From Roseivivax jejudonensis (GTDB lineage: Bacteria; Pseudomonadota; Alphaproteobacteria; Rhodobacterales; Rhodobacteraceae), in contig NZ_FWFK01000006.1 in the NCBI RefSeq assembly GCF_900172265.1, forward strand, positions 1 to 64,000: a DNA stretch of 64,000 bases, given 5' to 3'. Shown piece by piece: positions 1-64,000 of the stretch. Made by a program: the position numbers and the translations under genes. Below the pieces are notes generated by a model. That model was not told where the DNA came from. It ran no database searches and saw nothing but the letters and a program-made list of their open reading frames with translations. Every line of letters starts with the position of its first letter. Position 1 is the first letter of the stretch.

Positions 1-1
1 G

Positions 2-31
2 CCGATCCTGCTCGTCCGCCCGGAGGCCTGA
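2..31 (+). CDS. C-terminal tail of an upstream gene (partial)
   Basis: An open frame ends in TGA at 29-31, directly against the ATG of the biotin carboxylase at 32. The nine visible residues read PILLVRPEA. A biotin carboxyl carrier protein would be the expected upstream neighbour, and such a short hydrophobic ending is compatible with one, but nine residues cannot establish identity. The zero-spacing junction suggests translational coupling. Confidence 0.35.
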   Translation, partial: PILLVRPEA

Positions 32-1399
32 ATGGCCCTGCGCCGTGTCCTCGTCGCCAATCGCGGAGAGATCGCGGTCCGGGTGATCCGGGCCTGCCGG
101 TCGCTCGGGATCGAGACGGTGGCGGCCGTTTCGGACGCCGACCGGGCCACCCTCGCCGCAGAACTCGCTGACCGCGCGGTCTGCATCGGCCCGGCCGCCG
201 CATCGCAAAGCTACCTGCGCAAGGACGTGCTGATCGCGACCGCCCTCGGCACCGGCTGCGACGCGGTGCATCCGGGCTACGGCTTCCTGTCGGAGAACGC
301 CGAGTTCGCGGCGCTCTGCGCTGAACACGGCCTCGTCTTCGTGGGGCCTTCGGCCGAGTGCATTCGCCAGATGGGCAACAAGCTGGTCGCACGCGAGATC
401 GCCGAAGCGGTCGGCGTGCCGCTCGCGCCCGGGTCGCCGCGGATCGCCGAATTCGCCACCGCCGAGGGAATCGCAAACGAGATCGGCATGCCGGTCCTGT
501 TCAAGGCGGCCGCCGGCGGCGGCGGGCGCGGCATCCGCATCGTTCACCGTGCGCAAGATCTGCGCAACGCCTTCGACACCGCGTCGGCCGAGGCGCAGGC
601 CGCCTTCGGCGACAGCGCGCTCTTTCTGGAACGCTACATCGCCAACGCGCGGCACATCGAGGTCCAGATCCTCGCCGACCGCCACGGCACCGTCGTGCAC
701 CTCGGCGAGCGCGACTGCTCGCTCCAGCGCCGCTACCAGAAGCTCCTGGAGGAGGCGCCGCCCACCGATCTGCCCGACCACATCCGGGAGGAGGTCCGCG
801 CGGCGTCGGTCCGGCTCGCCGAGCACATCGGCTACGAAAGCGCGGGCACGGTCGAATTCGTCGTCGATTCCGACCGCGGCGAGGTGTTCTTCCTCGAGAT
901 GAACACGCGCGTGCAGGTCGAGCATCCGGTGACCGAGATGATCACCGGCATCGACATCGTGGCCGAACAGCTTCGCATCGCGGCGGGCGAGGCGCTGTCG
1001 TTCGGGCAGCAGGACGTGCGCTTCGACGGCCACGCGATCGAATGCCGGATCAACGCGGAATCGCCGGCCAGGGGCTTTGCCCCCTCCCCCGGCCGGATCA
1101 CCGACTGGGCCCCGCCCGAGGGCGACGGGATCCGCGTCGACAGCCACGCCCACGCCGGATACGTCGTGCCGCCGTTCTACGACTCGATGGTCGCCAAGCT
1201 CATCGTTCACGGTCGCGACCGCGCCGACGCCATCGCGCGCACCGACGCGGCGCTCGCGCGGTTCCGCGTCGCCGGAATCGAGACCACGATACCGTTCCAC
1301 CGTCACGTCCTGGCGCAGGCGGCCTTCGCCGACGGGCCGATCAACACGACATGGCTCGACGGCGCGGCGCAGTCCTTCGCCGCGACCGAAACGGCCTGA
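32..1399 (+). CDS. Biotin carboxylase subunit (AccC-like, ATP-grasp)
   Basis: 455 residues, the usual length of a stand-alone biotin carboxylase, which uses ATP and bicarbonate to carboxylate biotin on a carrier protein. Visible features are the N-terminal domain with HPGYGFLSEN (80-89), the ATP-grasp glycine loop GGGGRG (162-167) after Lys158, and the active-site block with Glu289, Asn291, Arg293, Glu297 and His298. The next gene, 11 bp downstream, is a carboxyltransferase, so the pair probably forms a two-component biotin-dependent carboxylase. It need not be the housekeeping acetyl-CoA carboxylase, because its partner is of the pyruvate carboxylase type. Confidence 0.93.
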   Translation: MALRRVLVANRGEIAVRVIRACRSLGIETVAAVSDADRATLAAELADRAVCIGPAAASQSYLRKDVLIATALGTGCDAVHPGYGFLSENAEFAALCAEHGLVFVGPSAECIRQMGNKLVAREIAEAVGVPLAPGSPRIAEFATAEGIANEIGMPVLFKAAAGGGGRGIRIVHRAQDLRNAFDTASAEAQAAFGDSALFLERYIANARHIEVQILADRHGTVVHLGERDCSLQRRYQKLLEEAPPTDLPDHIREEVRAASVRLAEHIGYESAGTVEFVVDSDRGEVFFLEMNTRVQVEHPVTEMITGIDIVAEQLRIAAGEALSFGQQDVRFDGHAIECRINAESPARGFAPSPGRITDWAPPEGDGIRVDSHAHAGYVVPPFYDSMVAKLIVHGRDRADAIARTDAALARFRVAGIETTIPFHRHVLAQAAFADGPINTTWLDGAAQSFAATETA

Positions 1400-1410
1400 A
1401 GGAGGGCAGG

Positions 1411-2868
1411 ATGAACGCATCGGTCCACATCATCGACACCACGCTGCGCGACGGTCAGCAGAGCCTCTGGGCCATGAACATGCGCACGGGCTGGATGCTG
1501 CCCGCGCTCGACCGGCTGGACCGCGCAGGCTACGAGGCGATGGAGTTCTTCGTGCCCGTCGTCCAGATCAAGAAGATGATCCGCGACCTCGAGGAGGATC
1601 CGTTCGAGTGGCTCCGCCGCGGCACCGCGCGGGCGAAACAGACGCCGCTGCGCCTCCACGCGGGCTATCGCAGCGGGCTCGGCAAGGTCCCCGAAGCGGT
1701 GTCGAAGCTGATGGTCCGCACGATCATCGACGCGGGCATCACCACCGCGCGCATCTCTGATCCCTGGAACGACTTCGGCACGCTGAAGGAAGAGCACGAC
1801 GAGATGCGGCGGATGGGCATGGAATCCGTCGTCAACCTGATCTACTCGGTCTCGCCCCGCCACACGACCGAGTACTTCGTCCAGCGCACGCGCGACGCCG
1901 CCGCGCTCAGGCCCTATCGCCTCTGCTTCAAGGACGTGGGCGGCCTGCTGACGCCGGAACGGGCGCGGGAGCTGCTGCCGCGGGTGCTGGAGGCCGCGGG
2001 CGACATCCCGGTCGAGTTCCACAACCACTGCAACAACGGGCTCGGGGCGTTCAACGCGCAGGAAGCGGTGGCGATGGGCATACGGCACGTGCATTCGGCG
2101 GTGCCACCGCTCGCCGACGGCTCGTCCCAGCCCTCGGTCCTCGATATCGTGCGCAACCTGCACGCGCGGGGGTACGACGTGCCGCTCGAGCTGGACCCGG
2201 TCCGCGAGACCTCGGAGTTCCTGACGCGGATCGCGGCGCGCGAGGGGCTCGCCATCGGCGCGCCCCGCGCCTACGACGAGACGCTCTACGCCCACCAGAT
2301 CCCGGGCGGCATGATCTCGAACCTCGAATACCAGCTCGCGAAGGTGGGCATGGGCGACCGGATGGACCTGATCCGGGAAGAGGCCGCGCGGGTCCGCGCG
2401 GACCTGGGCTACCCGATCATGGTGACGCCGTTGTCGCAGTTCGTGGGCACGCAGGCCGCGATCAACGTCATCACCGGCGACCGCTACAAGCAGGTGTCCG
2501 ACGAAACGATCCAGTATGCGCTCGGCCAGTGGGGACGCGAGGCGCTCGACCACATGGACGGCACGGTCCGCGACCGCATCCTCGACCGGCCTCGCGCGCG
2601 CGAGATCGCCGCGATCGAGCCCGAGGAGCCAAGCCTCGAGGAGGTGCGCCGCGCGGCCGGCGCCGACCTGACCGACGAAGAGCTGATCGTGCGCGCGTAT
2701 GTCGACGACGCCGCGGTGCAGCTGATGCGCCGCCTGCCGCCGCCCGACGAAGAGCCGTTTGCCCGGTCTCCGGTCGTGGAACTGGTCGCGCAGCTCGCGG
2801 CGCAGAGCGCGCAGCACGAGATCTCGATGACGACCGGCGATCTCTCGGTCCGCCTCTCGAAGCGCTGA
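1411..2868 (+). CDS. Carboxyltransferase of pyruvate carboxylase / OadA type
   Basis: 485 residues starting at an ATG preceded by GGAGGGCAGG. It carries DTTLRDGQQ (residues 9-17) of the DRE-TIM barrel, a KDVGGLL block matching the carbamylated-lysine segment of pyruvate carboxylase (KDMAGLL), and an HNH pair 30 residues further on that matches the metal-binding HxH. It therefore probably moves CO2 from carboxybiotin to a 2-oxo acid such as pyruvate. No biotin-carrier lysine motif is seen in the protein, so the carrier must be a separate protein. The exact acceptor cannot be read from sequence; a variant substrate is possible. Confidence 0.82.
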   Translation: MNASVHIIDTTLRDGQQSLWAMNMRTGWMLPALDRLDRAGYEAMEFFVPVVQIKKMIRDLEEDPFEWLRRGTARAKQTPLRLHAGYRSGLGKVPEAVSKLMVRTIIDAGITTARISDPWNDFGTLKEEHDEMRRMGMESVVNLIYSVSPRHTTEYFVQRTRDAAALRPYRLCFKDVGGLLTPERARELLPRVLEAAGDIPVEFHNHCNNGLGAFNAQEAVAMGIRHVHSAVPPLADGSSQPSVLDIVRNLHARGYDVPLELDPVRETSEFLTRIAAREGLAIGAPRAYDETLYAHQIPGGMISNLEYQLAKVGMGDRMDLIREEAARVRADLGYPIMVTPLSQFVGTQAAINVITGDRYKQVSDETIQYALGQWGREALDHMDGTVRDRILDRPRAREIAAIEPEEPSLEEVRRAAGADLTDEELIVRAYVDDAAVQLMRRLPPPDEEPFARSPVVELVAQLAAQSAQHEISMTTGDLSVRLSKR

Positions 2869-2911
2869 TCCGCCAGCGCGGGCGGGCGCGCCCGGGCCGC
2901 CGGCCGCGCGT

Positions 2912-3445
2912 CTAGCGAGAGCCGAGGCGCGCGATGAAATCGGACAGGATGCTGTCGGCGAAGTCGAGAATGGCCGCGTCGGTCAGCTTTCCGTCCTCTA
3001 CCTTGGCGTTCGCCTGCGGCACGAGGATTTCCTTGCTGGGATGCACCCGCGCCAGCATCCCGTTCAGCACGTATTTCAGGTGCGACTGCGCGCGCACGCC
3101 GCCGAGCGGCCCACCCGACACGCTGACCACGACGCAGGGCTTGTCCTTGAAGACGGACTCGTAGGCGGGGCGCGAGGCCCAGTCGATCGCGTTCTTCAGG
3201 ACGCCGGGAATGCTGTAGTTGTATTCCGGCGTGACGAACACGACACCGTCCGCCGCGGCGACGGCGTCGACGAAGGCGGCGACCTTCGGGTCGTCCGTCA
3301 CGTCCGCGTTGTAATGAGGCAGCGCGCCGACATCGGCGGTGCCCGCCTCCACGCCGTCGGGCAGACGATCGATGAGGGCACGCGCCGTGGCGCGCGAGGA
3401 AGAGGCAGCCCGCAGGCTGCCAGGCACGAAGAGAAGTTGGGTCAT
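2912..3445 (-). CDS. NADPH-dependent FMN reductase (ChrR-like flavodoxin fold)
   Basis: 177 residues. The N-terminal phosphate loop GSLRAASSSRAT binds FMN phosphate, TPEYNYSIPGVLKNAIDW is the hallmark of the NADPH:FMN/quinone reductase family, and SGGPLGGVRAQ closes the flavin site. Members reduce FMN, quinones or chromate with NADPH in the cytosol. It lies just upstream of the TRAP large permease on the same strand direction (its stop is at 2912, the permease ends at 3461), so it may be the last gene of that operon. A role in supplying reduced flavin or detoxifying quinones to the ring-cleavage genes is inference. Confidence 0.85.
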   Translation of the reverse strand: MTQLLFVPGSLRAASSSRATARALIDRLPDGVEAGTADVGALPHYNADVTDDPKVAAFVDAVAAADGVVFVTPEYNYSIPGVLKNAIDWASRPAYESVFKDKPCVVVSVSGGPLGGVRAQSHLKYVLNGMLARVHPSKEILVPQANAKVEDGKLTDAAILDFADSILSDFIARLGSR

Positions 3446-3460
3446 GTCATTTCCGCTGTG

Positions 3461-4774
3461 TCAGAGCCGCGCGAGCCATGTCGAGATCGAAGGAAAGAGG
3501 ATCAGGATGGCGAGAGACACCACCATCGCGGCCACGAAGGGCAGCGCGCCGCGAAAGATGTCGCCGACCGACAGGTCAGGATCCTCGATCGCCGACTTGA
3601 TGGTGTAGACCGACAGGCCGAACGGCGGCGTGAGAAGGCCGAGTTCCACCGCGACGACCGTCAGGACGCCGAACCAGATGAGGTCGAACCCCGCCGCCTG
3701 CGCAACGGGAAGCGCGATGGGCAGGACGATCAGCATGATCGAGATCGAGTCGATCAGGCAGCCCAGCACCACGATCAGGAGCAGGTAGACGATCAGGAAG
3801 CCGTAGGGCCCGATGGCAGTCTCGAGAAAGAGATCGGCCAGTTCCCGCGGAACGCCCGAAAGCGCCAGCATCCGGCTGAAGAAGGTCGCGGCGAGGATCA
3901 GGAACAGCACCGACACGGTGATCTGACCGGTCTCGACCATCAGGTTCCAGAGCGTGCGCTTGGGAAGCGACCGCCGCAGGAGCGCGATCACCAGCGCACC
4001 GGCCGCGCCGGCCGCGCCGGCCTCTGTCGGGTTCAGGAACCCGCCGTAGAGACCGCCGAGAACGAGGATCATCAGCGACAGGATCGGCACGGACTTCTTA
4101 AGGAACCCGCCGAGCGACAGATCGTCGTAGGCGGCGGTGTCCTCGCGCGTGTCGAACACGAAGCGTTCCGACCGCCGCGCGAGCAGCAGGATCGTCGCCG
4201 CGAACACGACCGACAACAGCAGCCCCGGCCCGATCCCGGCCAGGAACATCCGGCCCACCGATTGCTCTGCGAGCACGGCGTAGACGATCATCAGGAGCGA
4301 CGGCGGGATCAGCATGCCGAGCACGGACGAGCCCGCGACGACGCCGGTCGCGAAGCGCTTGGTGTAGCCGTGGCGCGTCATCTCGGGCACGGCGACGCGG
4401 CTGAACACCGTCGCCGACGCGATCGAGATTCCGGTGATCGAGGCGAACACTGCGTTTGCAAAGACCGTCGCGATGCCGAGGCCCGCGGTCACGCGCCGCA
4501 TCAGCCGCTCGAAGACATCGAACGTGTCCTTGCCCACGTTGGACACGGTTACCAGCAGCCCCATCAGCACGAAGAGCGGCACGACCGCAAAGAGGTACTC
4601 GCGCAAGGAGTCGTTGCCGACGGCGCCCAGCATGTTCATCGCCACCGCGTCGTTGCGGATCATCGAGACCCCGAAGAACGACACGCCGAGCATGGCGACG
4701 CCGATCGGCATCCCGAGGTAGATCAGCACGATCAGTCCGGTGATCGACGCGTATCCGATCTCGAGCGGGCTCAT
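3461..4774 (-). CDS. TRAP transporter large permease (DctM family)
   Basis: 437 residues, very hydrophobic with about a dozen membrane segments, the usual length of DctM. Conserved blocks include PLFVLMG, VLGMLIPPSLLMIVYAV, NPTEAGAAGA and LGLLTPPFGLSVY. The ATG at 4774 overlaps the stop of the small permease by four bases (ATGA), so the two are translationally coupled. It carries the sodium-driven transport channel; the substrate is set by the periplasmic protein encoded upstream at 5352-6431. Confidence 0.93.
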   Translation of the reverse strand: MSPLEIGYASITGLIVLIYLGMPIGVAMLGVSFFGVSMIRNDAVAMNMLGAVGNDSLREYLFAVVPLFVLMGLLVTVSNVGKDTFDVFERLMRRVTAGLGIATVFANAVFASITGISIASATVFSRVAVPEMTRHGYTKRFATGVVAGSSVLGMLIPPSLLMIVYAVLAEQSVGRMFLAGIGPGLLLSVVFAATILLLARRSERFVFDTREDTAAYDDLSLGGFLKKSVPILSLMILVLGGLYGGFLNPTEAGAAGAAGALVIALLRRSLPKRTLWNLMVETGQITVSVLFLILAATFFSRMLALSGVPRELADLFLETAIGPYGFLIVYLLLIVVLGCLIDSISIMLIVLPIALPVAQAAGFDLIWFGVLTVVAVELGLLTPPFGLSVYTIKSAIEDPDLSVGDIFRGALPFVAAMVVSLAILILFPSISTWLARL

Positions 4775-5337
4775 GACGCGGGCTCCGCGCGTCCGGCGGC
4801 GACCGTCGCGGACCGTCCGGCGCGCGCGAGGAACTCGATCGCCGCGACGACGAGACCGACGAGTATGAAAGCGCGGAAGGGCCAGGTCGGCAGCGTTCCG
4901 AGGCCGGGCGTGCCGATGAACTCGCCGCGCTCCCAGTCGGTGCCGAGCACGTCGAGCGTCGCCCACGCCATCATGCCGACCATCGCGGCACCGGCGAGGC
5001 AGAACAGCGCCTCGAACGCCGCGCCGACGCGGGGCCGTTTCTCGCGCATGGGCGTGATGAAGAGGCCCGCCCGGGCGAGCCGGTCCGCGCGCACGGTCGC
5101 GGCGAGCTGCAGCGCCACGATCATCACGAGCAGGAGCGCCCCGAGCTCGGACACCAGCGGCAGCGACGATCCCATGCCGTTCCGCGCGACGATGTCCGCG
5201 CAGATGATGAGCATGAGACCGGCGATGAGCGCGGTGCCGAGCGCGGCGAGCGCATCGACGACCCAGCCCCACGCCCGGGCGAGCGGGGAACGGTGCCGGG
5301 GGGCGGCACCGTCCGTTCTGTCATCAGGGGATGTCAC
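4771..5337 (-). CDS. TRAP transporter small permease (DctQ family)
   Basis: 188 residues with four hydrophobic segments, the expected DctQ architecture. It sits between the binding protein (ending at 5352) and the large permease, overlapping the latter by four bases. The N-terminal 25 residues are polar and acidic or basic before the first membrane segment. DctQ proteins are poorly conserved, so assignment rests on topology, size and position. Confidence 0.85.
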   Translation of the reverse strand: MTSPDDRTDGAAPRHRSPLARAWGWVVDALAALGTALIAGLMLIICADIVARNGMGSSLPLVSELGALLLVMIVALQLAATVRADRLARAGLFITPMREKRPRVGAAFEALFCLAGAAMVGMMAWATLDVLGTDWERGEFIGTPGLGTLPTWPFRAFILVGLVVAAIEFLARAGRSATVAAGRAEPAS

Positions 5338-5351
5338 CTGCAGGGCGCCCG

Positions 5352-6431
5352 TTACAGCTCGTCGTCCCAGGCGCGCACCGGCTCGGCGCCACGCTCGCGC
5401 AGGCCGTCCATGTAGGCGCGCATGAACTCGCGTGCGGGCACGCCCTGCTCTTCGAGCCCGTCAGCCCATTCCTTGGCGATGTTGGGCATCGCCTGCACCC
5501 ACGCCTCGCGTTCCTCTTCGGGAATGTCGATGATCTGCACCTGGGGCGATTGCTCGGCACCGGCCTCGACCATCGCATCGAGCGCGGCCTCGTGCCGTTC
5601 GTTGAGGTCCGTGCCGTGGCTCTCGGTGTAGTATTCACCGGCCTCGATCATGGCGTTCTGGACCTCTTCGGGCAGACCGTCCCAGCTGTCGCGGTTGATA
5701 GCCACGGCGCCCGAGAACGCGACGCCCAGATCGTAGCGGTGAATGTAGGGCGCGACCTCGTAGATCTTGGCTGGCAGCACGCCGAGCGCGAGCGACAGCA
5801 CACCGTCGGACACGCCGGTCTGGATGTCGGTGTAGAACGTGGTCAGCGCGCCGTCGACGGCGTTGGCGCCGGTTCCGCGCAGCCAGTTGCCCAGAACCCC
5901 CGGCGCCGAGAGCTTCATGCCCTCGAGATCCGAGAAGCCGCCCAGTTCTTCCTTGGCGTAGACGTCGTAGCTGTCGGTGCCGGTGAAGCCGAGAACCTTG
6001 AGGTTGTACTGTTCCCACTCGTTGCGGAAGGCCTCGTTGGTCTCGAACAGCTCGGACATGACCTCGAGCTGGAGCGAGGCGTCGGCGGTCGAGAACGGCG
6101 CGTAGGACGACGCCTGGCTCATCGGCAACTTCGCGGGCTCGAGGAACGAGAACACCCAGCCGATATCGGTAATCCCCTGCTCGACAGAGTCGAGCGTGGC
6201 GTTCGCCTTGTAGAGCTGGCCGCCGAAGGCTTCGTACCAGTTGATCTCGTAGTTGCCGCTCTCGGCGAGGATCTCGTCCGTGCGGGCCATGAAGTGCGTC
6301 TGGATCATGCCGACCCAGGGAATGACCGTCGGGTGGCTCGAGGCCACGGTCAGGTCGATCGTTTCCTGCGCGAAGGCCGCGCCGGGCAGGATCATCGCGC
6401 AGCTGAGCGCGGTGCCGTACAGATGCTTCAT
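5352..6431 (-). CDS. TRAP transporter periplasmic binding protein (DctP family)
   Basis: 359 residues when started at the ATG at 6431, which follows a strong AGGAGGAG ribosome site and gives a clean signal peptide (MKHLYGTALSCAMILPGAAFAQ). A longer reading to 6533 is open but would bury that signal peptide, so I reject it. The body has the DctP fold blocks including an LSAPGVLGNWLRG segment. Its ligand is unknown; operon neighbours (CoA transferase, ring-cleavage dioxygenase across the divergent promoter) suggest an organic acid or aromatic acid. Confidence 0.9.
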   Translation of the reverse strand: MKHLYGTALSCAMILPGAAFAQETIDLTVASSHPTVIPWVGMIQTHFMARTDEILAESGNYEINWYEAFGGQLYKANATLDSVEQGITDIGWVFSFLEPAKLPMSQASSYAPFSTADASLQLEVMSELFETNEAFRNEWEQYNLKVLGFTGTDSYDVYAKEELGGFSDLEGMKLSAPGVLGNWLRGTGANAVDGALTTFYTDIQTGVSDGVLSLALGVLPAKIYEVAPYIHRYDLGVAFSGAVAINRDSWDGLPEEVQNAMIEAGEYYTESHGTDLNERHEAALDAMVEAGAEQSPQVQIIDIPEEEREAWVQAMPNIAKEWADGLEEQGVPAREFMRAYMDGLRERGAEPVRAWDDEL

Positions 6432-6463
6432 TGGGATCTCCTCCTCCCTTGAATCGTGACGTG

Positions 6464-6862
6464 TCAGACGATCTCGAAACGCTGGCTCGACAGGTCGAGC
6501 CGGACCGTCACACTTCCCTCGTTGATCATCCACGGGCGCACGCGGAACGCGCGCGCACCGGCCTTGTGCATGGGATCGGCCTCGGCAATGCGGATGGCCG
6601 CCTCGCGTGTCTCGGCGCGCACGACCACGAGGCCGTCGCCCTCCCAGCTCTGCTCGTCATCGGTCCACATGGGGCCGGCGGAGTAGAGCACGCCGTCCGC
6701 CTCGAGCTGCACCTGATAGGCGAGATGCGCCTCCAGATGCTCGAAGACCGGGGCCATCCCGTCGACCGGACTGGTGAATATCGCGTAGAGCTGCTTCTGC
6801 AGCATCTCGCGGCTGGCCTGCTTCACGTCGGCCGCGGGCACGGATCTGAGCGGTTCGGTCAT
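6464..6862 (-). CDS. YCII-related domain protein
   Basis: 132 residues. The central part (PVDGMAPVFEHLEAHLAYQVQLEADGVLYSAGP) and the later AETREAAIRIAEADPMHKAG segment match the small alpha/beta-barrel YCII/EthD type, whose members include small isomerases and dehalogenase-like enzymes of aromatic degradation. It lies in the minus-strand operon between the CoA transferase and the TRAP binding protein. The precise reaction is not predictable; an isomerase such as a muconolactone-isomerase analogue is an attractive but unproven role next to a ring-cleavage dioxygenase. Confidence 0.75.
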   Translation of the reverse strand: MTEPLRSVPAADVKQASREMLQKQLYAIFTSPVDGMAPVFEHLEAHLAYQVQLEADGVLYSAGPMWTDDEQSWEGDGLVVVRAETREAAIRIAEADPMHKAGARAFRVRPWMINEGSVTVRLDLSSQRFEIV

Positions 6863-6872
6863 GTCCGGCCCC

Positions 6873-8018
6873 TCAGCCCGCGCGCAGCTTGCGCAGCTCT
6901 TCGCGGATCTCGTCGCCGTGCTCGTCGAGCACCGGCGGCGCGATCACGTCGGTCTGCGCCGCGCCATCGAAGTTGTAGGGCGGGCGCACCGTGGTGAAGG
7001 TGCCGAGCTCGGCGCTCGGAACGCTGACCTTGATGTTGAGGTGTTGGGCCTGCGCGTCCTCCAGCGCCTCGGACGCGTCGTAGGCCGGCGAATGCGGCAC
7101 CTCGTGCTCGAGCAGGAGCGCGCACCATTCGTCGCGGGTCTTTTGCATGAAGACCGGCGTGAAGTGCGCGATCAGCTCGTCCTGGTGCTGGATCCGCTCC
7201 AGCCGTTCGTTGAAGCGCGGGTCCTCGTTCAGCTGCTCCTGCCCCGTCGCGGCGAGGAGCCCCTCCCAGAACTTTTCCGGGCTGGACAGGTGGAATGCGA
7301 TCCATGCGCCGTCCTTGCACTCGAACGTGTAGCTTTGCGACACGGTCGGGCGCGACAGCGGGCCCATCACCTCGCCCACGCTGTAGAAGTGGGTGAAGGC
7401 GTCGAGGTTGAAGTGGCACATCGCCTCGAGCATCGAGATGTCGACGCGCCGCCCCTGCCCGCCCTTCTCGCGCTCGAACAGTGCCGCGATGCAGGCCATC
7501 GCCGCGTACTGGCCGGTGACGGCATCGGCGATCGCCGGGCCGATCACGCGCGGATCGGTCGGCGGCGTCAGCAGCCGCAGATAGCCGCTCGCCGCCTGCG
7601 CCACAGAATCGAACACCGGGCGGTCGCGCGACGGGCCGGAGGTACCGAAACCCGAGATCGCGCAATAGACCAGTCTGGGGTTGATTTTGCGCAGCTCGTC
7701 CTCGCCCGCGCCGAGCCGCTCGGCCACGCCGGGGCGAAAGTTCTGGATGAAGATGTCCGCGCTCGCGACGAGATCGTGGAAGACGGCGAGGTCGTCCTCG
7801 TCCTTCGTGTCGAGCGCGATGGAGCGCTTGTTGCGGTTGTAGGTCTGGTAGTGCGGCGAGTAGAGCCCGCCCTTGAAGGCGCGGAACGGGTCTCCGGTGC
7901 CCGGACGCTCGACCTTGATGACATCCGCGCCCAGATCGGCGAGGTGCATGCCGCAGGCCGGGCCGGTGATGTAGGTGCCGAGTTCGACGACCCGGACGTC
8001 CCTGAGGATCCTGACCAT
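6873..8018 (-). CDS. CaiB/BaiF family CoA transferase
   Basis: 381 residues, typical for family III CoA transferases. VVELGTYITGPACGMHLADL near the N-terminus, then VIKVERPGTGDPFR, and the catalytic-aspartate region GPSRDRPVFDSVAQA are all present. It would transfer CoA between two carboxylic acids. It is encoded 14 bp downstream of a citryl-CoA-lyase-like gene, suggesting that the transferase makes a CoA thioester which the lyase then cleaves. Substrate unknown. Confidence 0.9.
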   Translation of the reverse strand: MVRILRDVRVVELGTYITGPACGMHLADLGADVIKVERPGTGDPFRAFKGGLYSPHYQTYNRNKRSIALDTKDEDDLAVFHDLVASADIFIQNFRPGVAERLGAGEDELRKINPRLVYCAISGFGTSGPSRDRPVFDSVAQAASGYLRLLTPPTDPRVIGPAIADAVTGQYAAMACIAALFEREKGGQGRRVDISMLEAMCHFNLDAFTHFYSVGEVMGPLSRPTVSQSYTFECKDGAWIAFHLSSPEKFWEGLLAATGQEQLNEDPRFNERLERIQHQDELIAHFTPVFMQKTRDEWCALLLEHEVPHSPAYDASEALEDAQAQHLNIKVSVPSAELGTFTTVRPPYNFDGAAQTDVIAPPVLDEHGDEIREELRKLRAG

Positions 8019-8032
8019 TCCGTTCCTCCCCG

Positions 8033-8845
8033 TTACGCGCGCTTGGCTTGTGTCTTGGACGACTCGACGCCGTCGTAGCTGATCGCCTGGTCGGCGTGGT
8101 TCGACATGATGAACCCGATCGAGCGCAGGCTTTCCTCGTAGAGATGTGCCGACAGGCCGGCGGCGCGGGCCAGAAGCGGCACCGCCTTGATCGCCTCCAG
8201 CGGCCAGCCCGCGTCGAGGATCGTCGCCGGAATCGCGCCCGACACGTTGATCGGCAGCGGCCGGCCGGTGATCTCCGGCGCGTGTTTACCGAGGATGCGG
8301 AGCGTCTCGACATACTTGCCGCTCACGCCGATCTCGTCGCTGAGATCCATAAGCGTGTTGGCCCGGGGGTCGCCGGTGTTGTGCTGCGGATGGCCGAGGC
8401 CGGGCACCTTCTTCTTGGCGGCTTTCAGCGCCTTCAGGCTGTCGATGGCGGCGGTCTCGAGGTCGGTGCCGTCGGCCTCCGCCTTGTCCAGAACCTCCTG
8501 CAGGAACTGCGCGGCGACCTCGGACGAGCCCGCGACGACGCTGCCCATGCCCAGAAGACCGGCCGACATCGCGCCTTGCCACGCGTCGGGCCCCGCGGCC
8601 AGCGTCATGCGCGCCGCCTGCACCGACGGAACAAGCCCGTGCTCGGCGATCGCGACGAGGCAGGCATCCATCATGCGCCGCTGCGGCTCGGTCGGCTTCT
8701 CGCCAAGGACCAGCAGCCAGAAATAGTCGGTGAAGCCGATTTTCCCGATCAGGTCGTCGCACAGATCGTGGCCGCGCACGGTGATGCTCTCGGCGTCCGA
8801 CGTGGCGATCGCCGTAAAGCTCTGATCCTGTTTGCCAATGCGCAT
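8033..8845 (-). CDS. Citryl-CoA lyase-like protein of the citrate synthase superfamily
   Basis: 270 residues, much shorter than citrate synthase (about 430) but with its C-terminal catalytic elements: PGLGHPQHNTGDPRA resembles the GFGHRVYK.xDPRA active-site loop, and INVSGAIPATILDAGWP resembles the DxxxxxxLxxxG region. Short members of this family are annotated citryl-CoA lyase and cleave or form 3-hydroxyacyl-CoA type C-C bonds. First gene of a minus-strand operon with the CaiB transferase, facing the dioxygenase. The physiological substrate is inferred to be a CoA ester formed by its neighbour. Confidence 0.72.
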   Translation of the reverse strand: MRIGKQDQSFTAIATSDAESITVRGHDLCDDLIGKIGFTDYFWLLVLGEKPTEPQRRMMDACLVAIAEHGLVPSVQAARMTLAAGPDAWQGAMSAGLLGMGSVVAGSSEVAAQFLQEVLDKAEADGTDLETAAIDSLKALKAAKKKVPGLGHPQHNTGDPRANTLMDLSDEIGVSGKYVETLRILGKHAPEITGRPLPINVSGAIPATILDAGWPLEAIKAVPLLARAAGLSAHLYEESLRSIGFIMSNHADQAISYDGVESSKTQAKRA

Positions 8846-8974
8846 CGCGCTTCCTTTTTCGGTATGCGAAATTTTTTGCTCTTGCCGAAGACTAGAGGGC
8901 GGATTACCGTTTCGTCAAGCACGATTGTTGCGAAGGGCGACACGCACCAGCAACGAACGCCAAGGGAGGACCAC
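8846..8974. promoter_or_regulatory. Divergent promoter with inverted repeat (candidate IclR operator)
   Basis: This 129-bp AT-richer gap separates the minus-strand lyase operon from the plus-strand dioxygenase. It contains a perfect inverted repeat TTTCG-GTATG-CGAAA at 8857-8871, 12 bp upstream of the lyase ATG. A TTCG/CGAA pair also spans about 8930-8954. IclR-family regulators commonly bind short palindromes in such divergent regions, and an IclR gene lies at 9843. The link is inference. Confidence 0.5.
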
Positions 8975-9838
8975 ATGCGCTCGATCAACCAATTCAATCT
9001 CACCGACGCCGTGAAGGAGAGCTTCGCGACCGAACCCGGCAGCCGGTTCGAGCAGCTCCTGCACGGGCTGATCGAGCACCTGCACGACTTCACCCGCGAA
9101 CACAGCCTGACCCACGACGAGTGGATGCGCGTGCTGAACTTCCTCTACGATTGCGGAAAGATCTCCACGCCCGAGCGGCACGAATACATCCTGCTGTCGG
9201 ACGTGCTCGGCTTCTCGGCGCTCGTCGACATGATCAACACCCGAGGCGGCGCCACGGAGGGGTCGAATCTCGGTCCCTTCTACCTCGACGACGCGCCGGA
9301 AAAGCCGCTGGGTGCCGACCTGTCGGAAGGGCGCGACGGCGCCGTCGTGCTGGTGCACGGCAAGGTCACCGACACCCTGCACAAGCCCCTGCCCGGCGCC
9401 ATCGTCGATACCTGGCAGGCCGACGGCGCGGGCACCTACCCGATCCAAGAGCAGGAGCACGGCCAGGACAAGATGGACCTGCGCGGCAAGTTCACCTGCG
9501 ACGACGAGGGGCGATATTTCTACACCACGGTCCTGCCGAAGCCCTATACCGTGCCGTACGACGGACCGGTGGGCGAGCTTCTGCGCGCGGGCAACCGGCA
9601 CGCCTGGCGTGCGGCGCATCTTCACTACATCGTCCGCGCCCCGGGCATGGCCGGCGTCACCACCGAGGTCTTCTTCGAGAACACAGAGTACCTCGACAAC
9701 GACGCGGTCTTCGGCGTGCGCAAGTCGCTCATTGCCAAGGTGCAGCCGGTGCGGAAGGCCGACCAGTTCGACTACGATCTCGCCGTGAAACCCGACGCCG
9801 TCTTCGAGTTCGATTTCGTCCTCGCGCCGGAGGGGTGA
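8975..9838 (+). CDS. Intradiol ring-cleavage dioxygenase (hydroxyquinol/catechol 1,2-dioxygenase)
   Basis: 287 residues, ATG preceded by AAGGGAGGA. The four iron(III) ligands of intradiol dioxygenases are visible as Tyr155, Tyr191, His215 and His217; their spacing (36, 24, 2) equals that of catechol 1,2-dioxygenases. The N-terminal helical linker domain (about residues 1-95) fits the catechol/hydroxyquinol group rather than protocatechuate dioxygenases. The GSNLGPFYLDDAP segment recalls hydroxyquinol enzymes. It opens an aromatic diol between its hydroxyls to a muconate or maleylacetate. Followed after four bases by an IclR regulator. Confidence 0.9.
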   Translation: MRSINQFNLTDAVKESFATEPGSRFEQLLHGLIEHLHDFTREHSLTHDEWMRVLNFLYDCGKISTPERHEYILLSDVLGFSALVDMINTRGGATEGSNLGPFYLDDAPEKPLGADLSEGRDGAVVLVHGKVTDTLHKPLPGAIVDTWQADGAGTYPIQEQEHGQDKMDLRGKFTCDDEGRYFYTTVLPKPYTVPYDGPVGELLRAGNRHAWRAAHLHYIVRAPGMAGVTTEVFFENTEYLDNDAVFGVRKSLIAKVQPVRKADQFDYDLAVKPDAVFEFDFVLAPEG

Positions 9839-9842
9839 CGCC

Positions 9843-10646
9843 GTGGAACAGAAATCAGAAAGACCGGCCGAGTTCGTGGAGGCCCTCGCCAAGGGCCTCT
9901 CGATCCTCGAGAGCTTCGACGGGACGCGGCCGGAGATGACGCTGAGCGAGGTCGCGAAGGTGGTGAACCTGTCGCCGGCCGCGGCCCGCCGCAGCCTCAT
10001 CACGCTCGAGACGCTCGGCTATGTCGGGCGCAGCGGAAAGCAGTTCCACCTGACACCCAAGATCATGACGCTGGGCTCGGCCTTCTACGCGTCGGCGCGG
10101 ATCGACGAGGTGCTCCAGCCCGAGCTGAAGGCGGTGGTCGACCGGTTCGGCGACGCCTCCTCGGTCGGCGCGCTGGACGGGCACGACGTCATCTACATCG
10201 CCCACGTGTCGGTCCAGCGCGCGCGCCGCGCGGCGGCGGTGGTGGGCGTTCGCTACCCGGCCTTCGCCACGTCGATGGGCCGGGTCATCGTCGCCGGCAT
10301 GCCCGACGACGAGCGCGCGGCGTGGCTGGCCCGGCTGGCCCCGCAGGCGCTGACCTCGCGCACCTGCACCGATCCGTGCCGGCTGGGCGAGGAACTCGAC
10401 CGCGTGCGCGAGCAGGGCTACGCCACCACCGTCGATCAGCTCGACTACGGCATCACCGCCATCGCGGTCCCGATCCGCAACGCCGAGGGCCGGACGATCG
10501 CCGCGCTCAACAGCTCGGGCTACACCGGCCTCGTCACGCCGGAACAGCTCGTCGCCGAACGCCTGCCCGAGCTGCGCGCCACCGCCTCGCATATCGCGCA
10601 CCAGCTCGTGCGCTATCCCGTCCTGGGGTCGGCCCTCACCGGCTGA
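9843..10646 (+). CDS. IclR family transcriptional regulator (PcaR/PcaU-like)
   Basis: 267 residues from a GTG start four bases after the dioxygenase stop. Residues about 10-75 form the winged helix-turn-helix (EALAKGLSILESF ... LSEVAKVVNLSPAAARRSLITLETLGYV), followed by the IclR effector domain ending with AVPIRNAEGRTIAALNSSGY. The family resemblance is to activators of protocatechuate and other aromatic pathways. Probably controls the divergent promoter at 8846-8974. Confidence 0.92.
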   Translation: MEQKSERPAEFVEALAKGLSILESFDGTRPEMTLSEVAKVVNLSPAAARRSLITLETLGYVGRSGKQFHLTPKIMTLGSAFYASARIDEVLQPELKAVVDRFGDASSVGALDGHDVIYIAHVSVQRARRAAAVVGVRYPAFATSMGRVIVAGMPDDERAAWLARLAPQALTSRTCTDPCRLGEELDRVREQGYATTVDQLDYGITAIAVPIRNAEGRTIAALNSSGYTGLVTPEQLVAERLPELRATASHIAHQLVRYPVLGSALTG

Positions 10647-10679
10647 TCCCCCGCAATTCCACGGAAAAGGAGACACCCG

Positions 10680-12197
10680 ATGTGCAGATTGTGCGACCCC
10701 GCGCGCCCGAAAGCGCCGTGCCCGTCACGCCGCGACTTCCTCAAGGCCTCGGCCATCGGCGGCGCCGCGGCGGCCACGGGCGCGACTCTCGGCGGCTCCG
10801 CCACGGCGCAGCAGGCGGCCGAAGGATCCATTCCCGCGGGGATCGGCGCGCCCGGGCGGCAGACCCTGATCCGGGGCGGCACGATCATCTCGGTCGATGA
10901 CAGCGTCGGCAACTTCGCCTCCGGCGACGTCCTGATCGAAGGCGGGCGGATCGTGGAGATCGCCGCGTCGATCGACGCGCCAGACGCCGCGGTGATCGAC
11001 GCGGCGGGCAAGATCGTCATGCCCGGCTTCATCGACACCCACCACCACCAGTTCGAGACCGCGCTGCGCAGCCAGCTTGCGCACGGCATCCTCGTCAACG
11101 ACGGGCGCTCCGTGAACGAGACGAACTACTACGACACGATCCTGCAGACGTTCTCGATGGTGTACCGGCCCGAGGACGTCTACATCAACGAGCTCTTCGC
11201 CGGGATCGCGCAGCTGGACGCGGGCGTGACGACGGTGATGGACGTCAGCCAGATCCACCACAGCCCGGAACACTCGGACGCCGCCATCGAGGGGCTGCAG
11301 GACGCCGGCCGCCGGTCGGTCTTCGGCTATTTCGAAGGGCACGGCGACCGCTCGCAGTACCCGCAGGATGCCCGCCGTATACGCGAACAGTACTTCGCCT
11401 CCGACGACCAGCTCACGACGATGGTCATGGGCGGCGAGATCTACCTGCCGGGTTACGAGACGAGCTGGCAGATCGGCCGCGAGCTGGGCCTGCCGATCGC
11501 GCTGCACGTGGTCGGCACGTTCGGCATGGCGGACACGTTCGACCAGCTCGCGCAGGCGGGCGAGTTCGGAGACGACAACATCTTCATCCACATGACGGGC
11601 ATGTCCGACATGAGCTGGCAGGCGGCGGCCGACGCGGGCGCGCATGTCTCGCTCGCCGTGCCGATCGAGATGCACATGCGCCACGGCACGCCGCCGATCC
11701 AGAAGGCGATCGACCTCGGGCTGTCGACCTCGCTGTCGTCGGACGTGGAATGCACGATGACCGCCGATCCGTTCACGCAGATGCGGGGCCTCATCACGCT
11801 CCAGCGCATGTTCGCGAACGAGGCCGCGCTGTCCGGTGCCGAGGATTACCCGGCGCTGATGCAATGCCCCGACGCGATCCGCCACGCCACGATCGAGGGC
11901 GCGCGCGGCCTCAAGCTCGACGACGTGACCGGGAGCCTGACGCCCGGCAAGGCGGCAGACATCGTGCTGCTGGATGCCGAGGCGCTTAACGTCACGCCAC
12001 TCAACAACGCGCCCGGCGCGGTGGTGACGCTGATGGAGCGCTCGAACGTCGATACCGTGCTGGTCGCCGGCCAGGTGAAGAAATGGCGCGGCCAGATGGT
12101 CGGCTTCGACATCGCGCGGCTGCGCTCGGAACTCGAGGCGAGCCGCGACCACATCTTCGAGGCGGCCGGGGTGGAGCGCGACCTCTTTGCCTTCTGA
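10680..12197 (+). CDS. Tat-exported amidohydrolase (TrzA/AtzB-like metal-dependent hydrolase)
   Basis: 505 residues. The N-terminus has a twin-arginine signal (SRRDFLKASA then an alanine-rich stretch to about residue 43), so the enzyme is probably periplasmic and folded before export. The hydrolase core follows, with FIDTHHHQFETAL supplying the first metal histidines, a later histidine in ALHVVG, and SSDVECTM as the catalytic aspartate region. Relatives deaminate or dechlorinate ring compounds (triazines, guanine, cytosine). A Tat-exported member is unusual. A terminator and a cytochrome c gene follow. Confidence 0.83.
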   Translation: MCRLCDPARPKAPCPSRRDFLKASAIGGAAAATGATLGGSATAQQAAEGSIPAGIGAPGRQTLIRGGTIISVDDSVGNFASGDVLIEGGRIVEIAASIDAPDAAVIDAAGKIVMPGFIDTHHHQFETALRSQLAHGILVNDGRSVNETNYYDTILQTFSMVYRPEDVYINELFAGIAQLDAGVTTVMDVSQIHHSPEHSDAAIEGLQDAGRRSVFGYFEGHGDRSQYPQDARRIREQYFASDDQLTTMVMGGEIYLPGYETSWQIGRELGLPIALHVVGTFGMADTFDQLAQAGEFGDDNIFIHMTGMSDMSWQAAADAGAHVSLAVPIEMHMRHGTPPIQKAIDLGLSTSLSSDVECTMTADPFTQMRGLITLQRMFANEAALSGAEDYPALMQCPDAIRHATIEGARGLKLDDVTGSLTPGKAADIVLLDAEALNVTPLNNAPGAVVTLMERSNVDTVLVAGQVKKWRGQMVGFDIARLRSELEASRDHIFEAAGVERDLFAF

Positions 12198-12208
12198 CCG
12201 ACGGGTTT

Positions 12209-12245
12209 CGGCGCCGGCCGGAGGAGCAGCCGGCGCCGGTTTTTC
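12209..12245 (+). terminator. Rho-independent terminator after the amidohydrolase
   Basis: A perfect 10-bp stem (CGGCGCCGGC at 12209-12218 with its complement at 12229-12238, 10-base loop) is followed by GTTTTTC. It lies 12 bases after the amidohydrolase stop. The cytochrome c ATG is only 13 bases downstream, so read-through or a promoter inside the upstream gene must feed the next gene. Confidence 0.78.
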
Positions 12246-12257
12246 AGGGAGGAATTC

Positions 12258-13094
12258 ATGAAGACGCTTTCGACACTGGCCACCGGACTGGCGGCGCTCG
12301 GCGGCATCGCCGCCGCGGAGACGCCCGAGGCGCGCGGCGAATACCTCGTGCGCGGGATCATGGGCTGTGGCAACTGCCACACGCCGATCGGGCCCGAGGG
12401 GTTCGTGATGGAGCAGGAACTCGGCGGCCGGCTGGTGGAGGACAACGACATGTTCACCGCCTACGCGCCGAACATCACGCCCGGCAGCCGCATCGCGGAC
12501 TGGACCGATGCCAAGCTCGCCCGCGCCATCCGCGAGGGCATCCGGCCCGACGGCACACTGATCGGCCCGCCCATGCCCTATTCCGCCTACCGCCACATCT
12601 CGGACGACGACCTGTCGGCGATCGTGGCGTTCCTGCGCACGGTCGATCCGGTCGACACCGAGGGGCCCGCATCGGAATACCGGATCGAGCTGCCGCCAAG
12701 CTACGGCCCGCCGGTCGAGAGCGTCGACGCGCCGCCCCGCGGCGCGACCGAAGCCTACGGCGAATACCTCGCCATGGGCCTCGCCCACTGCATGGAATGC
12801 CACACGCCGATGACGCCCCGCGGTCCGGACTACGACGCCCGGCTCGGCGCCGGCGGCTTCGAGTTTCACGGCCCGTGGGGCATCTCGGTCGCGTCCAACA
12901 TCACCCCGCACGCCGACGGGCTCGACGGCTACGACGACGGCGAGATCAAGGCGATGATCACCGAGGGCATCCGCCCGGACGGCTCCGCCATGCTGCCGCC
13001 GATGCCCTACCCCTACCTCGCGCGCATGACCGACGACGATCTGGAGGCGATCGTGCGCTACCTCCGCGCGCTCCCGGCCCTGCCCAACGGATGA
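12258..13094 (+). CDS. Dihaem cytochrome c
   Basis: 278 residues with a Sec signal peptide (about residues 1-20). Two CxxCH haem c sites are present: Cys37/Cys40/His41 and Cys178/Cys181/His182. The two halves are internal duplicates, each with GEYL before the haem and GIRPDG then PPMPY after it, the latter giving a methionine axial ligand. Proteins of this shape are cytochrome subunits of membrane alcohol/aldehyde dehydrogenases or free periplasmic electron carriers. The upstream amidohydrolase is also periplasmic, but no quinoprotein or molybdopterin dehydrogenase is adjacent, so the electron donor is unknown. Confidence 0.88.
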   Translation: MKTLSTLATGLAALGGIAAAETPEARGEYLVRGIMGCGNCHTPIGPEGFVMEQELGGRLVEDNDMFTAYAPNITPGSRIADWTDAKLARAIREGIRPDGTLIGPPMPYSAYRHISDDDLSAIVAFLRTVDPVDTEGPASEYRIELPPSYGPPVESVDAPPRGATEAYGEYLAMGLAHCMECHTPMTPRGPDYDARLGAGGFEFHGPWGISVASNITPHADGLDGYDDGEIKAMITEGIRPDGSAMLPPMPYPYLARMTDDDLEAIVRYLRALPALPNG

Positions 13095-13123
13095 CGCGCC
13101 ACCCAGCAAACCAGGAGACACCC

Positions 13124-14146
13124 ATGCTGCTGCCCACCTCCCTTGTCGGAAGCTATTGTCAGCCCGACTGGCTCATCGACCGCGAAAAGCTCGGCGGCCG
13201 CTTCCCGCCGCGCACCCGCGCCAAGGAGCTGTGGCGGATCCCCGAAGAGCATCTGGAAGAGGCGCAGAATGACGCCACCATCGCCGCCATCAAGCTGCAG
13301 GAAGAGGCCGGGCTCGACATCATCACCGATGGCGAGATCCGGCGCGAGAGCTACTCCAACCGGTTCGCCACCGCGCTGGCCGGCGTGGACATCGACAACC
13401 CCGGCACCGCGCTCGACCGGTCCGGGCACCCCAACCCGGTGCCGCGCGTGACCGGCGACATCGTGCGGATCCACTCCGTCGAGGTCGAGGATCTGAAGTT
13501 CCTCAAGCGCCACACCGACCGCATGGTCAAGATGACGGTGCCCGGGCCCTTCACCATGTCGCAGCAGGCGCAGGACGACCATTATGGCGACCCGCGCGCC
13601 TGCGCGCTCGCCTATGCGCAGGCGGTGAAGGAGGAGATCGCCGATCTCTTCGCCGCAGGCGCCGACGTCGTGCAGCTCGACGAGCCGTACATGCAGGCCC
13701 GGCCCGAGGCGGCCGAGGAATACGGACTGGAGGCGCTGAACGCGGCGCTGGAGGGCGCGGCAGGCAAGACCGCCGTCCACATCTGCTTTGGCTATGCGGC
13801 GATCATCCACGAACGACCCGAAGGCTACTCGTTCCTGCCGCAAATGGCTGGGTGCTCCTGCGACCAGATCTCGATCGAGACGGCGCAGTCGAACCTCGAT
13901 ACCTCGGTGCTGGAGCATCTGCGGAGCAAGACCATCATTCTCGGCGTGCTCGACCTGTCCGACCCCGAGGTCGAGACGCCGCAGGTGATCGCCGACCGCA
14001 TCCGCCGCGCGCTGCCGCACGTGGATGCGGAAAAGGTCATCGTGGCCCCCGATTGCGGGCTGAAATACCTTCCGCGCGAGACAGCGTTCGGCAAGATCCG
14101 GGCGATGGCCGAAGGTGCGGCGCTGGTGCGTTCCGAACTCGGCTGA
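13124..14146 (+). CDS. MetE-like (cobalamin-independent methionine synthase II family) zinc methyltransferase
   Basis: 340 residues, about half of MetE, corresponding to its C-terminal catalytic barrel only. Likely zinc ligands are His219 and Cys221 (HIC), Glu252 and Cys311 (PDCG), the same order as in MetE. The N-terminal half that binds polyglutamyl folate is missing, so it is probably not a true methionine synthase. Short members act in demethylation or thiol-transfer reactions in catabolic loci. It starts 29 bases after the cytochrome c stop, behind CCAGGAGACACCC. Confidence 0.75.
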   Translation: MLLPTSLVGSYCQPDWLIDREKLGGRFPPRTRAKELWRIPEEHLEEAQNDATIAAIKLQEEAGLDIITDGEIRRESYSNRFATALAGVDIDNPGTALDRSGHPNPVPRVTGDIVRIHSVEVEDLKFLKRHTDRMVKMTVPGPFTMSQQAQDDHYGDPRACALAYAQAVKEEIADLFAAGADVVQLDEPYMQARPEAAEEYGLEALNAALEGAAGKTAVHICFGYAAIIHERPEGYSFLPQMAGCSCDQISIETAQSNLDTSVLEHLRSKTIILGVLDLSDPEVETPQVIADRIRRALPHVDAEKVIVAPDCGLKYLPRETAFGKIRAMAEGAALVRSELG

Positions 14147-14211
14147 GGCGGCGGGCGCGGGGTCTGCCGCGCCGGCTGCGGCCACGATCTGCCGGTGAGA
14201 TCGGCAGCGAC

Positions 14212-14241
14212 GCCCCGCGCGGCAATCGGACCGCGCGGGGC
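14212..14241. terminator. Strong hairpin downstream of the MetE-like gene
   Basis: A perfect 11-bp GC stem (14212-14222 with 14231-14241) and an 8-base loop lie 65 bases after the stop at 14146. There is no T-run, so it could be a Rho-assisted terminator or an mRNA 3-prime stabiliser. A smaller hairpin (TGCCG/CGGCA, about 14190-14206) precedes it. Confidence 0.45.
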
Positions 14242-14347
14242 ACCGCCGAGAAAGCCGATGCGACCTTTGCCGGCGTGCCTGTGGGCGCGATCCGTGCGAC
14301 GCTCCGCCTCGGCCGGCCCCCGCCCCTGATCCGAAGGCCCGAAAGAC

Positions 14348-15100
14348 GTGACAGACCCTGAGACGCGGTTCACCTGCGCGAGCTGGAACATCCACCGCGC
14401 GCGCGGCAACGACGGTGTGGTCGATCCCGGGCGCACCGCCGATGTCGTGGTCGGCGACGTCTGCGCGCCACCGCCCGACGCGCTCTTGCTGCAGGAAGCG
14501 GACGAGGAGGCGCCGCCCCATCGTGGGCTGCTCGATCTCGACCGGATCGAACGCGACACGGGATTGCGTTCGGTCCACGCGGCGCCGGAGACCCGTTGGA
14601 GCGTCGAAAGCCACGGGTTTCTCGGCACGATCGTGTTCCTGTCGGCGGCGTCGGTCGTCGAGCGCGTGCTGCTTGTCGACCTTCCGGGCCACTGCCATCG
14701 CGGCGCGGTCGTGGTGGATTTCACCCATCGCGACAAGCCGCTGCGGCTCGTCGGCGCGCATCTTGCGCTGGCGCTGCCGCTGCGCGTGGCGCAGACGCGC
14801 ACGATCGGCCAGCATCTCGCCCGCCGCGCCGCGCGGCCGACGATCCTGTGCGGCGATCTCAACGAGTGGCGGCCGTGGGGCGGGCCGGCGCTGTCGCGCC
14901 GGGTGACGATCCTGCCCTTTGCCGGGCCACGCCGGGCAAGCTTCCCTGCCCGCCGACCGATCCTGCCGCTCGACCGCGTTCTGGTGACCCCGCCCCTGTC
15001 GGTAAAGACGCTCGAAGTGCTCGACACGCCCGCCATCCGCGCGACCTCGGACCATCGTCCGATCCGGGCGGACCTGACGCTCCCCGCGGCGCGGTCCTGA
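14348..15100 (+). CDS. Endonuclease/exonuclease/phosphatase (EEP) family protein
   Basis: 250 residues from a GTG start. EEP hallmarks are visible: CASWNIHRA near the N-terminus (Asn metal ligand), a LLQEADEE glutamate, VGAHLAL, CGDLNEW (Asp/Asn pair) and SDHRPI near the C-terminus (catalytic Asp-His). Relatives hydrolyse phosphodiesters in DNA, phosphoinositides or phospholipids. No signal peptide is seen. The link to its metabolic neighbours is unclear. Confidence 0.85.
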   Translation: MTDPETRFTCASWNIHRARGNDGVVDPGRTADVVVGDVCAPPPDALLLQEADEEAPPHRGLLDLDRIERDTGLRSVHAAPETRWSVESHGFLGTIVFLSAASVVERVLLVDLPGHCHRGAVVVDFTHRDKPLRLVGAHLALALPLRVAQTRTIGQHLARRAARPTILCGDLNEWRPWGGPALSRRVTILPFAGPRRASFPARRPILPLDRVLVTPPLSVKTLEVLDTPAIRATSDHRPIRADLTLPAARS

Positions 15101-15177
15101 CCCGCGCGGTCACGTGGTCGTCAGCGCGGCGTGCCGCTCTAGGTGACTCGCCACGACATCTATAGAGGGGAGAATTC

Positions 15178-16323
15178 ATGGATCGCCGCAAGTTTCTGAC
15201 CACCGCCGCTGTCGGCGGCACCGGTGCCGCGACGCTGGCCGCGCCCGCGGTCGCGCAATCCTCGCCGCAAATCCAGTGGCGCTGCACCTCGTCCTTTCCG
15301 CAATCGCTCGACACGATCTACGGCGGTGCGCAGGACGTGGCCCAGTACGTGCGCGAGGCGACCGACGGCGCCTTCGATATCCAGGTCTTCGCGGGTGGCG
15401 AGATCGTGCCCGGCCTGCAGGCTGCCGACGCGGTGCAGAACGGCACCGTCGAGATGTGTCACACCGCAGCCTACTACTACGTCGGCAAGTCGCCCACTTG
15501 GGCGCTCGGGGCGGTCATTCCCTTCGGCCTGAACAATCGCGGCATGAACGCGTGGCTCTACTACGGGGGCGGGCTCGACGCGCTCAACGGCTTCTACAAT
15601 TCGCAGGGTCTGCACTATCTGCCGGCCGGCAACACCGGCACGCAGATGGGCGGCTGGTTCCGCGAGGAGATCGGCGGGCTGTCGGACATGGACGGGCTGC
15701 AGATGCGGATCGCGGGCCTCGCCGGGCGGATCATGGAGCAGATCGGCGTGGTGCCGCAGCAGATCGCCGGCGGCGACATCTACCCCGCGCTCGAGCGCGG
15801 CACGATCGACGCGGCGGAGTGGATCGGCCCCTACGACGATGAGAAGCTGGGCTTCTACCAGGTCGCGCCGTACTACTACTATCCCGGCTGGTGGGAAGGA
15901 AACCTGACCCTCAACGTCTTCGTGGGCACCGAGGCGTGGGAAAGCCTGCCGGACACCTACAAGCGCCTGCTCGAAACCGCGTGCCGGGCCGCCAACACCG
16001 AGATGATGGCGGAATACGACTACAAGAACCCGACCGCGCTGCGCAGCCTCGTGCAGAACGGCGCGCAGCTTCGCGCCTTCCCGCAGGAGGTGCTGGACGC
16101 CACCTACGAGGCGGCGCTGTCGCTTTATTCCGACCTGCGCGGCAATACCGACGGCTGGGCGGACATCTACGACAGCATGATGGACTTCCAGGCCGAGCAC
16201 TTCCTCTGGCAGCAGGTGGCGGAGCAGAACTTCGCCAGCTTCATGCAGCAGAAGCAGTCGCAGGGTCGGCTTCCGGCACAGATCTCCGGCGCGGGATCGA
16301 CCGGCGGGTCCGGCAACAACTAA
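15178..16323 (+). CDS. TRAP binding protein, TakP-like (2-oxo acid type), copy 1
   Basis: 381 residues. It has a twin-arginine-like signal (MDRRKFLTTAAVGG ... AAPAVAQ), GEIVPGLQAADAVQNG, and AAEWIGPYDDEKLGF followed by YYYYPGWWEG, blocks typical of TakP, the Rhodobacter binding protein for 2-oxo acids. The C-terminus ends in a short Gly/Ser tail (GAGSTGGSGNN). A near-duplicate gene follows at 16454, and TRAP membrane subunits are encoded convergently at 18341-20883. The ligand is inferred from family only. Confidence 0.88.
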   Translation: MDRRKFLTTAAVGGTGAATLAAPAVAQSSPQIQWRCTSSFPQSLDTIYGGAQDVAQYVREATDGAFDIQVFAGGEIVPGLQAADAVQNGTVEMCHTAAYYYVGKSPTWALGAVIPFGLNNRGMNAWLYYGGGLDALNGFYNSQGLHYLPAGNTGTQMGGWFREEIGGLSDMDGLQMRIAGLAGRIMEQIGVVPQQIAGGDIYPALERGTIDAAEWIGPYDDEKLGFYQVAPYYYYPGWWEGNLTLNVFVGTEAWESLPDTYKRLLETACRAANTEMMAEYDYKNPTALRSLVQNGAQLRAFPQEVLDATYEAALSLYSDLRGNTDGWADIYDSMMDFQAEHFLWQQVAEQNFASFMQQKQSQGRLPAQISGAGSTGGSGNN

Positions 16324-16347
16324 GCGTGGCTTCAGTCGACGCGATGC

Positions 16348-16381
16348 GGCCCGGGGCACCTGCCCCGGGCCGTTTTCTTTT
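16348..16381 (+). terminator. Rho-independent terminator after TakP-like copy 1
   Basis: A perfect 11-bp stem (16348-16358 with 16361-16371, minimal loop) is followed directly by GTTTTCTTTT. It separates the two binding-protein genes, so copy 2 needs its own promoter in 16382-16453, a noticeably AT-richer stretch containing GGATATAGCAATATGAGG. Confidence 0.9.
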
Positions 16382-16453
16382 GCGCCCCGGAGTCGACCTT
16401 GCCGGCAATCTTCAATAAGGCGCACGTCGGATATAGCAATATGAGGCAAGGAC

Positions 16454-17596
16454 ATGGACCGCCGGTCATTCTTCCGAAACGCCGCACTGGGTGGCGCAGG
16501 CTCCCTGACGCTCGCCGCGCCCGCGATCGCGCAATCCGGACCGAGCGTGCAGTGGCGCTGCACCTCGTCGTTCCCCAAGGGTCTCGACACCGTCTATGGC
16601 GGAGCCGAGGACATCGCGCGCTACGTGCGTGAGGCCTCCGCCGGCGATTTCGACATCCAGGTCTTTGCGGCCGGAGAGATCGTGCCGGGCCTGCAGGCGG
16701 CCAACGCCGCTCAGAACGGCACCGTCGAGATGTGCCACACCGCCGCCTACTACTTCGTCGGCCAGTCGCCCACCTGGGCGCTCGGCACGGTGATCCCGTT
16801 CGGCATGAACGCCCGCGGCATGAACGCATGGCTCTATTACGGCGGCGGGCTCGACGCGCTCAACGCCTTCTTCCGCGAGCAGGGTCTGCACTATCTGCCG
16901 GCCGGCAACACCGGCACGCAGATGGGCGGCTGGTTCCGCGACGAGATCGGCGGGCTGTCGGACATGGAGGGACTGCAGATGCGCGTCGCCGGGCTCGGCG
17001 GGCGGATCATGGAGGCGCTCGGCGTCGTGCCGCAGCAGATCGCCGGCGGCGATGTCTATGCCGCGCTCGAACGCGGGGCGATCGACGCGACCGAATGGGT
17101 CGGCCCCTACGACGACGCCCGGCTCGGCTTCCAGCGGGTCGCGCCGTACTACTACTATCCCGGCTGGTGGGAGGGGAACGCCACCCTTTCGGTCTTCTGC
17201 AACAGCGAGTCCTACGAGGCGCTGCCCGAGGAATACCGCAGCCTTCTGGACACGGCGGCACGGGCGGCGAATACCGACATGCTGGCCGAGTACGATTACA
17301 AGAACCCCGCCGCCCTGCGCGAGCTGGTGGACAGCGGCGCGCAGCTGCGCCGGTTCCCCGACGAGGTGATGAACGCCGGCTACGACGCGGCGCTCGATCT
17401 CTACTCGGACTTCCGCCAGAACGTCGACGGCTGGGCCGACATCTACGACAGCATGATGCGCTTCCAGTCCGAGCATTTCCTGTGGCAGCAGGTGGCCGAG
17501 CAGACCTTCGCGAGCTTCATGTACGAAAAACAGTCGAACAACGCGCTGCCCGCGCAGATCGACGGTGCCGGATCGGTCGGCGGAACCGGCGAGTGA
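16454..17596 (+). CDS. TRAP binding protein, TakP-like, copy 2
   Basis: 380 residues, co-linear with copy 1 over the full length and identical in long blocks, for example around LHYLPAGNTGTQMGGWF and YYYYPGWWEG. The signal also begins MDRR (MDRRSFFRNAALGG). Differences are scattered, as in an old tandem duplication. Having two binding proteins beside one membrane pair suggests two ligands or affinities served by the same permease. It has its own upstream region after a strong terminator. Confidence 0.88.
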   Translation: MDRRSFFRNAALGGAGSLTLAAPAIAQSGPSVQWRCTSSFPKGLDTVYGGAEDIARYVREASAGDFDIQVFAAGEIVPGLQAANAAQNGTVEMCHTAAYYFVGQSPTWALGTVIPFGMNARGMNAWLYYGGGLDALNAFFREQGLHYLPAGNTGTQMGGWFRDEIGGLSDMEGLQMRVAGLGGRIMEALGVVPQQIAGGDVYAALERGAIDATEWVGPYDDARLGFQRVAPYYYYPGWWEGNATLSVFCNSESYEALPEEYRSLLDTAARAANTDMLAEYDYKNPAALRELVDSGAQLRRFPDEVMNAGYDAALDLYSDFRQNVDGWADIYDSMMRFQSEHFLWQQVAEQTFASFMYEKQSNNALPAQIDGAGSVGGTGE

Positions 17597-17602
17597 ACGC
17601 CG

Positions 17603-17627
17603 CGCGCCCGCGTTCGACGCGGGCGCG
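17603..17627. terminator. Hairpin between convergent genes
   Basis: A perfect 11-bp stem (17603-17613 with 17617-17627) and three-base loop fills the gap between the stop of TakP-like copy 2 and the stop of the convergent DUF998 gene at 17628. No T-run. Position suggests a bidirectional terminator. Confidence 0.55.
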
Positions 17628-18317
17628 TCACCCGATCAGGCGATGCCGCCGTTCCAGCCCACGCGCCGTGAACATCATTCCGAGCGGGACGGTCCAGAGC
17701 ATCGTGAACACCACCGCGACCTTCTCGAAGAGGCCGTCATATCCGTTCGGCGACAGCTTGAACGCCGCGGCAAAGGCCAGCCAAAGCACTGACGAGGCGA
17801 TGAACAGGTTGCCATAGAGGTTGCGGATCCCCCGCGCCCCTTGCGACATCAGCAGCGGCCCGGCGAGAAACAGCGGCCCGAGGCCGAACGACAGCTTGGT
17901 ATGGACGGACAGGCCCTCGCTGTCGGCCGTCGCCCCGAACTCGTCCCAGATCCCCAGAAGCGTGACGTTGAGCGCCAGAAGCGCGAGGCAGAAGATGCCG
18001 AGCGACCAGCCGACGCGCCCCAGGTGCGCGTGAGCCGCCGCGATCGACAGCCCGAGCAGGCCCGCCGCGTGCACGTAGAAGCCGGTGTCCATGATCCACG
18101 CCTTCGGCCCGCGCGCCAGGTCGCTGATCGTGTCGGCCACGAAATCGTGCTGGTTCACGGAGGCCGCCCAGACGATCGTGAGCACCGGACCGAGGCTGCC
18201 AAGGATCCCCGCGATGCCGCAGAGTACGAGGAGTTCGGGCCGCTCGTGCGTGACGACCTCGGCCATTTCGGCGCGCGGATGCAGCCCGTGCCCGCGCCTT
18301 TGCGCCTCATTCGCCAT
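17628..18317 (-). CDS. DUF998 family membrane protein
   Basis: 229 residues with about six hydrophobic segments. The pattern of the first helix followed by NQHDFVADTISDLARGP is the usual signature of DUF998 proteins, whose function is unknown. It follows the TRAP large permease by 23 bases on the same strand and may be co-transcribed. I cannot assign a role. Confidence 0.75.
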   Translation of the reverse strand: MANEAQRRGHGLHPRAEMAEVVTHERPELLVLCGIAGILGSLGPVLTIVWAASVNQHDFVADTISDLARGPKAWIMDTGFYVHAAGLLGLSIAAAHAHLGRVGWSLGIFCLALLALNVTLLGIWDEFGATADSEGLSVHTKLSFGLGPLFLAGPLLMSQGARGIRNLYGNLFIASSVLWLAFAAAFKLSPNGYDGLFEKVAVVFTMLWTVPLGMMFTARGLERRHRLIG

Positions 18318-18340
18318 ACGGCTCTCCTTCGGATCACATC

Positions 18341-20323
18341 TCAGTTTCCGAAGTTGAAGCCCCCGGAGCCCTCCTGCGGTTCCGATGTTTCTGCCTCATC
18401 GTCGCCGCCGTCGTCGCCCCCGCCGAAATTGAACCCGCCCTCCGGTGCGCCGGACGCGCCGCCACTGTCGGGCGCGTCGTCCGAGGGTCCGTCGCCGGAC
18501 GATGTGCCTGGGTCCGAGGACGACCCGTTCTCTCCGGACGAACCGCCCGAGCCGCCAAAGTTGAAGCCGCCTCCGGAATCCTGGCCCGTCCCGGACGATC
18601 CGCCGTCGGAGCTGCCGCCACCGAAGTTGAACCCGCCCCCGGCACCGCCGTCCGAGGATCCGCCATCGCCGTCTTCGCCCGAGGATCCGCCGCCGAAGTT
18701 GAAGCCGGTGCCGCCGCTGTCGCCCGACGCCGCCGGCGCGGTCGGCGGCGGCTGCCGGTCGCCCTGGTAGTGGGTCACGAGGCTCGGGACCGAGATCACC
18801 AGCAGGATCAGCAGGAACTGGATGCCGATATAGGGCAGCACGCCCTTGTAAATCTGCGGCGTACGGATCCCCGGCAGGGTGCCGCCTGTGACCGTGTCAC
18901 GCCTGTCCTGCCCCGGCGCGACCGAGCGCAGGTAGAACAACGCGAAGCCGAATGGCGGGGTCAGGAACGAGGTCTGCAGGTTCATCGACAGGATCACCCC
19001 GAACCAGATCAGGTCGATCCCCAACGTTTCGGCCACCGGCGCGAGCAGCGGCACGAGGATGAACGCGATCTCGAAGAAGTCGAGGAAGCAGCCGAGGATG
19101 AAGATGACGATGGTCACCACCACGAGGAAGCCGAACTGCCCGCCCGGCAGGCCCAAGAGCAGCTCCTCCAGCCACACCTGCCCGTTCACGCCGTAGAACG
19201 TCAGGCCGAAAACCCGCGCCCCGATCAGGATGAACAGCACGAAAGCCGACAGCTTGGCCGTCGCTTCGACCGCCGAGCGCAGCGTCTTGAGATCGAGCCG
19301 CCGCTTCGCGACCGCGAGGATCAGCGCGCCGACCGCGCCCATCGCCCCACCCTCGGTCGGCGTGGCGATCCCGAGGAAGATCGTGCCGAGCACGAGGAAG
19401 ATCAGCGCCAGCGGCGGAATCAGCACGATCACCACCTCCTCGGCCAGCCGCGACAGCAGCCCCAGCCGCATGTAGCGGTTGGCCAGCGCGATGCCGTAGC
19501 AGATGATGACCGTGAAGGCTGCCGCGAACACGGTGCGCGTGGCCGGAATGTAGCCGTCGAAAAGAAGGCGCGCCGAGCCGACATAGAGAACGGCCGCCAG
19601 TGCGAACATCGCCAGGAGCGACCAGATCCCGCCCCCGAGACGGCGCTCCTCGGGCGGCAGCGCGGGCACGGCCGACGGCCGCAGCAGCGTCAGCGCGAAC
19701 ATGTAGAGACAGTAGACGCCGATGACGATCAGCGCCGGATAGAGCGCGCCGAGATACATGTCGCCGACCGACACGCCGAGCTGGTCGGCCATCACGATGA
19801 GGACGAGCGACGGCGGCACGATCTGCGCCAGCGTTCCCGCGGCGGCGATGGTGCCTGTCGCCACCGACGGGTCGTATTGGTAGCGCTGCATGATCGGCAG
19901 CGAGATGAGGCCCATCGCGATCACCGAGGCCGCGACGACTCCCGTCGTCGCCGCGAGCAGCGCGCCCACGAGGATCACCGCGAAGGCCACGCCCCCGCGC
20001 AGCGGCCCGAAGAGCTGGCCGACCGTGTCGAGCAGATCCTCCGCCATCCCCGATCGCTCGAGGATCAGACCCATGAAGGTAAAGAACGGGATCGCCAGCA
20101 ACGTGTCGTTGGACATGATCCCGAAGACGCGTTCCGGCATCGCCCGGAGCAATGGCCAGAACAGGTTGATCTCGTTCGAGTAGTCCGACAGCCCGACGCC
20201 GATCACGAAGAAGATGAGCCCGCCCCCGGCGAGCGTCAGCGCCACCGGGTAACCGAGAAGCAGAAGCCCCATCACGCTGATGAACATGATCGGGGCGAGA
20301 TTGTGGGCGATGAGCTCGATCAC
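18341..20323 (-). CDS. TRAP transporter large permease (DctM) with FNFG-repeat C-terminal tail
   Basis: 660 residues. The first about 520 are a normal DctM permease (conserved AIPFFTFMG, GTLAQIVPPSLVLIVMAD, TPTEGGAMGAVGAL, TSFLTPPFGFALF). The last 139 residues form a Gly/Ser/Asp-rich tail with five copies of FNFG. The tail follows the final membrane segment (IQFLLILLVISVPSLVTHY). A neighbouring DctQ overlaps the start by four bases. The permease presumably works with one or both TakP-like proteins encoded convergently. Confidence 0.92.
   Translation of the reverse strand: MIELIAHNLAPIMFISVMGLLLLGYPVALTLAGGGLIFFVIGVGLSDYSNEINLFWPLLRAMPERVFGIMSNDTLLAIPFFTFMGLILERSGMAEDLLDTVGQLFGPLRGGVAFAVILVGALLAATTGVVAASVIAMGLISLPIMQRYQYDPSVATGTIAAAGTLAQIVPPSLVLIVMADQLGVSVGDMYLGALYPALIVIGVYCLYMFALTLLRPSAVPALPPEERRLGGGIWSLLAMFALAAVLYVGSARLLFDGYIPATRTVFAAAFTVIICYGIALANRYMRLGLLSRLAEEVVIVLIPPLALIFLVLGTIFLGIATPTEGGAMGAVGALILAVAKRRLDLKTLRSAVEATAKLSAFVLFILIGARVFGLTFYGVNGQVWLEELLLGLPGGQFGFLVVVTIVIFILGCFLDFFEIAFILVPLLAPVAETLGIDLIWFGVILSMNLQTSFLTPPFGFALFYLRSVAPGQDRRDTVTGGTLPGIRTPQIYKGVLPYIGIQFLLILLVISVPSLVTHYQGDRQPPPTAPAASGDSGGTGFNFGGGSSGEDGDGGSSDGGAGGGFNFGGGSSDGGSSGTGQDSGGGFNFGGSGGSSGENGSSSDPGTSSGDGPSDDAPDSGGASGAPEGGFNFGGGDDGGDDEAETSEPQEGSGGFNFGN
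18344..18760 (-). repeat. Coding repeat: FNFG motifs in the permease tail
   Basis: This stretch encodes residues 522-660 of the DctM permease. FNFGG (the last copy FNFGN) starts at residues 541, 565, 587, 631 and 656, so spacing is 24, 22, 44 and 25, close to multiples of 22. Linkers are Gly, Ser, Asp and Glu rich and predicted to be disordered. The final copy is at the very C-terminus. No such tail is present on the other DctM at 3461-4774. Confidence 0.93.
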
Positions 20324-20883
20324 GACCGGGCCTCCCGGGCCACCGGCGGCAGCTCATCGTCGGGCGCGGTCGGATACGGCAGCGCACCCGACAGCTGCGC
20401 GGACCGCTTGATGATCTCCGACACGCCCTGCGCGGCAAAGGAGATGAAGCCCAGCAGGACCCACAGCTTCGCAGGCCATCGGATCAGACCGCCGGCGTTG
20501 GAGGACTGCTCGCCGCTGACATAAGAGGACACGAAGAACGGCCAGGCCAGCCAGACCATCAGGACGGCGAACGGCATCAGGAACAGCAGGTGACAGGACA
20601 AATCGACGATCGCCCGCGCCCGCGGCGACAGCCGCGAGGCCAGAACGTCGACGCGCACGTGCTCGTCCTGCCGCAGCGTCCACGCGGCGCAGAGCAGGAA
20701 CACCGCGCCGAACAGGTACCATTGCAGCTCGAGCCAGGCGTTAGAGGAGATGTTGAAGCTCTTGCGGATGACCGCGTTGCCGGCCGAGACCAGCACCGCC
20801 GCGAGCACGAGCCAGGCGACGACGCGCCCGATCCAGCCGTTGATCCAGTCGATCCCGCGCGCGAGACGAACGAGCGCCGCCAT
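20320..20883 (-). CDS. TRAP transporter small permease (DctQ family)
   Basis: 187 residues from the ATG at 20883, which follows AGGGAGGATCACA. A longer reading to 20958 is open but adds a low-complexity leader without a ribosome site. Four hydrophobic segments are evident, with EDHVRVDV-like RQDEHVRVDVLASRLSP in the middle loop, typical of DctQ. Overlaps the large permease by four bases. Confidence 0.9.
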   Translation of the reverse strand: MAALVRLARGIDWINGWIGRVVAWLVLAAVLVSAGNAVIRKSFNISSNAWLELQWYLFGAVFLLCAAWTLRQDEHVRVDVLASRLSPRARAIVDLSCHLLFLMPFAVLMVWLAWPFFVSSYVSGEQSSNAGGLIRWPAKLWVLLGFISFAAQGVSEIIKRSAQLSGALPYPTAPDDELPPVAREARS

Positions 20884-20917
20884 TGTGATCCTCCCTGATC
20901 CCGATCCGGGGGCATCC

Positions 20918-20939
20918 GCGGACGCGCCCGTGCGTCCGC
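20918..20939. terminator. Hairpin between kynU and the TRAP genes
   Basis: An 8-bp perfect stem (GCGGACGC at 20918-20925, complement at 20932-20939) with a six-base loop lies downstream of kynU, whose stop is at 20983, and upstream of the DctQ gene on the same strand. No T-run, so a weak call. Confidence 0.4.
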
Positions 20940-20982
20940 TGCGGGAACCAGCTAGCACATCGCGCGGCGGGAAACAGGGGGA

Positions 20983-22194
20983 TTAGGTGACCGCGGCACG
21001 CGCCTTATACTTCGGATCCTGCCACAGCTCGTCGCGCAGCACGGTCTCGAGCACGTCGACCGCCGCCGTCACGTCGTCCGCATCGAGGTAAAGCGGCGTG
21101 AACCCGAACCGCATGATGTCCGGCGCGCGGAAATCGCCGATCACGCCGCGCTCGATCAGCGCCTGCATCGCGGCGTAGCCTTCGTCGAAGCGGAAGGACA
21201 CCTGGCTGCCGCGCGCCTCGGGATCGCGCGGGCTCGCCAGCGTCAGCTGCGGGCAGCGCGCCTCGACGTCGGCGATGAACTGCTCCATCAGCGCGACGGC
21301 GGCGGCCCGCACCTCCGTCATCGCGACGCCATCCCAGACGCCGAGCGCCTCTTCGAGCGCGGTCATCTGGATCACCGGCGGGGTCCCGACGCGCATCCGC
21401 GCGATGCCGCCCGCCGGGCGGTAGTCGAGGTCGAAGGCGAACGGCGCGTCGTGGCCCAGCCAGCCCTGCAGCGTCGGCGCCGCGACATCGGCGAGATCGG
21501 GCCGCACGTAGATGAACGCCGGGGCCCCCGGCCCGCCGTTGAGGTACTTGTAGGTGCAGCCCACCGCGAACTCGCAGCCGGAACCTTCGAGGTCGACCGG
21601 GAACGCGCCCGCGCTGTGCGCGAGATCCCAGATCATCACGGCACCGGCCTCCTGCGCCGCGCGGGTGATGCCGGCCATGTCGTGCCGACGGCCGGTGCGG
21701 TAGTCGACCTCGGTCAGCATCACCGCCGCGACGTCCGGGCCGATGGCACCCGCCGCCTCTTCGGGCGCGACCACGCGCAGCTCGTAATCGTCGCCCAGCA
21801 ACTCCAGAAGGCCCCGCGCCATGTAGAGATCGGTCGGAAAGTTGCCGCTGTCCGACAGCACCACCCGGCGATCGGGCCGCAGCGCCAGCGCCGCGGCAAG
21901 CGCCTGGTAGACCTTGATGGACAGCGTGTCGCCGACCATGACGGTGCCCTCGGGCGCGCCGATCAGGCGGCCGATCCGGTCGCCGAGGCGCCCGGGCTGG
22001 GCGAACCACCCGGCGCCGTTCCAGCCGCGGATCAGCATCTCCCCCCATTCGTCGGTCATCATCGCCTGCGTCCGCGCCGTCACCGATTTCGGCAGCGGCC
22101 CGAGCGAGTTGCCGTCGAGATAGATCACCCCGTCGGGCAGGTGGAACAGGTCCTTGCGGGTAACGGACGGGGCGGTTCGGATGGTGTCGGGCAT
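20983..22194 (-). CDS. kynU: Kynureninase
   Basis: 403 residues, normal length. The N-terminus has IYLDGNSLGPLP, a kynureninase hallmark, followed by WGEMLIRGWNGAGW, and the PLP-lysine region reads GCTYKYLNGGPGAPAF. It cleaves kynurenine to anthranilate and alanine (PLP-dependent, cytosolic). The start lies three bases after the tryptophan 2,3-dioxygenase stop, so the two form an operon. The anthranilate produced could feed the 2-aminobenzoyl-CoA genes at 47-64 kb. Confidence 0.96.
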   Translation of the reverse strand: MPDTIRTAPSVTRKDLFHLPDGVIYLDGNSLGPLPKSVTARTQAMMTDEWGEMLIRGWNGAGWFAQPGRLGDRIGRLIGAPEGTVMVGDTLSIKVYQALAAALALRPDRRVVLSDSGNFPTDLYMARGLLELLGDDYELRVVAPEEAAGAIGPDVAAVMLTEVDYRTGRRHDMAGITRAAQEAGAVMIWDLAHSAGAFPVDLEGSGCEFAVGCTYKYLNGGPGAPAFIYVRPDLADVAAPTLQGWLGHDAPFAFDLDYRPAGGIARMRVGTPPVIQMTALEEALGVWDGVAMTEVRAAAVALMEQFIADVEARCPQLTLASPRDPEARGSQVSFRFDEGYAAMQALIERGVIGDFRAPDIMRFGFTPLYLDADDVTAAVDVLETVLRDELWQDPKYKARAAVT

Positions 22195-22197
22195 GTG

Positions 22198-23031
22198 TCA
22201 GAGTCCTCCGCGGACGCTCCAGAGTTCGGGAAAGAGCTCGACCTCGAGCATCTTCCTGAGGTAGCTCACGCCGCTCGTTCCGCCGGTGCCGCGCTTGAAG
22301 CCGATCACGCGTTCGACGGTGGTGACGTGGTTGAACCGCCAGCGGCGGAAGTAATCCTCGAGATCCACGAGCTTTTCGGCCAGCTCGTAGAGCGTCCAGT
22401 ATCGCATCGTGTCGGTATAGACCACGTGCCAGGCGGCCTCGATCTCGGGGTCGGCGACGTGCGGCGCGCGCCGCCGGTAGCTCTCCGGCGCGAAGGTGCG
22501 GCCGGTCGCGGCCGCCAGCGCATCGAGCGTGACGTGATAGAGCGAGGGCCGCGCCAGCTCCGCCTCGAGCCGGGCGAGAAGATCGGGACGATGCGCGTGC
22601 ACGCGCATCAGGTGCGTGTTGCGATTGCCGAGCGCGTACTCGATCAGCCGGTACTGGTGCGACTGGAAGCCCGAGGATCGGCCGAGGCTTTCTCGGAAGG
22701 TGGTGTAGTCGGAGGGCGTCATCGTGCGCAGCACGTCCCACGACGCGTTCAGCTGGTCGAAGATGCGCGCCACCCGGGCCAGCACCTTGAAGGCGGGCTG
22801 GAACGCGCCCTGCCCGATGCTCGCGCGCGCGGCGTCGAGTTCGTGCAGGGCGAGCTTCATCCAGAGCTCGCTGGTCTGGTGCTGGATCACGAACAGCATC
22901 TCGTCATGCGCGTCGGACAGCGGGGCCTGCGCATCGAGGATGCGGTCGATCTGCAGATAGTCGCCGTAGCTCATGTCGCGGGCGAAGGACATCTGCGCGC
23001 CGTCATCGGCGGGATCGCGTGGATCGGACAT
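22198..23031 (-). CDS. kynA: Tryptophan 2,3-dioxygenase
   Basis: 277 residues, the bacterial TDO length. [47 protein letters not shown] and the [11 protein letters not shown] loop near the C-terminus are family hallmarks; the histidine in FVIQHQTSE is the distal-pocket histidine. A haem enzyme that opens the indole ring of tryptophan to N-formylkynurenine. First gene of the kynA-kynU operon. The next step needs a formamidase; no classical kynB is adjacent, but a cyclase-family protein lies at 34633. Confidence 0.96.
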
Positions 23032-23084
23032 GGCTCGGCCTGTCGCCGTGAAGGGATGCGCGACGGTAGCCCGCGGCGGAATTT

Positions 23085-23107
23085 ACTTCAAGCCTGAAAC
23101 TTCAAGC
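23085..23107 (-). promoter_or_regulatory. kynA operator with repeated TTCAAGC units
   Basis: Upstream of kynA on its own strand is the 12-bp palindrome-like TTCAGGCTTGAA (complement of 23087-23098), with a second TTCAAGC unit at 23101-23107, 14 bp from the first. The same TTTCAGGCTTGAAG 14-mer occurs upstream of the peptide ABC importer at 37331-37344, and GCTTGAAA/TTTCAAGC half-sites flank the MarR/Liv promoter near 51750. Probably a regulator site; the protein is not known. Confidence 0.6.
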
Positions 23108-23154
23108 ATAAAGCGAATGCCCCGGTCGAGTGGCCTTGCGCAGCATCTCAGAAC

Positions 23155-23180
23155 GCATCATATTGTGCGCATAATGATGC
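23155..23180 (+). promoter_or_regulatory. Inverted repeat upstream of vapBC (candidate autoregulatory operator)
   Basis: GCATCAT and ATGATGC flank a 12-bp centre; 10 of 13 base pairs of the 26-bp element are complementary. It lies 10 bp upstream of the vapB ATG. Toxin-antitoxin operons are normally repressed by the antitoxin or complex at such palindromes. Assignment is by position and symmetry. Confidence 0.65.
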
Positions 23181-23190
23181 AGAGGTTTTC

Positions 23191-23385
23191 ATGCGCACCA
23201 CCGTCACACTCGACGACACGCTGCTGGACCGCGCCACGGCGCTGACCGGCATGAACGACCGCGGGCCGCTCCTGCGCGAGGCGCTGCGCGCGCTGATCGA
23301 GCGCGAAAGCGCCCGGCGGCTGGCGCGGCTCGGCGGCAGCGAACCCGACATCGACGTGGCCCCGCGCCGGCGCGACGAGGCGTGA
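23191..23385 (+). CDS. vapB: VapB-type antitoxin (ribbon-helix-helix)
   Basis: 64 residues. MRTTVTLDDTLLDRA forms the DNA-binding beta strand and first helix of an RHH antitoxin. The middle (GPLLREALRALIERESARRLARLGG) is the second helix and toxin-binding linker. The stop codon overlaps the toxin GTG start. Neutralises VapC and represses the operon through the palindrome at 23155-23180. Confidence 0.88.
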   Translation: MRTTVTLDDTLLDRATALTGMNDRGPLLREALRALIERESARRLARLGGSEPDIDVAPRRRDEA

Positions 23386-23747
23386 TCCTCGCCGATACCT
23401 CGGTCTGGATCGACCATCTGCGGCACGGCGACCCCGACCTCGCGCGTCACCTCGACGCCGGCGAGGTGGCGTGCCACCCGCTCGTGGTGGCCGAATTGGC
23501 GCTCGGCACCCTGCGCGCGCGGGACGAGATCCTCGGTCTGCTGGACGGGCTGCCGGCGCTGCCGCTCGCAACGGTGGCCGAAGTGCGCGCCATGATCGAG
23601 GCGCGCCGGCTGATGAGCCGCGGCATCGGCTATGTCGACGCCGGGCTGGTGGCCTCCTGCCTTCTGACCCCGGGCACGACGCTCTGGTCGCGCGACCGGC
23701 GGCTGGCCGCGGTGGCCGACCAGCTCGGCATCGCGGCGGCCGTCTGA
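23382..23747 (+). CDS. vapC: VapC-type toxin (PIN-domain ribonuclease)
   Basis: 121 residues from a GTG start overlapping vapB by four bases. The PIN acidic residues are visible as Asp5 (LADTSVWID), Glu38 (VVAELALG), Asp86 (YVDAGL) and Asp105 (SRDRRL). VapC toxins are magnesium-dependent RNases, usually cutting tRNA. On a repABC replicon it may aid plasmid or island maintenance. Confidence 0.9.
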   Translation: MILADTSVWIDHLRHGDPDLARHLDAGEVACHPLVVAELALGTLRARDEILGLLDGLPALPLATVAEVRAMIEARRLMSRGIGYVDAGLVASCLLTPGTTLWSRDRRLAAVADQLGIAAAV

Positions 23748-23749
23748 GG

Positions 23750-24856
23750 TCAGGCGATCCGGCCGAGCACGGCGAGGACGCGCTCCACGTCGTCCATGGC
23801 CGTCGTCGCGCCGGGCGACAGCCGCAGGAGCGGCCCGCGCGCGTCGGCAAAGATCCCTTCGGCCTTCAGCTCGGCCACCACGCGCCCGGGAGCGGCATCG
23901 CCGAGGTGCAACATCACGCTGCCGCCGCGCCGCGCGCGATCTTTCGGCGTGGCCGGGGCCAGCCGTGTGCAGTCGAGGATCGCGTCGCAGAGCGACTGCG
24001 CATGGTCGAGGAGCGCGGCGCTGCCCTGTGCCGCCTGCCAGCGCAGGCCCGGCACCGACGCGATGGCGGGCAGCGGCGCCGGCGTGCCCGCATCGAAACG
24101 GCGCGCATCCTCGGCATAGGCGAAGCCGTCGAGATCCCACGAGAACGGATCGGGCTGGCTGAACCAGCCGCGCAGTTCCGGCCGGCATTCCGGCAGGAGC
24201 GCGGGCGCGACGTGCAGGATCCCGGCGCCCGGCGCGCCGCACAGCCACTTGAGCGAAGTCGAGACCGCGATGTCGGGCGCAAGCGCCTCGCAGGACACCG
24301 GCACCACCCCCACCCCCTGCGTGAGGTCGAGCGCGATCAGGCTGCCGCTGGCGCGGATCGCGGGCAAAAGCGTGTCGAGATCGGCGCGGTAGCCGGCGGT
24401 CGAGGTCACGAGCGTCACGAGAGTCATCGCCACGTCCTCGCCCAGCCGGGCGATCACGTCCTCTTCGCGCACCCATGTCTCGCCCGCGCGCAACGGCACG
24501 GTCTCGAGCGTGAAGCCGCGCCTCTCGGCGAGGCCCGAGAGCAGGAAGTGCAGGCTCGGGAAGCAATCCGCCGCGACAAGCACGCGCCGGCCCGAAAGGC
24601 GCGCGTCGGGCAAAGCACCTAGTACGGAACTCAGCGCCGCGGTGACGGATTCGGCGGTGGTGACGCTGCCCGGCGGCGCCGCGATCAGCGCCTCCCAGAG
24701 CGCGACGAACTCGGCCCGCGCGGGCAGCACCCGCGGCCAGTGGCGATCGTCGGGCGCCGACCAGATCTCGGCGAAGGCGGCGGCGACCTCGGCCATTTCC
24801 CGCGCCTTGTCGGGATAGAGCCCGACCGAGTGGTTGAGGAAATACCCCCCGCTCAT
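23750..24856 (-). CDS. Class V aminotransferase-fold PLP enzyme (kynureninase-like)
   Basis: 368 residues from the ATG at 24856, which overlaps the VOC-cupin gene by four bases. The N-terminus FLNHSVGLYP resembles FLDxAGxxP of class V enzymes, and STSLKWLCGAPGAGILHV supplies the PLP lysine. The overall order resembles kynureninase and isopenicillin-N epimerase relatives, but it is clearly distinct from the kynU gene nearby. Its reaction is unknown: transamination, C-C cleavage or desulfuration are all possible. It belongs to the TGCA-N2-TGCA group of transcription units. Confidence 0.75.
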   Translation of the reverse strand: MSGGYFLNHSVGLYPDKAREMAEVAAAFAEIWSAPDDRHWPRVLPARAEFVALWEALIAAPPGSVTTAESVTAALSSVLGALPDARLSGRRVLVAADCFPSLHFLLSGLAERRGFTLETVPLRAGETWVREEDVIARLGEDVAMTLVTLVTSTAGYRADLDTLLPAIRASGSLIALDLTQGVGVVPVSCEALAPDIAVSTSLKWLCGAPGAGILHVAPALLPECRPELRGWFSQPDPFSWDLDGFAYAEDARRFDAGTPAPLPAIASVPGLRWQAAQGSAALLDHAQSLCDAILDCTRLAPATPKDRARRGGSVMLHLGDAAPGRVVAELKAEGIFADARGPLLRLSPGATTAMDDVERVLAVLGRIA

Positions 24857-25938
24857 CGCGTGTCCGTCCGGAACGTGCCGGGGAGCGCGACCTCGAGCAG
24901 CTCGATATCGTCCGATGGCGCGGCATAGCGCGTGGCCATCCCCGGCGGGATCACGAAGGCGTCTCCGGCGGCGAGCGGAACCGGATCGCGGCCCTCGCCC
25001 TCGAGCGTCATGGTGCCCTCCATCACGAAGGTGAAGAGGATGTCGGCGTCGTGCGTCGCCCAGGCCGTGGGCCCCTCGCCGCGGCGGGCGACCATCACGC
25101 CGGCCACGTCGCCGGTGTTTTCTGCGATCGTGGTGTCGCGCGCCGCAAAGCCCGGCAGGCGGAAGGGCCGCCACGCGGCCACCTCGGCGCGGTGATGCAC
25201 GAAACGCTGACCCTGGAACCGCCGGTCGGGATTCGCCGGGCCGTTCGGCAGCGTCATCTCGTGGTCGATCGTGGTGACGTGCTCGGCCGGCACGCCGATC
25301 TCGATCACTTCGATGTTGTCGGCGGCGTAGAGGACGCGATGGCGGATCTCCGGCGGTTGAATCACGCAGTTCCCGGCATGGAGCCGGAACGGCTCGCCCT
25401 GGTCCTCGTAGACGAGATCGACCCACCCGCGGTAGCAGAAGATCAGCTGAAACCCAACGGTGTGGTAGTGCACCATGTCGGGCACCGGGCCGCCGTCCGG
25501 AATGCGGATGTGGCTGGCGATGATCGACCCGCCGAGCCGGTCGGGAATGAGATCGCGGTAATGCATCCCCGCGCGGCCGACGATCCACGGCGCCTGGTCC
25601 GCGAGCCGCCGCACGATGAACGAATGCAGCGCCTGCGGCACGACCATCGGCGGCTGCATCTCGTCGATCTCGATCCGGGTGCCATTGGGCGCGGTGAGCG
25701 TGCGCGCCCCCTCGGCGAACCCGTCGGGATCGTCCATCCGGAGCCGCAGCGTCCCTGGCGGCTCGGGCGCGCCCTTCTCGATCCTGAGCCGCACGCCGTG
25801 GCCGGAGAACACCGCCACCGCCGGATCGTCGGCCGGGTAGATCATGTCGAGCCGCATCCCCAGCGTCTTCGTGTAGAACGGGATGTCCGCGCGAAGCTCG
25901 TCGGTCGGGAGGCGTATCTCGGCGAGAATGTCGCTCAT
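24853..25938 (-). CDS. VOC-domain / double-cupin fusion protein
   Basis: 361 residues. Residues about 1-90 form a glyoxalase/VOC-like module (LRADIPFYTKTLGMRLDMIYPADDPAVAVFSGHG...). The remainder contains two cupin barrels: the first around VHYHTVGFQLIFCYRGWVDLVYED and PPEIRHRV, the second around FTFVMEGTMTLEGEGR and PPGMATRYAAP. I do not know a characterised enzyme of this composition. It is the first gene of an operon with the class V aminotransferase-like gene and is preceded by an ATGCA-AA-TGCAT palindrome. A dioxygenase or isomerase role is guesswork. Confidence 0.75.
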   Translation of the reverse strand: MSDILAEIRLPTDELRADIPFYTKTLGMRLDMIYPADDPAVAVFSGHGVRLRIEKGAPEPPGTLRLRMDDPDGFAEGARTLTAPNGTRIEIDEMQPPMVVPQALHSFIVRRLADQAPWIVGRAGMHYRDLIPDRLGGSIIASHIRIPDGGPVPDMVHYHTVGFQLIFCYRGWVDLVYEDQGEPFRLHAGNCVIQPPEIRHRVLYAADNIEVIEIGVPAEHVTTIDHEMTLPNGPANPDRRFQGQRFVHHRAEVAAWRPFRLPGFAARDTTIAENTGDVAGVMVARRGEGPTAWATHDADILFTFVMEGTMTLEGEGRDPVPLAAGDAFVIPPGMATRYAAPSDDIELLEVALPGTFRTDTR

Positions 25939-25955
25939 CGGGTTGCCCTTGTCGT

Positions 25956-25967
25956 ATGCAAATGCAT
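25956..25967. promoter_or_regulatory. TGCA-N2-TGCA operator, site A
   Basis: ATGCAAATGCAT is an inverted repeat of ATGCA around AA. It lies between the divergent VOC-cupin gene (ATG at 25938, minus) and the SDR gene (ATG at 26008, plus), so one site could control both. Related sites are at 32487, 35474 and, more weakly, 37319 and 61724. The MarR protein encoded at 32557-33048 is the best candidate binder. Confidence 0.6.
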
Positions 25968-26007
25968 GCTATTGGGAGGATATTGGCACGGCAAGGGGGG
26001 ACACGCC

Positions 26008-26739
26008 ATGGACAGGATCGCGACGGTGACCGGCGCGGCAGGCGGCATGGGGCGCGCGATCGTCGCGCGGCTGGTGGCGGACGGGCTGCGGGTGGCGGCG
26101 CTCGACCGCGACGAGGCCGGGCTGGCGCAGCTGGTGGCGGATCTGGGCGACGCGGTGATGCCGTGCCCGGTCGACCTGATGGACGCGGCCGCGATCCGCG
26201 CCGTCTTCGACCGCATCGCGGCCGACACCGGTGGGCCGGACGTCCTGATCAACAATGCCGGCACCTGCTTCATGTCCGAGTTTCCGGACATCCCCGAGGA
26301 CGAGTTCGAGGCGCAGATGCGGCTCAACTTCTCGGCCGCGTTCCATTGCTGCCAGGCGGCGGTGCCGCGGATGCTGGAGCGGCCGGGCGTAAAGAAGATC
26401 GTCAACATCTCGTCGAACGGGGCCTACAACTTCGATGTCTTCGACCCGCCGCACTACCGCGCCTCGAAGGCGGCGATGGACACGCTGACCAAGGACCTCG
26501 CCCGCCGCTACGCGCGCGAGAAGATCGCGGTGAACTCCATCGCTCCGGCAATGACCGAAACGCCGCTCTTCGGCGTGGTGAGCGAAGACGTGCTGGAGGC
26601 CGCCATCGCGCAGATGCCGCACGGACGCGCGATGCAGCCCGACGAGATCGCCGCCTGGGTCGGGTTCCTCGTGTCGTCCGCCGGCGACATCTCGAGCGGG
26701 AACGTCATCATCCTCAACCAGGGCCGAGACGTGCGCTAG
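26008..26739 (+). CDS. Short-chain dehydrogenase/reductase (SDR)
   Basis: 243 residues. The NAD(P) loop is TGAAGGMGRAI, with NNAG further on, a catalytic serine in NISSNG, and the Tyr-x3-Lys pair in HYRASKAA (FDPPHYRASKAAMD). It ends with SSGNVIILNQGRDVR. The aspartate after the second strand (ALDRDE) suggests NAD rather than NADP. It converges on the metallo-hydrolase gene and their stop codons overlap. Probably oxidises an alcohol intermediate of the region-4 pathway. Confidence 0.88.
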   Translation: MDRIATVTGAAGGMGRAIVARLVADGLRVAALDRDEAGLAQLVADLGDAVMPCPVDLMDAAAIRAVFDRIAADTGGPDVLINNAGTCFMSEFPDIPEDEFEAQMRLNFSAAFHCCQAAVPRMLERPGVKKIVNISSNGAYNFDVFDPPHYRASKAAMDTLTKDLARRYAREKIAVNSIAPAMTETPLFGVVSEDVLEAAIAQMPHGRAMQPDEIAAWVGFLVSSAGDISSGNVIILNQGRDVR

Positions 26740-27494
26740 GCGTAATGCTCGGGGGATTTGCGCAGCTCTGCCCATTGCTCGGGCCCGTGACCGTAGATCA
26801 CGAAGGCGTCGCGCTCGCGCGCGATGCGCATGAGCCGGTCGGCGCTGGCGATTGCCTGCGCGGGATCCCACGCGGTGTCGAACCGCTCGTCGATCTCCTC
26901 GGGGCGGGAAATGGCGTCGGACGCGATCAGGACGGGCCCGGTCTCGGGCAGGTCGAGCAGGAGCGCGATCTGACCGGGCGCGTGGCCCGGTGCCTGCAGG
27001 AGCGTCAGGCCGGGGCCGAGCGTCGCGTCCTCGCCCACGGTGACGTAGTCGCGCTCGGGCCAGTCCCAGGGCTGTCCGCCGGTCCAGTAGAGCGGCCTCG
27101 GCAGCGCGCGCTCGGTCTCGGAAATCACCATCGGCGCGTGCGCGAAGTCGAACAGCCCGCCGAGATGGTCGATATGGGTGTGGGTCATGACAAAGATGTC
27201 GATGTCGTCCGGCGCGACCCCGGCCTTGGCGAGCTGCGCAGCGGGCAGGTTGTCCGGCGTGATCGACAGCACTTCGCCGAAGCTGCCGAGCGCGTCCTCC
27301 TCGGTGGCGCGCGCGGGATCGTCGGCATACTTTGCCGGAAAGCCGCTGTCGACGAGCACGTGTTCGCCGGCATCGGTGGAGATCAGGAACCCGCAGATGC
27401 CGATGTCGCGCGGGCCGGCATGAACGCGGAAGAGGCCGAAATCGAGGACGGTCAGCCGCGCGGGGCGGCCCTTGAGCAGATCGAGGTTCAACAT
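26736..27494 (-). CDS. Metallo-beta-lactamase-fold hydrolase (lactonase-like)
   Basis: 252 residues. HTHIDHLGG is the HxHxDH metal motif; APGHAPGQI and SDAISR supply further ligands, and YGHGPEQW lies near the C-terminus. The fold group includes N-acyl-homoserine lactonases and lactone or thioester hydrolases. The start codon is only 15 bases from the ATG of the divergent aminotransferase. A pathway lactonase is as plausible as quorum quenching. Confidence 0.83.
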   Translation of the reverse strand: MLNLDLLKGRPARLTVLDFGLFRVHAGPRDIGICGFLISTDAGEHVLVDSGFPAKYADDPARATEEDALGSFGEVLSITPDNLPAAQLAKAGVAPDDIDIFVMTHTHIDHLGGLFDFAHAPMVISETERALPRPLYWTGGQPWDWPERDYVTVGEDATLGPGLTLLQAPGHAPGQIALLLDLPETGPVLIASDAISRPEEIDERFDTAWDPAQAIASADRLMRIARERDAFVIYGHGPEQWAELRKSPEHYA

Positions 27495-27509
27495 GACGGA
27501 TAAGTGCCG

Positions 27510-28658
27510 ATGAAGGTGCGGATACACAAGCTTTTCGACTACTTGCTCGACACCGTGGCCGAGGAGCCGGACGCGATCGTGGGCTTTTCGCTGTCCACGT
27601 CGCCGACGCTGGGGGATTTCCTGCCGGATCTCGACCCGGACCTGTCGCTCGACTGGAATCAGCGGTCGTTCCGCGGCCTGCCGGAGCTGCGCGCACACAT
27701 CCTGCGACAGGCGGGCCTCGACACGGTCTGCGCCGACGACGACGTGCTGGTGACCGCCGGCGCGGCGGAGGCGAACTACCTCGTTCTGCGCCAGCTTCTG
27801 TCGCCGGGCGACCGGCTGGTGACCGAGGTGCCGGGCTGGCCGCAGGCCGAGGTGCTGGGCCGCGCGGCGGAGGCCGAGGTCGTCACCGTGGCCCGCGACG
27901 AGGCCGACGGCTGGCGCCTGCCGCTCGACCGGCTCGAGGCCGCGGCGGTGCCCGGCACGAAGGTCATCTTCCTGTCCAACCCCAACAACCCGACAGGCCG
28001 GGTGATGGACGAGACCGAGCTCTGCGCGGTGGTCGACATCGCCCGCCGCGCCGGCGCATGGCTGGTGATCGACGAGGTCTATGCCGGGCTCGAATGGGAC
28101 GGTCCGCGCGCGCCGTCGGTCGCCGGGCTCTACGACAAGGGCATCACCACCGGCAGCGTGTCGAAGGCGCTGGGGCTGCAGGGCTTGCGGACCGGCTGGC
28201 TGATCTGCCGCGATCCCGAACTGGTGATGGACGCGGTGATCCTGCGCGAGAACGCGAGCGAGATCATGAACATCCTCGGAGAGGTTGTGGCCGAGGTGGC
28301 GCTGCGGCCCGGCCGCTACCGCGCCGCGCTGGAGGCCGCCCGCGACGAGGGGCGCGCCGGGCTCGACCGGATGGATACCTTCGTGACGGAGACGCCGGGT
28401 CTGTCGTGGGTGCGCCCGCAGGCGGGGCTGATCGGCCTTGCGCGGCTGCCCGACGGGATCGACGGAGAGGACTTCGCCCGCCGCCTGTTGGCGCCGCCGT
28501 GGAAGACGTTCCTGTTGCCCGGCGCGGCCTACGGCCAGCCCGGCCACATCCGGCTGGGCGTTGGCGGCGGCGAGGGCACGAACCTCGAAACCGGGCTCGC
28601 GCGGCTGGCCGAATGCCTCGCCACGTGGCCGGAGCACGAGCGCGCCGGGACAGGCTGA
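27510..28658 (+). CDS. Class I/II aminotransferase (PLP)
   Basis: 382 residues from ATG at 27510 (a GTG at 27504 is also possible). Fold-type I hallmarks are LSNPNNPTGRV, VIDEVYAGLEW and the PLP-lysine segment TTGSVSKALGLQGLRTGWL. Aromatic or branched-chain amino acids are typical substrates. It converges on iorB with only 21 bases between stops. A 2-oxo acid formed by this enzyme would be a logical substrate for the indolepyruvate oxidoreductase. Confidence 0.88.
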   Translation: MKVRIHKLFDYLLDTVAEEPDAIVGFSLSTSPTLGDFLPDLDPDLSLDWNQRSFRGLPELRAHILRQAGLDTVCADDDVLVTAGAAEANYLVLRQLLSPGDRLVTEVPGWPQAEVLGRAAEAEVVTVARDEADGWRLPLDRLEAAAVPGTKVIFLSNPNNPTGRVMDETELCAVVDIARRAGAWLVIDEVYAGLEWDGPRAPSVAGLYDKGITTGSVSKALGLQGLRTGWLICRDPELVMDAVILRENASEIMNILGEVVAEVALRPGRYRAALEAARDEGRAGLDRMDTFVTETPGLSWVRPQAGLIGLARLPDGIDGEDFARRLLAPPWKTFLLPGAAYGQPGHIRLGVGGGEGTNLETGLARLAECLATWPEHERAGTG

Positions 28659-28679
28659 GACCCGGCGCGGCGCAGCGCG

Positions 28680-30308
28680 TCAGGCGCTGCCGGCCGTGGT
28701 GAACGACCGGATCGTGCGCAGCGCGCCGTCGAGCGCCTCTCCCTTCGGATCCTTCAGCGCGGCGGTGATCAGCCGCGCGGTCCAGTCGGCGGCATCGTCG
28801 CGCCCCTCGACCAGCGCGGCACCGGCCATCACCGAGTCGAACTTCGCCAGTCCGCGCGCATGGGTGTCGCTGTAGCCCTTGACCAGACGCCGGATGCGCA
28901 GCGTTTCGGTCGCGTGGGCGTAGTCGCTGTCGAGCCGACCGAGCGCGGCGTCGAGCCACGCGTCGAGATGCGCCATCTCGCGTCCGTGGCGCAGCAGGCG
29001 CCGGCGCCAGCGGCGCAGTCCGGCAACCGCATAGAGCGCCGTGAATCCCGCCAGCCGGTCCGTCCGGAGCCGACGGCCACGGTTCACCACCCGGTCGAGC
29101 GCGCTGACGAGTCGCGGGCGCGCCTCCACCCAGCGGCCGAGGCGGGCGGGCATGACACTGATCGCCTCCGCCGCGCGGGGGTGCATGTATTCGGTGACGT
29201 GCACGAGCGTCCCCTCGGGCGCGCGCATCTCGTCGGTGATCCGCTCCAGCCGGCCCTTGCGGGTCTTGAGATCGGCCACGCGCGGGATGTCGTCGTAGGC
29301 CATCGCGGTGGCCACGTACTTGGCCGCCGCCGCTGTGAAGGCGAAGTCGTGCCGCTCTCCGCCCGCCGCGCGGTCCCGCGCGAGAATCGCGTCGATCCGA
29401 TCGAGATACTCCGTGCCGTAGGCGAGATCCTGGTAGTCGACGAGCTTTGCCAGCCCGGCCTCGGCCAGCGGCACCACGGGCGCAGGCAGCGCTGCGGCAC
29501 GGGCCCGGAGATCGCGCCACTCCGAGAGCATCGCGTCCGGGCCGGCCATGCGCTCGGGCGCGGCATCTTCGGTCACCGGCGTCGCGGCCGGCGGCAGCGT
29601 GCCGCCCGGTTCCGGCGGCGCGTCCGACAGCTCGGTCGCCGTGGGGGTGCGGCCGGCGGCGGCGGCCTCGCGCGCGGCCTCGAACGCGGCGAGCGACGCC
29701 GCGACCCCGCGCCCCGAGGCGCGGATCGTCTCGCGGTACGTGTCCGCGGCGAAGGGCAGCGTGCCCGAGCCGGCCAGCGCGCCGAAGAGGCTGGCCGAGA
29801 TGACCGAGCCCGCCTCCCGCGCCATCGCCTCCATGTCGAAGGCGATGAAGCGCGCGGCGCTCTCCTCGGCGGCGCGGGCGACGGCGCCGCTGTCGGCAAG
29901 GCCCGTGCCCGGCACGACCTTCTCGCTCACCGCGAGCGCGCGGTGCGACGACGCGATCAGCGTGGTGCGGTCGGGCGTGACGAAGCCGCGCATGATCGCG
30001 CGCCCGGCCTCCATCATCTCGGCGGCGATGAGGATGTCGACGTCCGCCTCGGCGGGCGCGAGCGCGAAGACAGGTTGGCGCCCGCTCTCGGGCAGCATCT
30101 CGACGTAGTAGATCGTGGCGCCGGTGCGCTGCGCGACCCCGGCGACCGACGTGGCCTGCACGGCGTAGCCGTTGCGCTCGGCCAGATCGACGATCCAGTT
30201 GGTCAGGACGCCGCCCCCCTGCCCGCCCACGGCGAGGATCGCGAGCTTGACGATCTGGTCGAGCCTCGCGTCGGGCGCGCGCGGGTCGAGCATCGCGGCG
30301 CGGTTCAT
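28680..30308 (-). CDS. iorB: Indolepyruvate oxidoreductase subunit beta
   Basis: 542 residues from ATG at 30308, overlapping iorA by four bases. The N-terminal about 190 residues are the oxidoreductase gamma domain (AVGGQGGGVLTNWIVDLAERNG, VAQRTGATIYYVE). A long C-terminal part of about 330 residues follows, ending with a helical arginine-rich section; the extended form is known from aerobic proteobacterial IorB, while anaerobic archaeal IorB is about 200 residues. With IorA it would oxidatively decarboxylate aryl-pyruvates to aryl-acetyl-CoA. Confidence 0.88.
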   Translation of the reverse strand: MNRAAMLDPRAPDARLDQIVKLAILAVGGQGGGVLTNWIVDLAERNGYAVQATSVAGVAQRTGATIYYVEMLPESGRQPVFALAPAEADVDILIAAEMMEAGRAIMRGFVTPDRTTLIASSHRALAVSEKVVPGTGLADSGAVARAAEESAARFIAFDMEAMAREAGSVISASLFGALAGSGTLPFAADTYRETIRASGRGVAASLAAFEAAREAAAAGRTPTATELSDAPPEPGGTLPPAATPVTEDAAPERMAGPDAMLSEWRDLRARAAALPAPVVPLAEAGLAKLVDYQDLAYGTEYLDRIDAILARDRAAGGERHDFAFTAAAAKYVATAMAYDDIPRVADLKTRKGRLERITDEMRAPEGTLVHVTEYMHPRAAEAISVMPARLGRWVEARPRLVSALDRVVNRGRRLRTDRLAGFTALYAVAGLRRWRRRLLRHGREMAHLDAWLDAALGRLDSDYAHATETLRIRRLVKGYSDTHARGLAKFDSVMAGAALVEGRDDAADWTARLITAALKDPKGEALDGALRTIRSFTTAGSA

Positions 30309-32449
30309 CGCACCGCCTCTCGGGCGAGCCGACGCGACGCGCGGCGCGCCTGCAGCCAGTCGATCGCGCGGCGCTGCCAGCGGGCCATGCGCGTCTCGAA
30401 CGGGCGCGGGTTGTGCACCAGGTCGGCTTGGTAGAAGGACGGGCACAGCACGGCGGCATCCGCGACCTCGCCGCAATTGCCGCAGCCCACGCAGGATTGG
30501 TCGATATGCGCGACGGGATCGTCGCGCAGCGGGTCGTCGGGCATCTTCAGCGTCAGAGACGGGCAGCCCGAGAGCCGCATGCAGGCGTGATCGCCGGTGC
30601 AGACCTCCTCGTCGACGCCGAATTTCGGCCGCGCGACGCGCCGCCCCTCGCTGATCGCCTTGGACAGCAGCGGCTTTTCCCGGCGCTGGCGGTTGAGCAT
30701 GCATTCCGACGACGCGACGATGACCTTCGGGCCCTCGTGGTCGGTGGTCAGCGCCTCCTTCAGCGTGTCGCGCATGCGCTTGACGTCGTAGGTGCGGTCG
30801 ATCTGGCGGACCCAGCCGACGCCCACGCCCTTGAGCGCCTGCGCGATCGGGTGCTGCGTCGACTTCGTGTCGTTCTGCGCGCGCGACGACAGGATGTCCT
30901 GCCCGCCGGTGGCGGCCGAATAGTGGTTGTCCACCACGATCGTGACGCCGTCGGACTTGTTGAACACCGCGTTGCCGATGGAGGACGACAGCCCGTTGTG
31001 CCAGAACCCGCCGTCGCCGAGGATCGAGATCGGGCGCTTGTCGCCGCCGCCGTCGAAGGCGGCGTTGGAGGCCGGGCCGAGCCCGTAGCCCATCGTGGTG
31101 CCGCCGATCTCGAACGGCGGCATGATCGAGAACAGGTGACAGCCGATATCGGCCGACACCTGGTGCGGCCCGGTCTCTTCCTCGACGAGCTTCATCGCCG
31201 CGAAGATCGGCCGCTCCGGGCAGCCGGTGCAGAAGCCCGGCGGCCGTCCGGGCACGACCTCGGACAGGTCCGGCACCGGCCCCGGACGGTTCGGCGCGCG
31301 GGCGCGGTCGGGCAGGATGTCGGACGCGTGGCGGGTGAGGAACGCCTCGACCCCGTCGAGCATGACCTGCCCGGTGTATTCGCCGGCCATCGGCAGCACG
31401 TCCTTGCCGGCGACCTTCGTGGTGGCGCCGGCCTTGTGCAGGATCGCGCGCAGGCTCTGCTCGATGTGATCGGGCTGGCCCTCCTCGACGATCAGGACGG
31501 CATCCTTGTCGGCGCAGAAGCCGAGGATCTCGTCATCGACCAGCGGGTAGGTGACGTTCAGGCAGTAGAGCGGCACGGCGCTGTCGCCGTAGACATCGGC
31601 AAGGCCGAGCCGCTGCAGCGCGCGGATCACGCCGTTGTACATGCCGCCCTGCAGGATGATGCCGACGCGACCCCGGTCAGGCCCGAAATGCTCGTTCAGC
31701 CCGTGTTCGGTGATGTAGCGGACGGCGGCCGGCCAGCGCTTTTCGACCTTTTCCTTCTCGTGCGCGAAGGAGGCCGGCGGCAGCACGATGCGGTTGGTGT
31801 CGCGCCGCGGGTTCGACAGCGCGTCGCGCACGGTGAGCGGCGGCGGCACGTTGTCCCGCGCCTCGAACGCGCCGTGGACGTGGCAGCAACGGATCCGGAC
31901 CTGCAGCATCACCGGCGTGTTCGACGCCTCGCTGAGCGCGAAGCCGTGCCGCACCGCGTCGGTGATCGACGGCAGGTTCGGGCGCGGGTCCAGCAGCCAG
32001 ATCTGCGACTTCATCGCGAAGGCGTGGCTGCGCTCCTGCATGATCGAGGAGCCTTCGCCGTAATCCTCGCCGACGATGACGAGCGCGCCACCGGTCACGC
32101 CGCCAGAGGCGAGGTTGGCCAGCGCGTCGGAGGCGACGTTGGTGCCGACGGTCGACTTGAAGGTGACGGCCCCTCGGATCGGGTAGTGCACGCTCGCCGC
32201 CAGCATCGCCGCCGCGGCGGCCTCGGAGGCGTTGGCCTCGAACCGGATCCCGAGCTCGGCCATCAGGTCCTCGGCGTCGGCGAGCACGTCCATCAGGTGA
32301 CTGATCGGGGCGCCCTGGTAGCCGCCCACATAGCCGACGCCGTTTTCCAGAAGCGCCTTGGTGATGGCGAGGATGCCCTCGCCGCGGAAGGTCTCGCCCG
32401 CGCCGATGCGCAGCTGCTCGACCTCCTTCTTGAACGAACGCTCTGCCAT
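30305..32449 (-). CDS. iorA: Indolepyruvate ferredoxin oxidoreductase subunit alpha with C-terminal ferredoxin domain
   Basis: 714 residues from ATG at 32449 behind AGGAAGGAT. The N-terminal pyrimidine-binding domain (NGVGYVGGYQGAPISH), a Rossmann domain, the ThDP-binding domain (ADIGCHLFSI ... GDGGFWHNGL) and a C-terminal ferredoxin domain are in order. The second iron-sulfur motif is canonical (Cys653, 656, 659, 669). The first is altered, with Cys617, 623 and 629 only. It generates aryl-acetyl-CoA from aryl-pyruvate using an electron acceptor not encoded here. A TGCA-N2-TGCA-like site lies just upstream. Confidence 0.9.
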   Translation of the reverse strand: MAERSFKKEVEQLRIGAGETFRGEGILAITKALLENGVGYVGGYQGAPISHLMDVLADAEDLMAELGIRFEANASEAAAAAMLAASVHYPIRGAVTFKSTVGTNVASDALANLASGGVTGGALVIVGEDYGEGSSIMQERSHAFAMKSQIWLLDPRPNLPSITDAVRHGFALSEASNTPVMLQVRIRCCHVHGAFEARDNVPPPLTVRDALSNPRRDTNRIVLPPASFAHEKEKVEKRWPAAVRYITEHGLNEHFGPDRGRVGIILQGGMYNGVIRALQRLGLADVYGDSAVPLYCLNVTYPLVDDEILGFCADKDAVLIVEEGQPDHIEQSLRAILHKAGATTKVAGKDVLPMAGEYTGQVMLDGVEAFLTRHASDILPDRARAPNRPGPVPDLSEVVPGRPPGFCTGCPERPIFAAMKLVEEETGPHQVSADIGCHLFSIMPPFEIGGTTMGYGLGPASNAAFDGGGDKRPISILGDGGFWHNGLSSSIGNAVFNKSDGVTIVVDNHYSAATGGQDILSSRAQNDTKSTQHPIAQALKGVGVGWVRQIDRTYDVKRMRDTLKEALTTDHEGPKVIVASSECMLNRQRREKPLLSKAISEGRRVARPKFGVDEEVCTGDHACMRLSGCPSLTLKMPDDPLRDDPVAHIDQSCVGCGNCGEVADAAVLCPSFYQADLVHNPRPFETRMARWQRRAIDWLQARRASRRLAREAVR

Positions 32450-32486
32450 GCGGCATCCTTCCTGCGCGGTTTGGACAGGTATATCC

Positions 32487-32507
32487 ATTTGCATAGAGTT
32501 TTGCAAA
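32487..32507 (-). promoter_or_regulatory. Operator-like ATGCAAAT and TTTGCAAA, site B
   Basis: On the iorA strand the leader reads TTTGCAAAACTC then TATGCAAATGGATA. ATGCAAATGGAT differs from site A by one base, and TTTGCAAA is a perfect palindrome 5 bp away. It lies 38-58 bp upstream of the iorA ATG. Likely the same regulator as site A. Confidence 0.55.
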
Positions 32508-32556
32508 GCCCCAACGCGCGCTCCGGTCACGATCCGTCAGGGTGCGCGCGGCGCTA

Positions 32557-33048
32557 TCAGATCTCGTGCAGGCGCACGTTCTTGAGGATCTTCTGAAGCG
32601 TGCCGATGAAGGCCGTGCGCTCGGCCTCGTCGATGCCGGCGAACATGTCCTCGTAGCGGGCGTACATCAGCGGCCAGACGGCATCGAACTCGGCGCGGCC
32701 GGCATCGGTCAGGGTGATCTCGCGCACGCGGGCGTCGGTGTCGCGCGCGCGCCGATGGATCAGTCCGGCCTTCTCCATCGCCTCGAGCGTGCGCGACATC
32801 GTCGACTGCTCGGTCACCGCGTAGACCGACAGCTCGTTGATCGTCAGCCCCGGCACCACCGCCAGCACGGCGAGCGTGCGCATCTTGGCGGTGGTCAGGT
32901 TCTGGGTCTTGAGCGTGGTCTGCAGGTTGGCGTTGTAGCGGCCCATGATGCGGTTCATCAGGTAGGGCGCGAACTGCCACAGCCCGATTTCGCCGAGCGT
33001 GCGGTCGGGCCGCGCGAGCCCCTCGCCGGGTGCCTGGTCTTCCGCCAT
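32557..33048 (-). CDS. MarR family transcriptional regulator
   Basis: 163 residues. The winged helix covers about 45-115 (LAVLAVVPGLTINELSVYAVTEQSTMSRTLEAMEKAGLIHRR, then EITLTDAGRAEF). It is the last gene of a minus-strand operon with the cyclase and first FAD oxidoreductase, and sits 108 bp upstream of iorA. MarR proteins repress catabolic genes by binding short palindromes and release on ligand binding. The TGCA-N2-TGCA sites at 25956, 32487 and 35474 are candidate operators; pairing is inference. Confidence 0.9.
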   Translation of the reverse strand: MAEDQAPGEGLARPDRTLGEIGLWQFAPYLMNRIMGRYNANLQTTLKTQNLTTAKMRTLAVLAVVPGLTINELSVYAVTEQSTMSRTLEAMEKAGLIHRRARDTDARVREITLTDAGRAEFDAVWPLMYARYEDMFAGIDEAERTAFIGTLQKILKNVRLHEI

Positions 33049-33053
33049 GTCCG

Positions 33054-34619
33054 TCACCTGATGCTGCCCGCCACGAGATATCCCGATCCGCCACCTAACC
33101 CCGGCCCCGGGTGGGTCGAGGCACCAATGTGCCACAGGTTGCGAATCTCGGTGCGGTTGTTGACCGAACCCTTGAAGGGACGCCAGAGGAAGAACTGGTC
33201 GAGCGCGCAGGATCCGCCGTAAGGATCGCCGCCCACGAGGTTGACGTTCATCGCCTCGAGATCGGCGGGCGAATAGGCGCGGCGCGCGATCACGGTGTCG
33301 GCGAAGCCGTCGACATGCCGCGACAGGATCGCCTCGATGCGGTCGGCATAGGCCTCGCGCACCGCCTCGGTCCAAGTGCCGTCGCCGGGCACGTCGATCG
33401 TGCCGCCGGCATCGCCGCGGATGTGCACCGGCGCCTCGGGCAGTTGCAGCCACAGGATGGCCTGCCCTTCCGGCGCGCGGGAGGGATCGAGCGCGGTGGG
33501 CTGTCCGACGCAGATCGTCGGCGTCTCGGGCAGCATGCCGCGCATCGCCTCGTTCACCGCCTTGGACACGCCGTCGAGGCCCGGCGTCAGGTGGGTCAGC
33601 GCCACGTCCGACAGCCCCTCCGTGCGCCAGCGCGGCGGCGCTTTCAGCGCGTAGTGCATCTGGAAGTTGCCCATGCCGTGCCGGAAGCCGCGCATCGCCG
33701 TCACCGTCTCGGGCCGGGGGTCGGCGACGAGCGTGCCGTAGAGCTGGCCCGGCGCGACGGACGCGATCACGTGGCGCGCTGCGATCCGCTCACCGTCGGC
33801 GAGGCGGACACCGCGTGCGGTGCCGCCCGGCGTGTCGATGCGCGCGACCTCGGCCCCGGTGCGGATCTCACCGCCGTTTTCTTCGATGATCGCGCGGAAC
33901 CCGTCGAGCAGGCGCCCCGCCCCGCCTTTCACGATCGGCGCGCCGGCGGCCTCGAGCGCGAAGGCGATGACCTTGCCCATCTGTGCCGAGTAGGCCGCAT
34001 CGGGGCCGAGGCCGGTATGCAGCACCCACGGCGCGAAGAGCGCGCGCGAGGTGTCGGAGGCGAAGGCCTGTTCCAGCCAGCCGCGCGCGGGGACCATTGC
34101 TTCTCCGACGAAGGCGGCGAGCCCGCGCGGGCCGCGGCGCCACGCCTCGCGCGCGAGGGTCCAGGCGGTGCGCGGGGTCCACAGCGCCTCGCCCAGAAGG
34201 CCGAAGATCAGCCCGGCATCGGCGCCCACGCCGTCGGCCGCGGCGGCAAAGGCGGCGCCGTCGCCGTCGGCCAGCGCGTCGAACATCGCGCGGTTGGCGG
34301 CGCGGTCCTTGGACAGCACCGCCGCCGACCCGTCGGGGCGCAGCACGGCGGTGGGGTGGTCGCTGTGCGCGAATTCGACCCCGTGCCGGCCCAGATCGTC
34401 GGCCAGCGCGCCGTAGGCCGGCCCGGTCAGGAACAGCACGAAGGTCGTCGCCATGACGTCGTGCACGAAGCCCGGGGCGGTGATCTCCTCGGTCCGGATG
34501 CAGCCGCCGATCCGGTCCTCCCGTTCGAGCAGGAGGACCGATTTTCCCATTTTCGCCAGAAGCGCGGCGGCGACGAGGCCGTTGATCCCGCTTCCGATGA
34601 CGACGGCGTCGCGGCTCAT
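33054..34619 (-). CDS. FAD-dependent oxidoreductase, CrtI/PYROXD2-like, copy 1
   Basis: 521 residues. The N-terminal dinucleotide fold (AVVIGSGINGLVAAALLAKMG) and LLLEREDRIGGC are followed by a large substrate domain and GGSGYLVAGS at the C-terminus. Family: phytoene-desaturase-like amine or carotenoid oxidoreductases, close to the PYROXD2 group. There is no carotenoid pathway here. A paralogue lies divergently at 35517. The stop is five bases from the MarR start, so the two are in one operon with the cyclase gene. Confidence 0.83.
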   Translation of the reverse strand: MSRDAVVIGSGINGLVAAALLAKMGKSVLLLEREDRIGGCIRTEEITAPGFVHDVMATTFVLFLTGPAYGALADDLGRHGVEFAHSDHPTAVLRPDGSAAVLSKDRAANRAMFDALADGDGAAFAAAADGVGADAGLIFGLLGEALWTPRTAWTLAREAWRRGPRGLAAFVGEAMVPARGWLEQAFASDTSRALFAPWVLHTGLGPDAAYSAQMGKVIAFALEAAGAPIVKGGAGRLLDGFRAIIEENGGEIRTGAEVARIDTPGGTARGVRLADGERIAARHVIASVAPGQLYGTLVADPRPETVTAMRGFRHGMGNFQMHYALKAPPRWRTEGLSDVALTHLTPGLDGVSKAVNEAMRGMLPETPTICVGQPTALDPSRAPEGQAILWLQLPEAPVHIRGDAGGTIDVPGDGTWTEAVREAYADRIEAILSRHVDGFADTVIARRAYSPADLEAMNVNLVGGDPYGGSCALDQFFLWRPFKGSVNNRTEIRNLWHIGASTHPGPGLGGGSGYLVAGSIR

Positions 34620-34632
34620 GGCGCGCGCCCCG

Positions 34633-35421
34633 TCACGCCGGGACGATCGCCATCGCCCGGATCGGGCTGCCGGTGCCGCGCTTGATCTTGAGCGGGGCCG
34701 CGACGAGAATCGCGCCCTTGGCGGGCAGCTGGTCGAGATTGGCCAGTGACGCGAGGCCGAAGCAATTGTCGCGGTGCAGGAAGTTGTGCGCCGGGAACGG
34801 CGGTTCGAGCCCGCCGGCGCAACCCGCGTCGGTGCCGATGCACTGGGTGCCCCAGCCGACGATCTTCTTGGACAGCAGGTACTCGATCGCCTCGGGCGTG
34901 GGTCCGGGCGAATGCGGGCCGTTGTCGTCGGCGTTGAGGAATTTCGCCTCGTCGTCGGCACGCTTGTCCCAGTCGGTGCGCATCACCACCCATTCGCCGG
35001 CGCCGATCTCGCCGTGCTCGGCCTCCCACGTCTTGATGTGGTCGGGGGTGAGCAGGAAATCGGCGTCCGCAGCGCTTTCCTTCGAGAAGTCGAGGACGTT
35101 GACCGGCGCGACCGTGCGCTGCAGATCGAGCGTGTCGGTGAAGCCCTCGGCGTAGTCCTTGCCGGTGACCCAGTGGTGCGGCGCGTCGAAATGCGTGCCC
35201 GAATGCTCGCCCAGGACCATCCAGTTCCAGGCGAAGAACGGGCCGTCCTCGTCGTATTCCGAGATCTTGTGGATCTCGACCTTGGGGGTGTTCTTGGCGA
35301 AGTCCGGCGGCAGTTGCAGGATCGGCGTGTCGGGGCCCAGCGAACCCGACAGATCGACGATCTTAACCTCTCCCGTGAGAAGCTTGGCCCCGAGATCCTT
35401 CACGACGTCATGTGCCGACAT
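34633..35421 (-). CDS. Cyclase-family metal hydrolase (kynurenine formamidase superfamily)
   Basis: 262 residues. HSGTHFDAPHHW is the metal motif HxGTHxDxPxH of the cyclase/KynB family; a C-terminal GCAGGLEPPFPAHNFLHRDNCFG section follows. Members hydrolyse N-formylkynurenine or cyclic amides, or act as isatin hydrolases. KynB is about 210 residues; this one is longer, matching the isatin-hydrolase-like group better. It might supply the formamidase missing from the kynA-kynU operon, but its operon partners point to the region-4 pathway. Confidence 0.8.
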   Translation of the reverse strand: MSAHDVVKDLGAKLLTGEVKIVDLSGSLGPDTPILQLPPDFAKNTPKVEIHKISEYDEDGPFFAWNWMVLGEHSGTHFDAPHHWVTGKDYAEGFTDTLDLQRTVAPVNVLDFSKESAADADFLLTPDHIKTWEAEHGEIGAGEWVVMRTDWDKRADDEAKFLNADDNGPHSPGPTPEAIEYLLSKKIVGWGTQCIGTDAGCAGGLEPPFPAHNFLHRDNCFGLASLANLDQLPAKGAILVAAPLKIKRGTGSPIRAMAIVPA

Positions 35422-35472
35422 GGGCGCTCTCCCTGTTGCGCGTGTTTTGCCGCCGAGCGTAGACAGAAAAAC

Positions 35473-35486
35473 ATGCACATGCAAAT
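35473..35486. promoter_or_regulatory. TGCA-N2-TGCA operator, site C
   Basis: ATGCACATGCAAAT contains TGCA-CA-TGCA (35474-35483) between the divergent cyclase operon (ATG at 35421) and FAD oxidoreductase copy 2 (ATG at 35517). Same architecture as site A: one palindrome in a divergent gap of under 100 bp. Confidence 0.6.
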
Positions 35487-35516
35487 ATCTACGTGACCCG
35501 GACAACGGAGGCGCAC

Positions 35517-37079
35517 ATGGCGGACGCGGTGGTGATCGGCGCGGGGCACAACGGGCTGGCGGCGGCGGCGGCGCTCGCGGCGAAGGGCTGGTCGGTCGAG
35601 GTGTTCGAGCAGGCGGACGTGCCCGGCGGCGCCGTCAAGACGCGCGAGGTCACGCTGCCCGGATTCCGGCACGACACCGGCGCGATGAACCTGTCGCTTT
35701 TCGCCGGGTCGCCCTTCGCGCAGGCGCACGGGGCGGCGCTGGCGCGGCACGGGATGGACTTCGCGCCGGCCGCGGACTGCTTTGCCACGGCGTTCCCGGA
35801 CGGGCGATGGCTCGGCGTGTCGACGGACCTCGCCGTGACGGCGGCGCGCATCGGCGGGCAGTCGGCGCGGGATGCGGCGACGTGGCGGCGTCTGGTCGCG
35901 GAGTTCGGACAGGACGCGCCGCACATCTTTGCCGTGCTCGGCGCGCCGATGACGCTGCGCTCGCTCGGGCGGACGGCGCTGTCGGTGGCGCGCCAGCGCG
36001 GCATCGGGCACGTGCGCAGCCTCGCGCGGCTGATGCTGCAGAGCCCGCGCGCGTTTCTCGACGAGACGTTCGAGAGCGAGCGGGTCAAGGCCATGTGCGC
36101 CGCGTGGGGCATGCATCTCGACTTCGCGCCGGACCAATCCGGCGGCGCGGTGTTTCCCTATCTCGAGGCGATGGCGAACCAGAGCTTCGGCATGGTGATC
36201 GGCCGCGGCGGCGCCGACACGATCGTGCGCGCGATGGTCGGCATGATCGAGGCCGCGGGCGGATCGGTGACCTGCAACGCGCCGGTCGCCGAGGTGCTGA
36301 CCGCGGGCGGCCGCGCGACCGGCGTGTGGCTGGCCGAGGGGCGGCGGGTGAAGGCCGAAAAAGCGGTGATCGCCAATGTCGCGCCCTCGGGCCTCGCCCG
36401 CCTCTTGCCGCGCGGATCGGGCAGCGCGCGGTTCGACGACGGGCTCGCTCGGTTCCGCCACGCGCCCGGCACGATGATGCTGCACCTGGCGATGGACGAC
36501 CTGCCCGACTGGGCGGCGGGGGCGGAGCTGCGCCGCTTTGCCTACGTGCACCTCGCGCCGTCGCTGCACCGGATGGCGGCCACCTATGCCGAGGCGCAGG
36601 CGGGGCTCCTGCCCGCCGAGCCGGTCATCGTGGTGGGCCAGCCGACCGTGGTGGACCCGACCCGCGCGCCCGAAGGCAAGCACATCCTGTGGGTGCAGGT
36701 GCGGATGGTGCCGGGCACGATCCGCGGCGACGCCGCCAACGAGATCGCGGCGCGGGACTGGACCACCGCCAGGGACGCCTATGCCGAGCGCGTGCTCGAC
36801 ATCATGGAGCGTTACGCGCCGGGGCTGCGGGCGCGGATCCTCGCGCGGCATGTCGAGTCGCCCGAAGACCTCGAGGCGGACAATCCCAACCTCGTGGGCG
36901 GGGACCAGATCTGCGGCAGCCACCACCCGGCGCAGAACTTCCTGTTCCGCCCGGTTCCGGGGTTCTCGGACGGGGCGACGCCGATCAAGCGGCTGTGGAT
37001 GGTGGGCGCCGCGACGTGGCCGGGCGCGGGCACCGGCGCGGGGTCCGGCACGCTTCTGGCGAAGCGGCTGGCGGGCTGA
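35517..37079 (+). CDS. FAD-dependent oxidoreductase, CrtI/PYROXD2-like, copy 2
   Basis: 520 residues from the ATG at 35517 behind ACGGAGG; an upstream GTG at 35493 is open but less well placed because it falls inside the operator region. The N-terminus is AVVIGAGHNGLAAAAALAAKG, the C-terminus has WMVGAATWPGAGTGAGSG. It is co-linear with copy 1 at 33054, including EGKHILWVQ matching EGQAILWLQ. Paired CrtI-like enzymes may act on consecutive positions or form a heterodimer. Substrate unknown. Confidence 0.83.
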   Translation: MADAVVIGAGHNGLAAAAALAAKGWSVEVFEQADVPGGAVKTREVTLPGFRHDTGAMNLSLFAGSPFAQAHGAALARHGMDFAPAADCFATAFPDGRWLGVSTDLAVTAARIGGQSARDAATWRRLVAEFGQDAPHIFAVLGAPMTLRSLGRTALSVARQRGIGHVRSLARLMLQSPRAFLDETFESERVKAMCAAWGMHLDFAPDQSGGAVFPYLEAMANQSFGMVIGRGGADTIVRAMVGMIEAAGGSVTCNAPVAEVLTAGGRATGVWLAEGRRVKAEKAVIANVAPSGLARLLPRGSGSARFDDGLARFRHAPGTMMLHLAMDDLPDWAAGAELRRFAYVHLAPSLHRMAATYAEAQAGLLPAEPVIVVGQPTVVDPTRAPEGKHILWVQVRMVPGTIRGDAANEIAARDWTTARDAYAERVLDIMERYAPGLRARILARHVESPEDLEADNPNLVGGDQICGSHHPAQNFLFRPVPGFSDGATPIKRLWMVGAATWPGAGTGAGSGTLLAKRLAG

Positions 37080-37082
37080 GCG

Positions 37083-37102
37083 CCCCGGCCCGCGGGCCGG
37101 GG
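37083..37102. terminator. Palindromic hairpin after FAD oxidoreductase copy 2
   Basis: A perfect 20-bp palindrome (CCCCGGCCCG and its complement) starts three bases after the stop codon at 37079. No T-run. It resembles but differs from the parS-like palindrome near repC (GGCCCGCGGGCC core here instead of TGCCCGCGGGCA). Confidence 0.45.
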
Positions 37103-37317
37103 CCGGACGGTTTCATCGCAACGAAGCGGACGGCCGGACCGGCCGATCGCGCGCGCGGTTCGTAAGGTTTGTCCGATTGCGGCGGGAAAACGTACGCCAT
37201 CCCGCGCAAATTCGGGTCGGATCGTACGATCGGGCGCGCGGCAGGGCGGCGCGGTTTCGGGCATCCCACGGGGCGCGGGGGGCCACCCGGCGTCTCGCGC
37301 GGGAGCGGCAGAGATAT

Positions 37318-37343
37318 ATGCATTGACACATTTCAGGCTTGAA
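37318..37343 (+). promoter_or_regulatory. ABC importer promoter: TGCA-like site and TTCAGGCTTGAA
   Basis: Upstream of the peptide-type ABC operon, ATATATGCATTGACA at 37314-37328 resembles the TGCA sites, and TTCAGGCTTGAA at 37332-37343 is identical to the kynA promoter element in the same orientation relative to the gene. Adjacent sites of two different motif types suggest two inputs to importer expression. Confidence 0.5.
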
Positions 37344-37430
37344 GCAATCCTGATCGCAGAAGGCCGTCCGAACGGCCCGCGACCGATCGGCGGCCCGCGC
37401 GCCGCCGTCCAACAGATCCGGAGGACAACC

Positions 37431-38963
37431 ATGACCCTCACTCGCCGCACCGTGCTCGGCACCGGCGCCGCGGGCCTCGTCGCGGGCCTGACCGGGCTGC
37501 CCGGCCGGGCCGTCGCGCAGGACGAGTCCGCGCTGACGATCGCCTACAACGTCACCCTGCCCTCGTTCGATCCGACGGTGGGCCCGTCGGCGGTGAACCC
37601 GACGATCCAGGGCATCTACCAGTCGATCTTCGACCAGTTCATCGCGCAGGAGCCCGACCTGTCGTTCCGGCCCGGGCTGCTGACCGACTGGGGCTGGACC
37701 GACGACAACACCAAGGTGCGGATGGTCGTGCGCGAGGGCGCGACATGGCACAACGGCGACCCGGTCACGCCCGAGGACATCGTGTGGTCGCTGACCCGTG
37801 CGGGCGATCCCGAGGGCGGCAACCCGATCCAGTTCGTCTGGTCGAAGATCGGCAACTTCGAGATCGACGGGCAGGAGATCACCGCCGACGTGCTGGAGTT
37901 CGAGCCGACGCTGTTCAAGTGGATGGGCTTTCTGACCGGCTACGTCCTGCCGAAGGCGTATTTCGAGGAGGTCGGGCCCGACGGGTTCGAGGCCGCGCCG
38001 GTGGGATCGGGGCCCTACAAGGTCGACCGGTTCGAGCGCGGGGCGTTCCTGCGGCTGGTCCGGCACGACGGCTACTGGGGCGAGGCGCCGGATTTCGAGA
38101 CGGTGACCATCAAGTTCGTCACCGACGCCTCGAGCCGGGTGGCCGAGGTGGAATCGGGCCAGTCCGACCTGACGCTGGAGATCCCCTACGAGGAGTTCGA
38201 CCGGCTGAGCGCGCAGGACGCGCTGGCCGGCACGTCGATCCCGGTGTCGGATATCGGCATGATCTTCATCAACGACGTCGAGCCGATGACCGACCCCAAC
38301 GTGCGCAAGGCGATGCACATGGCGATCGACAAGCAGCTGATCATCGACCGGCTGCTGTCGGGCTACGGCGTGCCGATCGACACGCTGCAGACGCCGGATT
38401 ACGCCGCCTACGACCCGTCGATCGAGGTGCCCTACGACCCCGAGCAGGCGCAGGCGCTGCTGGCCGAGTCCGGCTACGGCCCGGACAACCCGGTGACGTT
38501 CACGATCCAGACGACGCGGGGGTTCAAGCCCAAGGATTACGAGATGATCCAGGCCATCGTCGGGCTGTGGCGGCGCGTGGGCATCGAGGCGGAGATCGAG
38601 GTCTACGAGATCGCCAAGCACTACGAGCTGCGCGCGGCCGACGAGCTGGCGCCGGCGGCGTTCTACAACTGGGGCAACTCGGTGGGCGACCCGGCGACCT
38701 CGACGGGGTTCACCATGTTCGGGCCGAGCCCGCACTCGGTCTGGGACGGGCAGGAGATGATCGACATGATCGGCCCGCTCTGGGGCGAGGCGGACGAGGC
38801 GGCGCGGATCGAGGGCTACAAGGCCGTGGACCGCAAGGTGGCCGAGGACGCGCTGGTGATCCCGATCCTGCAATACGTCCAGCCGATCGTGCACCGGGCC
38901 GGGCTGAGCGTGACGCCGCGCGCCTCGGGCGCGCTGTCGGCGCAATCCGTGCGCCGCGGATGA
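37431..38963 (+). CDS. ABC transporter substrate-binding protein, peptide/nickel family (SBP_bac_5)
   Basis: 510 residues. It has a Tat-like signal (MTLTRRTVLGTGAAGLVAGLTG ... AVAQ), then LTIAYNVTLPSFDPTVGP, VREGATWHNGDPVTPEDIVWSLTR and VGSGPYKVDRFERG, family hallmarks of dipeptide/oligopeptide-binding proteins. It delivers the substrate to the two permeases that follow. Clusters with FAD oxidoreductases and aminotransferases suggest an amino-acid-derived or opine-like ligand rather than a bulk peptide. Confidence 0.92.
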   Translation: MTLTRRTVLGTGAAGLVAGLTGLPGRAVAQDESALTIAYNVTLPSFDPTVGPSAVNPTIQGIYQSIFDQFIAQEPDLSFRPGLLTDWGWTDDNTKVRMVVREGATWHNGDPVTPEDIVWSLTRAGDPEGGNPIQFVWSKIGNFEIDGQEITADVLEFEPTLFKWMGFLTGYVLPKAYFEEVGPDGFEAAPVGSGPYKVDRFERGAFLRLVRHDGYWGEAPDFETVTIKFVTDASSRVAEVESGQSDLTLEIPYEEFDRLSAQDALAGTSIPVSDIGMIFINDVEPMTDPNVRKAMHMAIDKQLIIDRLLSGYGVPIDTLQTPDYAAYDPSIEVPYDPEQAQALLAESGYGPDNPVTFTIQTTRGFKPKDYEMIQAIVGLWRRVGIEAEIEVYEIAKHYELRAADELAPAAFYNWGNSVGDPATSTGFTMFGPSPHSVWDGQEMIDMIGPLWGEADEAARIEGYKAVDRKVAEDALVIPILQYVQPIVHRAGLSVTPRASGALSAQSVRRG

Positions 38964-38968
38964 GGCGC

Positions 38969-38995
38969 GGGGGCGCCGCCCCGGCGCGCGCCCCC
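38969..38995 (+). other. Intra-operon hairpin after the binding-protein gene
   Basis: An 8-bp stem GGGGGCGC (38969-38976) with GCGCCCCC (38988-38995) lies in the 40-bp gap between binding protein and first permease. Such hairpins commonly stabilise the upstream message and lower permease expression. Confidence 0.5.
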
Positions 38996-39003
38996 TGCCC
39001 CGC

Positions 39004-40005
39004 ATGAGACAGGCCCTCCTTCGCCTTATGACGACGGTCGTGACGCTGTTCGGCGTGGCGCTCGTGGTGTTCGTGGTCATCCGGCTGGCGCCGGGCGACC
39101 CGATCGCCATGATGCTGCCGCCCGGCGCGGACGCCGAGGACATGGCGCGGCTGCGCGCGGCCTACGGGCTCGACCGGTCGGTGCCGGAACAGTTCCTGAT
39201 CTGGCTCGGCGGCGTGGTGCGCGGCGATTTCGGCACGTCGATCTCGCTCCGGCAGGACGTCGGCGCGCTGGTGCTCGACCGGCTGCCGGCGACGCTGGAG
39301 CTGGCGCTCCTGGCGCTGGCCATCGCGGTGGCGATCGGCACCACGCTGGCGGTGATCGGCACGCTGCGCCGGCAGCGCCCGGCCGAGAGCGCGGTGGACC
39401 TGTGGAACGGCATGACGCTGTCGATCCCGGATTTCCTGTGGGGGCTGATCTTCATCCTGCTGTTCGGCGTGGTGGTGCCGCTGTTTCCGGTGTCGGGGCG
39501 GATCTCTCCGGCGCTCGACCCGGACTACGCGACCGGATTCCTGCTGGTGGAGAGCCTGTTGCGGCTCGATCTGCGGGTGACGGGCGACCTTTTGCACCAC
39601 ATGGCGCTGCCGGCGCTGGCGCTGGCGCTGCCCCTGTCGGCGGTGATCGCGCAGGTTCTGAAGCAGTCGCTGAAGGAGGTCATGCACCTCGACTACGTGA
39701 CGCTGGCGCGGGCCAAGGGGTATTCCGAGATCGCGGTGCTGTTCCGCGAGGCGCTGCGCAACGCGGTGCTGCCGACGCTGACGCTGGTGGGCGTGCAGTT
39801 CACGTTCCTGATCGGCGGCACGGTGATCGTGGAGAAGCTGTTTTCCTACGGCGGGCTCGGCAACCTCGCGATCGACGCGGTCATCAACCGGGACCTGCCG
39901 CTGATCCAGGGGATCGTGCTGCTGTTCGCGGTGCTGTTCATCGCCACGAACCTGATCGTGGACCTCGCCTACGCGGCGCTGAACCCGAGACTTCGGCATG
40001 GTTAG
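39004..40005 (+). CDS. ABC transporter permease 1 (DppB-like)
   Basis: 333 residues with about six membrane segments. ALRNAVLPTLTLVGVQFTFLIGGTVIVEKLFSYGGLG matches DppB/OppB, and the EAA-loop region lies before it (LDYVTLARAKGYSE). The stop overlaps the next permease start by eight bases. Confidence 0.92.
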   Translation: MRQALLRLMTTVVTLFGVALVVFVVIRLAPGDPIAMMLPPGADAEDMARLRAAYGLDRSVPEQFLIWLGGVVRGDFGTSISLRQDVGALVLDRLPATLELALLALAIAVAIGTTLAVIGTLRRQRPAESAVDLWNGMTLSIPDFLWGLIFILLFGVVVPLFPVSGRISPALDPDYATGFLLVESLLRLDLRVTGDLLHHMALPALALALPLSAVIAQVLKQSLKEVMHLDYVTLARAKGYSEIAVLFREALRNAVLPTLTLVGVQFTFLIGGTVIVEKLFSYGGLGNLAIDAVINRDLPLIQGIVLLFAVLFIATNLIVDLAYAALNPRLRHG

Positions 40006-40813
40006 GCTCTGGTTGGCGGGCGGATGGCTGGCGCTCTTGCTGGTCGCGGCCGTGTTCGCGCCGTGGATCGCGCCGCAGGATCCGCTGGCGCAGGACCTGT
40101 TCCTCGAGCGGTTGCCGCCGGTCTGGGCCGAGGGGCACGAGCCGGGCTACTACCTCGGGACCGACAGCCTTGGCCGGGACGTTCTGTCGCGGCTCATCCA
40201 CGGCGCGCGGATCGCGCTGATCGTCGCGATCCTGGCCGGCGGGGCGGCGGCGCTGATCGGGTCGGTGCTGGGGCTTCTGGCCGGCTACATGGGCGGCTGG
40301 ACCGACCGGGTGATCGGGCGGGTGATCGACGTGTGGATGAGCTTTCCGCCGGTGCTGTTCGCGATCCTGCTGGTGGCGGTGCTGGGGACCGGGCTGCACT
40401 CGGTCATCATCGCAATCGCGGTGATCGACTGGACCCGCTTCGCCCGCGTGATCCGCGCCGAGACGCTGGCACAGAGCCGCATGGACTACGTCGCGAGCGC
40501 GGTGGTGATCGGGCGCTCGCGGCTCGGCATCCTCGCCACGGAGGTGGTGCCGAACGTGCTGCCGACGATCCTCGTGCTGCTGTCCCTGGAGATGGGGATC
40601 GCGGTGATCGTGGAGGCGATCCTGAGCTTCGTGAACCTGTCGATCTCGTCGGACGATCCGACCTGGGGCGGAATGATCGCCGAGGGGCGCACGCAGATCC
40701 ATTTCGCGCCCTGGGTGCTGGTGGCGCCGATGGTGGCGCTGTTCTTCACCGTCCTCGCCTTCTCGCAGTTCGGCGAGGGGCTGAAGGACCGCATCGACCC
40801 GGTGCTGCGATGA
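39998..40813 (+). CDS. ABC transporter permease 2 (DppC-like)
   Basis: 271 residues. The N-terminal segment (LALLLVAAVFAPWIAPQDPL) and YLGTDSLGRDVLSRLIHGARIAL are DppC hallmarks; the EAA loop is in DYVASAVVIGRSRLGI. It overlaps the ATPase start by four bases. Confidence 0.92.
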   Translation: MVRLWLAGGWLALLLVAAVFAPWIAPQDPLAQDLFLERLPPVWAEGHEPGYYLGTDSLGRDVLSRLIHGARIALIVAILAGGAAALIGSVLGLLAGYMGGWTDRVIGRVIDVWMSFPPVLFAILLVAVLGTGLHSVIIAIAVIDWTRFARVIRAETLAQSRMDYVASAVVIGRSRLGILATEVVPNVLPTILVLLSLEMGIAVIVEAILSFVNLSISSDDPTWGGMIAEGRTQIHFAPWVLVAPMVALFFTVLAFSQFGEGLKDRIDPVLR

Positions 40814-41685
40814 GCGCGCTTCTGCGGATCGAGGGGCTGAACGTCAGCGTCGGGCGCGGCGGCCCGCGGCTGTTGCGCGACGTGTCGCTGTCGGTCGCGG
40901 CGGGCGAGACGCACGGCCTCGTGGGCGAATCCGGCGCCGGCAAGAGCATGATCGGCAAGGCGATCGCCGGGGTGCTGCCACGCGGGATCGCGGTGCGTTC
41001 GGGTCGAATCCTGTTCGACGGGCAGGACCTGACCGCCCTGCCCCGCCGCGCGCGGCGGCGGCTGGTGGGCGAGCGGATCGCGATCATCCCGCAGGATCCG
41101 CTGACCGCGCTCAACCCCTGCCGGCGGATCGGCGGGCAGATCACCGACCGGCTGGTGCACATCCTCGGCTGGGACGCCGGGCGGGCCCGCGCGCGGGCGG
41201 CGGAGCTGCTCGACGAGGTGGCGATCCGCGAACCCGGACGGGTGATGCAGGCCTATCCGCACGAGGTCTCGGGCGGGATGCGGCAGCGGGTGCTGATCGC
41301 CGCCGCGTTCGCCGCCGAGCCCGCGCTCATCATCGCCGACGAGCCGACCACCGCTCTCGACGTGACGGTGCAGCGGCAGGTTCTGCGGCTGATCGGGGAA
41401 CTGCAGGCGCGGCACGGCACGGCGCTTCTGTTCGTGACGCACGACATGGGCGTGGTCGCCAAGCTCTGCCGGAGCCTGAGCGTGCTGTATGCCGGCAAGG
41501 TGGTGGACCAGGGCCCGGCGGCGCGGATCTTCGGCCCCGACCCGCACCCCTACGCGCGGGCGCTGATCGCGGCGACGCCGCGCTACGACCGGCCGGAGGA
41601 GTCGCTGATGCCGGTGCCCGAGGCGGTGATCGCCGCGCTCGATGCCGAGGTGGCGGCGGCGGACAGGGACTGGACCGATGGCTGA
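40810..41685 (+). CDS. ABC transporter ATPase 1 (DppD-like)
   Basis: 291 residues from an ATG at 40810 overlapping the permease stop. Walker A is GESGAGKSM, the signature is VSGGMRQRV, and Walker B is LIIADEPTTALDV. An oligopeptide C-terminal extension follows (YARALIAATPRYDRPEESLMPVP), as in DppD. Energises the importer with its partner at 41678. Confidence 0.92.
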   Translation: MSALLRIEGLNVSVGRGGPRLLRDVSLSVAAGETHGLVGESGAGKSMIGKAIAGVLPRGIAVRSGRILFDGQDLTALPRRARRRLVGERIAIIPQDPLTALNPCRRIGGQITDRLVHILGWDAGRARARAAELLDEVAIREPGRVMQAYPHEVSGGMRQRVLIAAAFAAEPALIIADEPTTALDVTVQRQVLRLIGELQARHGTALLFVTHDMGVVAKLCRSLSVLYAGKVVDQGPAARIFGPDPHPYARALIAATPRYDRPEESLMPVPEAVIAALDAEVAAADRDWTDG

Positions 41686-42490
41686 GCCGCTCATCGAGGC
41701 GCGCGACCTGCGGCTGGCGCTGCCGGACCTGAACGCGCGGCCGCTGTTCGGGGCGGCGCCGCGGGTGGAGATCCTGAAAGGGCTGAGCTTCGACGTGGCG
41801 CGGGGGCGCGTCCTCGGGATCGTGGGCGAAAGCGGGTCGGGCAAGTCGACGCTGGGGCGGTGCCTGGTGCGGCTGCTGGAGCCGACGGGCGGCACGCTGC
41901 GCTTTGACGGGGACGACATCACCCACGCGGACACCCGCGCGCTGAAGCGGCACCGGCGCGATCTGCAGATGATCTTTCAGGATCCGATGTCGTCGCTGAA
42001 CCCGCGGCACTCGGTGCTAAGGCTGGTGGAGGCGCCGATGCGGCTCTATGGCGTGGCGAATGCCGAGGATCGCGCCCGCGAGGTGCTCGAGCGGGTGCAG
42101 CTGGGCGGCGCCTTTGCCCGCCGTTATCCGCACCAGTTGTCGGGCGGCCAGCGGCAGCGCGTGGGCATCGCGCGGGCGCTGGCGCTGTCGCCGCGCTTCA
42201 TCCTCGCCGACGAGATCGTGTCGGGCCTCGACGTGTCGACGCAGGCGCAGATCATCCGGCTGCTGGAACGGCTGGTGGACGAGATGGACCTGACGCTGGC
42301 CTTCATCAGTCACGACCTGTCGGTGATCCGGCGGCTGTGCCACGAGGTGATCGTGCTGCGCGCGGGCGAGATCGTGGAGGCGGGGCCGACCGCCGAGGTC
42401 TTCGCCGCGCCGAAGCACCCCTACACGGCCGAGCTCAAGGCGGCGATTCCCCTGCCCGATCCGGATGCCGGGTGGCTGTCGCAGCCCTGA
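41678..42490 (+). CDS. ABC transporter ATPase 2 (DppF-like)
   Basis: 270 residues from the ATG at 41678, overlapping the previous gene by eight bases. Walker A GESGSGKST, signature LSGGQRQRVG, Walker B FILADEIVSGLDV, in which ADEI replaces the usual DEPT and may be a tolerated change. The first 25 residues resemble DppF leaders. Last gene of the importer operon. Confidence 0.9.
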   Translation: MAEPLIEARDLRLALPDLNARPLFGAAPRVEILKGLSFDVARGRVLGIVGESGSGKSTLGRCLVRLLEPTGGTLRFDGDDITHADTRALKRHRRDLQMIFQDPMSSLNPRHSVLRLVEAPMRLYGVANAEDRAREVLERVQLGGAFARRYPHQLSGGQRQRVGIARALALSPRFILADEIVSGLDVSTQAQIIRLLERLVDEMDLTLAFISHDLSVIRRLCHEVIVLRAGEIVEAGPTAEVFAAPKHPYTAELKAAIPLPDPDAGWLSQP

Positions 42491-42513
42491 CCGGGGATTC
42501 GCGTTCGGGCCCG

Positions 42514-42548
42514 GATCTGGGGGCATGGCGCGCCCCCTCCCCCAGGTC
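42514..42548 (+). terminator. Hairpin after the ABC importer operon
   Basis: GATCTGGGGG (42514-42523) pairs with CCCCCAGGTC (42539-42548) with one wobble pair. It lies 24 bases after the last importer gene and separates it from the rep module. No T-run. Confidence 0.5.
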
Positions 42549-42599
42549 TGGAGCGGGATGCCAGAGATAGGCGATGCGGCGGCGCCGCGCGCGACCCCT

Positions 42600-42754
42600 G
42601 CCGCGCAACGGACAAGGCACTGCTTTCGCTTGTTTTTTTCTTACGGGTGTCAAACGCGTTTCACGTGCGAACGCCGCCTCAACAGCTTTTTCTAGGAAAC
42701 GTGCATTTTGCTGTTATACAGGGAAAAAAGCACGAACGAGCAGACGAGGCACAG
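42600..42754 (+). promoter_or_regulatory. repA promoter/leader region
   Basis: This AT-richer stretch precedes repA. It contains a T-rich run (42630-42639), a perfect palindrome AAACGCGTTT at 42652-42661 in the wider near-palindrome 42649-42664, CACGTG just after it, and a TTATAC -10 candidate at 42714-42719 without a clear -35. RepA/RepB autorepression through the palindrome is plausible from other repABC systems, but not shown here. Confidence 0.4.
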
Positions 42755-43945
42755 ATGAGCGGAATCAGGGGCTCCGAGCGCCTGCAGAACTACTCGGCGA
42801 AGCTGTCGCGGAGCCTACAGGAACACTCCGAAAAGATCTTCCCCCCGGATGCGGAGAAGACCCTTCGGCCGTTTTCGATGCGCGAGGTCGCGGACTTTCT
42901 CGGCGTGAACCAGAACACGTTCCGTCACTACGTGAAGTCGATGTCCGACAGGATCCCGACCGGCACGCTGGTGAACGGAAACAGGCGCTATTTCACCGCC
43001 GACGAGATGAATCGCATCCGCGAGGTGCTGTGGGCCGATCGCAAGATCGGGCTGCGGGAGTACCGCCGGCGCCAGCCGGGCGAGCCGATGAAGGCGATCA
43101 CGGTGGTCAACCTCAAGGGCGGGGTGTCCAAGACCTCGACCACCACGCATCTGGGGCAGATCCTGTCGCTTCGGGGCTACCGGGTGCTGATGGTCGACCT
43201 CGACGCGCAGGCGTCGATGACCAACCTGTTCGGGCTGACGCCCGAGGCGGACCCCGACATGGTGACCGTCTACGACGTGATCCGCTATCGCGACCCGGTG
43301 CCGATCCGGCAGGCGATCCGCGGCACCTATTTCCCGAATATCGACATCCTGCCGGTGTCGATGGACATCATCGAGTTCGAGTACGAGACGGCGCTGTCGT
43401 TCCGCGACCCCGACACGGTGGTGCCTTTCCACGGGCGCATCGCGCAGGCGCTGTCCGAGGTGGAGGACGATTACGACCTCGTGCTGTTCGACACGCCGCC
43501 GCAGATGTCGTTCGCGGTGATCGCGGCGCTGTTCGCGTCGAACGGCATGGTGATCCCGCTCACGGCCTCGATGCTCGACGTGATGAGCCTTGCCAGCTTC
43601 CTGAACATGGCGGGCGACCTGATGGAGATCGTCGAGAACCAGGCGGCGGACAAGACCTTTGATTTCGTTCGGTTCCTGATCACGCGGTTCGAGGCGACGG
43701 ACCAGCCGCAGATCCAGGTGGCGTCGTACCTGCGCACGGTGCTGGGCGAGAGCGTGATGAGCGCGGAATTCGTGAAATCCACGGCGATCGGCGACGCGGC
43801 CAACACCAAGCAGCCGGTGTTCGAGGTGGAGCCGCGCGAGATGAACCGGCGCACCTACGACCGGGTGACCGAATCGATCGGGCGCATCGCCGACGAGGTG
43901 GAAGCCGATCTCTTCCAGGCATGGGGGCGGACCGATGGCGCGTAA
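42755..43945 (+). CDS. repA: RepA: plasmid partition ATPase (ParA family)
   Basis: 396 residues, typical RepA of repABC replicons. An N-terminal winged-helix DNA-binding region (about 45-105, with MREVADFLGVNQNTFRHYVKS) precedes the ParA domain, whose deviant Walker A is LKGGVSKTSTTTHLG, followed by MVDLDAQASMTNLFGL and LVLFDTPPQMSF. It drives segregation with RepB and represses the operon. The start follows a GACGAGGC leader. A repB ATG lies 11 bases before its stop. Confidence 0.97.
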   Translation: MSGIRGSERLQNYSAKLSRSLQEHSEKIFPPDAEKTLRPFSMREVADFLGVNQNTFRHYVKSMSDRIPTGTLVNGNRRYFTADEMNRIREVLWADRKIGLREYRRRQPGEPMKAITVVNLKGGVSKTSTTTHLGQILSLRGYRVLMVDLDAQASMTNLFGLTPEADPDMVTVYDVIRYRDPVPIRQAIRGTYFPNIDILPVSMDIIEFEYETALSFRDPDTVVPFHGRIAQALSEVEDDYDLVLFDTPPQMSFAVIAALFASNGMVIPLTASMLDVMSLASFLNMAGDLMEIVENQAADKTFDFVRFLITRFEATDQPQIQVASYLRTVLGESVMSAEFVKSTAIGDAANTKQPVFEVEPREMNRRTYDRVTESIGRIADEVEADLFQAWGRTDGA

Positions 43946-44918
43946 GAACGTGTTCGGCGACGCGCTGCGCGGCGCGATGAAGGAAAGCGACCGGGGCGCG
44001 GCCCCCTCCCCTGCCCCGCGGGCGGCGGAGACGCCCCCGGCCCCCGCTCCGGCGGCCGAGGCGGGCGCGGGCAAGCGCACCGCGCCCAACGTGCGGTATT
44101 TCAGCCAGTCCTTCGAGGAGCAGATGAAGCGCTCGCTCCAGGACATCGACCCGGCGCGGATCGACATGTCGCGGTTCTCGGACCGGATCGACCCGGGCGA
44201 GGACCTGAGCGAGCTGAAGGAATCGATCCGGCGCAACGGCCAGCAGGTGCCTGTCCTGGTGCGGCGCAAGGCCGACGACCGGTTCGAGGTGATCTACGGC
44301 CGGCGCCGGATCCTCGCCTGCCGGGCGCTGGAGCGTCCGGTGCGCGGCATGGTGGTCGAGCTCGACGACGAGGACGCGCTGATCGCGCAGGGCCTCGAGA
44401 ACGCGGCGCGGCTCGAGACCTCGTATATCGAGCGGGCGCTGTTCGTGAAGCAGATCCTCGATGCCGGGTTCACCGCGGTGCTGGTGGAAAAGGCGATCGG
44501 CGTGGAGGAGACGCAGGTCTACCGCATGCGCGGGATCGCCCGCGACATCCCCGCCGAGGTCATCGCGGCGGTGGGCGCGGCGCACGGCGTCGGCCGGCGG
44601 CCGTGGGAGGAACTGCGCAAGATCCTGACCGCCGAGGGTGCGCCCAAGGCCACCAAGGTGGTCAAGACGGTGCGGACCGACCTGAGCTCGGGCGACCGGC
44701 TGAAGGCGCTGATCGCGGACCTGAAATCGGCCGGAAAACCGGCGCGGACCCAGCCCCGCGGCGAACGCGAGATCGCCGGCGGCAAGCTGCGGGCGCGGCG
44801 CGCGGGCAAGGCGCTGACGGTGCGGCCGGGCGACGGGGTGCCGGAGGCGTTCCTCGATCACCTGGAGACCGCCCTGCCCGACCTCCTGCAGGAGTGGGAG
44901 CAGAAGAATGGCGCGTAA
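43935..44918 (+). CDS. repB: RepB: plasmid partition protein (ParB family)
   Basis: 327 residues, overlapping repA by 11 bases. A nuclease-like ParB domain is recognisable at QQVPVLVRRKADDRFEVIYGRRRILACRAL, with a helix-turn-helix region downstream (FTAVLVEKAIGVEETQVYRMRGIARDIP). RepB binds parS palindromes and loads RepA. The nearby CTGCCCGCGGGCAG repeats are candidate targets. Confidence 0.96.
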   Translation: MARKNVFGDALRGAMKESDRGAAPSPAPRAAETPPAPAPAAEAGAGKRTAPNVRYFSQSFEEQMKRSLQDIDPARIDMSRFSDRIDPGEDLSELKESIRRNGQQVPVLVRRKADDRFEVIYGRRRILACRALERPVRGMVVELDDEDALIAQGLENAARLETSYIERALFVKQILDAGFTAVLVEKAIGVEETQVYRMRGIARDIPAEVIAAVGAAHGVGRRPWEELRKILTAEGAPKATKVVKTVRTDLSSGDRLKALIADLKSAGKPARTQPRGEREIAGGKLRARRAGKALTVRPGDGVPEAFLDHLETALPDLLQEWEQKNGA

Positions 44919-44958
44919 GCCATTGATTTATAACGATTTTCGCCCCGGACCGGCGAAA

Positions 44959-44978
44959 ACCCTGCCCGCGGGCAGGGT
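44959..44978. repeat. parS-like palindrome 1 (between repB and repC)
   Basis: A perfect 20-bp palindrome with core CTGCCCGCGGGCAG lies 40 bp after the repB stop. Four more copies of the core occur at 46366, 46398, 47221 and 47253. I found no other copy in the window by eye. A GC hairpin terminator is an alternative for this single copy, but recurrence favours a partition site. Confidence 0.72.
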
Positions 44979-45059
44979 CCGACGGGCCGGACGGAGGAAG
45001 CGCCCGTAACATCGGGCTCGAGCAGTCGATCAACCAGAACGAGGGAGCAGACAGCAGGC

Positions 45060-45096
45060 AAAAAGAAACCCCCCGAAACCGAAGTTCCGAAGGGTT
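45060..45096 (-). terminator. ctRNA terminator
   Basis: On the minus strand a 12-bp stem (45085-45096 pairing with 45067-45078, some G-U pairs) plus a CTTCGG loop closes as a UUCG-type tetraloop, then TTCTTTTT follows (45066-45060 side). A textbook intrinsic terminator. Confidence 0.88.
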
Positions 45097-45111
45097 CCAT
45101 CTCGTTTAGCC
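45060..45111 (-). ncRNA. Antisense ctRNA (incompatibility RNA) of the repABC module
   Basis: repABC plasmids encode a 50-60 nt countertranscript in the repB-repC gap that blocks repC expression. Here the minus strand has a promoter (next entry) and a strong intrinsic terminator 50 bases on, giving an RNA of about 52 nt; the exact start is estimated from the -10 position. The same sequence in the repC leader forms the target structure. Confidence 0.75.
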
Positions 45112-45117
45112 ACGTTC

Positions 45118-45146
45118 TGGATACCCGACATACGAGTCGCGTGCAA
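45118..45146 (-). promoter_or_regulatory. ctRNA promoter
   Basis: On the minus strand TTGCAC (complement of 45141-45146) and TATCCA (complement of 45118-45123) are separated by exactly 17 bp, a good sigma-70-type promoter. Transcription would begin near 45111, just upstream of the terminator hairpin. Confidence 0.72.
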
Positions 45147-45189
45147 CATCGTTTTCGGTGAACGGTCCCCTTTTGCCGTCTGAAATGGC

Positions 45190-46347
45190 ATGAACCACAC
45201 CATCTCCGCGGCGCCGCGCGCCGGGGCACGGGAAAGCTGTGTCCGAACCAGCCCCGCAGGCTTTCGCCCAGTCCTGCGCCGGACCCTGTTGTGCGCGATC
45301 CGGGCGACGCGCACCGATTTCGGCCTGTCCACGGGCGACGTGTTGGTGCTCGACACGCTGTTGAGCTTCCTGCCCTGCCGCGAACGCGGGACGGAGCGGC
45401 CGATCACGCCCGACACGATGCTGACGATCTACGCCGCGAACGCGACGATCTGCGCGCGGGCCAACGGCATGGACGAGCGCGTCCTGCGCCGGCACATCGC
45501 GCGGCTGGTGGCGGCGGGGCTTCTCGCGCGGCGCGACAGCGCGACGCGCAAGCGGTTTCCGCTGCGCTCGGGCGGCCAGGTGCGGGCGGCCTACGGGCTC
45601 GACCTGACGCCGCTGCTGGAGCGGCACGCCGAGATCGCCGCGCTGGCCGAGACGCGGGCCGCGGAGGCCGAGGAAGCGCGCGCGGTCCGCGCCGAGGCGC
45701 TGGCGGTGCGAGCGGTCCTCCTGCGCGGGGCGGCGCGGCTGACCGCGGAGGCGCGCGATTTCGTCGAGACGGCGAAGACGGTCCTGCGGCGCACGACGCT
45801 GAGCCTCGGGGACATGCGCGCGATCCTCGCGCGGCTGATGCGGCTGGCCCGCGGGCAGGCGGTGATGGCCGAGGCGCCGGCCCCGTCTCCGACGGCGGCC
45901 CCCTGCCCCGCTGCGGATGTCGCCGACCCGCAACCGGAGGCGCGGACCGGCGCCGAGGACGGTTCGGAGACGGACGCGGAGTCCGCCGCGAACGGGGAAA
46001 TTGTCCGGCCCGTAGAGTCCCCAAAAACAGAAACAGATATGGCGCACCTGCCCGACCGGGCGGCGCTGGCGGCGACCTGGGCCACCTGCCCGGCCCTCTC
46101 GGAATACGTGCCGCATCCGCCCGACCGGCCCGCGGAGCTGATGCAGTCGGTCTACATGATGGGATCATTTGTCGGTGTGAAGGAACGCCCGTTGGCCGAG
46201 GCCATCGCGACGCTCGGATGGCTGCGCGTGGTGACGGCGCTGGATTACCTCATCGCCAACGCGACGCGGATCGCGCGACCTGACCGGTATCTCGGGCGGA
46301 TGGTGACGGAGTTCCGGGCCGGGAAGCCGGTGGCGGGGATCCGGTGA
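45190..46347 (+). CDS. repC: RepC: plasmid replication initiator
   Basis: 385 residues. The N-terminal domain (VLVLDTLLSFLP, TICARANGMDERVLRRHIARLVAAGLLARRDSATRKRFPLR) is the RepC winged-helix initiator region; the C-terminal third ends with TALDYLIANATRIARPDRYLGRM. RepC is the sole initiator and its origin normally lies within its own gene. Expression is set by the ctRNA pairing in the leader at 45067-45096. The ATG is preceded by a weak ribosome site, usual for RepC control. Confidence 0.95.
   Translation: MNHTISAAPRAGARESCVRTSPAGFRPVLRRTLLCAIRATRTDFGLSTGDVLVLDTLLSFLPCRERGTERPITPDTMLTIYAANATICARANGMDERVLRRHIARLVAAGLLARRDSATRKRFPLRSGGQVRAAYGLDLTPLLERHAEIAALAETRAAEAEEARAVRAEALAVRAVLLRGAARLTAEARDFVETAKTVLRRTTLSLGDMRAILARLMRLARGQAVMAEAPAPSPTAAPCPAADVADPQPEARTGAEDGSETDAESAANGEIVRPVESPKTETDMAHLPDRAALAATWATCPALSEYVPHPPDRPAELMQSVYMMGSFVGVKERPLAEAIATLGWLRVVTALDYLIANATRIARPDRYLGRMVTEFRAGKPVAGIR
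45996..46045. other. AT-rich patch in repC (possible oriV)
   Basis: A locally AT-rich stretch (AAAAACAGAAACAGATAT at 46023-46040 and GGGGAAATTGTCC just upstream) interrupts the GC-rich repC gene and encodes a linker of the protein. In repABC replicons oriV is usually an AT-rich region in the middle of repC. Position fits; no iterons seen. Confidence 0.4.
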
Positions 46348-46363
46348 CGGGGCCCGGACCCGA

Positions 46364-46412
46364 GGCTGCCCGCGGGCAGCCGGCGGACCGATGCGGCCTG
46401 CCCGCGGGCAGG
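46364..46412. repeat. parS-like palindromes 2 and 3 (tandem pair after repC)
   Basis: Copy 2 is an 18-bp perfect palindrome (46364-46381) and copy 3 a 16-bp one (46397-46412). Both share the CTGCCCGCGGGCAG core. Their centres are exactly 32 bp apart, about three helical turns, so two RepB dimers could bind the same DNA face. Confidence 0.78.
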
Positions 46413-46507
46413 TGCGGGGTCGGAGTGTCGCGCGGGCTTGCCTTTTCGCGCGGACCGGCTCTCTTGCGATTAAGATGCGGTGGCGGGACAGAGAGGACGG
46501 CGCGGGG

Positions 46508-47218
46508 ATGAGCATGACCGATGCGAGCGGCGGCGAGAGCACGACGAGCCCGGATGCGCGGCTGTCGGAGCGGCCGGACTGGATCTACCTTCTGCGCGAG
46601 TTCGAGGCGCTGTTCCGCCATGGCTCGGCCGGGGGCAGCAAGGCGATCCGCACCCACCGCAAGGCGGTGCGCGACAGGCTGTCCGCGGTCATCGCGGCCG
46701 ATGGCGGATTCGTCGAGCAGACGCCGATCACCAAGCCGGTGACGGCGCATTTCAACCGCGCGCTGGACGTCGGCGAGCGCGGCGCGATGCAGGGCATGGC
46801 GCGGGCGCTGCGCCAGGTGCGCGACCGGCTGACATGGGAATACGGCTACGAGAAGGTCCCGCCGGCGCTGGCCCGGAAATACGCCTATTGCGAGATCCTC
46901 GGGCCGCGCGGTCCGATCCTCGCCGATCGCCTGATCCTGGGATTCGTGCTGTTCGCGCCGAACACGACCTATCCCCAGCACAGCCACAAGAGCATCGAGG
47001 AGAGCTACATCTCGATCTCGGGCGCGTGGTCGGAGAACAACGCGGCGGTCTACGCGCCGGGGTCGCTGATCCTGAACCGGCCGGGCGACGAGCACCGCAT
47101 CACCACCGGGGAGCTCGAGCCGTGCCTTCTGGCCTATGCCTGGGTCGGCACGCCCGAGGCGCTGACCGCGCCGGGGATGAAGCTGACGGCGCCGAAGCGC
47201 AAGCGCGCCGGGGCGTGA
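46508..47218 (+). CDS. dddL: DMSP lyase, DddL-type cupin
   Basis: 236 residues. DWIYLLREFEALFRH near the N-terminus and the C-terminal cupin with His158, His160, Glu165, Tyr167 and His196 (HxH-x4-ExY then ...H) match the DddL group of dimethylsulfoniopropionate lyases. It would cleave DMSP to dimethylsulfide and acrylate. A GAGAGGA site precedes the chosen ATG; 46514 is an alternative start. It sits alone between two parS-like pairs, on the replicon maintenance locus. No acrylate-utilisation gene is adjacent. Confidence 0.8.
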   Translation: MSMTDASGGESTTSPDARLSERPDWIYLLREFEALFRHGSAGGSKAIRTHRKAVRDRLSAVIAADGGFVEQTPITKPVTAHFNRALDVGERGAMQGMARALRQVRDRLTWEYGYEKVPPALARKYAYCEILGPRGPILADRLILGFVLFAPNTTYPQHSHKSIEESYISISGAWSENNAAVYAPGSLILNRPGDEHRITTGELEPCLLAYAWVGTPEALTAPGMKLTAPKRKRAGA

Positions 47219-47219
47219 T

Positions 47220-47267
47220 CCTGCCCGCGGGCAGGGCAGGGGACGGCGCGACCTGCCCGCGGGCAGG
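47220..47267. repeat. parS-like palindromes 4 and 5 (tandem pair after dddL)
   Basis: Two 16-bp perfect palindromes (47220-47235 and 47252-47267) with the CTGCCCGCGGGCAG core start two bases after the dddL stop. Centres are again exactly 32 bp apart, the same geometry as the pair at 46364-46412. Confidence 0.78.
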
Positions 47268-47305
47268 GTGGGGGCGTCAAGCGATCCGGCCGAGGGGTGG
47301 CTCGC

Positions 47306-47351
47306 GGGGGCGCTGCCCCCGCACCCCCGGAGTATTTGCGCCAAGAAGAAG
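47306..47351 (+). repeat. Intergenic repeat GGAGTATTT-N3-CCAAGAAGAAG, copy 1
   Basis: A 6-bp hairpin (GGGGGC-GCT-GCCCCC, 47306-47320) is followed by ACCCCCGGAGTATTT and CCAAGAAGAAG (47329-47351). Two more copies occur at 56695 (inverted) and 58577. It lies downstream of dddL in the 253-bp gap before the convergent CoA ligase; the rest of the gap is parS pair 2 and GC-rich filler. Confidence 0.8.
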
Positions 47352-47471
47352 AGGGGGCGTCGGGATCCGGGTCCGGGCGGGGTCGGGCGGCCGTGGAGGG
47401 CGCCGCCCTCGCGCACCGTCGGAGCGTCTGCGACTTGAAGACGGTGCGCGGGGCAGGGCAGGGGGGAGGGG

Positions 47472-49109
47472 TCAGTCCTTGAGGCGGAAGCGCTGGATCT
47501 TGCCGGTCTCGGTCTTGGGCAGGGCGTCGAGAAAGCGGATCGAGCGAGGATACTTGTAGGGCGCGATCGCGGCCTTCACGTGCTCCTGCAGGGCCGTCAC
47601 CAGCGCATCGTCGCCGGAATGGCCCTCGGCCAGGACGACATGGGCGGCGACGATGGCGCCGCGATCCTCGTCCGGCTGGCCCACGACGGCGCATTCGGCC
47701 ACGGCGGGATGCGACAGGAGCGCGGCTTCGACCTCGGGGCCGGCGATGTTGTAGCCCGAGGACACGATCATGTCGTCGTTGCGCGCGGCGAAATGCAGGT
47801 AGCCGTCCGCGTCCATGACGAAGGCGTCGCCCGTTATATTCCAGCCGTTGAATACGTAATCGGTCTGCCGGTCGTCCGCGAGGTAGCGGCAACCGGTCGG
47901 CCCGCGCACGGCGAGGCGGCCGACCTCGCCCCGGGGGCGTTCGGTGCCGTCCTCGCCGATCACCCGCGCCTCGTAGCCGGTGACGGGGCGGCCGGTGCAG
48001 GCGGGGCGGTGGTCGTCGAATCGGTTGGTGATGAAGATGTGCAGCATCTCGGTGGCGCCGATGCCGTCGAGCATGGGCTTGCCGGTCTTTTGCATCCATT
48101 CCTCGTAGACCGGGGCGGGCAGGGTTTCCCCGGCCGACACCGCGGCGCGGAGCGACGAGAGGTCGGCGCCCTCGTCCATCGCGCGCAGCATCACCCGGTA
48201 GGCGGTGGGTGCGGTGAAGGAGATCGTGGCGCGGAACTGCTCGATGATCTCGATCATGTTCGGGGGCGAGGCGTTCTCGAGCAGGGTCGCGGCCGCGCCG
48301 AAGCGCAGCGGAAACACCGCGAGGCCGCCGAGGCCGAAGGTGAAGGCGAGGGGCGGGGAGCCGACGAACACGTCGTCCGGCGTGACGTTCAGCACCTCCC
48401 GCGCGTAGCCGTCGGCGATGACGAGGATGTCGCGGTGAAAGTGCATCGTCGCCTTGGGCGCGCCCGTGGTGCCCGAGGTGAAGCCCAGGAGCGCCACGTC
48501 GTCGCGGCCGGTGGGCACGGCGTCGAAGGTCACCGGCTTTTCCAGCGCGAGGCGGTCGAGCTCGGCGTCGTGGTTCGAGGTGCCGTCGAAGCCGACCACC
48601 GTCTCGAGGAACGCGCTCGACTTCGCGCAGGTGGTCATCTCGTCCATCAGGCGGGTGTCGCAGAGCGCGAAGGCGATTTCCGCTTTGTCGACGATCTTGG
48701 CCAGTTCGCCGGCGCGCAGCAGCGGCATGGTGTTGACGACGACGGCGCCGGCCTTGGTCGCGGCGAGCCACGCGGCGACCATCGCGGGGTTGTTGGCCGA
48801 GCGGATGAGCACGCGGTTGCCGGGCTTCACGCCGAGGTCGGTGACCATCGCGTGGGCCAGCCGGTTGGTCCAGTCGGCGAGCTCCTTGTAGGTGCGGCGG
48901 CGGCCGTTGCCGATCAGCGCGACGCGGTCGCCGTGGCCCCGCTCGACCATCGCGTCGGTCAGTTCGACGCCGATGTTGAGCCGCTCGGGGTAGTCGAACC
49001 CGTCCAGCAGGAAATCCGGCCACTGCTCCGGCGGCGGAAGGTTGTCGCGGGTGAAGGTGTCGACATGGGCGGAGGGGCCCAGAACGTCGTGCACGGATCT
49101 GTCCGTCAT
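47472..49109 (-). CDS. 2-aminobenzoate-CoA ligase-like acyl-CoA synthetase (AMP-binding)
   Basis: 545 residues from ATG at 49109 behind AGGGAGCTCACCC. The AMP-binding motif is GFTSGTTGAPKATMHF, then YDxWxxTGD is replaced by NGWNITGDAFVM, and PKTETGKIQRF carries the catalytic lysine. The N-terminal SAHVDTFTRDNLPPPEQWP is characteristic of the aminobenzoate/benzoate CoA-ligase group. It would activate anthranilate as its CoA ester. Operon neighbours upstream are an acyl-CoA dehydrogenase and enoyl-CoA hydratase; a conserved hydroxylase/reductase lies at 62610. Confidence 0.82.
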   Translation of the reverse strand: MTDRSVHDVLGPSAHVDTFTRDNLPPPEQWPDFLLDGFDYPERLNIGVELTDAMVERGHGDRVALIGNGRRRTYKELADWTNRLAHAMVTDLGVKPGNRVLIRSANNPAMVAAWLAATKAGAVVVNTMPLLRAGELAKIVDKAEIAFALCDTRLMDEMTTCAKSSAFLETVVGFDGTSNHDAELDRLALEKPVTFDAVPTGRDDVALLGFTSGTTGAPKATMHFHRDILVIADGYAREVLNVTPDDVFVGSPPLAFTFGLGGLAVFPLRFGAAATLLENASPPNMIEIIEQFRATISFTAPTAYRVMLRAMDEGADLSSLRAAVSAGETLPAPVYEEWMQKTGKPMLDGIGATEMLHIFITNRFDDHRPACTGRPVTGYEARVIGEDGTERPRGEVGRLAVRGPTGCRYLADDRQTDYVFNGWNITGDAFVMDADGYLHFAARNDDMIVSSGYNIAGPEVEAALLSHPAVAECAVVGQPDEDRGAIVAAHVVLAEGHSGDDALVTALQEHVKAAIAPYKYPRSIRFLDALPKTETGKIQRFRLKD

Positions 49110-49191
49110 GGGTGAGCTCCCTGTTGCCGGCGCGGGGGCCGGATATGGATCCCGGGCGGGTTCGGCCCGCCTCGGGTCGTCTCGGGCCGCG

Positions 49192-50355
49192 TCAGCCGGC
49201 CGCGGCGGCGGCGTCGAGCGTCTGGCGCGCGATGATGACCTTCTGCACGTCGGAGGCGCCTTCGTAGATGCGCAGCGCGCGGATCTCGCGGTAGAGGCGC
49301 TCCACCACCGCGCCCGAGCGCACGCCGTCGCCGCCGTGCAGCTGCACCGCCGCGTCGATGACCTTCTGCGCCTCGTCGGTGGCGTGGAGCTTGGCCATCG
49401 CGGCCTCGCGGCTGACGCGGGGGGCGCCCGAATCCTTGGCCCAGGCGGCGCGGTAGACCAGGAGCGCGCTGGCATCGACGCGCAGCGCCATGTCGGCGAT
49501 GTGACCCTGCACCAGCTGCAACTCGCTCAGCGGCTTGCCCTGGACCTCGCGCGCGGTGACGCGGGCGAGCGTTTCGTCGAGGGCGCGGCGGGCGAATCCG
49601 AGGCCGGCGGCGGCGACGGTGGTGCGGAACACGTCGAGCACCGACATGGCGATCTTGAAGCCCTGACCGGGCTGGCCGAGCAGGGCCGATTTCGGCAGCC
49701 GCGCGCCGTCGAAGCGCAACGTGGCGAGCGGGTGGGGGGCGATGGTGTCGAGCCGCTCGGCGATCGACAGCCCGGGCGTGTCGGCGGGTACCACGAAGGC
49801 GGAGAGCCCCCTGGCGCCGGCGCCTTCGCCGGTGCGGGCGAAGAGCGTGTAGACATCGGCGATGCCGCCGTTCGAGATCCACGTCTTTTCGCCGTCGAGC
49901 ACCCAGGCGTCGCCGTCGTCGGTCGCCGTCATGGTGGAATTGGCGACGTCCGAGCCCGAGCGCGGCTCGGTCAGCGCGAAGGCCGAGATCGCCTTGCCCG
50001 CGCGGGTCAGCGGCAGCCACTCGGCCTGCTGGTCGGGCGTGCCGAAGAGCGACAGCGCGCCGGTGCCGAGGCCCTGCATGGCGAAGGCGAAGTCCATCAG
50101 CCCGTCGTGGCGGGCGAGCGTTTCGCGGCTGAGGCAGAGCGCGCGCACGTCGAGCGGGCGGGGATCGGCCGGGTCGGCCGCCGTCGCCTCGAGCCAGCCG
50201 TCGGCGCCGAGCCGCGCGACGAGATCGCGGCAGGTGGCGTCGGTGTCGTCGTGGTCGATCGGGCCGATTCCGGCCGCCCAGGCGTCGAGCAGGCGGGCGC
50301 GGTCGCGGTGGCGATCCTCCAGAAACGGCCAGTCGAGATAGGAGCGGTCGGGCAT
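49192..50355 (-). CDS. Acyl-CoA dehydrogenase
   Basis: 387 residues. [15 protein letters not shown] (flavin site), [24 protein letters not shown] and the C-terminal [17 protein letters not shown] are family hallmarks; the catalytic base of the usual Glu-containing YEGTxxIQ segment is the glutamate in YEGASDV. One-base overlap with the enoyl-CoA hydratase (TGATG). An oxidation step of the CoA-bound ring-derived intermediate is inferred. Confidence 0.92.
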
Positions 50356-51155
50356 CAATCCCCCTCGAAGACGGGCTTTTCCCTGGCCACGAAGGCCTCG
50401 TAGGCGCGGGTGAAGTCGGCGGTCTGCATGCAGATCGCCTGGGCCTGCGCCTCGGCCTCGATGGCCTGCTCGAGCGACATGGACCATTCCTGGTTGAGCA
50501 TGGTCTTGGTCATCATGTGCCCGAAATTGGGGCCCGCGGCGATGCGCGCGGCCATGTCCTGCGCCGTCTCCTCGAGCGCGTCGCGGTCGACGACGCGGTT
50601 CCAGAATCCCCAGGCGGCGCCTTCCTCGGCGTTCATCGCGCGGCCGGTATAGAGAAGCTCGGCGGCGCGGCCCTGGCCGATTATGCGGGGCAGCATGGCG
50701 CAGGCGCCCATGTCGCAGCCGGCGAGGCCGACGCGGGTGAACAGGAACGCGGTCTTGGCGTCGTGGCTGGCGACGCGCAGGTCGGAGGCCATCGCGACGA
50801 TGGCGCCGGCGCCGACGCAGACGCCGTCGACGGCGGCGACGACGGGCGTCTGGCAGCCGATCATCGCCTTCACCAGATCGCCGGTCATGCGGGTGAAGGC
50901 CAGAAGCTCCTTCATCGACATCCGGGTCAGCGGGCCGATGATGTCGTGCACGTCGCCGCCCGAGCAGAAATTGCCGCCGTTCGAGCCGAACACGACGGCC
51001 TTGACGTCGTCGCGGTAGGGCAGGGCGCGGAACCAGTCGCGCAGCTCGGCATAGCTGTCGAAGGTCAGCGGGTTCTTGCGGTCGGGCCGGTCGAGGCGGA
51101 GCGTCGCGACGCCGTCCGCGATGTCGCAGCGGAAATGCACCGGATCGTCGCTCAT
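50355..51155 (-). CDS. Enoyl-CoA hydratase/isomerase (crotonase family)
   Basis: 266 residues. The oxyanion-hole blocks [14 protein letters not shown] and [21 protein letters not shown] are clear, and [19 protein letters not shown]-like [16 protein letters not shown] follows. The ATG overlaps the MarR stop region by four bases. Hydration, isomerisation or hydrolytic ring opening are all possible in this family; its place in an aromatic-CoA operon suggests the last. Confidence 0.9.
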
Positions 51156-51679
51156 GCCCCGGTCTCCCTCGGCTGGTCGTCGGTGTCGGCGTCGGCGCGG
51201 GTCACCGCGTCGAAGCGTTCGGACAGGGTGTCGGCCTCGTCCGGGCCGAAGCCGGACAGAAGCTCGGCGATCCAGGCCTCGTGCGCGGCGGCCTGGCGGG
51301 CGAACTCCTCCTGCCCGCGCTTGGTCAGGCGCACGAGCGAGGCGCGGCGGTCGCCGGGCACCTGCACGCGCACCACGTGCCCGTCCTCGGCGAGCCGGTC
51401 GACGATGCCGGTGACGTTGCCGTTGGAGACCCGCAGCACGCCCGACAGCGCGCTCATCTTCAGCCCGCCCTCGAACCGGGCGAGCGCGGCCATCACGTCG
51501 AACCGGGGCAGGGTGGTGTCGAATTCGCGGCGGAAGCGGTCGCGCAGTTCGGTCTCGACCCCGCGGGTGCACTTGAGCAATCTGAGCCAGAGCCGCAGGC
51601 GTTCCTTCGACCCCCCGTCGCCCGGCGCGGTGTCCGCGATTCGCGATCCGCGCCCGATTTCCGTCTCGCCGTAGGCCAC
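51152..51679 (-). CDS. MarR family transcriptional regulator of the aromatic-CoA operon
   Basis: 175 residues from the GTG at 51679; other starts are poorer. The winged helix covers about 65-125 ([33 protein letters not shown], then [12 protein letters not shown]). First gene of the minus-strand operon and divergent from the Liv-type ABC genes. The TTTCAAGC ... GCTTGAAA inverted repeat in the divergent gap is its probable operator. Confidence 0.88.
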
Positions 51680-51739
51680 CTGTCGCGCACTCCGTTCCGT
51701 GGTCGGTGTCGCGCAAAGGCTAGGCAGTCGCGGATTTTG

Positions 51740-51768
51740 TTTCAAGCAAAAAAGGTTTGAGCTTGAAA
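51740..51768. promoter_or_regulatory. Inverted repeat in the MarR/Liv divergent promoter
   Basis: TTTCAAGC (51740-51747) and GCTTGAAA (51761-51768) are perfect complements with centres 21 bp apart, two helical turns. The AT-rich centre could hold a promoter. The same TTCAAGC/GCTTGAA unit occurs upstream of kynA and of the peptide ABC importer. Confidence 0.7.
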
Positions 51769-51935
51769 TATTCGCCGGACCGGGCCACGATCGGGAAAAC
51801 AGACGGTCGTCCGACGCGCACCAGACCCGGAAAGGGCTTGCGCCGGCGAGGCGATCCCGCCCTCTAATGAGGGACGAGACCGCGGCACGCGCCCGACAGA
51901 GAGCGTGGCCGCCCAGATCCAACAGGGAGACGACA

Positions 51936-53132
51936 ATGCAGACCAAGACGACGATACTGGCGACGACCGCGCTGACCCTCGGGCTCGCCACAGGCGCCGC
52001 CGCGCAGGAGGTGCCGCCGGCGGCCGAGGACGACGTGCTGAAGATCGGCCTGATCTACACGCTGTCCGGCCCGGCCGCCGCGCTCGGGGAGCAGGCGCGC
52101 AACGGATTCATGCTCGCGGCGGAGCGGATGGGCGAGATCGGCGGGATGGAGACCGAGATCGTCGTGATCGACGACGAGCAGCGCCCCGACAAGGCCGCCG
52201 ACGACGCGCGCGAGCTGGTGCAGCGCGAAGAGGTCGACTTCGTGGTCGGTCCGATCTTCTCGAACATCCTGGTGGCGATCCACCAGCCGGTGACCGAGAC
52301 CGGCACGATCCTGATCTCGACAAATGCCGGCACCTCGAACTTCGCCGGGCCGGACTGCCACCCGAACTTCTTCGTCACCTCCTACCAGAACGACCAGAAC
52401 CACGAGGTGATGGGCGCCTATGCCGAGCAGCAGGGCTACCAGAACGTGTTCCTGATGGCGCCGAACTACCAGGCGGGCAAGGACAGCCTCGCGGGGTTCA
52501 AGCATTCCTACACCGGCGGCGTCGCGGGCGAGGTCTTCACCGAGCTCGGGCAGCTCGACTTCTCGTCCGAACTCGCGCAGATCGCCGCGTTCCAGCCCGA
52601 CGCGCTGTTCACCTTCATGCCGGGCGGCATGGGCGTGAACCTCGTCAAGCAGTACGACCAGGCGGGCCTGTCCTCGATCCCGTTCCTGTCGGCCTTCACC
52701 GTCGACGAGACGACGCTTCCGGCCACGCAGGACGCGGCCGTGGGTCTTCTGGGCGGCGCGAACTGGGCGCCGGACCTCGACAACGAGGCGAACGCGGAAT
52801 TCGTGTCGGCCTATATCGAGGAATACGGCCACGTGCCGGGCACCTACGCGATGCAGGCCTACGACGCGGCGCAGCTGATCAATTCGGCCGTCTCGAAGGT
52901 CGGCGGCGACCTGACCGACCGCGACGCCCTGCGCGCGGCGCTCAAGGAGGCCGATTTCGACAGCCCGCGCGGCGACTTCTCCTTCGGGGTGAACAACTAC
53001 CCGGTGCAGGACTTCTACCTCGTCGAGGCGGTCAAGCGCGAGGACGGCATGTACGGCACCTCGGCGCAGGAGAAGATCTTCGACGACTACGTCGATACCT
53101 ACGCCGAGCAGTGCCAGATGGGCGCGTCCTGA
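51936..53132 (+). CDS. Liv-type ABC substrate-binding protein
   Basis: 398 residues with a Sec signal (MQTKTTILATTALTLGLATGAAAQ). KIGLIYTLSGPAAALGEQARNGFMLA and the NFFVTSYQNDQNHE region show a periplasmic binding protein of the branched-chain amino acid/aromatic acid family. In aromatic-degradation clusters such systems carry benzoate-like acids. First gene of an operon with two permeases and two ATPases. Confidence 0.92.
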   Translation: MQTKTTILATTALTLGLATGAAAQEVPPAAEDDVLKIGLIYTLSGPAAALGEQARNGFMLAAERMGEIGGMETEIVVIDDEQRPDKAADDARELVQREEVDFVVGPIFSNILVAIHQPVTETGTILISTNAGTSNFAGPDCHPNFFVTSYQNDQNHEVMGAYAEQQGYQNVFLMAPNYQAGKDSLAGFKHSYTGGVAGEVFTELGQLDFSSELAQIAAFQPDALFTFMPGGMGVNLVKQYDQAGLSSIPFLSAFTVDETTLPATQDAAVGLLGGANWAPDLDNEANAEFVSAYIEEYGHVPGTYAMQAYDAAQLINSAVSKVGGDLTDRDALRAALKEADFDSPRGDFSFGVNNYPVQDFYLVEAVKREDGMYGTSAQEKIFDDYVDTYAEQCQMGAS

Positions 53133-53157
53133 CCGCCCGGGCGAGGGGGATCGAGCG

Positions 53158-54075
53158 ATGGCGAATCTCTTCGTGCTCCAGCTCCTGAACGGGGTGCAGC
53201 TCGGGGTTCTGCTGTTCCTGATCGCGGCCGGGCTGACGCTCGTCTTCGGGATCATGGACGTGGTCAACCTCGCCCACGGGGTGCTCTACATGGTGGGCGC
53301 GTATTTCGTGGCCACCTTCGCGGCGCTGACCGGCAGCTTCTGGTGGGGGCTCCTGCTGATGCTGCCGGCGGCGGTCGCGGTCGGCCTCATCCTCGAGGTC
53401 GTGGTGATCCGAAGGCTCTACGCGCGCTCGCATCTCGACCAGGTGCTGGCGACGTTCGGGCTGGTGATGATCGCCAACGAGACGGTCAAGATCGTCTGGG
53501 GCGTGTCGCCCCTGTCGGTGCCGATGCCCGAGATCCTGTCGGGATCGGTGCCGCTGATGGGCCCGCTGCAATACCCGGTCTACCGCATCGCGATCATCAT
53601 CGCGGGGCTCGCGGTGGCGGGCGGGCTCTACCTCGTCATCAACCACACGCGGATCGGCATGCTGCTGCGCGCCGGGGCGACCAACCGGATGATGGTCTCG
53701 GCGCTCGGCATCGACATCGGCAAGCTCTTCGCGATGGTCTTCACCCTGGGCGCGGTGCTCGCCTGCTTTGCCGGCGCGCTGGTGGCGCCGATCCTGTCGG
53801 TCGATACCGGCATGGGCGAGAGCGTGCTGATCCTGACCTTCGTGGTCGTCGTCATCGGCGGCATCGGCTCGATCAAGGGGGCGTTCCTCGGTGCGCTGCT
53901 CGTGGCGATCGTCGACACGCTCGGCGGCGTGTTCGGCCCGATCCTCCTGCGCGAGGTGCTCGACCCCTCGGCGGCGGGGCAGGCGGGGCGGATGCTGGCG
54001 CCGATGCTCGTCTACATCCTGATGGCGGCGATCCTGTTCGCCCGGCCCGCCGGGCTCTTCGGGGGGCGCGCCTGA
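53158..54075 (+). CDS. Liv-type ABC permease (LivH-like)
   Basis: 305 residues with about eight membrane segments. LLNGVQLGVLLFLIAAGLTLVFGIMDVVNLAHGVLYMVGAY and VGGIGSIKGAFLGALLVA-like VIGGIGSIKGAFLGALLVA are LivH hallmarks. The TGA overlaps the next ATG by one base. Confidence 0.93.
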   Translation: MANLFVLQLLNGVQLGVLLFLIAAGLTLVFGIMDVVNLAHGVLYMVGAYFVATFAALTGSFWWGLLLMLPAAVAVGLILEVVVIRRLYARSHLDQVLATFGLVMIANETVKIVWGVSPLSVPMPEILSGSVPLMGPLQYPVYRIAIIIAGLAVAGGLYLVINHTRIGMLLRAGATNRMMVSALGIDIGKLFAMVFTLGAVLACFAGALVAPILSVDTGMGESVLILTFVVVVIGGIGSIKGAFLGALLVAIVDTLGGVFGPILLREVLDPSAAGQAGRMLAPMLVYILMAAILFARPAGLFGGRA

Positions 54076-55066
54076 TGGCCGAGACCACCGCCCCCGCTGC
54101 CGCGCGGCCGGCCCGTGCCGCCGCGCTCGCGCCCCGGGTCAAGGCGGCGCTGGTTCTGTTCGTGCTCTTCGCGCTGGTGCCGCCGGTGGTGATCGCGCTG
54201 GACGATCCGTTCCTGATCCTGATCGCCACGCGCATCCTCGCCTACGCGATCGCGGCGATGGCGCTCGACCTGATCCTCGGCTACGGCGCGATGGTGTCGT
54301 TCGGCCACGCCGCCTATCTCGGCTTCGGCACCTACGCGGTGGCGATCCTGTCGAGCTACGGGGTGAGCGACCTCCTGCTGCAGATGCTCGGCGCGATCCT
54401 CGTCTCGGCGCTCTTCGCGCTGGTGACCGGGGCGATCTCGCTGCGCACGCGGGGGGTCTATTTCATCATGATCACGCTTGCCTTCGGGCAGATGGCGTTC
54501 TTCTTCTTCATCTCGCTCTCGGCCTATGGCGGCGACGACGGCTACGGACTGTCGCAGCGCTCCACGCTCTTCGGCAGCCGCGTTCTCGAAAACGACGTGA
54601 CGCTCTACTACGTCACGCTCGCGGTGCTGGTCGGGCTCTTCGCGCTCTGCCACCGGATTGTCGGATCGCGCTTCGGCCGGGTGCTGACCGGCATCCGCGA
54701 GAACCCGGTGCGGATGGAGGCGATCGGCTTCTCGCCGTTCCGCTACCAGCTCACCGCCTTCGTGATCTCGGGCTGCATGACCAGCGTGGCGGGCGTGCTC
54801 CTGGCCAACCAGGCGGAGTTCGTGTCGCCCGCCTTCATGTCCTGGCACCGCTCGGGCGAACTGATCGTGATGGTCGTGCTGGGCGGCATCGGCACGCTCA
54901 CCGGCGCCATCGGCGGCGCGGTGGCCGCGCTCCTGCTCGAGGAGGTGCTCGGCATGATGACCGAGCACTGGCGGCTCTGGTTCGGCGTCTTCCTCGTGCT
55001 GATGGTGCTCTTCAGCCCGCGCGGCATCACCGGGCTGGTGGCGCAGCTGCGGGGGAGGGACGGCGC

Positions 55067-55070
<4 letters not shown>
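54075..55070 (+). CDS. Liv-type ABC permease (LivM-like)
   Basis: 331 residues. GYGAMVSFGHAAYLGFGTYAVAIL and ENPVRMEAIGFSPFRYQLTAFVISGCMTSVAGVLLA are LivM hallmarks, with GGIGTLTGAIGGA later. An alanine/arginine-rich cytoplasmic N-terminus of about 25 residues precedes the first helix. Overlaps the ATPase start by four bases. Confidence 0.93.
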
Positions 55071-55822
<752 letters not shown>

Positions 55823-55979
55823 CCCGCCTCCGCCGCCGCCGCCTGCCACCGGCGCCCACGGCCGCGAACCGCCCCGCAGCGTCGCCGCGGCCCGAACACG
55901 CCGACCGGGGGCCCCACAGGGTCACGCCGCGCCGGGCCGCGGCCTCATGCCCGCCGCGCCAAGACGGGACACGCGCCCC

Positions 55980-56666
<687 letters not shown>

Positions 56667-56694
56667 CCGCCGCCCGCCCGCGCGCCCCGGCGCG

Positions 56695-56719
56695 CCTTCT
56701 TCTTGGCAGAAATACTCCC
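56695..56719 (-). repeat. Intergenic repeat GGAGTATTT-N3-CCAAGAAGAAG, copy 2 (inverted)
   Basis: On the minus strand the sequence reads GGGAGTATTT, three bases, CCAAGAAGAAGG. It lies in the 105-bp gap between the LivF-like and cupin genes, opposite in orientation to copies 1 and 3, and lacks the long GC hairpin of the other two. Confidence 0.75.
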
Positions 56720-56771
56720 GCCGGAGGCGCCCGGCCATCCCGCGCCCCGGCCCGATCGAAAGGACCGCCCC

Positions 56772-57227
56772 ATGACCATGCTGCCCGGCGTCACCAAGTC
56801 CCACGCGGGTGTCGACGACGTCACCTGGAACATCCTCGGCCAGACCTACGTGCCGAAACAGCATTCCGAGGCGTCGATGGCCTGGCACGCGACGCTGCCC
56901 AAGGGCACCTTCGTGCCGCCGCACATCCACCCCACGCAGGACGAGTTCATCTACGTGCTGGAGGGCCGGTTCGACCTGCTCTTGAACGGGGTCGAGGCCT
57001 ATGCCGAACCCGGCGACCTGATCCGGCTGCCGATGGGCATCCCGCACGGGATCTTCAACAAGACCGACACCACCATCAAGTGCCTGTTCTGGGTGGCGCC
57101 GTCGCGGCGTCTCTACGACCTGTTCTGGGCGCTGCACAATCTCGGGCCGGACGCCAACCCCGCCGACGTGGTCGCGGTGTCGGCCGAGCACGAGGTCGAT
57201 TTCCTGCCGCCGCCCGAGGAGGGCTGA
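56772..57227 (+). CDS. Cupin domain protein
   Basis: 151 residues, a single cupin barrel. PPHIHPTQDEFIYVLEGRFDLLLNG is cupin motif 1 (HxH-x4-E) and GIPHGIFNK motif 2, giving a three-His-one-Glu metal site. Such small cupins serve as dioxygenases, isomerases or ligand-binding proteins. It precedes the FAD monooxygenase by four bases, so the two are coupled. Substrate unknown. Confidence 0.85.
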   Translation: MTMLPGVTKSHAGVDDVTWNILGQTYVPKQHSEASMAWHATLPKGTFVPPHIHPTQDEFIYVLEGRFDLLLNGVEAYAEPGDLIRLPMGIPHGIFNKTDTTIKCLFWVAPSRRLYDLFWALHNLGPDANPADVVAVSAEHEVDFLPPPEEG

Positions 57228-57231
57228 GCCC

Positions 57232-58470
57232 ATGACCGTCCTGATCGCGGGCGCGGGGATCGGCGGGCTGACCACGGCCCTGATGCTGCACGCGCGCGGC
57301 GTGCCCTGCGTCCTCCACGAGGCCGCGCGCGAGGTGCGCGAGGTCGGCGTCGGCATCAACGTGCTGCCGCACGCGATCCGCGAGCTCTCCGCGCTGGGGC
57401 TCCTGCCGGCGCTCGACAAGGTCGGCGTGCGCACCCGGCGGCTCGCCTATCTCACCCGGCAGGGGCAGGAGGTCTGGTCCGAGCTGCGCGGCATGCATGC
57501 CGGCCACGAGGTGCCGCAATTCTCGATCCACCGCGGGCGCCTGCAAAAGGCGCTCCACGACGCGGTGATCGCGCGGCTCGGCCCCGACGCGGTGCGCACC
57601 GGCCGGCGCCTCGCGGGCTTCGTGCAGGACGAGGGCGGGGTCACCGCCCATTACACCGACGCCGTCGAGGGCGGCGCCGGCGAGACGCTGCGCGGGTCGG
57701 TCCTCGTGTGCGCCGACGGCATCCACTCCGCCGGGCGGCGGGTGTTCTATCCCGGCGAGGGGCCGCCCTCGTGGCAGGGCGTGGTGATGTGGCGCGGCGC
57801 CGCCGACTGGCCGGTCTGGCGGGACGGCGAGAGCATGGCGATCGGCGGCGGGCTCGGCGGCAAGGTCGTGCTCTACCCGATCGCGCCGCCCGCGGGAAAG
57901 ACGCAGCTGATGAACTGGGTGGTGAACGTGCGGATCAAGGATCCGGCCGTGTCCGTGCCGCCGCCCGACAGCTGGTCGCGGCAGGCGCCCTTGTCGAAGG
58001 TGCTGCCGCACGCGCTGCGCTTCTCTGTGCCGGGCATCGACATCGGCGCGCTCGTCCGCGCGACGCCGGCGATCTACGAGTACCCGATGGCCGACCGCGA
58101 CCCGCTGCCGCGCTGGACCTTCGGGCGGGTGACGCTGCTCGGCGACGCGGCGCACCCGATGTACCCGGTCGGCTCCAACGGCGCGAGCCAGGCGATCCTC
58201 GACGCGCGCTGCCTCGCCGACGCGCTCGCCCGGGCCGAACATCCCCGCGCCGCGCTCTGGGTCTACGAGAAGGAACGCCTGCCGCTCACCGCCGAGGTCG
58301 TGCGCACCAACCGCCGCGGCGGCCCCGAGCGGGTGATCGACGAGGTGGAGAAACTGGCGCCCGCCGGCTTCCGCGACATCGACGCCGTCCTGAGCCACGC
58401 CGACCGCAAGGCGATCGTCGGCGGCTACGCCGCGATGGCCGGGTTCTCGCAGGTCCGCAAGGCGGGGTAG
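57232..58470 (+). CDS. FAD-dependent aromatic monooxygenase (PHBH/PhzS fold)
   Basis: 412 residues. The NAD(P)/FAD loop is GAGIGGLTTALMLHARG, followed by CADGIHSAGRR (DG motif) and GRVTLLGDAAHPMYPVGSNGASQAILDA (GD motif), hallmarks of class A flavin monooxygenases; the sequence is closest in layout to PhzS-like and salicylate hydroxylase-like enzymes. It probably hydroxylates an aromatic or amino-aromatic acid in the surrounding pathway. Followed by a 413-bp gene-free stretch. Confidence 0.88.
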   Translation: MTVLIAGAGIGGLTTALMLHARGVPCVLHEAAREVREVGVGINVLPHAIRELSALGLLPALDKVGVRTRRLAYLTRQGQEVWSELRGMHAGHEVPQFSIHRGRLQKALHDAVIARLGPDAVRTGRRLAGFVQDEGGVTAHYTDAVEGGAGETLRGSVLVCADGIHSAGRRVFYPGEGPPSWQGVVMWRGAADWPVWRDGESMAIGGGLGGKVVLYPIAPPAGKTQLMNWVVNVRIKDPAVSVPPPDSWSRQAPLSKVLPHALRFSVPGIDIGALVRATPAIYEYPMADRDPLPRWTFGRVTLLGDAAHPMYPVGSNGASQAILDARCLADALARAEHPRAALWVYEKERLPLTAEVVRTNRRGGPERVIDEVEKLAPAGFRDIDAVLSHADRKAIVGGYAAMAGFSQVRKAG

Positions 58471-58883
58471 GGCGGTCGAGCCCCGGCGCGTGGGCCGGCG
58501 CAGGTCTTGCGCCCGGACGGCGCAGGGCCGGGACGGGCGGCCGAGCGCCGGAGTGGGGGCCAGCCCCCACACCCCCGGAGTATTTGAACCAAGAAGAAGG
58601 CGGGTCGGGCGCCGCGGTGTTCGGGGGGGCGTATCCGGGCAGGGCGGATCCGGGGTCGGGGGTGGCGGTGCCAATGGCCGACCTTCGGCCCTGGGGGCTG
58701 GCGCCTCGTCCGCGAAGGTCCGGGCGACGGGTCGGGCACTGGCCGCGGCGCGGTGTGCGATACCGGTGCGCGCCGGACGGCGTGGTGGGGTCCGGACCAG
58801 GGGGGGCCGGGTGCGGTGCCGGGGCGGCCCGGGCGGCCCTGGCTGTCTGGGGCGGCGGTTTCTGGTGGTGGCGGGGCGGCGTC
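58471..58883. other. 413-bp gene-free, G-rich spacer
   Basis: No convincing gene is visible between the monooxygenase and the convergent aminotransferase. It contains repeat copy 3 near its start and several G-runs on the plus strand, giving strong G/C skew. Possible remnants of other genes cannot be recognised. Confidence 0.6.
58553..58600 (+). repeat. Intergenic repeat GGAGTATTT-N3-CCAAGAAGAAG, copy 3
   Basis: A perfect 8-bp hairpin (GTGGGGGC-CA-GCCCCCAC, 58553-58570) is followed by ACCCCCGGAGTATTT, three bases and CCAAGAAGAAGG (58577-58600). Same layout as copy 1: hairpin then the AG-rich tail, just downstream of a gene. Confidence 0.82.
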
Positions 58884-60044
58884 TCAGAGAGCGTTGAGAA
58901 AGCGGCTCATGCGGGTCATCGCCGCGTCGAGCGTGTCGAGATCGGCGGCGCCGAAGCAGATGCGCAGGCGGCCCTCGCCCGGGGGGCCGTAGAAGCTGCC
59001 GGCCTCGACGGCGACGCCGGCCTCGTCCATCAGCCGTTCGGCGAAGCGGCGCGCGCTCAGCCCGGTGGCGGAGATGTCAGGCCAGGCGTAGATGGTGCCC
59101 TCGGGCGCGGGGCAGGTGATGCCGGGCATCTGGTTCAGCCGCGCGACCACGAGGTCGCGGCGCGCGCGATCGTCCGCGACCATCGCCGCGAGCACCTCGG
59201 GCGGGCCCTCGAGCGCGGCGAGCGCGCCGTACTGGATGAAGGTGTTGACGTGGGTGACCTCGGAGGTGGTGATCTTCATCAGCCCGGGCATCAGCGCCGC
59301 GTCGCAGGCGAGCCAGCCGAGCCGCCAGCCGTCCATCGCGTAGGCCTTGGTGAAGGCCGACATGGTGATCGTGCGCTCGCGCATGCCCGGCAGCGCGGCG
59401 ATCGGGACGTGCCGGGCGCCGTCGTAGACGATGCGGTCGTAGACCTCGTCGGAGAGCACCAGGAGGTCGTGTTCCACCGCGAGATCGGCCAGCACCGCAA
59501 GCTCGTCGCGGCTGTAGACGCGGCCCGTCGGGTTGCACGGATTGACCAGCGCGACGAGCTTCGTGCGCGGCGTGATGCGTGCCTCGATCAGGTCGCGGCG
59601 GATGGCGTAGCCGTCCGCCGCGTCGAGCGGGGCGAAGACCGGCGTGGCGCCGGCCATCTCGATCTTGCCGATGTGCTGGGGATAGTGCGGCGAGAGCAGG
59701 ATCGCCTCGTCGCCCGGATCGAGAAAGGCGGTGAAGGCGGCGTAGCTCGCCTGCGTCAGCCCGTTGGTGACCAGCACCTCGCCGGCGCCGTAGTCGAGCC
59801 CGTCGCCGGCCATGCGCGCGGCCAGCGCGGCGCGCAGCTCGGGCAGGCCCTGCAGGTCGGAATAGTGGACGTGGCCGGCGCGCAGCGCGGCGATCGTCGC
59901 CTCCTTGATGTGGGCCGGCGTGTCCTCGATCGGGCGGCCGAGCTCGAGATGGATCAGGTCGTCGCGGCCGCTGGCGAGGGCGCGGGCGACCATGCCGAAA
60001 TCCTTCGGCGAGGTGTCGGTGATGCGGCGGGCGAAGCGGGGCAT
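58884..60044 (-). CDS. Class I aminotransferase (PLP)
   Basis: 386 residues. LVNPCNPTGRVYSRDEL, VLSDEVYDRIVYDG and the PLP-lysine segment SAFTKAYAMDGWRLGW are clear. Aspartate or aromatic aminotransferase-like; the substrate cannot be read. First in the direction of transcription is an amino acid ABC permease: the gene starts one base after the permease stop, so it is co-transcribed with that importer. Distinct from the aminotransferase at 27510. Confidence 0.9.
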   Translation of the reverse strand: MPRFARRITDTSPKDFGMVARALASGRDDLIHLELGRPIEDTPAHIKEATIAALRAGHVHYSDLQGLPELRAALAARMAGDGLDYGAGEVLVTNGLTQASYAAFTAFLDPGDEAILLSPHYPQHIGKIEMAGATPVFAPLDAADGYAIRRDLIEARITPRTKLVALVNPCNPTGRVYSRDELAVLADLAVEHDLLVLSDEVYDRIVYDGARHVPIAALPGMRERTITMSAFTKAYAMDGWRLGWLACDAALMPGLMKITTSEVTHVNTFIQYGALAALEGPPEVLAAMVADDRARRDLVVARLNQMPGITCPAPEGTIYAWPDISATGLSARRFAERLMDEAGVAVEAGSFYGPPGEGRLRICFGAADLDTLDAAMTRMSRFLNAL

Positions 60045-60045
60045 G

Positions 60046-60711
60046 TCAGGCGTGCCGGTAGCGGTTTTCGAAATACGACACGAGCCGCACCGCCGGCAGC
60101 AGGAAGATCAGGTACATGATCGCGGCGGCGATGAGCGGCGAGGGGTTCGCGGTCAGCGCCTGCGCGTCGGTCGCCTGTTTCAGCAGGTCGGGCATCGCCA
60201 CCACCGAGGCGAGCGAGGTGTCCTTGGCGATGGCGACCGAGTTCGAGGTGTGCGGCGGGATCGCGATCTTGAGCGCCTGCGGCAGGATCACCTTCCAGAT
60301 GGTCACGCGGAACGGCAGGCCGAGCGCCTCGGCGGCCTCCATCTGGCCCTTGGGGATCGCCTCGATGCCGGCGCGGAAGACCTCGGCGGTGAACGACGAG
60401 AACACCAGCCCGAGCGCCACGACGGCGGCGAGGAACGACGACAGCCGGATCCCCATGAAGGGCAGGGCGTAGTAGACCAGCACCAGCAGCACGAGGATCG
60501 GGATCGCGCGGAAGACGTCGATATAGGCGATGGCGAGCCAGCGCAGCGGCTTCGGCGCGTAGAGCCGGACGAGGCAGATCAGCACGCCGACCACGCCGCC
60601 GCCGGCGATGGTGGTGAAGGCCAGCGCGAGCGTGTTGCCGATGCCCTTCACCAGCATCGGCCAGACGCGGATCATCACGTCGAGATTGAGGAAGGTCTCG
60701 AAGAAGTTCAT
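60046..60711 (-). CDS. Polar amino acid ABC transporter permease (HisM/GlnP family)
   Basis: 221 residues with five hydrophobic segments. The EAA loop is in MEAAEALGLPFRVTIWKVILPQALKIAIPP, family hallmark. GNTLALAFTTIAGGGVVGVLICLVRL lies at the N-terminus. It follows the binding-protein gene, separated by a 122-bp gap with a strong hairpin. No ATPase gene is seen nearby, so the importer must borrow one. Confidence 0.92.
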   Translation of the reverse strand: MNFFETFLNLDVMIRVWPMLVKGIGNTLALAFTTIAGGGVVGVLICLVRLYAPKPLRWLAIAYIDVFRAIPILVLLVLVYYALPFMGIRLSSFLAAVVALGLVFSSFTAEVFRAGIEAIPKGQMEAAEALGLPFRVTIWKVILPQALKIAIPPHTSNSVAIAKDTSLASVVAMPDLLKQATDAQALTANPSPLIAAAIMYLIFLLPAVRLVSYFENRYRHA

Positions 60712-60788
60712 GCGGTGTCCGGGTCATGTGGGGCAGGCGGCGCGGCCCGGGACGGGCCGGCGCGATGTCGTCTCGGGGGTCCGGGGCC

Positions 60789-60826
60789 GGGCGGCGCGGG
60801 CCCCGGGGGGTGGGCCCGCGCCGCCC
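60789..60826 (-). other. Strong intra-operon hairpin between binding protein and permease
   Basis: A perfect 15-bp GC stem (60789-60803 with 60812-60826) and 8-base loop starts eight bases downstream of the binding-protein stop. No T-run. Such structures after binding-protein genes protect the upstream mRNA from 3-prime decay and so raise binding protein over permease. Confidence 0.65.
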
Positions 60827-60833
60827 CGCGCGG

Positions 60834-61610
60834 TCAGCTGCCGGGGATCGGCAGGACCGTCAGGGTGGAGGTGCCCTCCGCCGGCTCGGACCCGAGCCAG
60901 GTGCGGTAGAGCTCGGCCATGGTGCCGTCCTCCTTGATCGCGGTGATCGCGTCGTTGACCGGGCCGAGAAGCTCGGAGCCCTTGGGCATCATGATCGCGA
61001 ACTGCTCGCCGGTCTGGATCCGCGCCGAGACGCGCAGGGCCGGCATCTGCTCGGCCGCGAACTCGAAGCCGAGGATGTCGCCGATGCCGCCGGCCACCCG
61101 GCCGTTGGCGACGTCGAGCAGCAGGTTCTGCTGGGTGGTGTAGGAGCGGTAGTCGCCGAAGCCGTAGGTCTCGGACTGTTCGGAGATCCACACCTCGCCG
61201 GTGGAGCTGGCGATGGCACCGACCGGCCGGCCGGCGAGATCGTCGGGGGTGGTCACGTCGTCCTGCGCGGTGACGAGGCCGAGATCGCTGTCGTAGTAGG
61301 GCTGGGTGAAGGCCTGGTTGGCGAGGCGCTCGTCGGTGATGGTGATGGTGGAGATCGCCATGTCGATCCGGCCCGAGGAGGTCGCCGCGAAGAGCGCCTG
61401 GAAGCCGAGATCCTGGATGTTGAGCTCGCGCCCGAGGCGGTCGGCGATCTCGCGCACGAGATCGACCTCGAAGCCTTCGAACTCGCTCTGCTCGTTCTTG
61501 AACTCCCAGGGCGGGTTCGACGGGTAGGCGCCGACCTCGAGCGTCTGCGCGGCGGCCGGCGCGGCGAGGAGCGCGGCCGCGAGCAGGCCGGAGATGAAAC
61601 GCAACTTCAT
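60834..61610 (-). CDS. Polar amino acid ABC substrate-binding protein (SBP_bac_3)
   Basis: 258 residues with a Sec signal (MKLRFISGLLAAALLAAPAAAQ). LEVGAYPSNPPWEFKNEQSEFEGFEVDLVREIADRLG and DMAISTITITDERLANQAFTQPYY are hallmarks of the family-3 binding proteins for glutamine, histidine and similar amino acids. First gene of the operon. A TGCA-type site lies upstream near 61724. Confidence 0.92.
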   Translation of the reverse strand: MKLRFISGLLAAALLAAPAAAQTLEVGAYPSNPPWEFKNEQSEFEGFEVDLVREIADRLGRELNIQDLGFQALFAATSSGRIDMAISTITITDERLANQAFTQPYYDSDLGLVTAQDDVTTPDDLAGRPVGAIASSTGEVWISEQSETYGFGDYRSYTTQQNLLLDVANGRVAGGIGDILGFEFAAEQMPALRVSARIQTGEQFAIMMPKGSELLGPVNDAITAIKEDGTMAELYRTWLGSEPAEGTSTLTVLPIPGS

Positions 61611-61723
61611 GTTTTTCGTCCTTCCTGTTGGAAACGGCCGGGTTGGGCCCGGCTCCTGTGGCGCAGCTTAGCCAGACCTTGCGCGCCGCGGCCAGAGCGA
61701 TTTCGCGGCACGGAGAATAAATA

Positions 61724-61740
61724 TGCGTTTGCAGGCAAAT
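61724..61740 (-). promoter_or_regulatory. TGCA-like operator, site E (weak)
   Basis: Upstream of the polar amino acid binding protein, ATATGCGTTTGCAGGCAAAT includes TGCG-TT-TGCA (one base off TGCA-N2-TGCA) overlapped by a perfect TTTGC-AG-GCAAA inverted repeat at 61728-61739. It sits 110-130 bp before the ATG. The AATAAATATG just upstream could be part of a promoter. Membership in the region-4 regulon is only suggestive. Confidence 0.4.
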
Positions 61741-61863
61741 CGGTGCCGAAGGCCGCACCGGGGGCCGCGCGGTCGGCGGGCGCCGGCGCGTGCCGGCGGG
61801 CGCCGCGCCGGGGCAGCGGCGCGGCGGCGTCGCGCGGTGCGGCGCCGGGCCGGGGGCCCGCGC

Positions 61864-62613
61864 TCATACCTCGCCGCCGGCGATCGGGACGGCCTGCCCG
61901 GTGATGCCCTCGGAGCCCGGGCCGCAGAGCCAGAGCAGCGCGGCGGTGACCTCTTCGGGGCGGATCAGGCGGCGCTGCGGGCTCATCCGTTCGAGGCTGC
62001 CGCGCGCCTCCTCGGGGGTCATGCCGGTCTTTTCGGCGATGTTGGCGACCGAGCGGTCGGTCATCTCGGTGTCGAGAAAGCCGGGGCAGAGCGCGTTGAC
62101 GGTGATGCCGCTGCGCGCAAGCTCGAGCGCGGTGGATTTCACCAGCCCGACGACGCCGTGCTTGGCCGCGGCGTAGGCGGGCACGTAGGCGTAGCCCTTG
62201 AGCCCGGCGGTGGAGGCGACGGCGACGAGGCGGCCCCAGTCGGCGCCCTTGAGCCGCGCCGCGCCCTCGCGCAGCGTCAGGAAGGCGCCGGTGAGGTTCA
62301 CGTCGATCATCTGCTGCCAGGTGGCGAGGTTGGTCTTGGCCAGCGGCGCGCTGACCGAGGCGCCGGCATTGGCGACGACGATGTCGCAGGCGCCGGTGAA
62401 GTCGAACATCGCCTGCACCGCGGTTTCGTCGGTGACGTCGACCTCGACCGCGTGCAGGCGGTCGTCGGTGGCCGCGAGCGCCTCGAGCGGTTCGGCCCGG
62501 CGGCCGGCGATCCAGACCGTCGCGCCGGCGGCGGCGAGCCCGCGGGCGAGGTCGGCGCCGAGCCCGGCGCCGCCGCCGGTGACGAGCGCGGTGCGTCCGG
62601 TCAGGTCGGTCAT
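61864..62613 (-). CDS. Short-chain dehydrogenase/reductase
   Basis: 249 residues. [15 protein letters not shown] (cofactor loop), NAGAS, catalytic serine in VASTAG, and the Tyr-x3-Lys pair in YAAAKHG. The start overlaps the flavin reductase end by four bases, so it is in one operon with the hydroxylase/reductase at 62610. Probably oxidises the hydroxyl intermediate produced by that enzyme. The gap below its stop (61611-61863) is GC-rich with inverted repeats and no gene. Confidence 0.9.
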
Positions 62614-64000
62614 ACGCGGATCCCCAGGCCCTCGCCGCGCTCGGCCAGGCGGCGCATCTGGTCGCGGCCGGGCAGGTAGGGCGCGGGCCACGCGGTGTCG
62701 TCGTCGCCGAGCGCCGCGGCGGCGTGCAGCGTCCAGTAGGGATCGGCGAGGTGCGGCCGCGCGAGGCAGACGAGATCGGCGCGGCCCGCCATCAGGATGG
62801 AATTGACGTGATCGGGTTCGTAGATGTTGCCGACCGCCATGGTGGGGATGCCCTTGTCGTTGCGGATGCGGTCCGAGAACGGGGTCTGGAACATGCGGCC
62901 GTAGACGGGTTTCGCCTCCACGCTGGTCTGGCCGGCGGAGACGTCGACGATGTCGACGCCGGCGTCGCGGAACATCTGCGCGATCTCGACGGCCTCCTCG
63001 CCCTCGACGCCGCGGTCGCCGACCCAGTCGGTCGCGGAGATCCGCACCGACATCGGTTTGTCCTCGGGCCAGACGGCGCGCATGGCGCGGAACACCTCGA
63101 GCGGGTAGCGCATCCGGTTCTCGAGCGTGCCGCCGTATTCGTCCTCGCGCACGTTGGAGATGGGCGAGATGAACGACGACAGCAGGTAGCCGTGGGCGGC
63201 GTGCAGCTCGATCATGTCGAAGCCCGCGCGATCGGCCATCTCGGCGGCCTTCACGAACTGGTCCGTCACCGCGTCCATGTCGGCGCGGTCCAGTTCCCTG
63301 GGTGGCTCGTGGCCTGCGTCCCACGGGATCGGCGAGGCCGACAGGGTCGGCCAGTTGCCCTCCTTGAGAGGGGCGTCCATCTCCTCCCACCCGAGCTGGG
63401 TCGAGCCCTTGCGGCCGGAATGGCCGATCTGCATGCAGAGCTTGGCATCCGTTTCGGCGTGCACGAAGTCGCACAGGCGTTTCCATTGCGCCTCGTGCTC
63501 GGGGGCGTAGAGGCCCGGGCAGCCGGGAGTGATGCGGCCCTCGGGCGAGACGCAGGTCATCTCGATGTAGACGAGGCCGGCGCCGCCCTTGGCGCGCTCG
63601 GCGTAGTGCGAGAAGTGCCAGTCGGTCGGGCAGCCGTCGACGGCCTTGTACTGCGCCATCGGCGAGACGACGACGCGGTTCTTGAGGCGCATGTCGCGCA
63701 GCTGGAACGGCGCGAACATCGGCGCGCGGTGCACGCCGTTGGCACCGGCCTGCGCCTGGAACCACTCCTCGGCCGAGCGCAGCCAGTCGGCGTCGCGCAG
63801 GCGCAGGTTCTCGTGGCTGATCCGCTGCGACCGGGTGAGCAGCGAGTAGTTGAACTGCACCGGGTCGAGATGGAGGTAGCGCTCCACCTCCTCGAACCAC
63901 TCGGTCGAGTTGCGGGCCGCCGATTGCAGGCGCAGCACGTCGAGGCGCCGCTCCTCCTGGTAGGTCTCGAAGGCCTTTTCCAGCGAGGGCTCCTTCGTCA
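62610..64000 (-). CDS. Salicylyl-CoA 5-hydroxylase / oxidoreductase-type fusion (2-aminobenzoyl-CoA monooxygenase/reductase-like), C-terminal part
   Basis: The frame is open to the window end; a GTG at 63938 is internal, not the start. Visible residues begin with a helical end of a flavin hydroxylase ([16 protein letters not shown]) and continue into an old yellow enzyme/NADH:flavin oxidoreductase domain ([58 protein letters not shown]). This order is that of the fused 2-aminobenzoyl-CoA monooxygenase/reductase, which dearomatises the CoA-bound ring. The N-terminal hydroxylase is beyond the window. Confidence 0.82.

Follow-up and report, generated by a model that had tools for sequence, protein, structure and literature searches.

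The repABC locus and its five palindromes

The window, a stretch of 64 kb that was analysed as a whole, is the start of contig C18 (281,817 bp). Since the last 127 bases of this contig are identical to its first 127, C18 is probably a circular plasmid, which would measure about 281.7 kb when closed. The genes repA, repB and repC follow each other in that order on a single strand, the arrangement of a repABC locus. Downstream lie dddL and a benzoate-CoA-ligase-like gene that faces it (Table 1). RepB also scored above the cut-offs for PF02195 and PF07506, and its residues of interest are 191-199 and R222. By sequence, the closest solved structures are those of Spo0J, ParB and Noc proteins, and a general ParB fold is therefore expected. 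RepC reached 149.9 bits against NF040974, 0.1 under the cut-off of 150. Within the repB-repC gap, the minus strand of 45055-45200 folds with a z-score of -3.47, and the minus-strand hairpin at 45098-45065 is a possible end of the antisense RNA typical of repABC operons. An Rfam search of the gap for an antisense RNA gave no match up to E 1.

Table 1 Genes, hairpin and parS-like sites of the rep locus, with positions in the window.
Feature	Position	Strand	Details
repA, ParA-type partition ATPase	42755..43945	+	TIGR03453, 417.7 bits (cut-off 348.45)
repB, ParB-type, presumed palindrome binder	43935..44918	+	TIGR03454, 236.9 bits (cut-off 201.5)
parS-like site 1	44959..44978	.	20-bp palindrome, core 44962-44975, repB-repC gap
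Terminator-like hairpin, repB-repC gap	45065..45098	-	15 pairs and T-run
repC, replication initiator	45190..46347	+	PF03428, 116.3 bits (cut-off 24.4)
parS-like site 2	46364..46381	.	18-bp palindrome, core 46366-46379
parS-like site 3	46397..46412	.	16-bp palindrome, core 46398-46411, 32 bp from site 2
dddL, DMSP lyase, inside the array	46508..47218	+	PF16867, 159.5 bits (cut-off 27)
parS-like site 4	47220..47235	.	16-bp palindrome, core 47221-47234, one base past the dddL stop
parS-like site 5	47252..47267	.	16-bp palindrome, core 47253-47266, 32 bp from site 4
Benzoate-CoA-ligase-like gene, first beyond the array	47472..49109	-	TIGR02262, 370.5 bits (slightly under cut-off 375.25)

The 14-bp palindrome CTGCCCGCGGGCAG is present in five exact copies, all inside the repABC locus or at most 1 kb from it. 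As the initial annotation had described, they are arranged around repC and dddL, with one copy between repB and repC, a pair past repC and a second pair past dddL. The perfect palindrome extends over 20, 18, 16, 16 and 16 bp at sites 1 to 5, the longest form being ACCCTGCCCGCGGGCAGGGT at site 1. Position 44959, previously given for this first copy, is the start of the 20-bp form, whereas the 14-mer itself begins at 44962. In both pairs the centres are exactly 32 bp apart, as had been noted. Between the two spacers 8 of 18 bases are identical, and the flanks of the two pairs match at 33 and 36 of 100 positions, where a GC content of 70% would give about 29 by chance. These values do not clearly indicate that one pair is a recent copy of the other, and we set this origin aside.

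No further exact copy of CTGCCCGCGGGCAG was found in the 64-kb window, which bears out the initial annotation, or in the whole assembly of 4,312,868 bp. Far from being frequent at unrelated chromosomal loci, the exact core is thus confined to the rep locus throughout the 4.31-Mb assembly. At 93099, the same contig has a single one-mismatch version of the 16-mer. With up to two mismatches allowed, the 16-mer gave 73 matches per strand compared to 61 for a reversed control, so that degenerate matches occur at about chance level. When the window was dinucleotide-shuffled 200 times, the commonest perfect 14-bp palindrome was present once in 141, twice in 56 and three times in 3; this was the maximum, and none of the 200 contained a 14-bp palindrome five times. 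The array therefore consists of what we regarded as the mark of a parS site, a perfect palindrome of 14-16 bp near repB or repC that is found nowhere else in the genome.

Related repABC loci carry palindromes of their own

We compared 76 repABC loci, comprising 60 same-family regions (chosen among the matches listed and including most, though not all, of the top ones), six same-genus loci, nine plasmid records and the window. Each was scanned for palindromes from 1.5 kb upstream of repB to 4 kb past repC, or as far as the fetched sequence reached, with no motif assumed. A perfect 14-bp palindrome particular to the locus recurred at least twice around repB and repC in 56 of the 76 loci, the window included, and in none of 1520 shuffles. 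Allowing one mismatch labelled 12 more, giving 68 of 76. These 12 were labelled by hand, as was L119, in which two words recur and which was assigned to TTGGCCATGGCCAA. The remaining eight (L044, L052, L065, L085, L097, L115, L118 and L120) gave no labelled palindrome and are excluded from counts on 68; imperfect candidates are present in L085 and L118. Many of the loci are closely related, and of the 68 labelled ones 32 representatives are left at less than 65% identity.

The layout in these loci is similar to that of the window. Sites usually lie at the repB end or in the repB-repC gap, and at the repC end or just past repC; some palindrome classes have an extra site inside repC. At least five sites were counted in five of the 68 labelled loci, the window among them. 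The word itself varies with the RepB lineage, examples being TTGACCGCGGTCAA, TTGGCCATGGCCAA, TTGACAGCTGTCAA, TCCACCGCGGTGGA, TGTACCGCGGTACA and TTGTCCGCGGACAA.

The nearest RepC, at 51% identity, is encoded on a Roseivivax marinus TCYB24 plasmid (L108). Here, sites lie in the gap, at the repC end, past repC and past the next gene, and a DUF4186 gene (8511-8858) is bracketed by sites at 8417 and 8880 as dddL is in the window. However, the word is TTGTCCGCGGACAA, in two exact and three one-mismatch copies, the gaps after repC measure 90-463 bp, and there is no 32-bp pair. The word nearest to that of the window among the labelled loci, GTGCCCGCGGGCAC, belongs to L073 (genome G099, contig C21), which has four exact copies past repC and shares the 12-bp core TGCCCGCGGGCA with the window. 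It differs in the outermost base pair, in a RepB of only 38% identity, and in having neither a 32-bp pair nor an exact copy in the repB-repC gap.

By their nearest relatives, the three Rep proteins of the window point in different directions. Those of RepA (58%) and, by tblastn, of RepB (46%) belong to the TTGACCGCGGTCAA group, and RepC is closest to Roseivivax marinus with its word TTGTCCGCGGACAA; the rep module is a mosaic. In a RepB tree built without the helix columns, the window stands beside L050 of the TTGACCGCGGTCAA group with a support of 83, L050 being a long branch. None of the 2432 matching PLSDB plasmid records reaches 60% identity to the window RepB.

The palindromes are very likely parS sites

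Taken together, the data make it very likely that a repABC plasmid of about 282 kb has its parS (centromere) sites in the five palindromes, and that these are bound by the RepB protein encoded next to them. The initial annotation had favoured a partition role on account of the adjacent repB. What is directly seen adds to this: five palindromes that are restricted to the rep locus, a layout that matches the one in relatives, and a word that differs from one RepB lineage to another. The placement also agrees with that published for Rhodobacterales, where one parS is described between repB and repC and up to four downstream of repC (PMC9040568). According to the same source, sites typically lie within about 4 kb and the arrays also extend into later intergenic regions and genes, as is the case here. 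For pAMI4 of Paracoccus aminophilus, which has this layout, it reports that RepB binds such sites in EMSA and that deletion of the 3parS locus lowers plasmid stability.

From these parallels we infer binding by RepB, a function in segregation and possible regulation by the palindromes. A RepB dimer would bind each palindrome with one half-site per helix-turn-helix. RepB on the sites would then build a partition complex, and the RepA ATPase would separate such complexes when the cell divides. For the site between repB and repC, an additional role in modulating repC or its antisense RNA is possible.

A role for the palindromes in serving the chromosome is unlikely. The chromosome-type parS word is TGTTTCACGTGAAACA, of which two exact copies are present, both on contig C17 and within 4 kb of another ParB-like gene. 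One further copy with two mismatches lies on C17, and at up to two mismatches none was found on C18 or elsewhere in the assembly. This distribution of the chromosomal word argues against a chromosomal role for the palindromes.

Three other explanations were weighed and set aside. The palindromes could be transcription terminators or RNA hairpins that end the repB, repC and dddL transcripts. All five indeed follow stop codons, site 4 beginning one base past that of dddL, and as RNA the three stretches give better folds than their shuffled versions (z -2.17, -2.25 and -3.16). Yet a scan of 44800-47600 gave three terminator-like hits, none of which falls on a palindrome. An identical word at five places and nowhere else in the genome is unlike terminators, and sites of relatives also lie inside the repB end (-26) and inside repC. 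We consider termination highly improbable as the function of the palindromes.

It is equally improbable that the palindromes are iteron-like repeats of a replication origin bound by RepC. The copies are indeed grouped around repC, and labelled loci commonly have copies past this gene. Nevertheless, among pairs of loci with a RepB identity below 0.5, a common word tracked RepA similarity with an AUC of 0.974 (33 of 1973 pairs sharing a word), as compared to 0.86 for RepC similarity (24 of 1846); over all pairs the values were 0.995 for RepA and 0.955 for RepC. The nearest RepC, that of Roseivivax marinus, goes with the different word TTGTCCGCGGACAA, which is common to L098 and L079. The four nearest RepC relatives carry differing words, save one common to L099 and L078, and RepC therefore does not set the word. 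The A2B2C1 hybrids carry the group-2 word, according to PMC5613091, which likewise speaks against RepC as the binder.

A dispersed intergenic repeat or mobile-element end is the least probable of the three: although a dispersed GC-rich repeat, present 23 times in the genome when three mismatches are allowed, lies near the second pair (47313-47337), the palindrome is confined to the rep locus, the flanks of the pairs are not clearly conserved, and recurring palindromes particular to the locus are also seen in 55 other repABC loci.

A word that is probably new

As a parS array, the arrangement is ordinary for the repABC plasmid family; the new part is the word. A close doublet of it, searched for with C or G as the outermost base and 8-38 bp between the copies, was present in one of 394 same-family genomes, namely the window's own, and in none of the 393 others. 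The exact doublet had no match in IMG/VR contigs. Among nine genomes of the genus, exact copies of CTGCCCGCGGGCAG were found in the window's genome and once in G008. The latter copy lies on contig C33, inside open frames resembling a sugar-nucleotide or glycosyltransferase gene, and the RepB relative of G008 is encoded on contig C8. Being inside unrelated frames and on another contig than the RepB relative, it was taken as a chance occurrence.

The plain 14-letter CTGCCCGCGGGCAG was not found in the full texts searched, a search that could miss a slash-broken form and that did not extend to the nine-group list of Petersen 2009, which reportedly gives nine RepABC compatibility groups. With the doublet confined to one of these 394 genomes and the string absent from these texts, the word probably represents an undescribed specificity. 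CTGCCCGCGGGCAG would then be the specificity tag of this plasmid lineage, and would add a distinct partition specificity to the Rhodobacterales repABC plasmids.

CTGCCCGCGGGCAG differs from the words of compatibility groups 1 and 2 (PMC5613091) and of RepC-11 (PMC3910702). Groups 1 and 2 of the roseobacters are likewise marked by 14-nt palindromes, nearly always in doublets with a separation of 11-42 bp (PMC5613091), but with another word. The RepC-11 word TTTACCGCGGTAAA, as given in PMC3910702, has the CCGCGG centre in common with the word of the window and is otherwise different. The consensus GTTNNNNGCNNNNAAC of PMC9040568 does not describe the window either. Here the sites read CCTGCCCGCGGGCAGG, in one case GCTGCCCGCGGGCAGC; of the consensus, T3, A14 and the GC at the centre are kept, G1, T2, A15 and C16 are not, and a consensus search would miss the window. 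Six of the 13 words labelled in this comparison depart from TTNNNNGCNNNNAA, the 14-mer form, and would be missed with the published GTT...AAC consensus. The consensus is thus narrower than the family, and the array was therefore classed by its layout and RepB kinship.

RepB residues and recognition of the word

In the labelled loci, arginine at RepB residue 222 went with C at base 6 of the half-site in 51 of 51 cases, and aspartate or proline with A in 17 of 17; in the 32 representatives the split was 18 and 14. The window, with R222 and C at base 6, belongs to the first class. On a RepB tree built without these columns, each of the two traits changes only twice, too few changes for a test, so that a link between residue 222 and base 6 is suggestive. 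The words and RepB sequences with this match offer a starting point from which a RepB recognition code could be tested.

The recognition helix (residues 193-210) was also considered as a better predictor of the word than the rest of RepB. This failed in the two larger comparisons, in which similarity over residues 193-210 predicted a common word with an AUC of 0.975 versus 0.991 for the rest of RepB (all 2278 pairs), and of 0.855 versus 0.927 (1973 distant pairs). For the 1625 most distant pairs the values were 0.698 and 0.299, with only three pairs having a common word.

Spacing of the pairs and the position of dddL

The initial annotation had further proposed that the 32-bp geometry reflects cooperative loading of RepB. 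As a general feature this did not hold. In the other labelled loci, sites no more than 80 bp from each other have distances of 35, 37, 40, 41/42, 45, 46, 47, 55, 56, 58 and 63 bp, the 41/42-bp distances belonging to one group of relatives. The 32 bp of the window, found twice, is the shortest distance among close pairs. A search for a common helical phase, covering every pair within 80 bp (sites with at most one mismatch) across the 68 labelled loci, found none. Residue 196 of RepB is tyrosine in the window and L109, asparagine in one locus and serine in 73 of 76.

The position of dddL inside the array, with site pairs on both sides of the gene, was found as initially described. By itself this position says nothing special, because the arrays described in PMC9040568 run into later genes and intergenic regions as well. 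The array has probably come to span dddL in the way in which arrays of other Rhodobacterales plasmids span downstream genes. One could imagine that RepB on both pairs insulates the 0.8 kb between them, making dddL expression dependent on the partition complex, and that the equal 32-bp distance, kept in spite of differing spacers, is a selected loading geometry of a RepB with Tyr196 in its recognition helix; we regard this as very improbable.

In G005, a genome of the same genus, dddL and the block downstream of it are colinear with 46553-57046 of the window (82-89% identity). The alignment runs as far as the fetched sequence does, interrupted by a single gap of about 1 kb on the G005 side. The 267 bp at 47207-47475 of the window, which include the second pair, correspond to about 30 bp without a palindrome in G005, and no RepB match was found in that genome. 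Judging from this alignment, the second pair would have been either gained in the lineage of the window or lost in that of G005. Insertion of dddL as a cassette into an existing array was considered and rejected, as in the colinear block of G005 the same ligase gene comes immediately after dddL and no palindrome lies between them.

We also examined 32 dddL loci (the window, two of the same genus and 29 others with flanks of at most 1.5 kb). On pSC52_2 of Rhodobacteraceae bacterium SC52, no annotated rep gene lies within 6 kb of dddL. The direct adjacency of dddL and the ligase gene in a same-genus genome was seen in L129/L131. The same ligase at close identity stands beside dddL in two of the 32 loci, those of the window and G005, and a distant match to it (31%) was present in L158.

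RepB residue 196 and parS-like words

In the recognition helix of the window RepB, residue 196 is a tyrosine, whereas 73 of the 76 RepB proteins compared carry a serine at this position. Among these 76, Tyr196 is shared only with the RepB of Salipiger abyssi pPABY1 (L109), but the recurring 14-bp palindrome of that locus differs from the one in the window.

At another of the compared loci, L101 (G271:C48), the palindrome TTGACAGCTGTCAA is repeated exactly, ten times inside ~1 kb downstream of repB, giving an unusually long parS-like array. A RepC match was not found within the region retrieved for this locus.

Plasmid context

The contig carrying the window, NZ_FWFK01000006.1, begins and ends with the same 127 bases, so it probably represents a circularly closed plasmid of ~281.7 kb.

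Adjoining the second palindrome pair, a GC-rich intergenic word occurs at 23 genomic places, its own copy included, when up to 3 mismatches are allowed (reversed control, 0). This word is thus a dispersed intergenic repeat.

Plasmid stretches from Roseivivax and Paroceanicella match the catabolic block at 78-81%, with 63-68% of the query covered. In the same-genus genome G005, the order of the block is as in the window to at least position 57046.

Coordinates of the features in the window.
Feature	Position	Content
Contig start	1-127	Same as the last 127 bases
RepB codon 196	44519-44521	Tyr
GC-rich word	47313-47337	Intergenic
Catabolic block	49000-64000	Salicylyl-CoA hydroxylase, acyl-CoA dehydrogenase and ABC transporter genes (names taken from matching records)

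A 43-kb contig from another genus (G161:C28; L042, L162, L163) encodes a RepB related to that of the window (41%) and a DddL (72%), ~22 kb apart. Their co-occurrence could reflect either chance or a recurring plasmid partnership.
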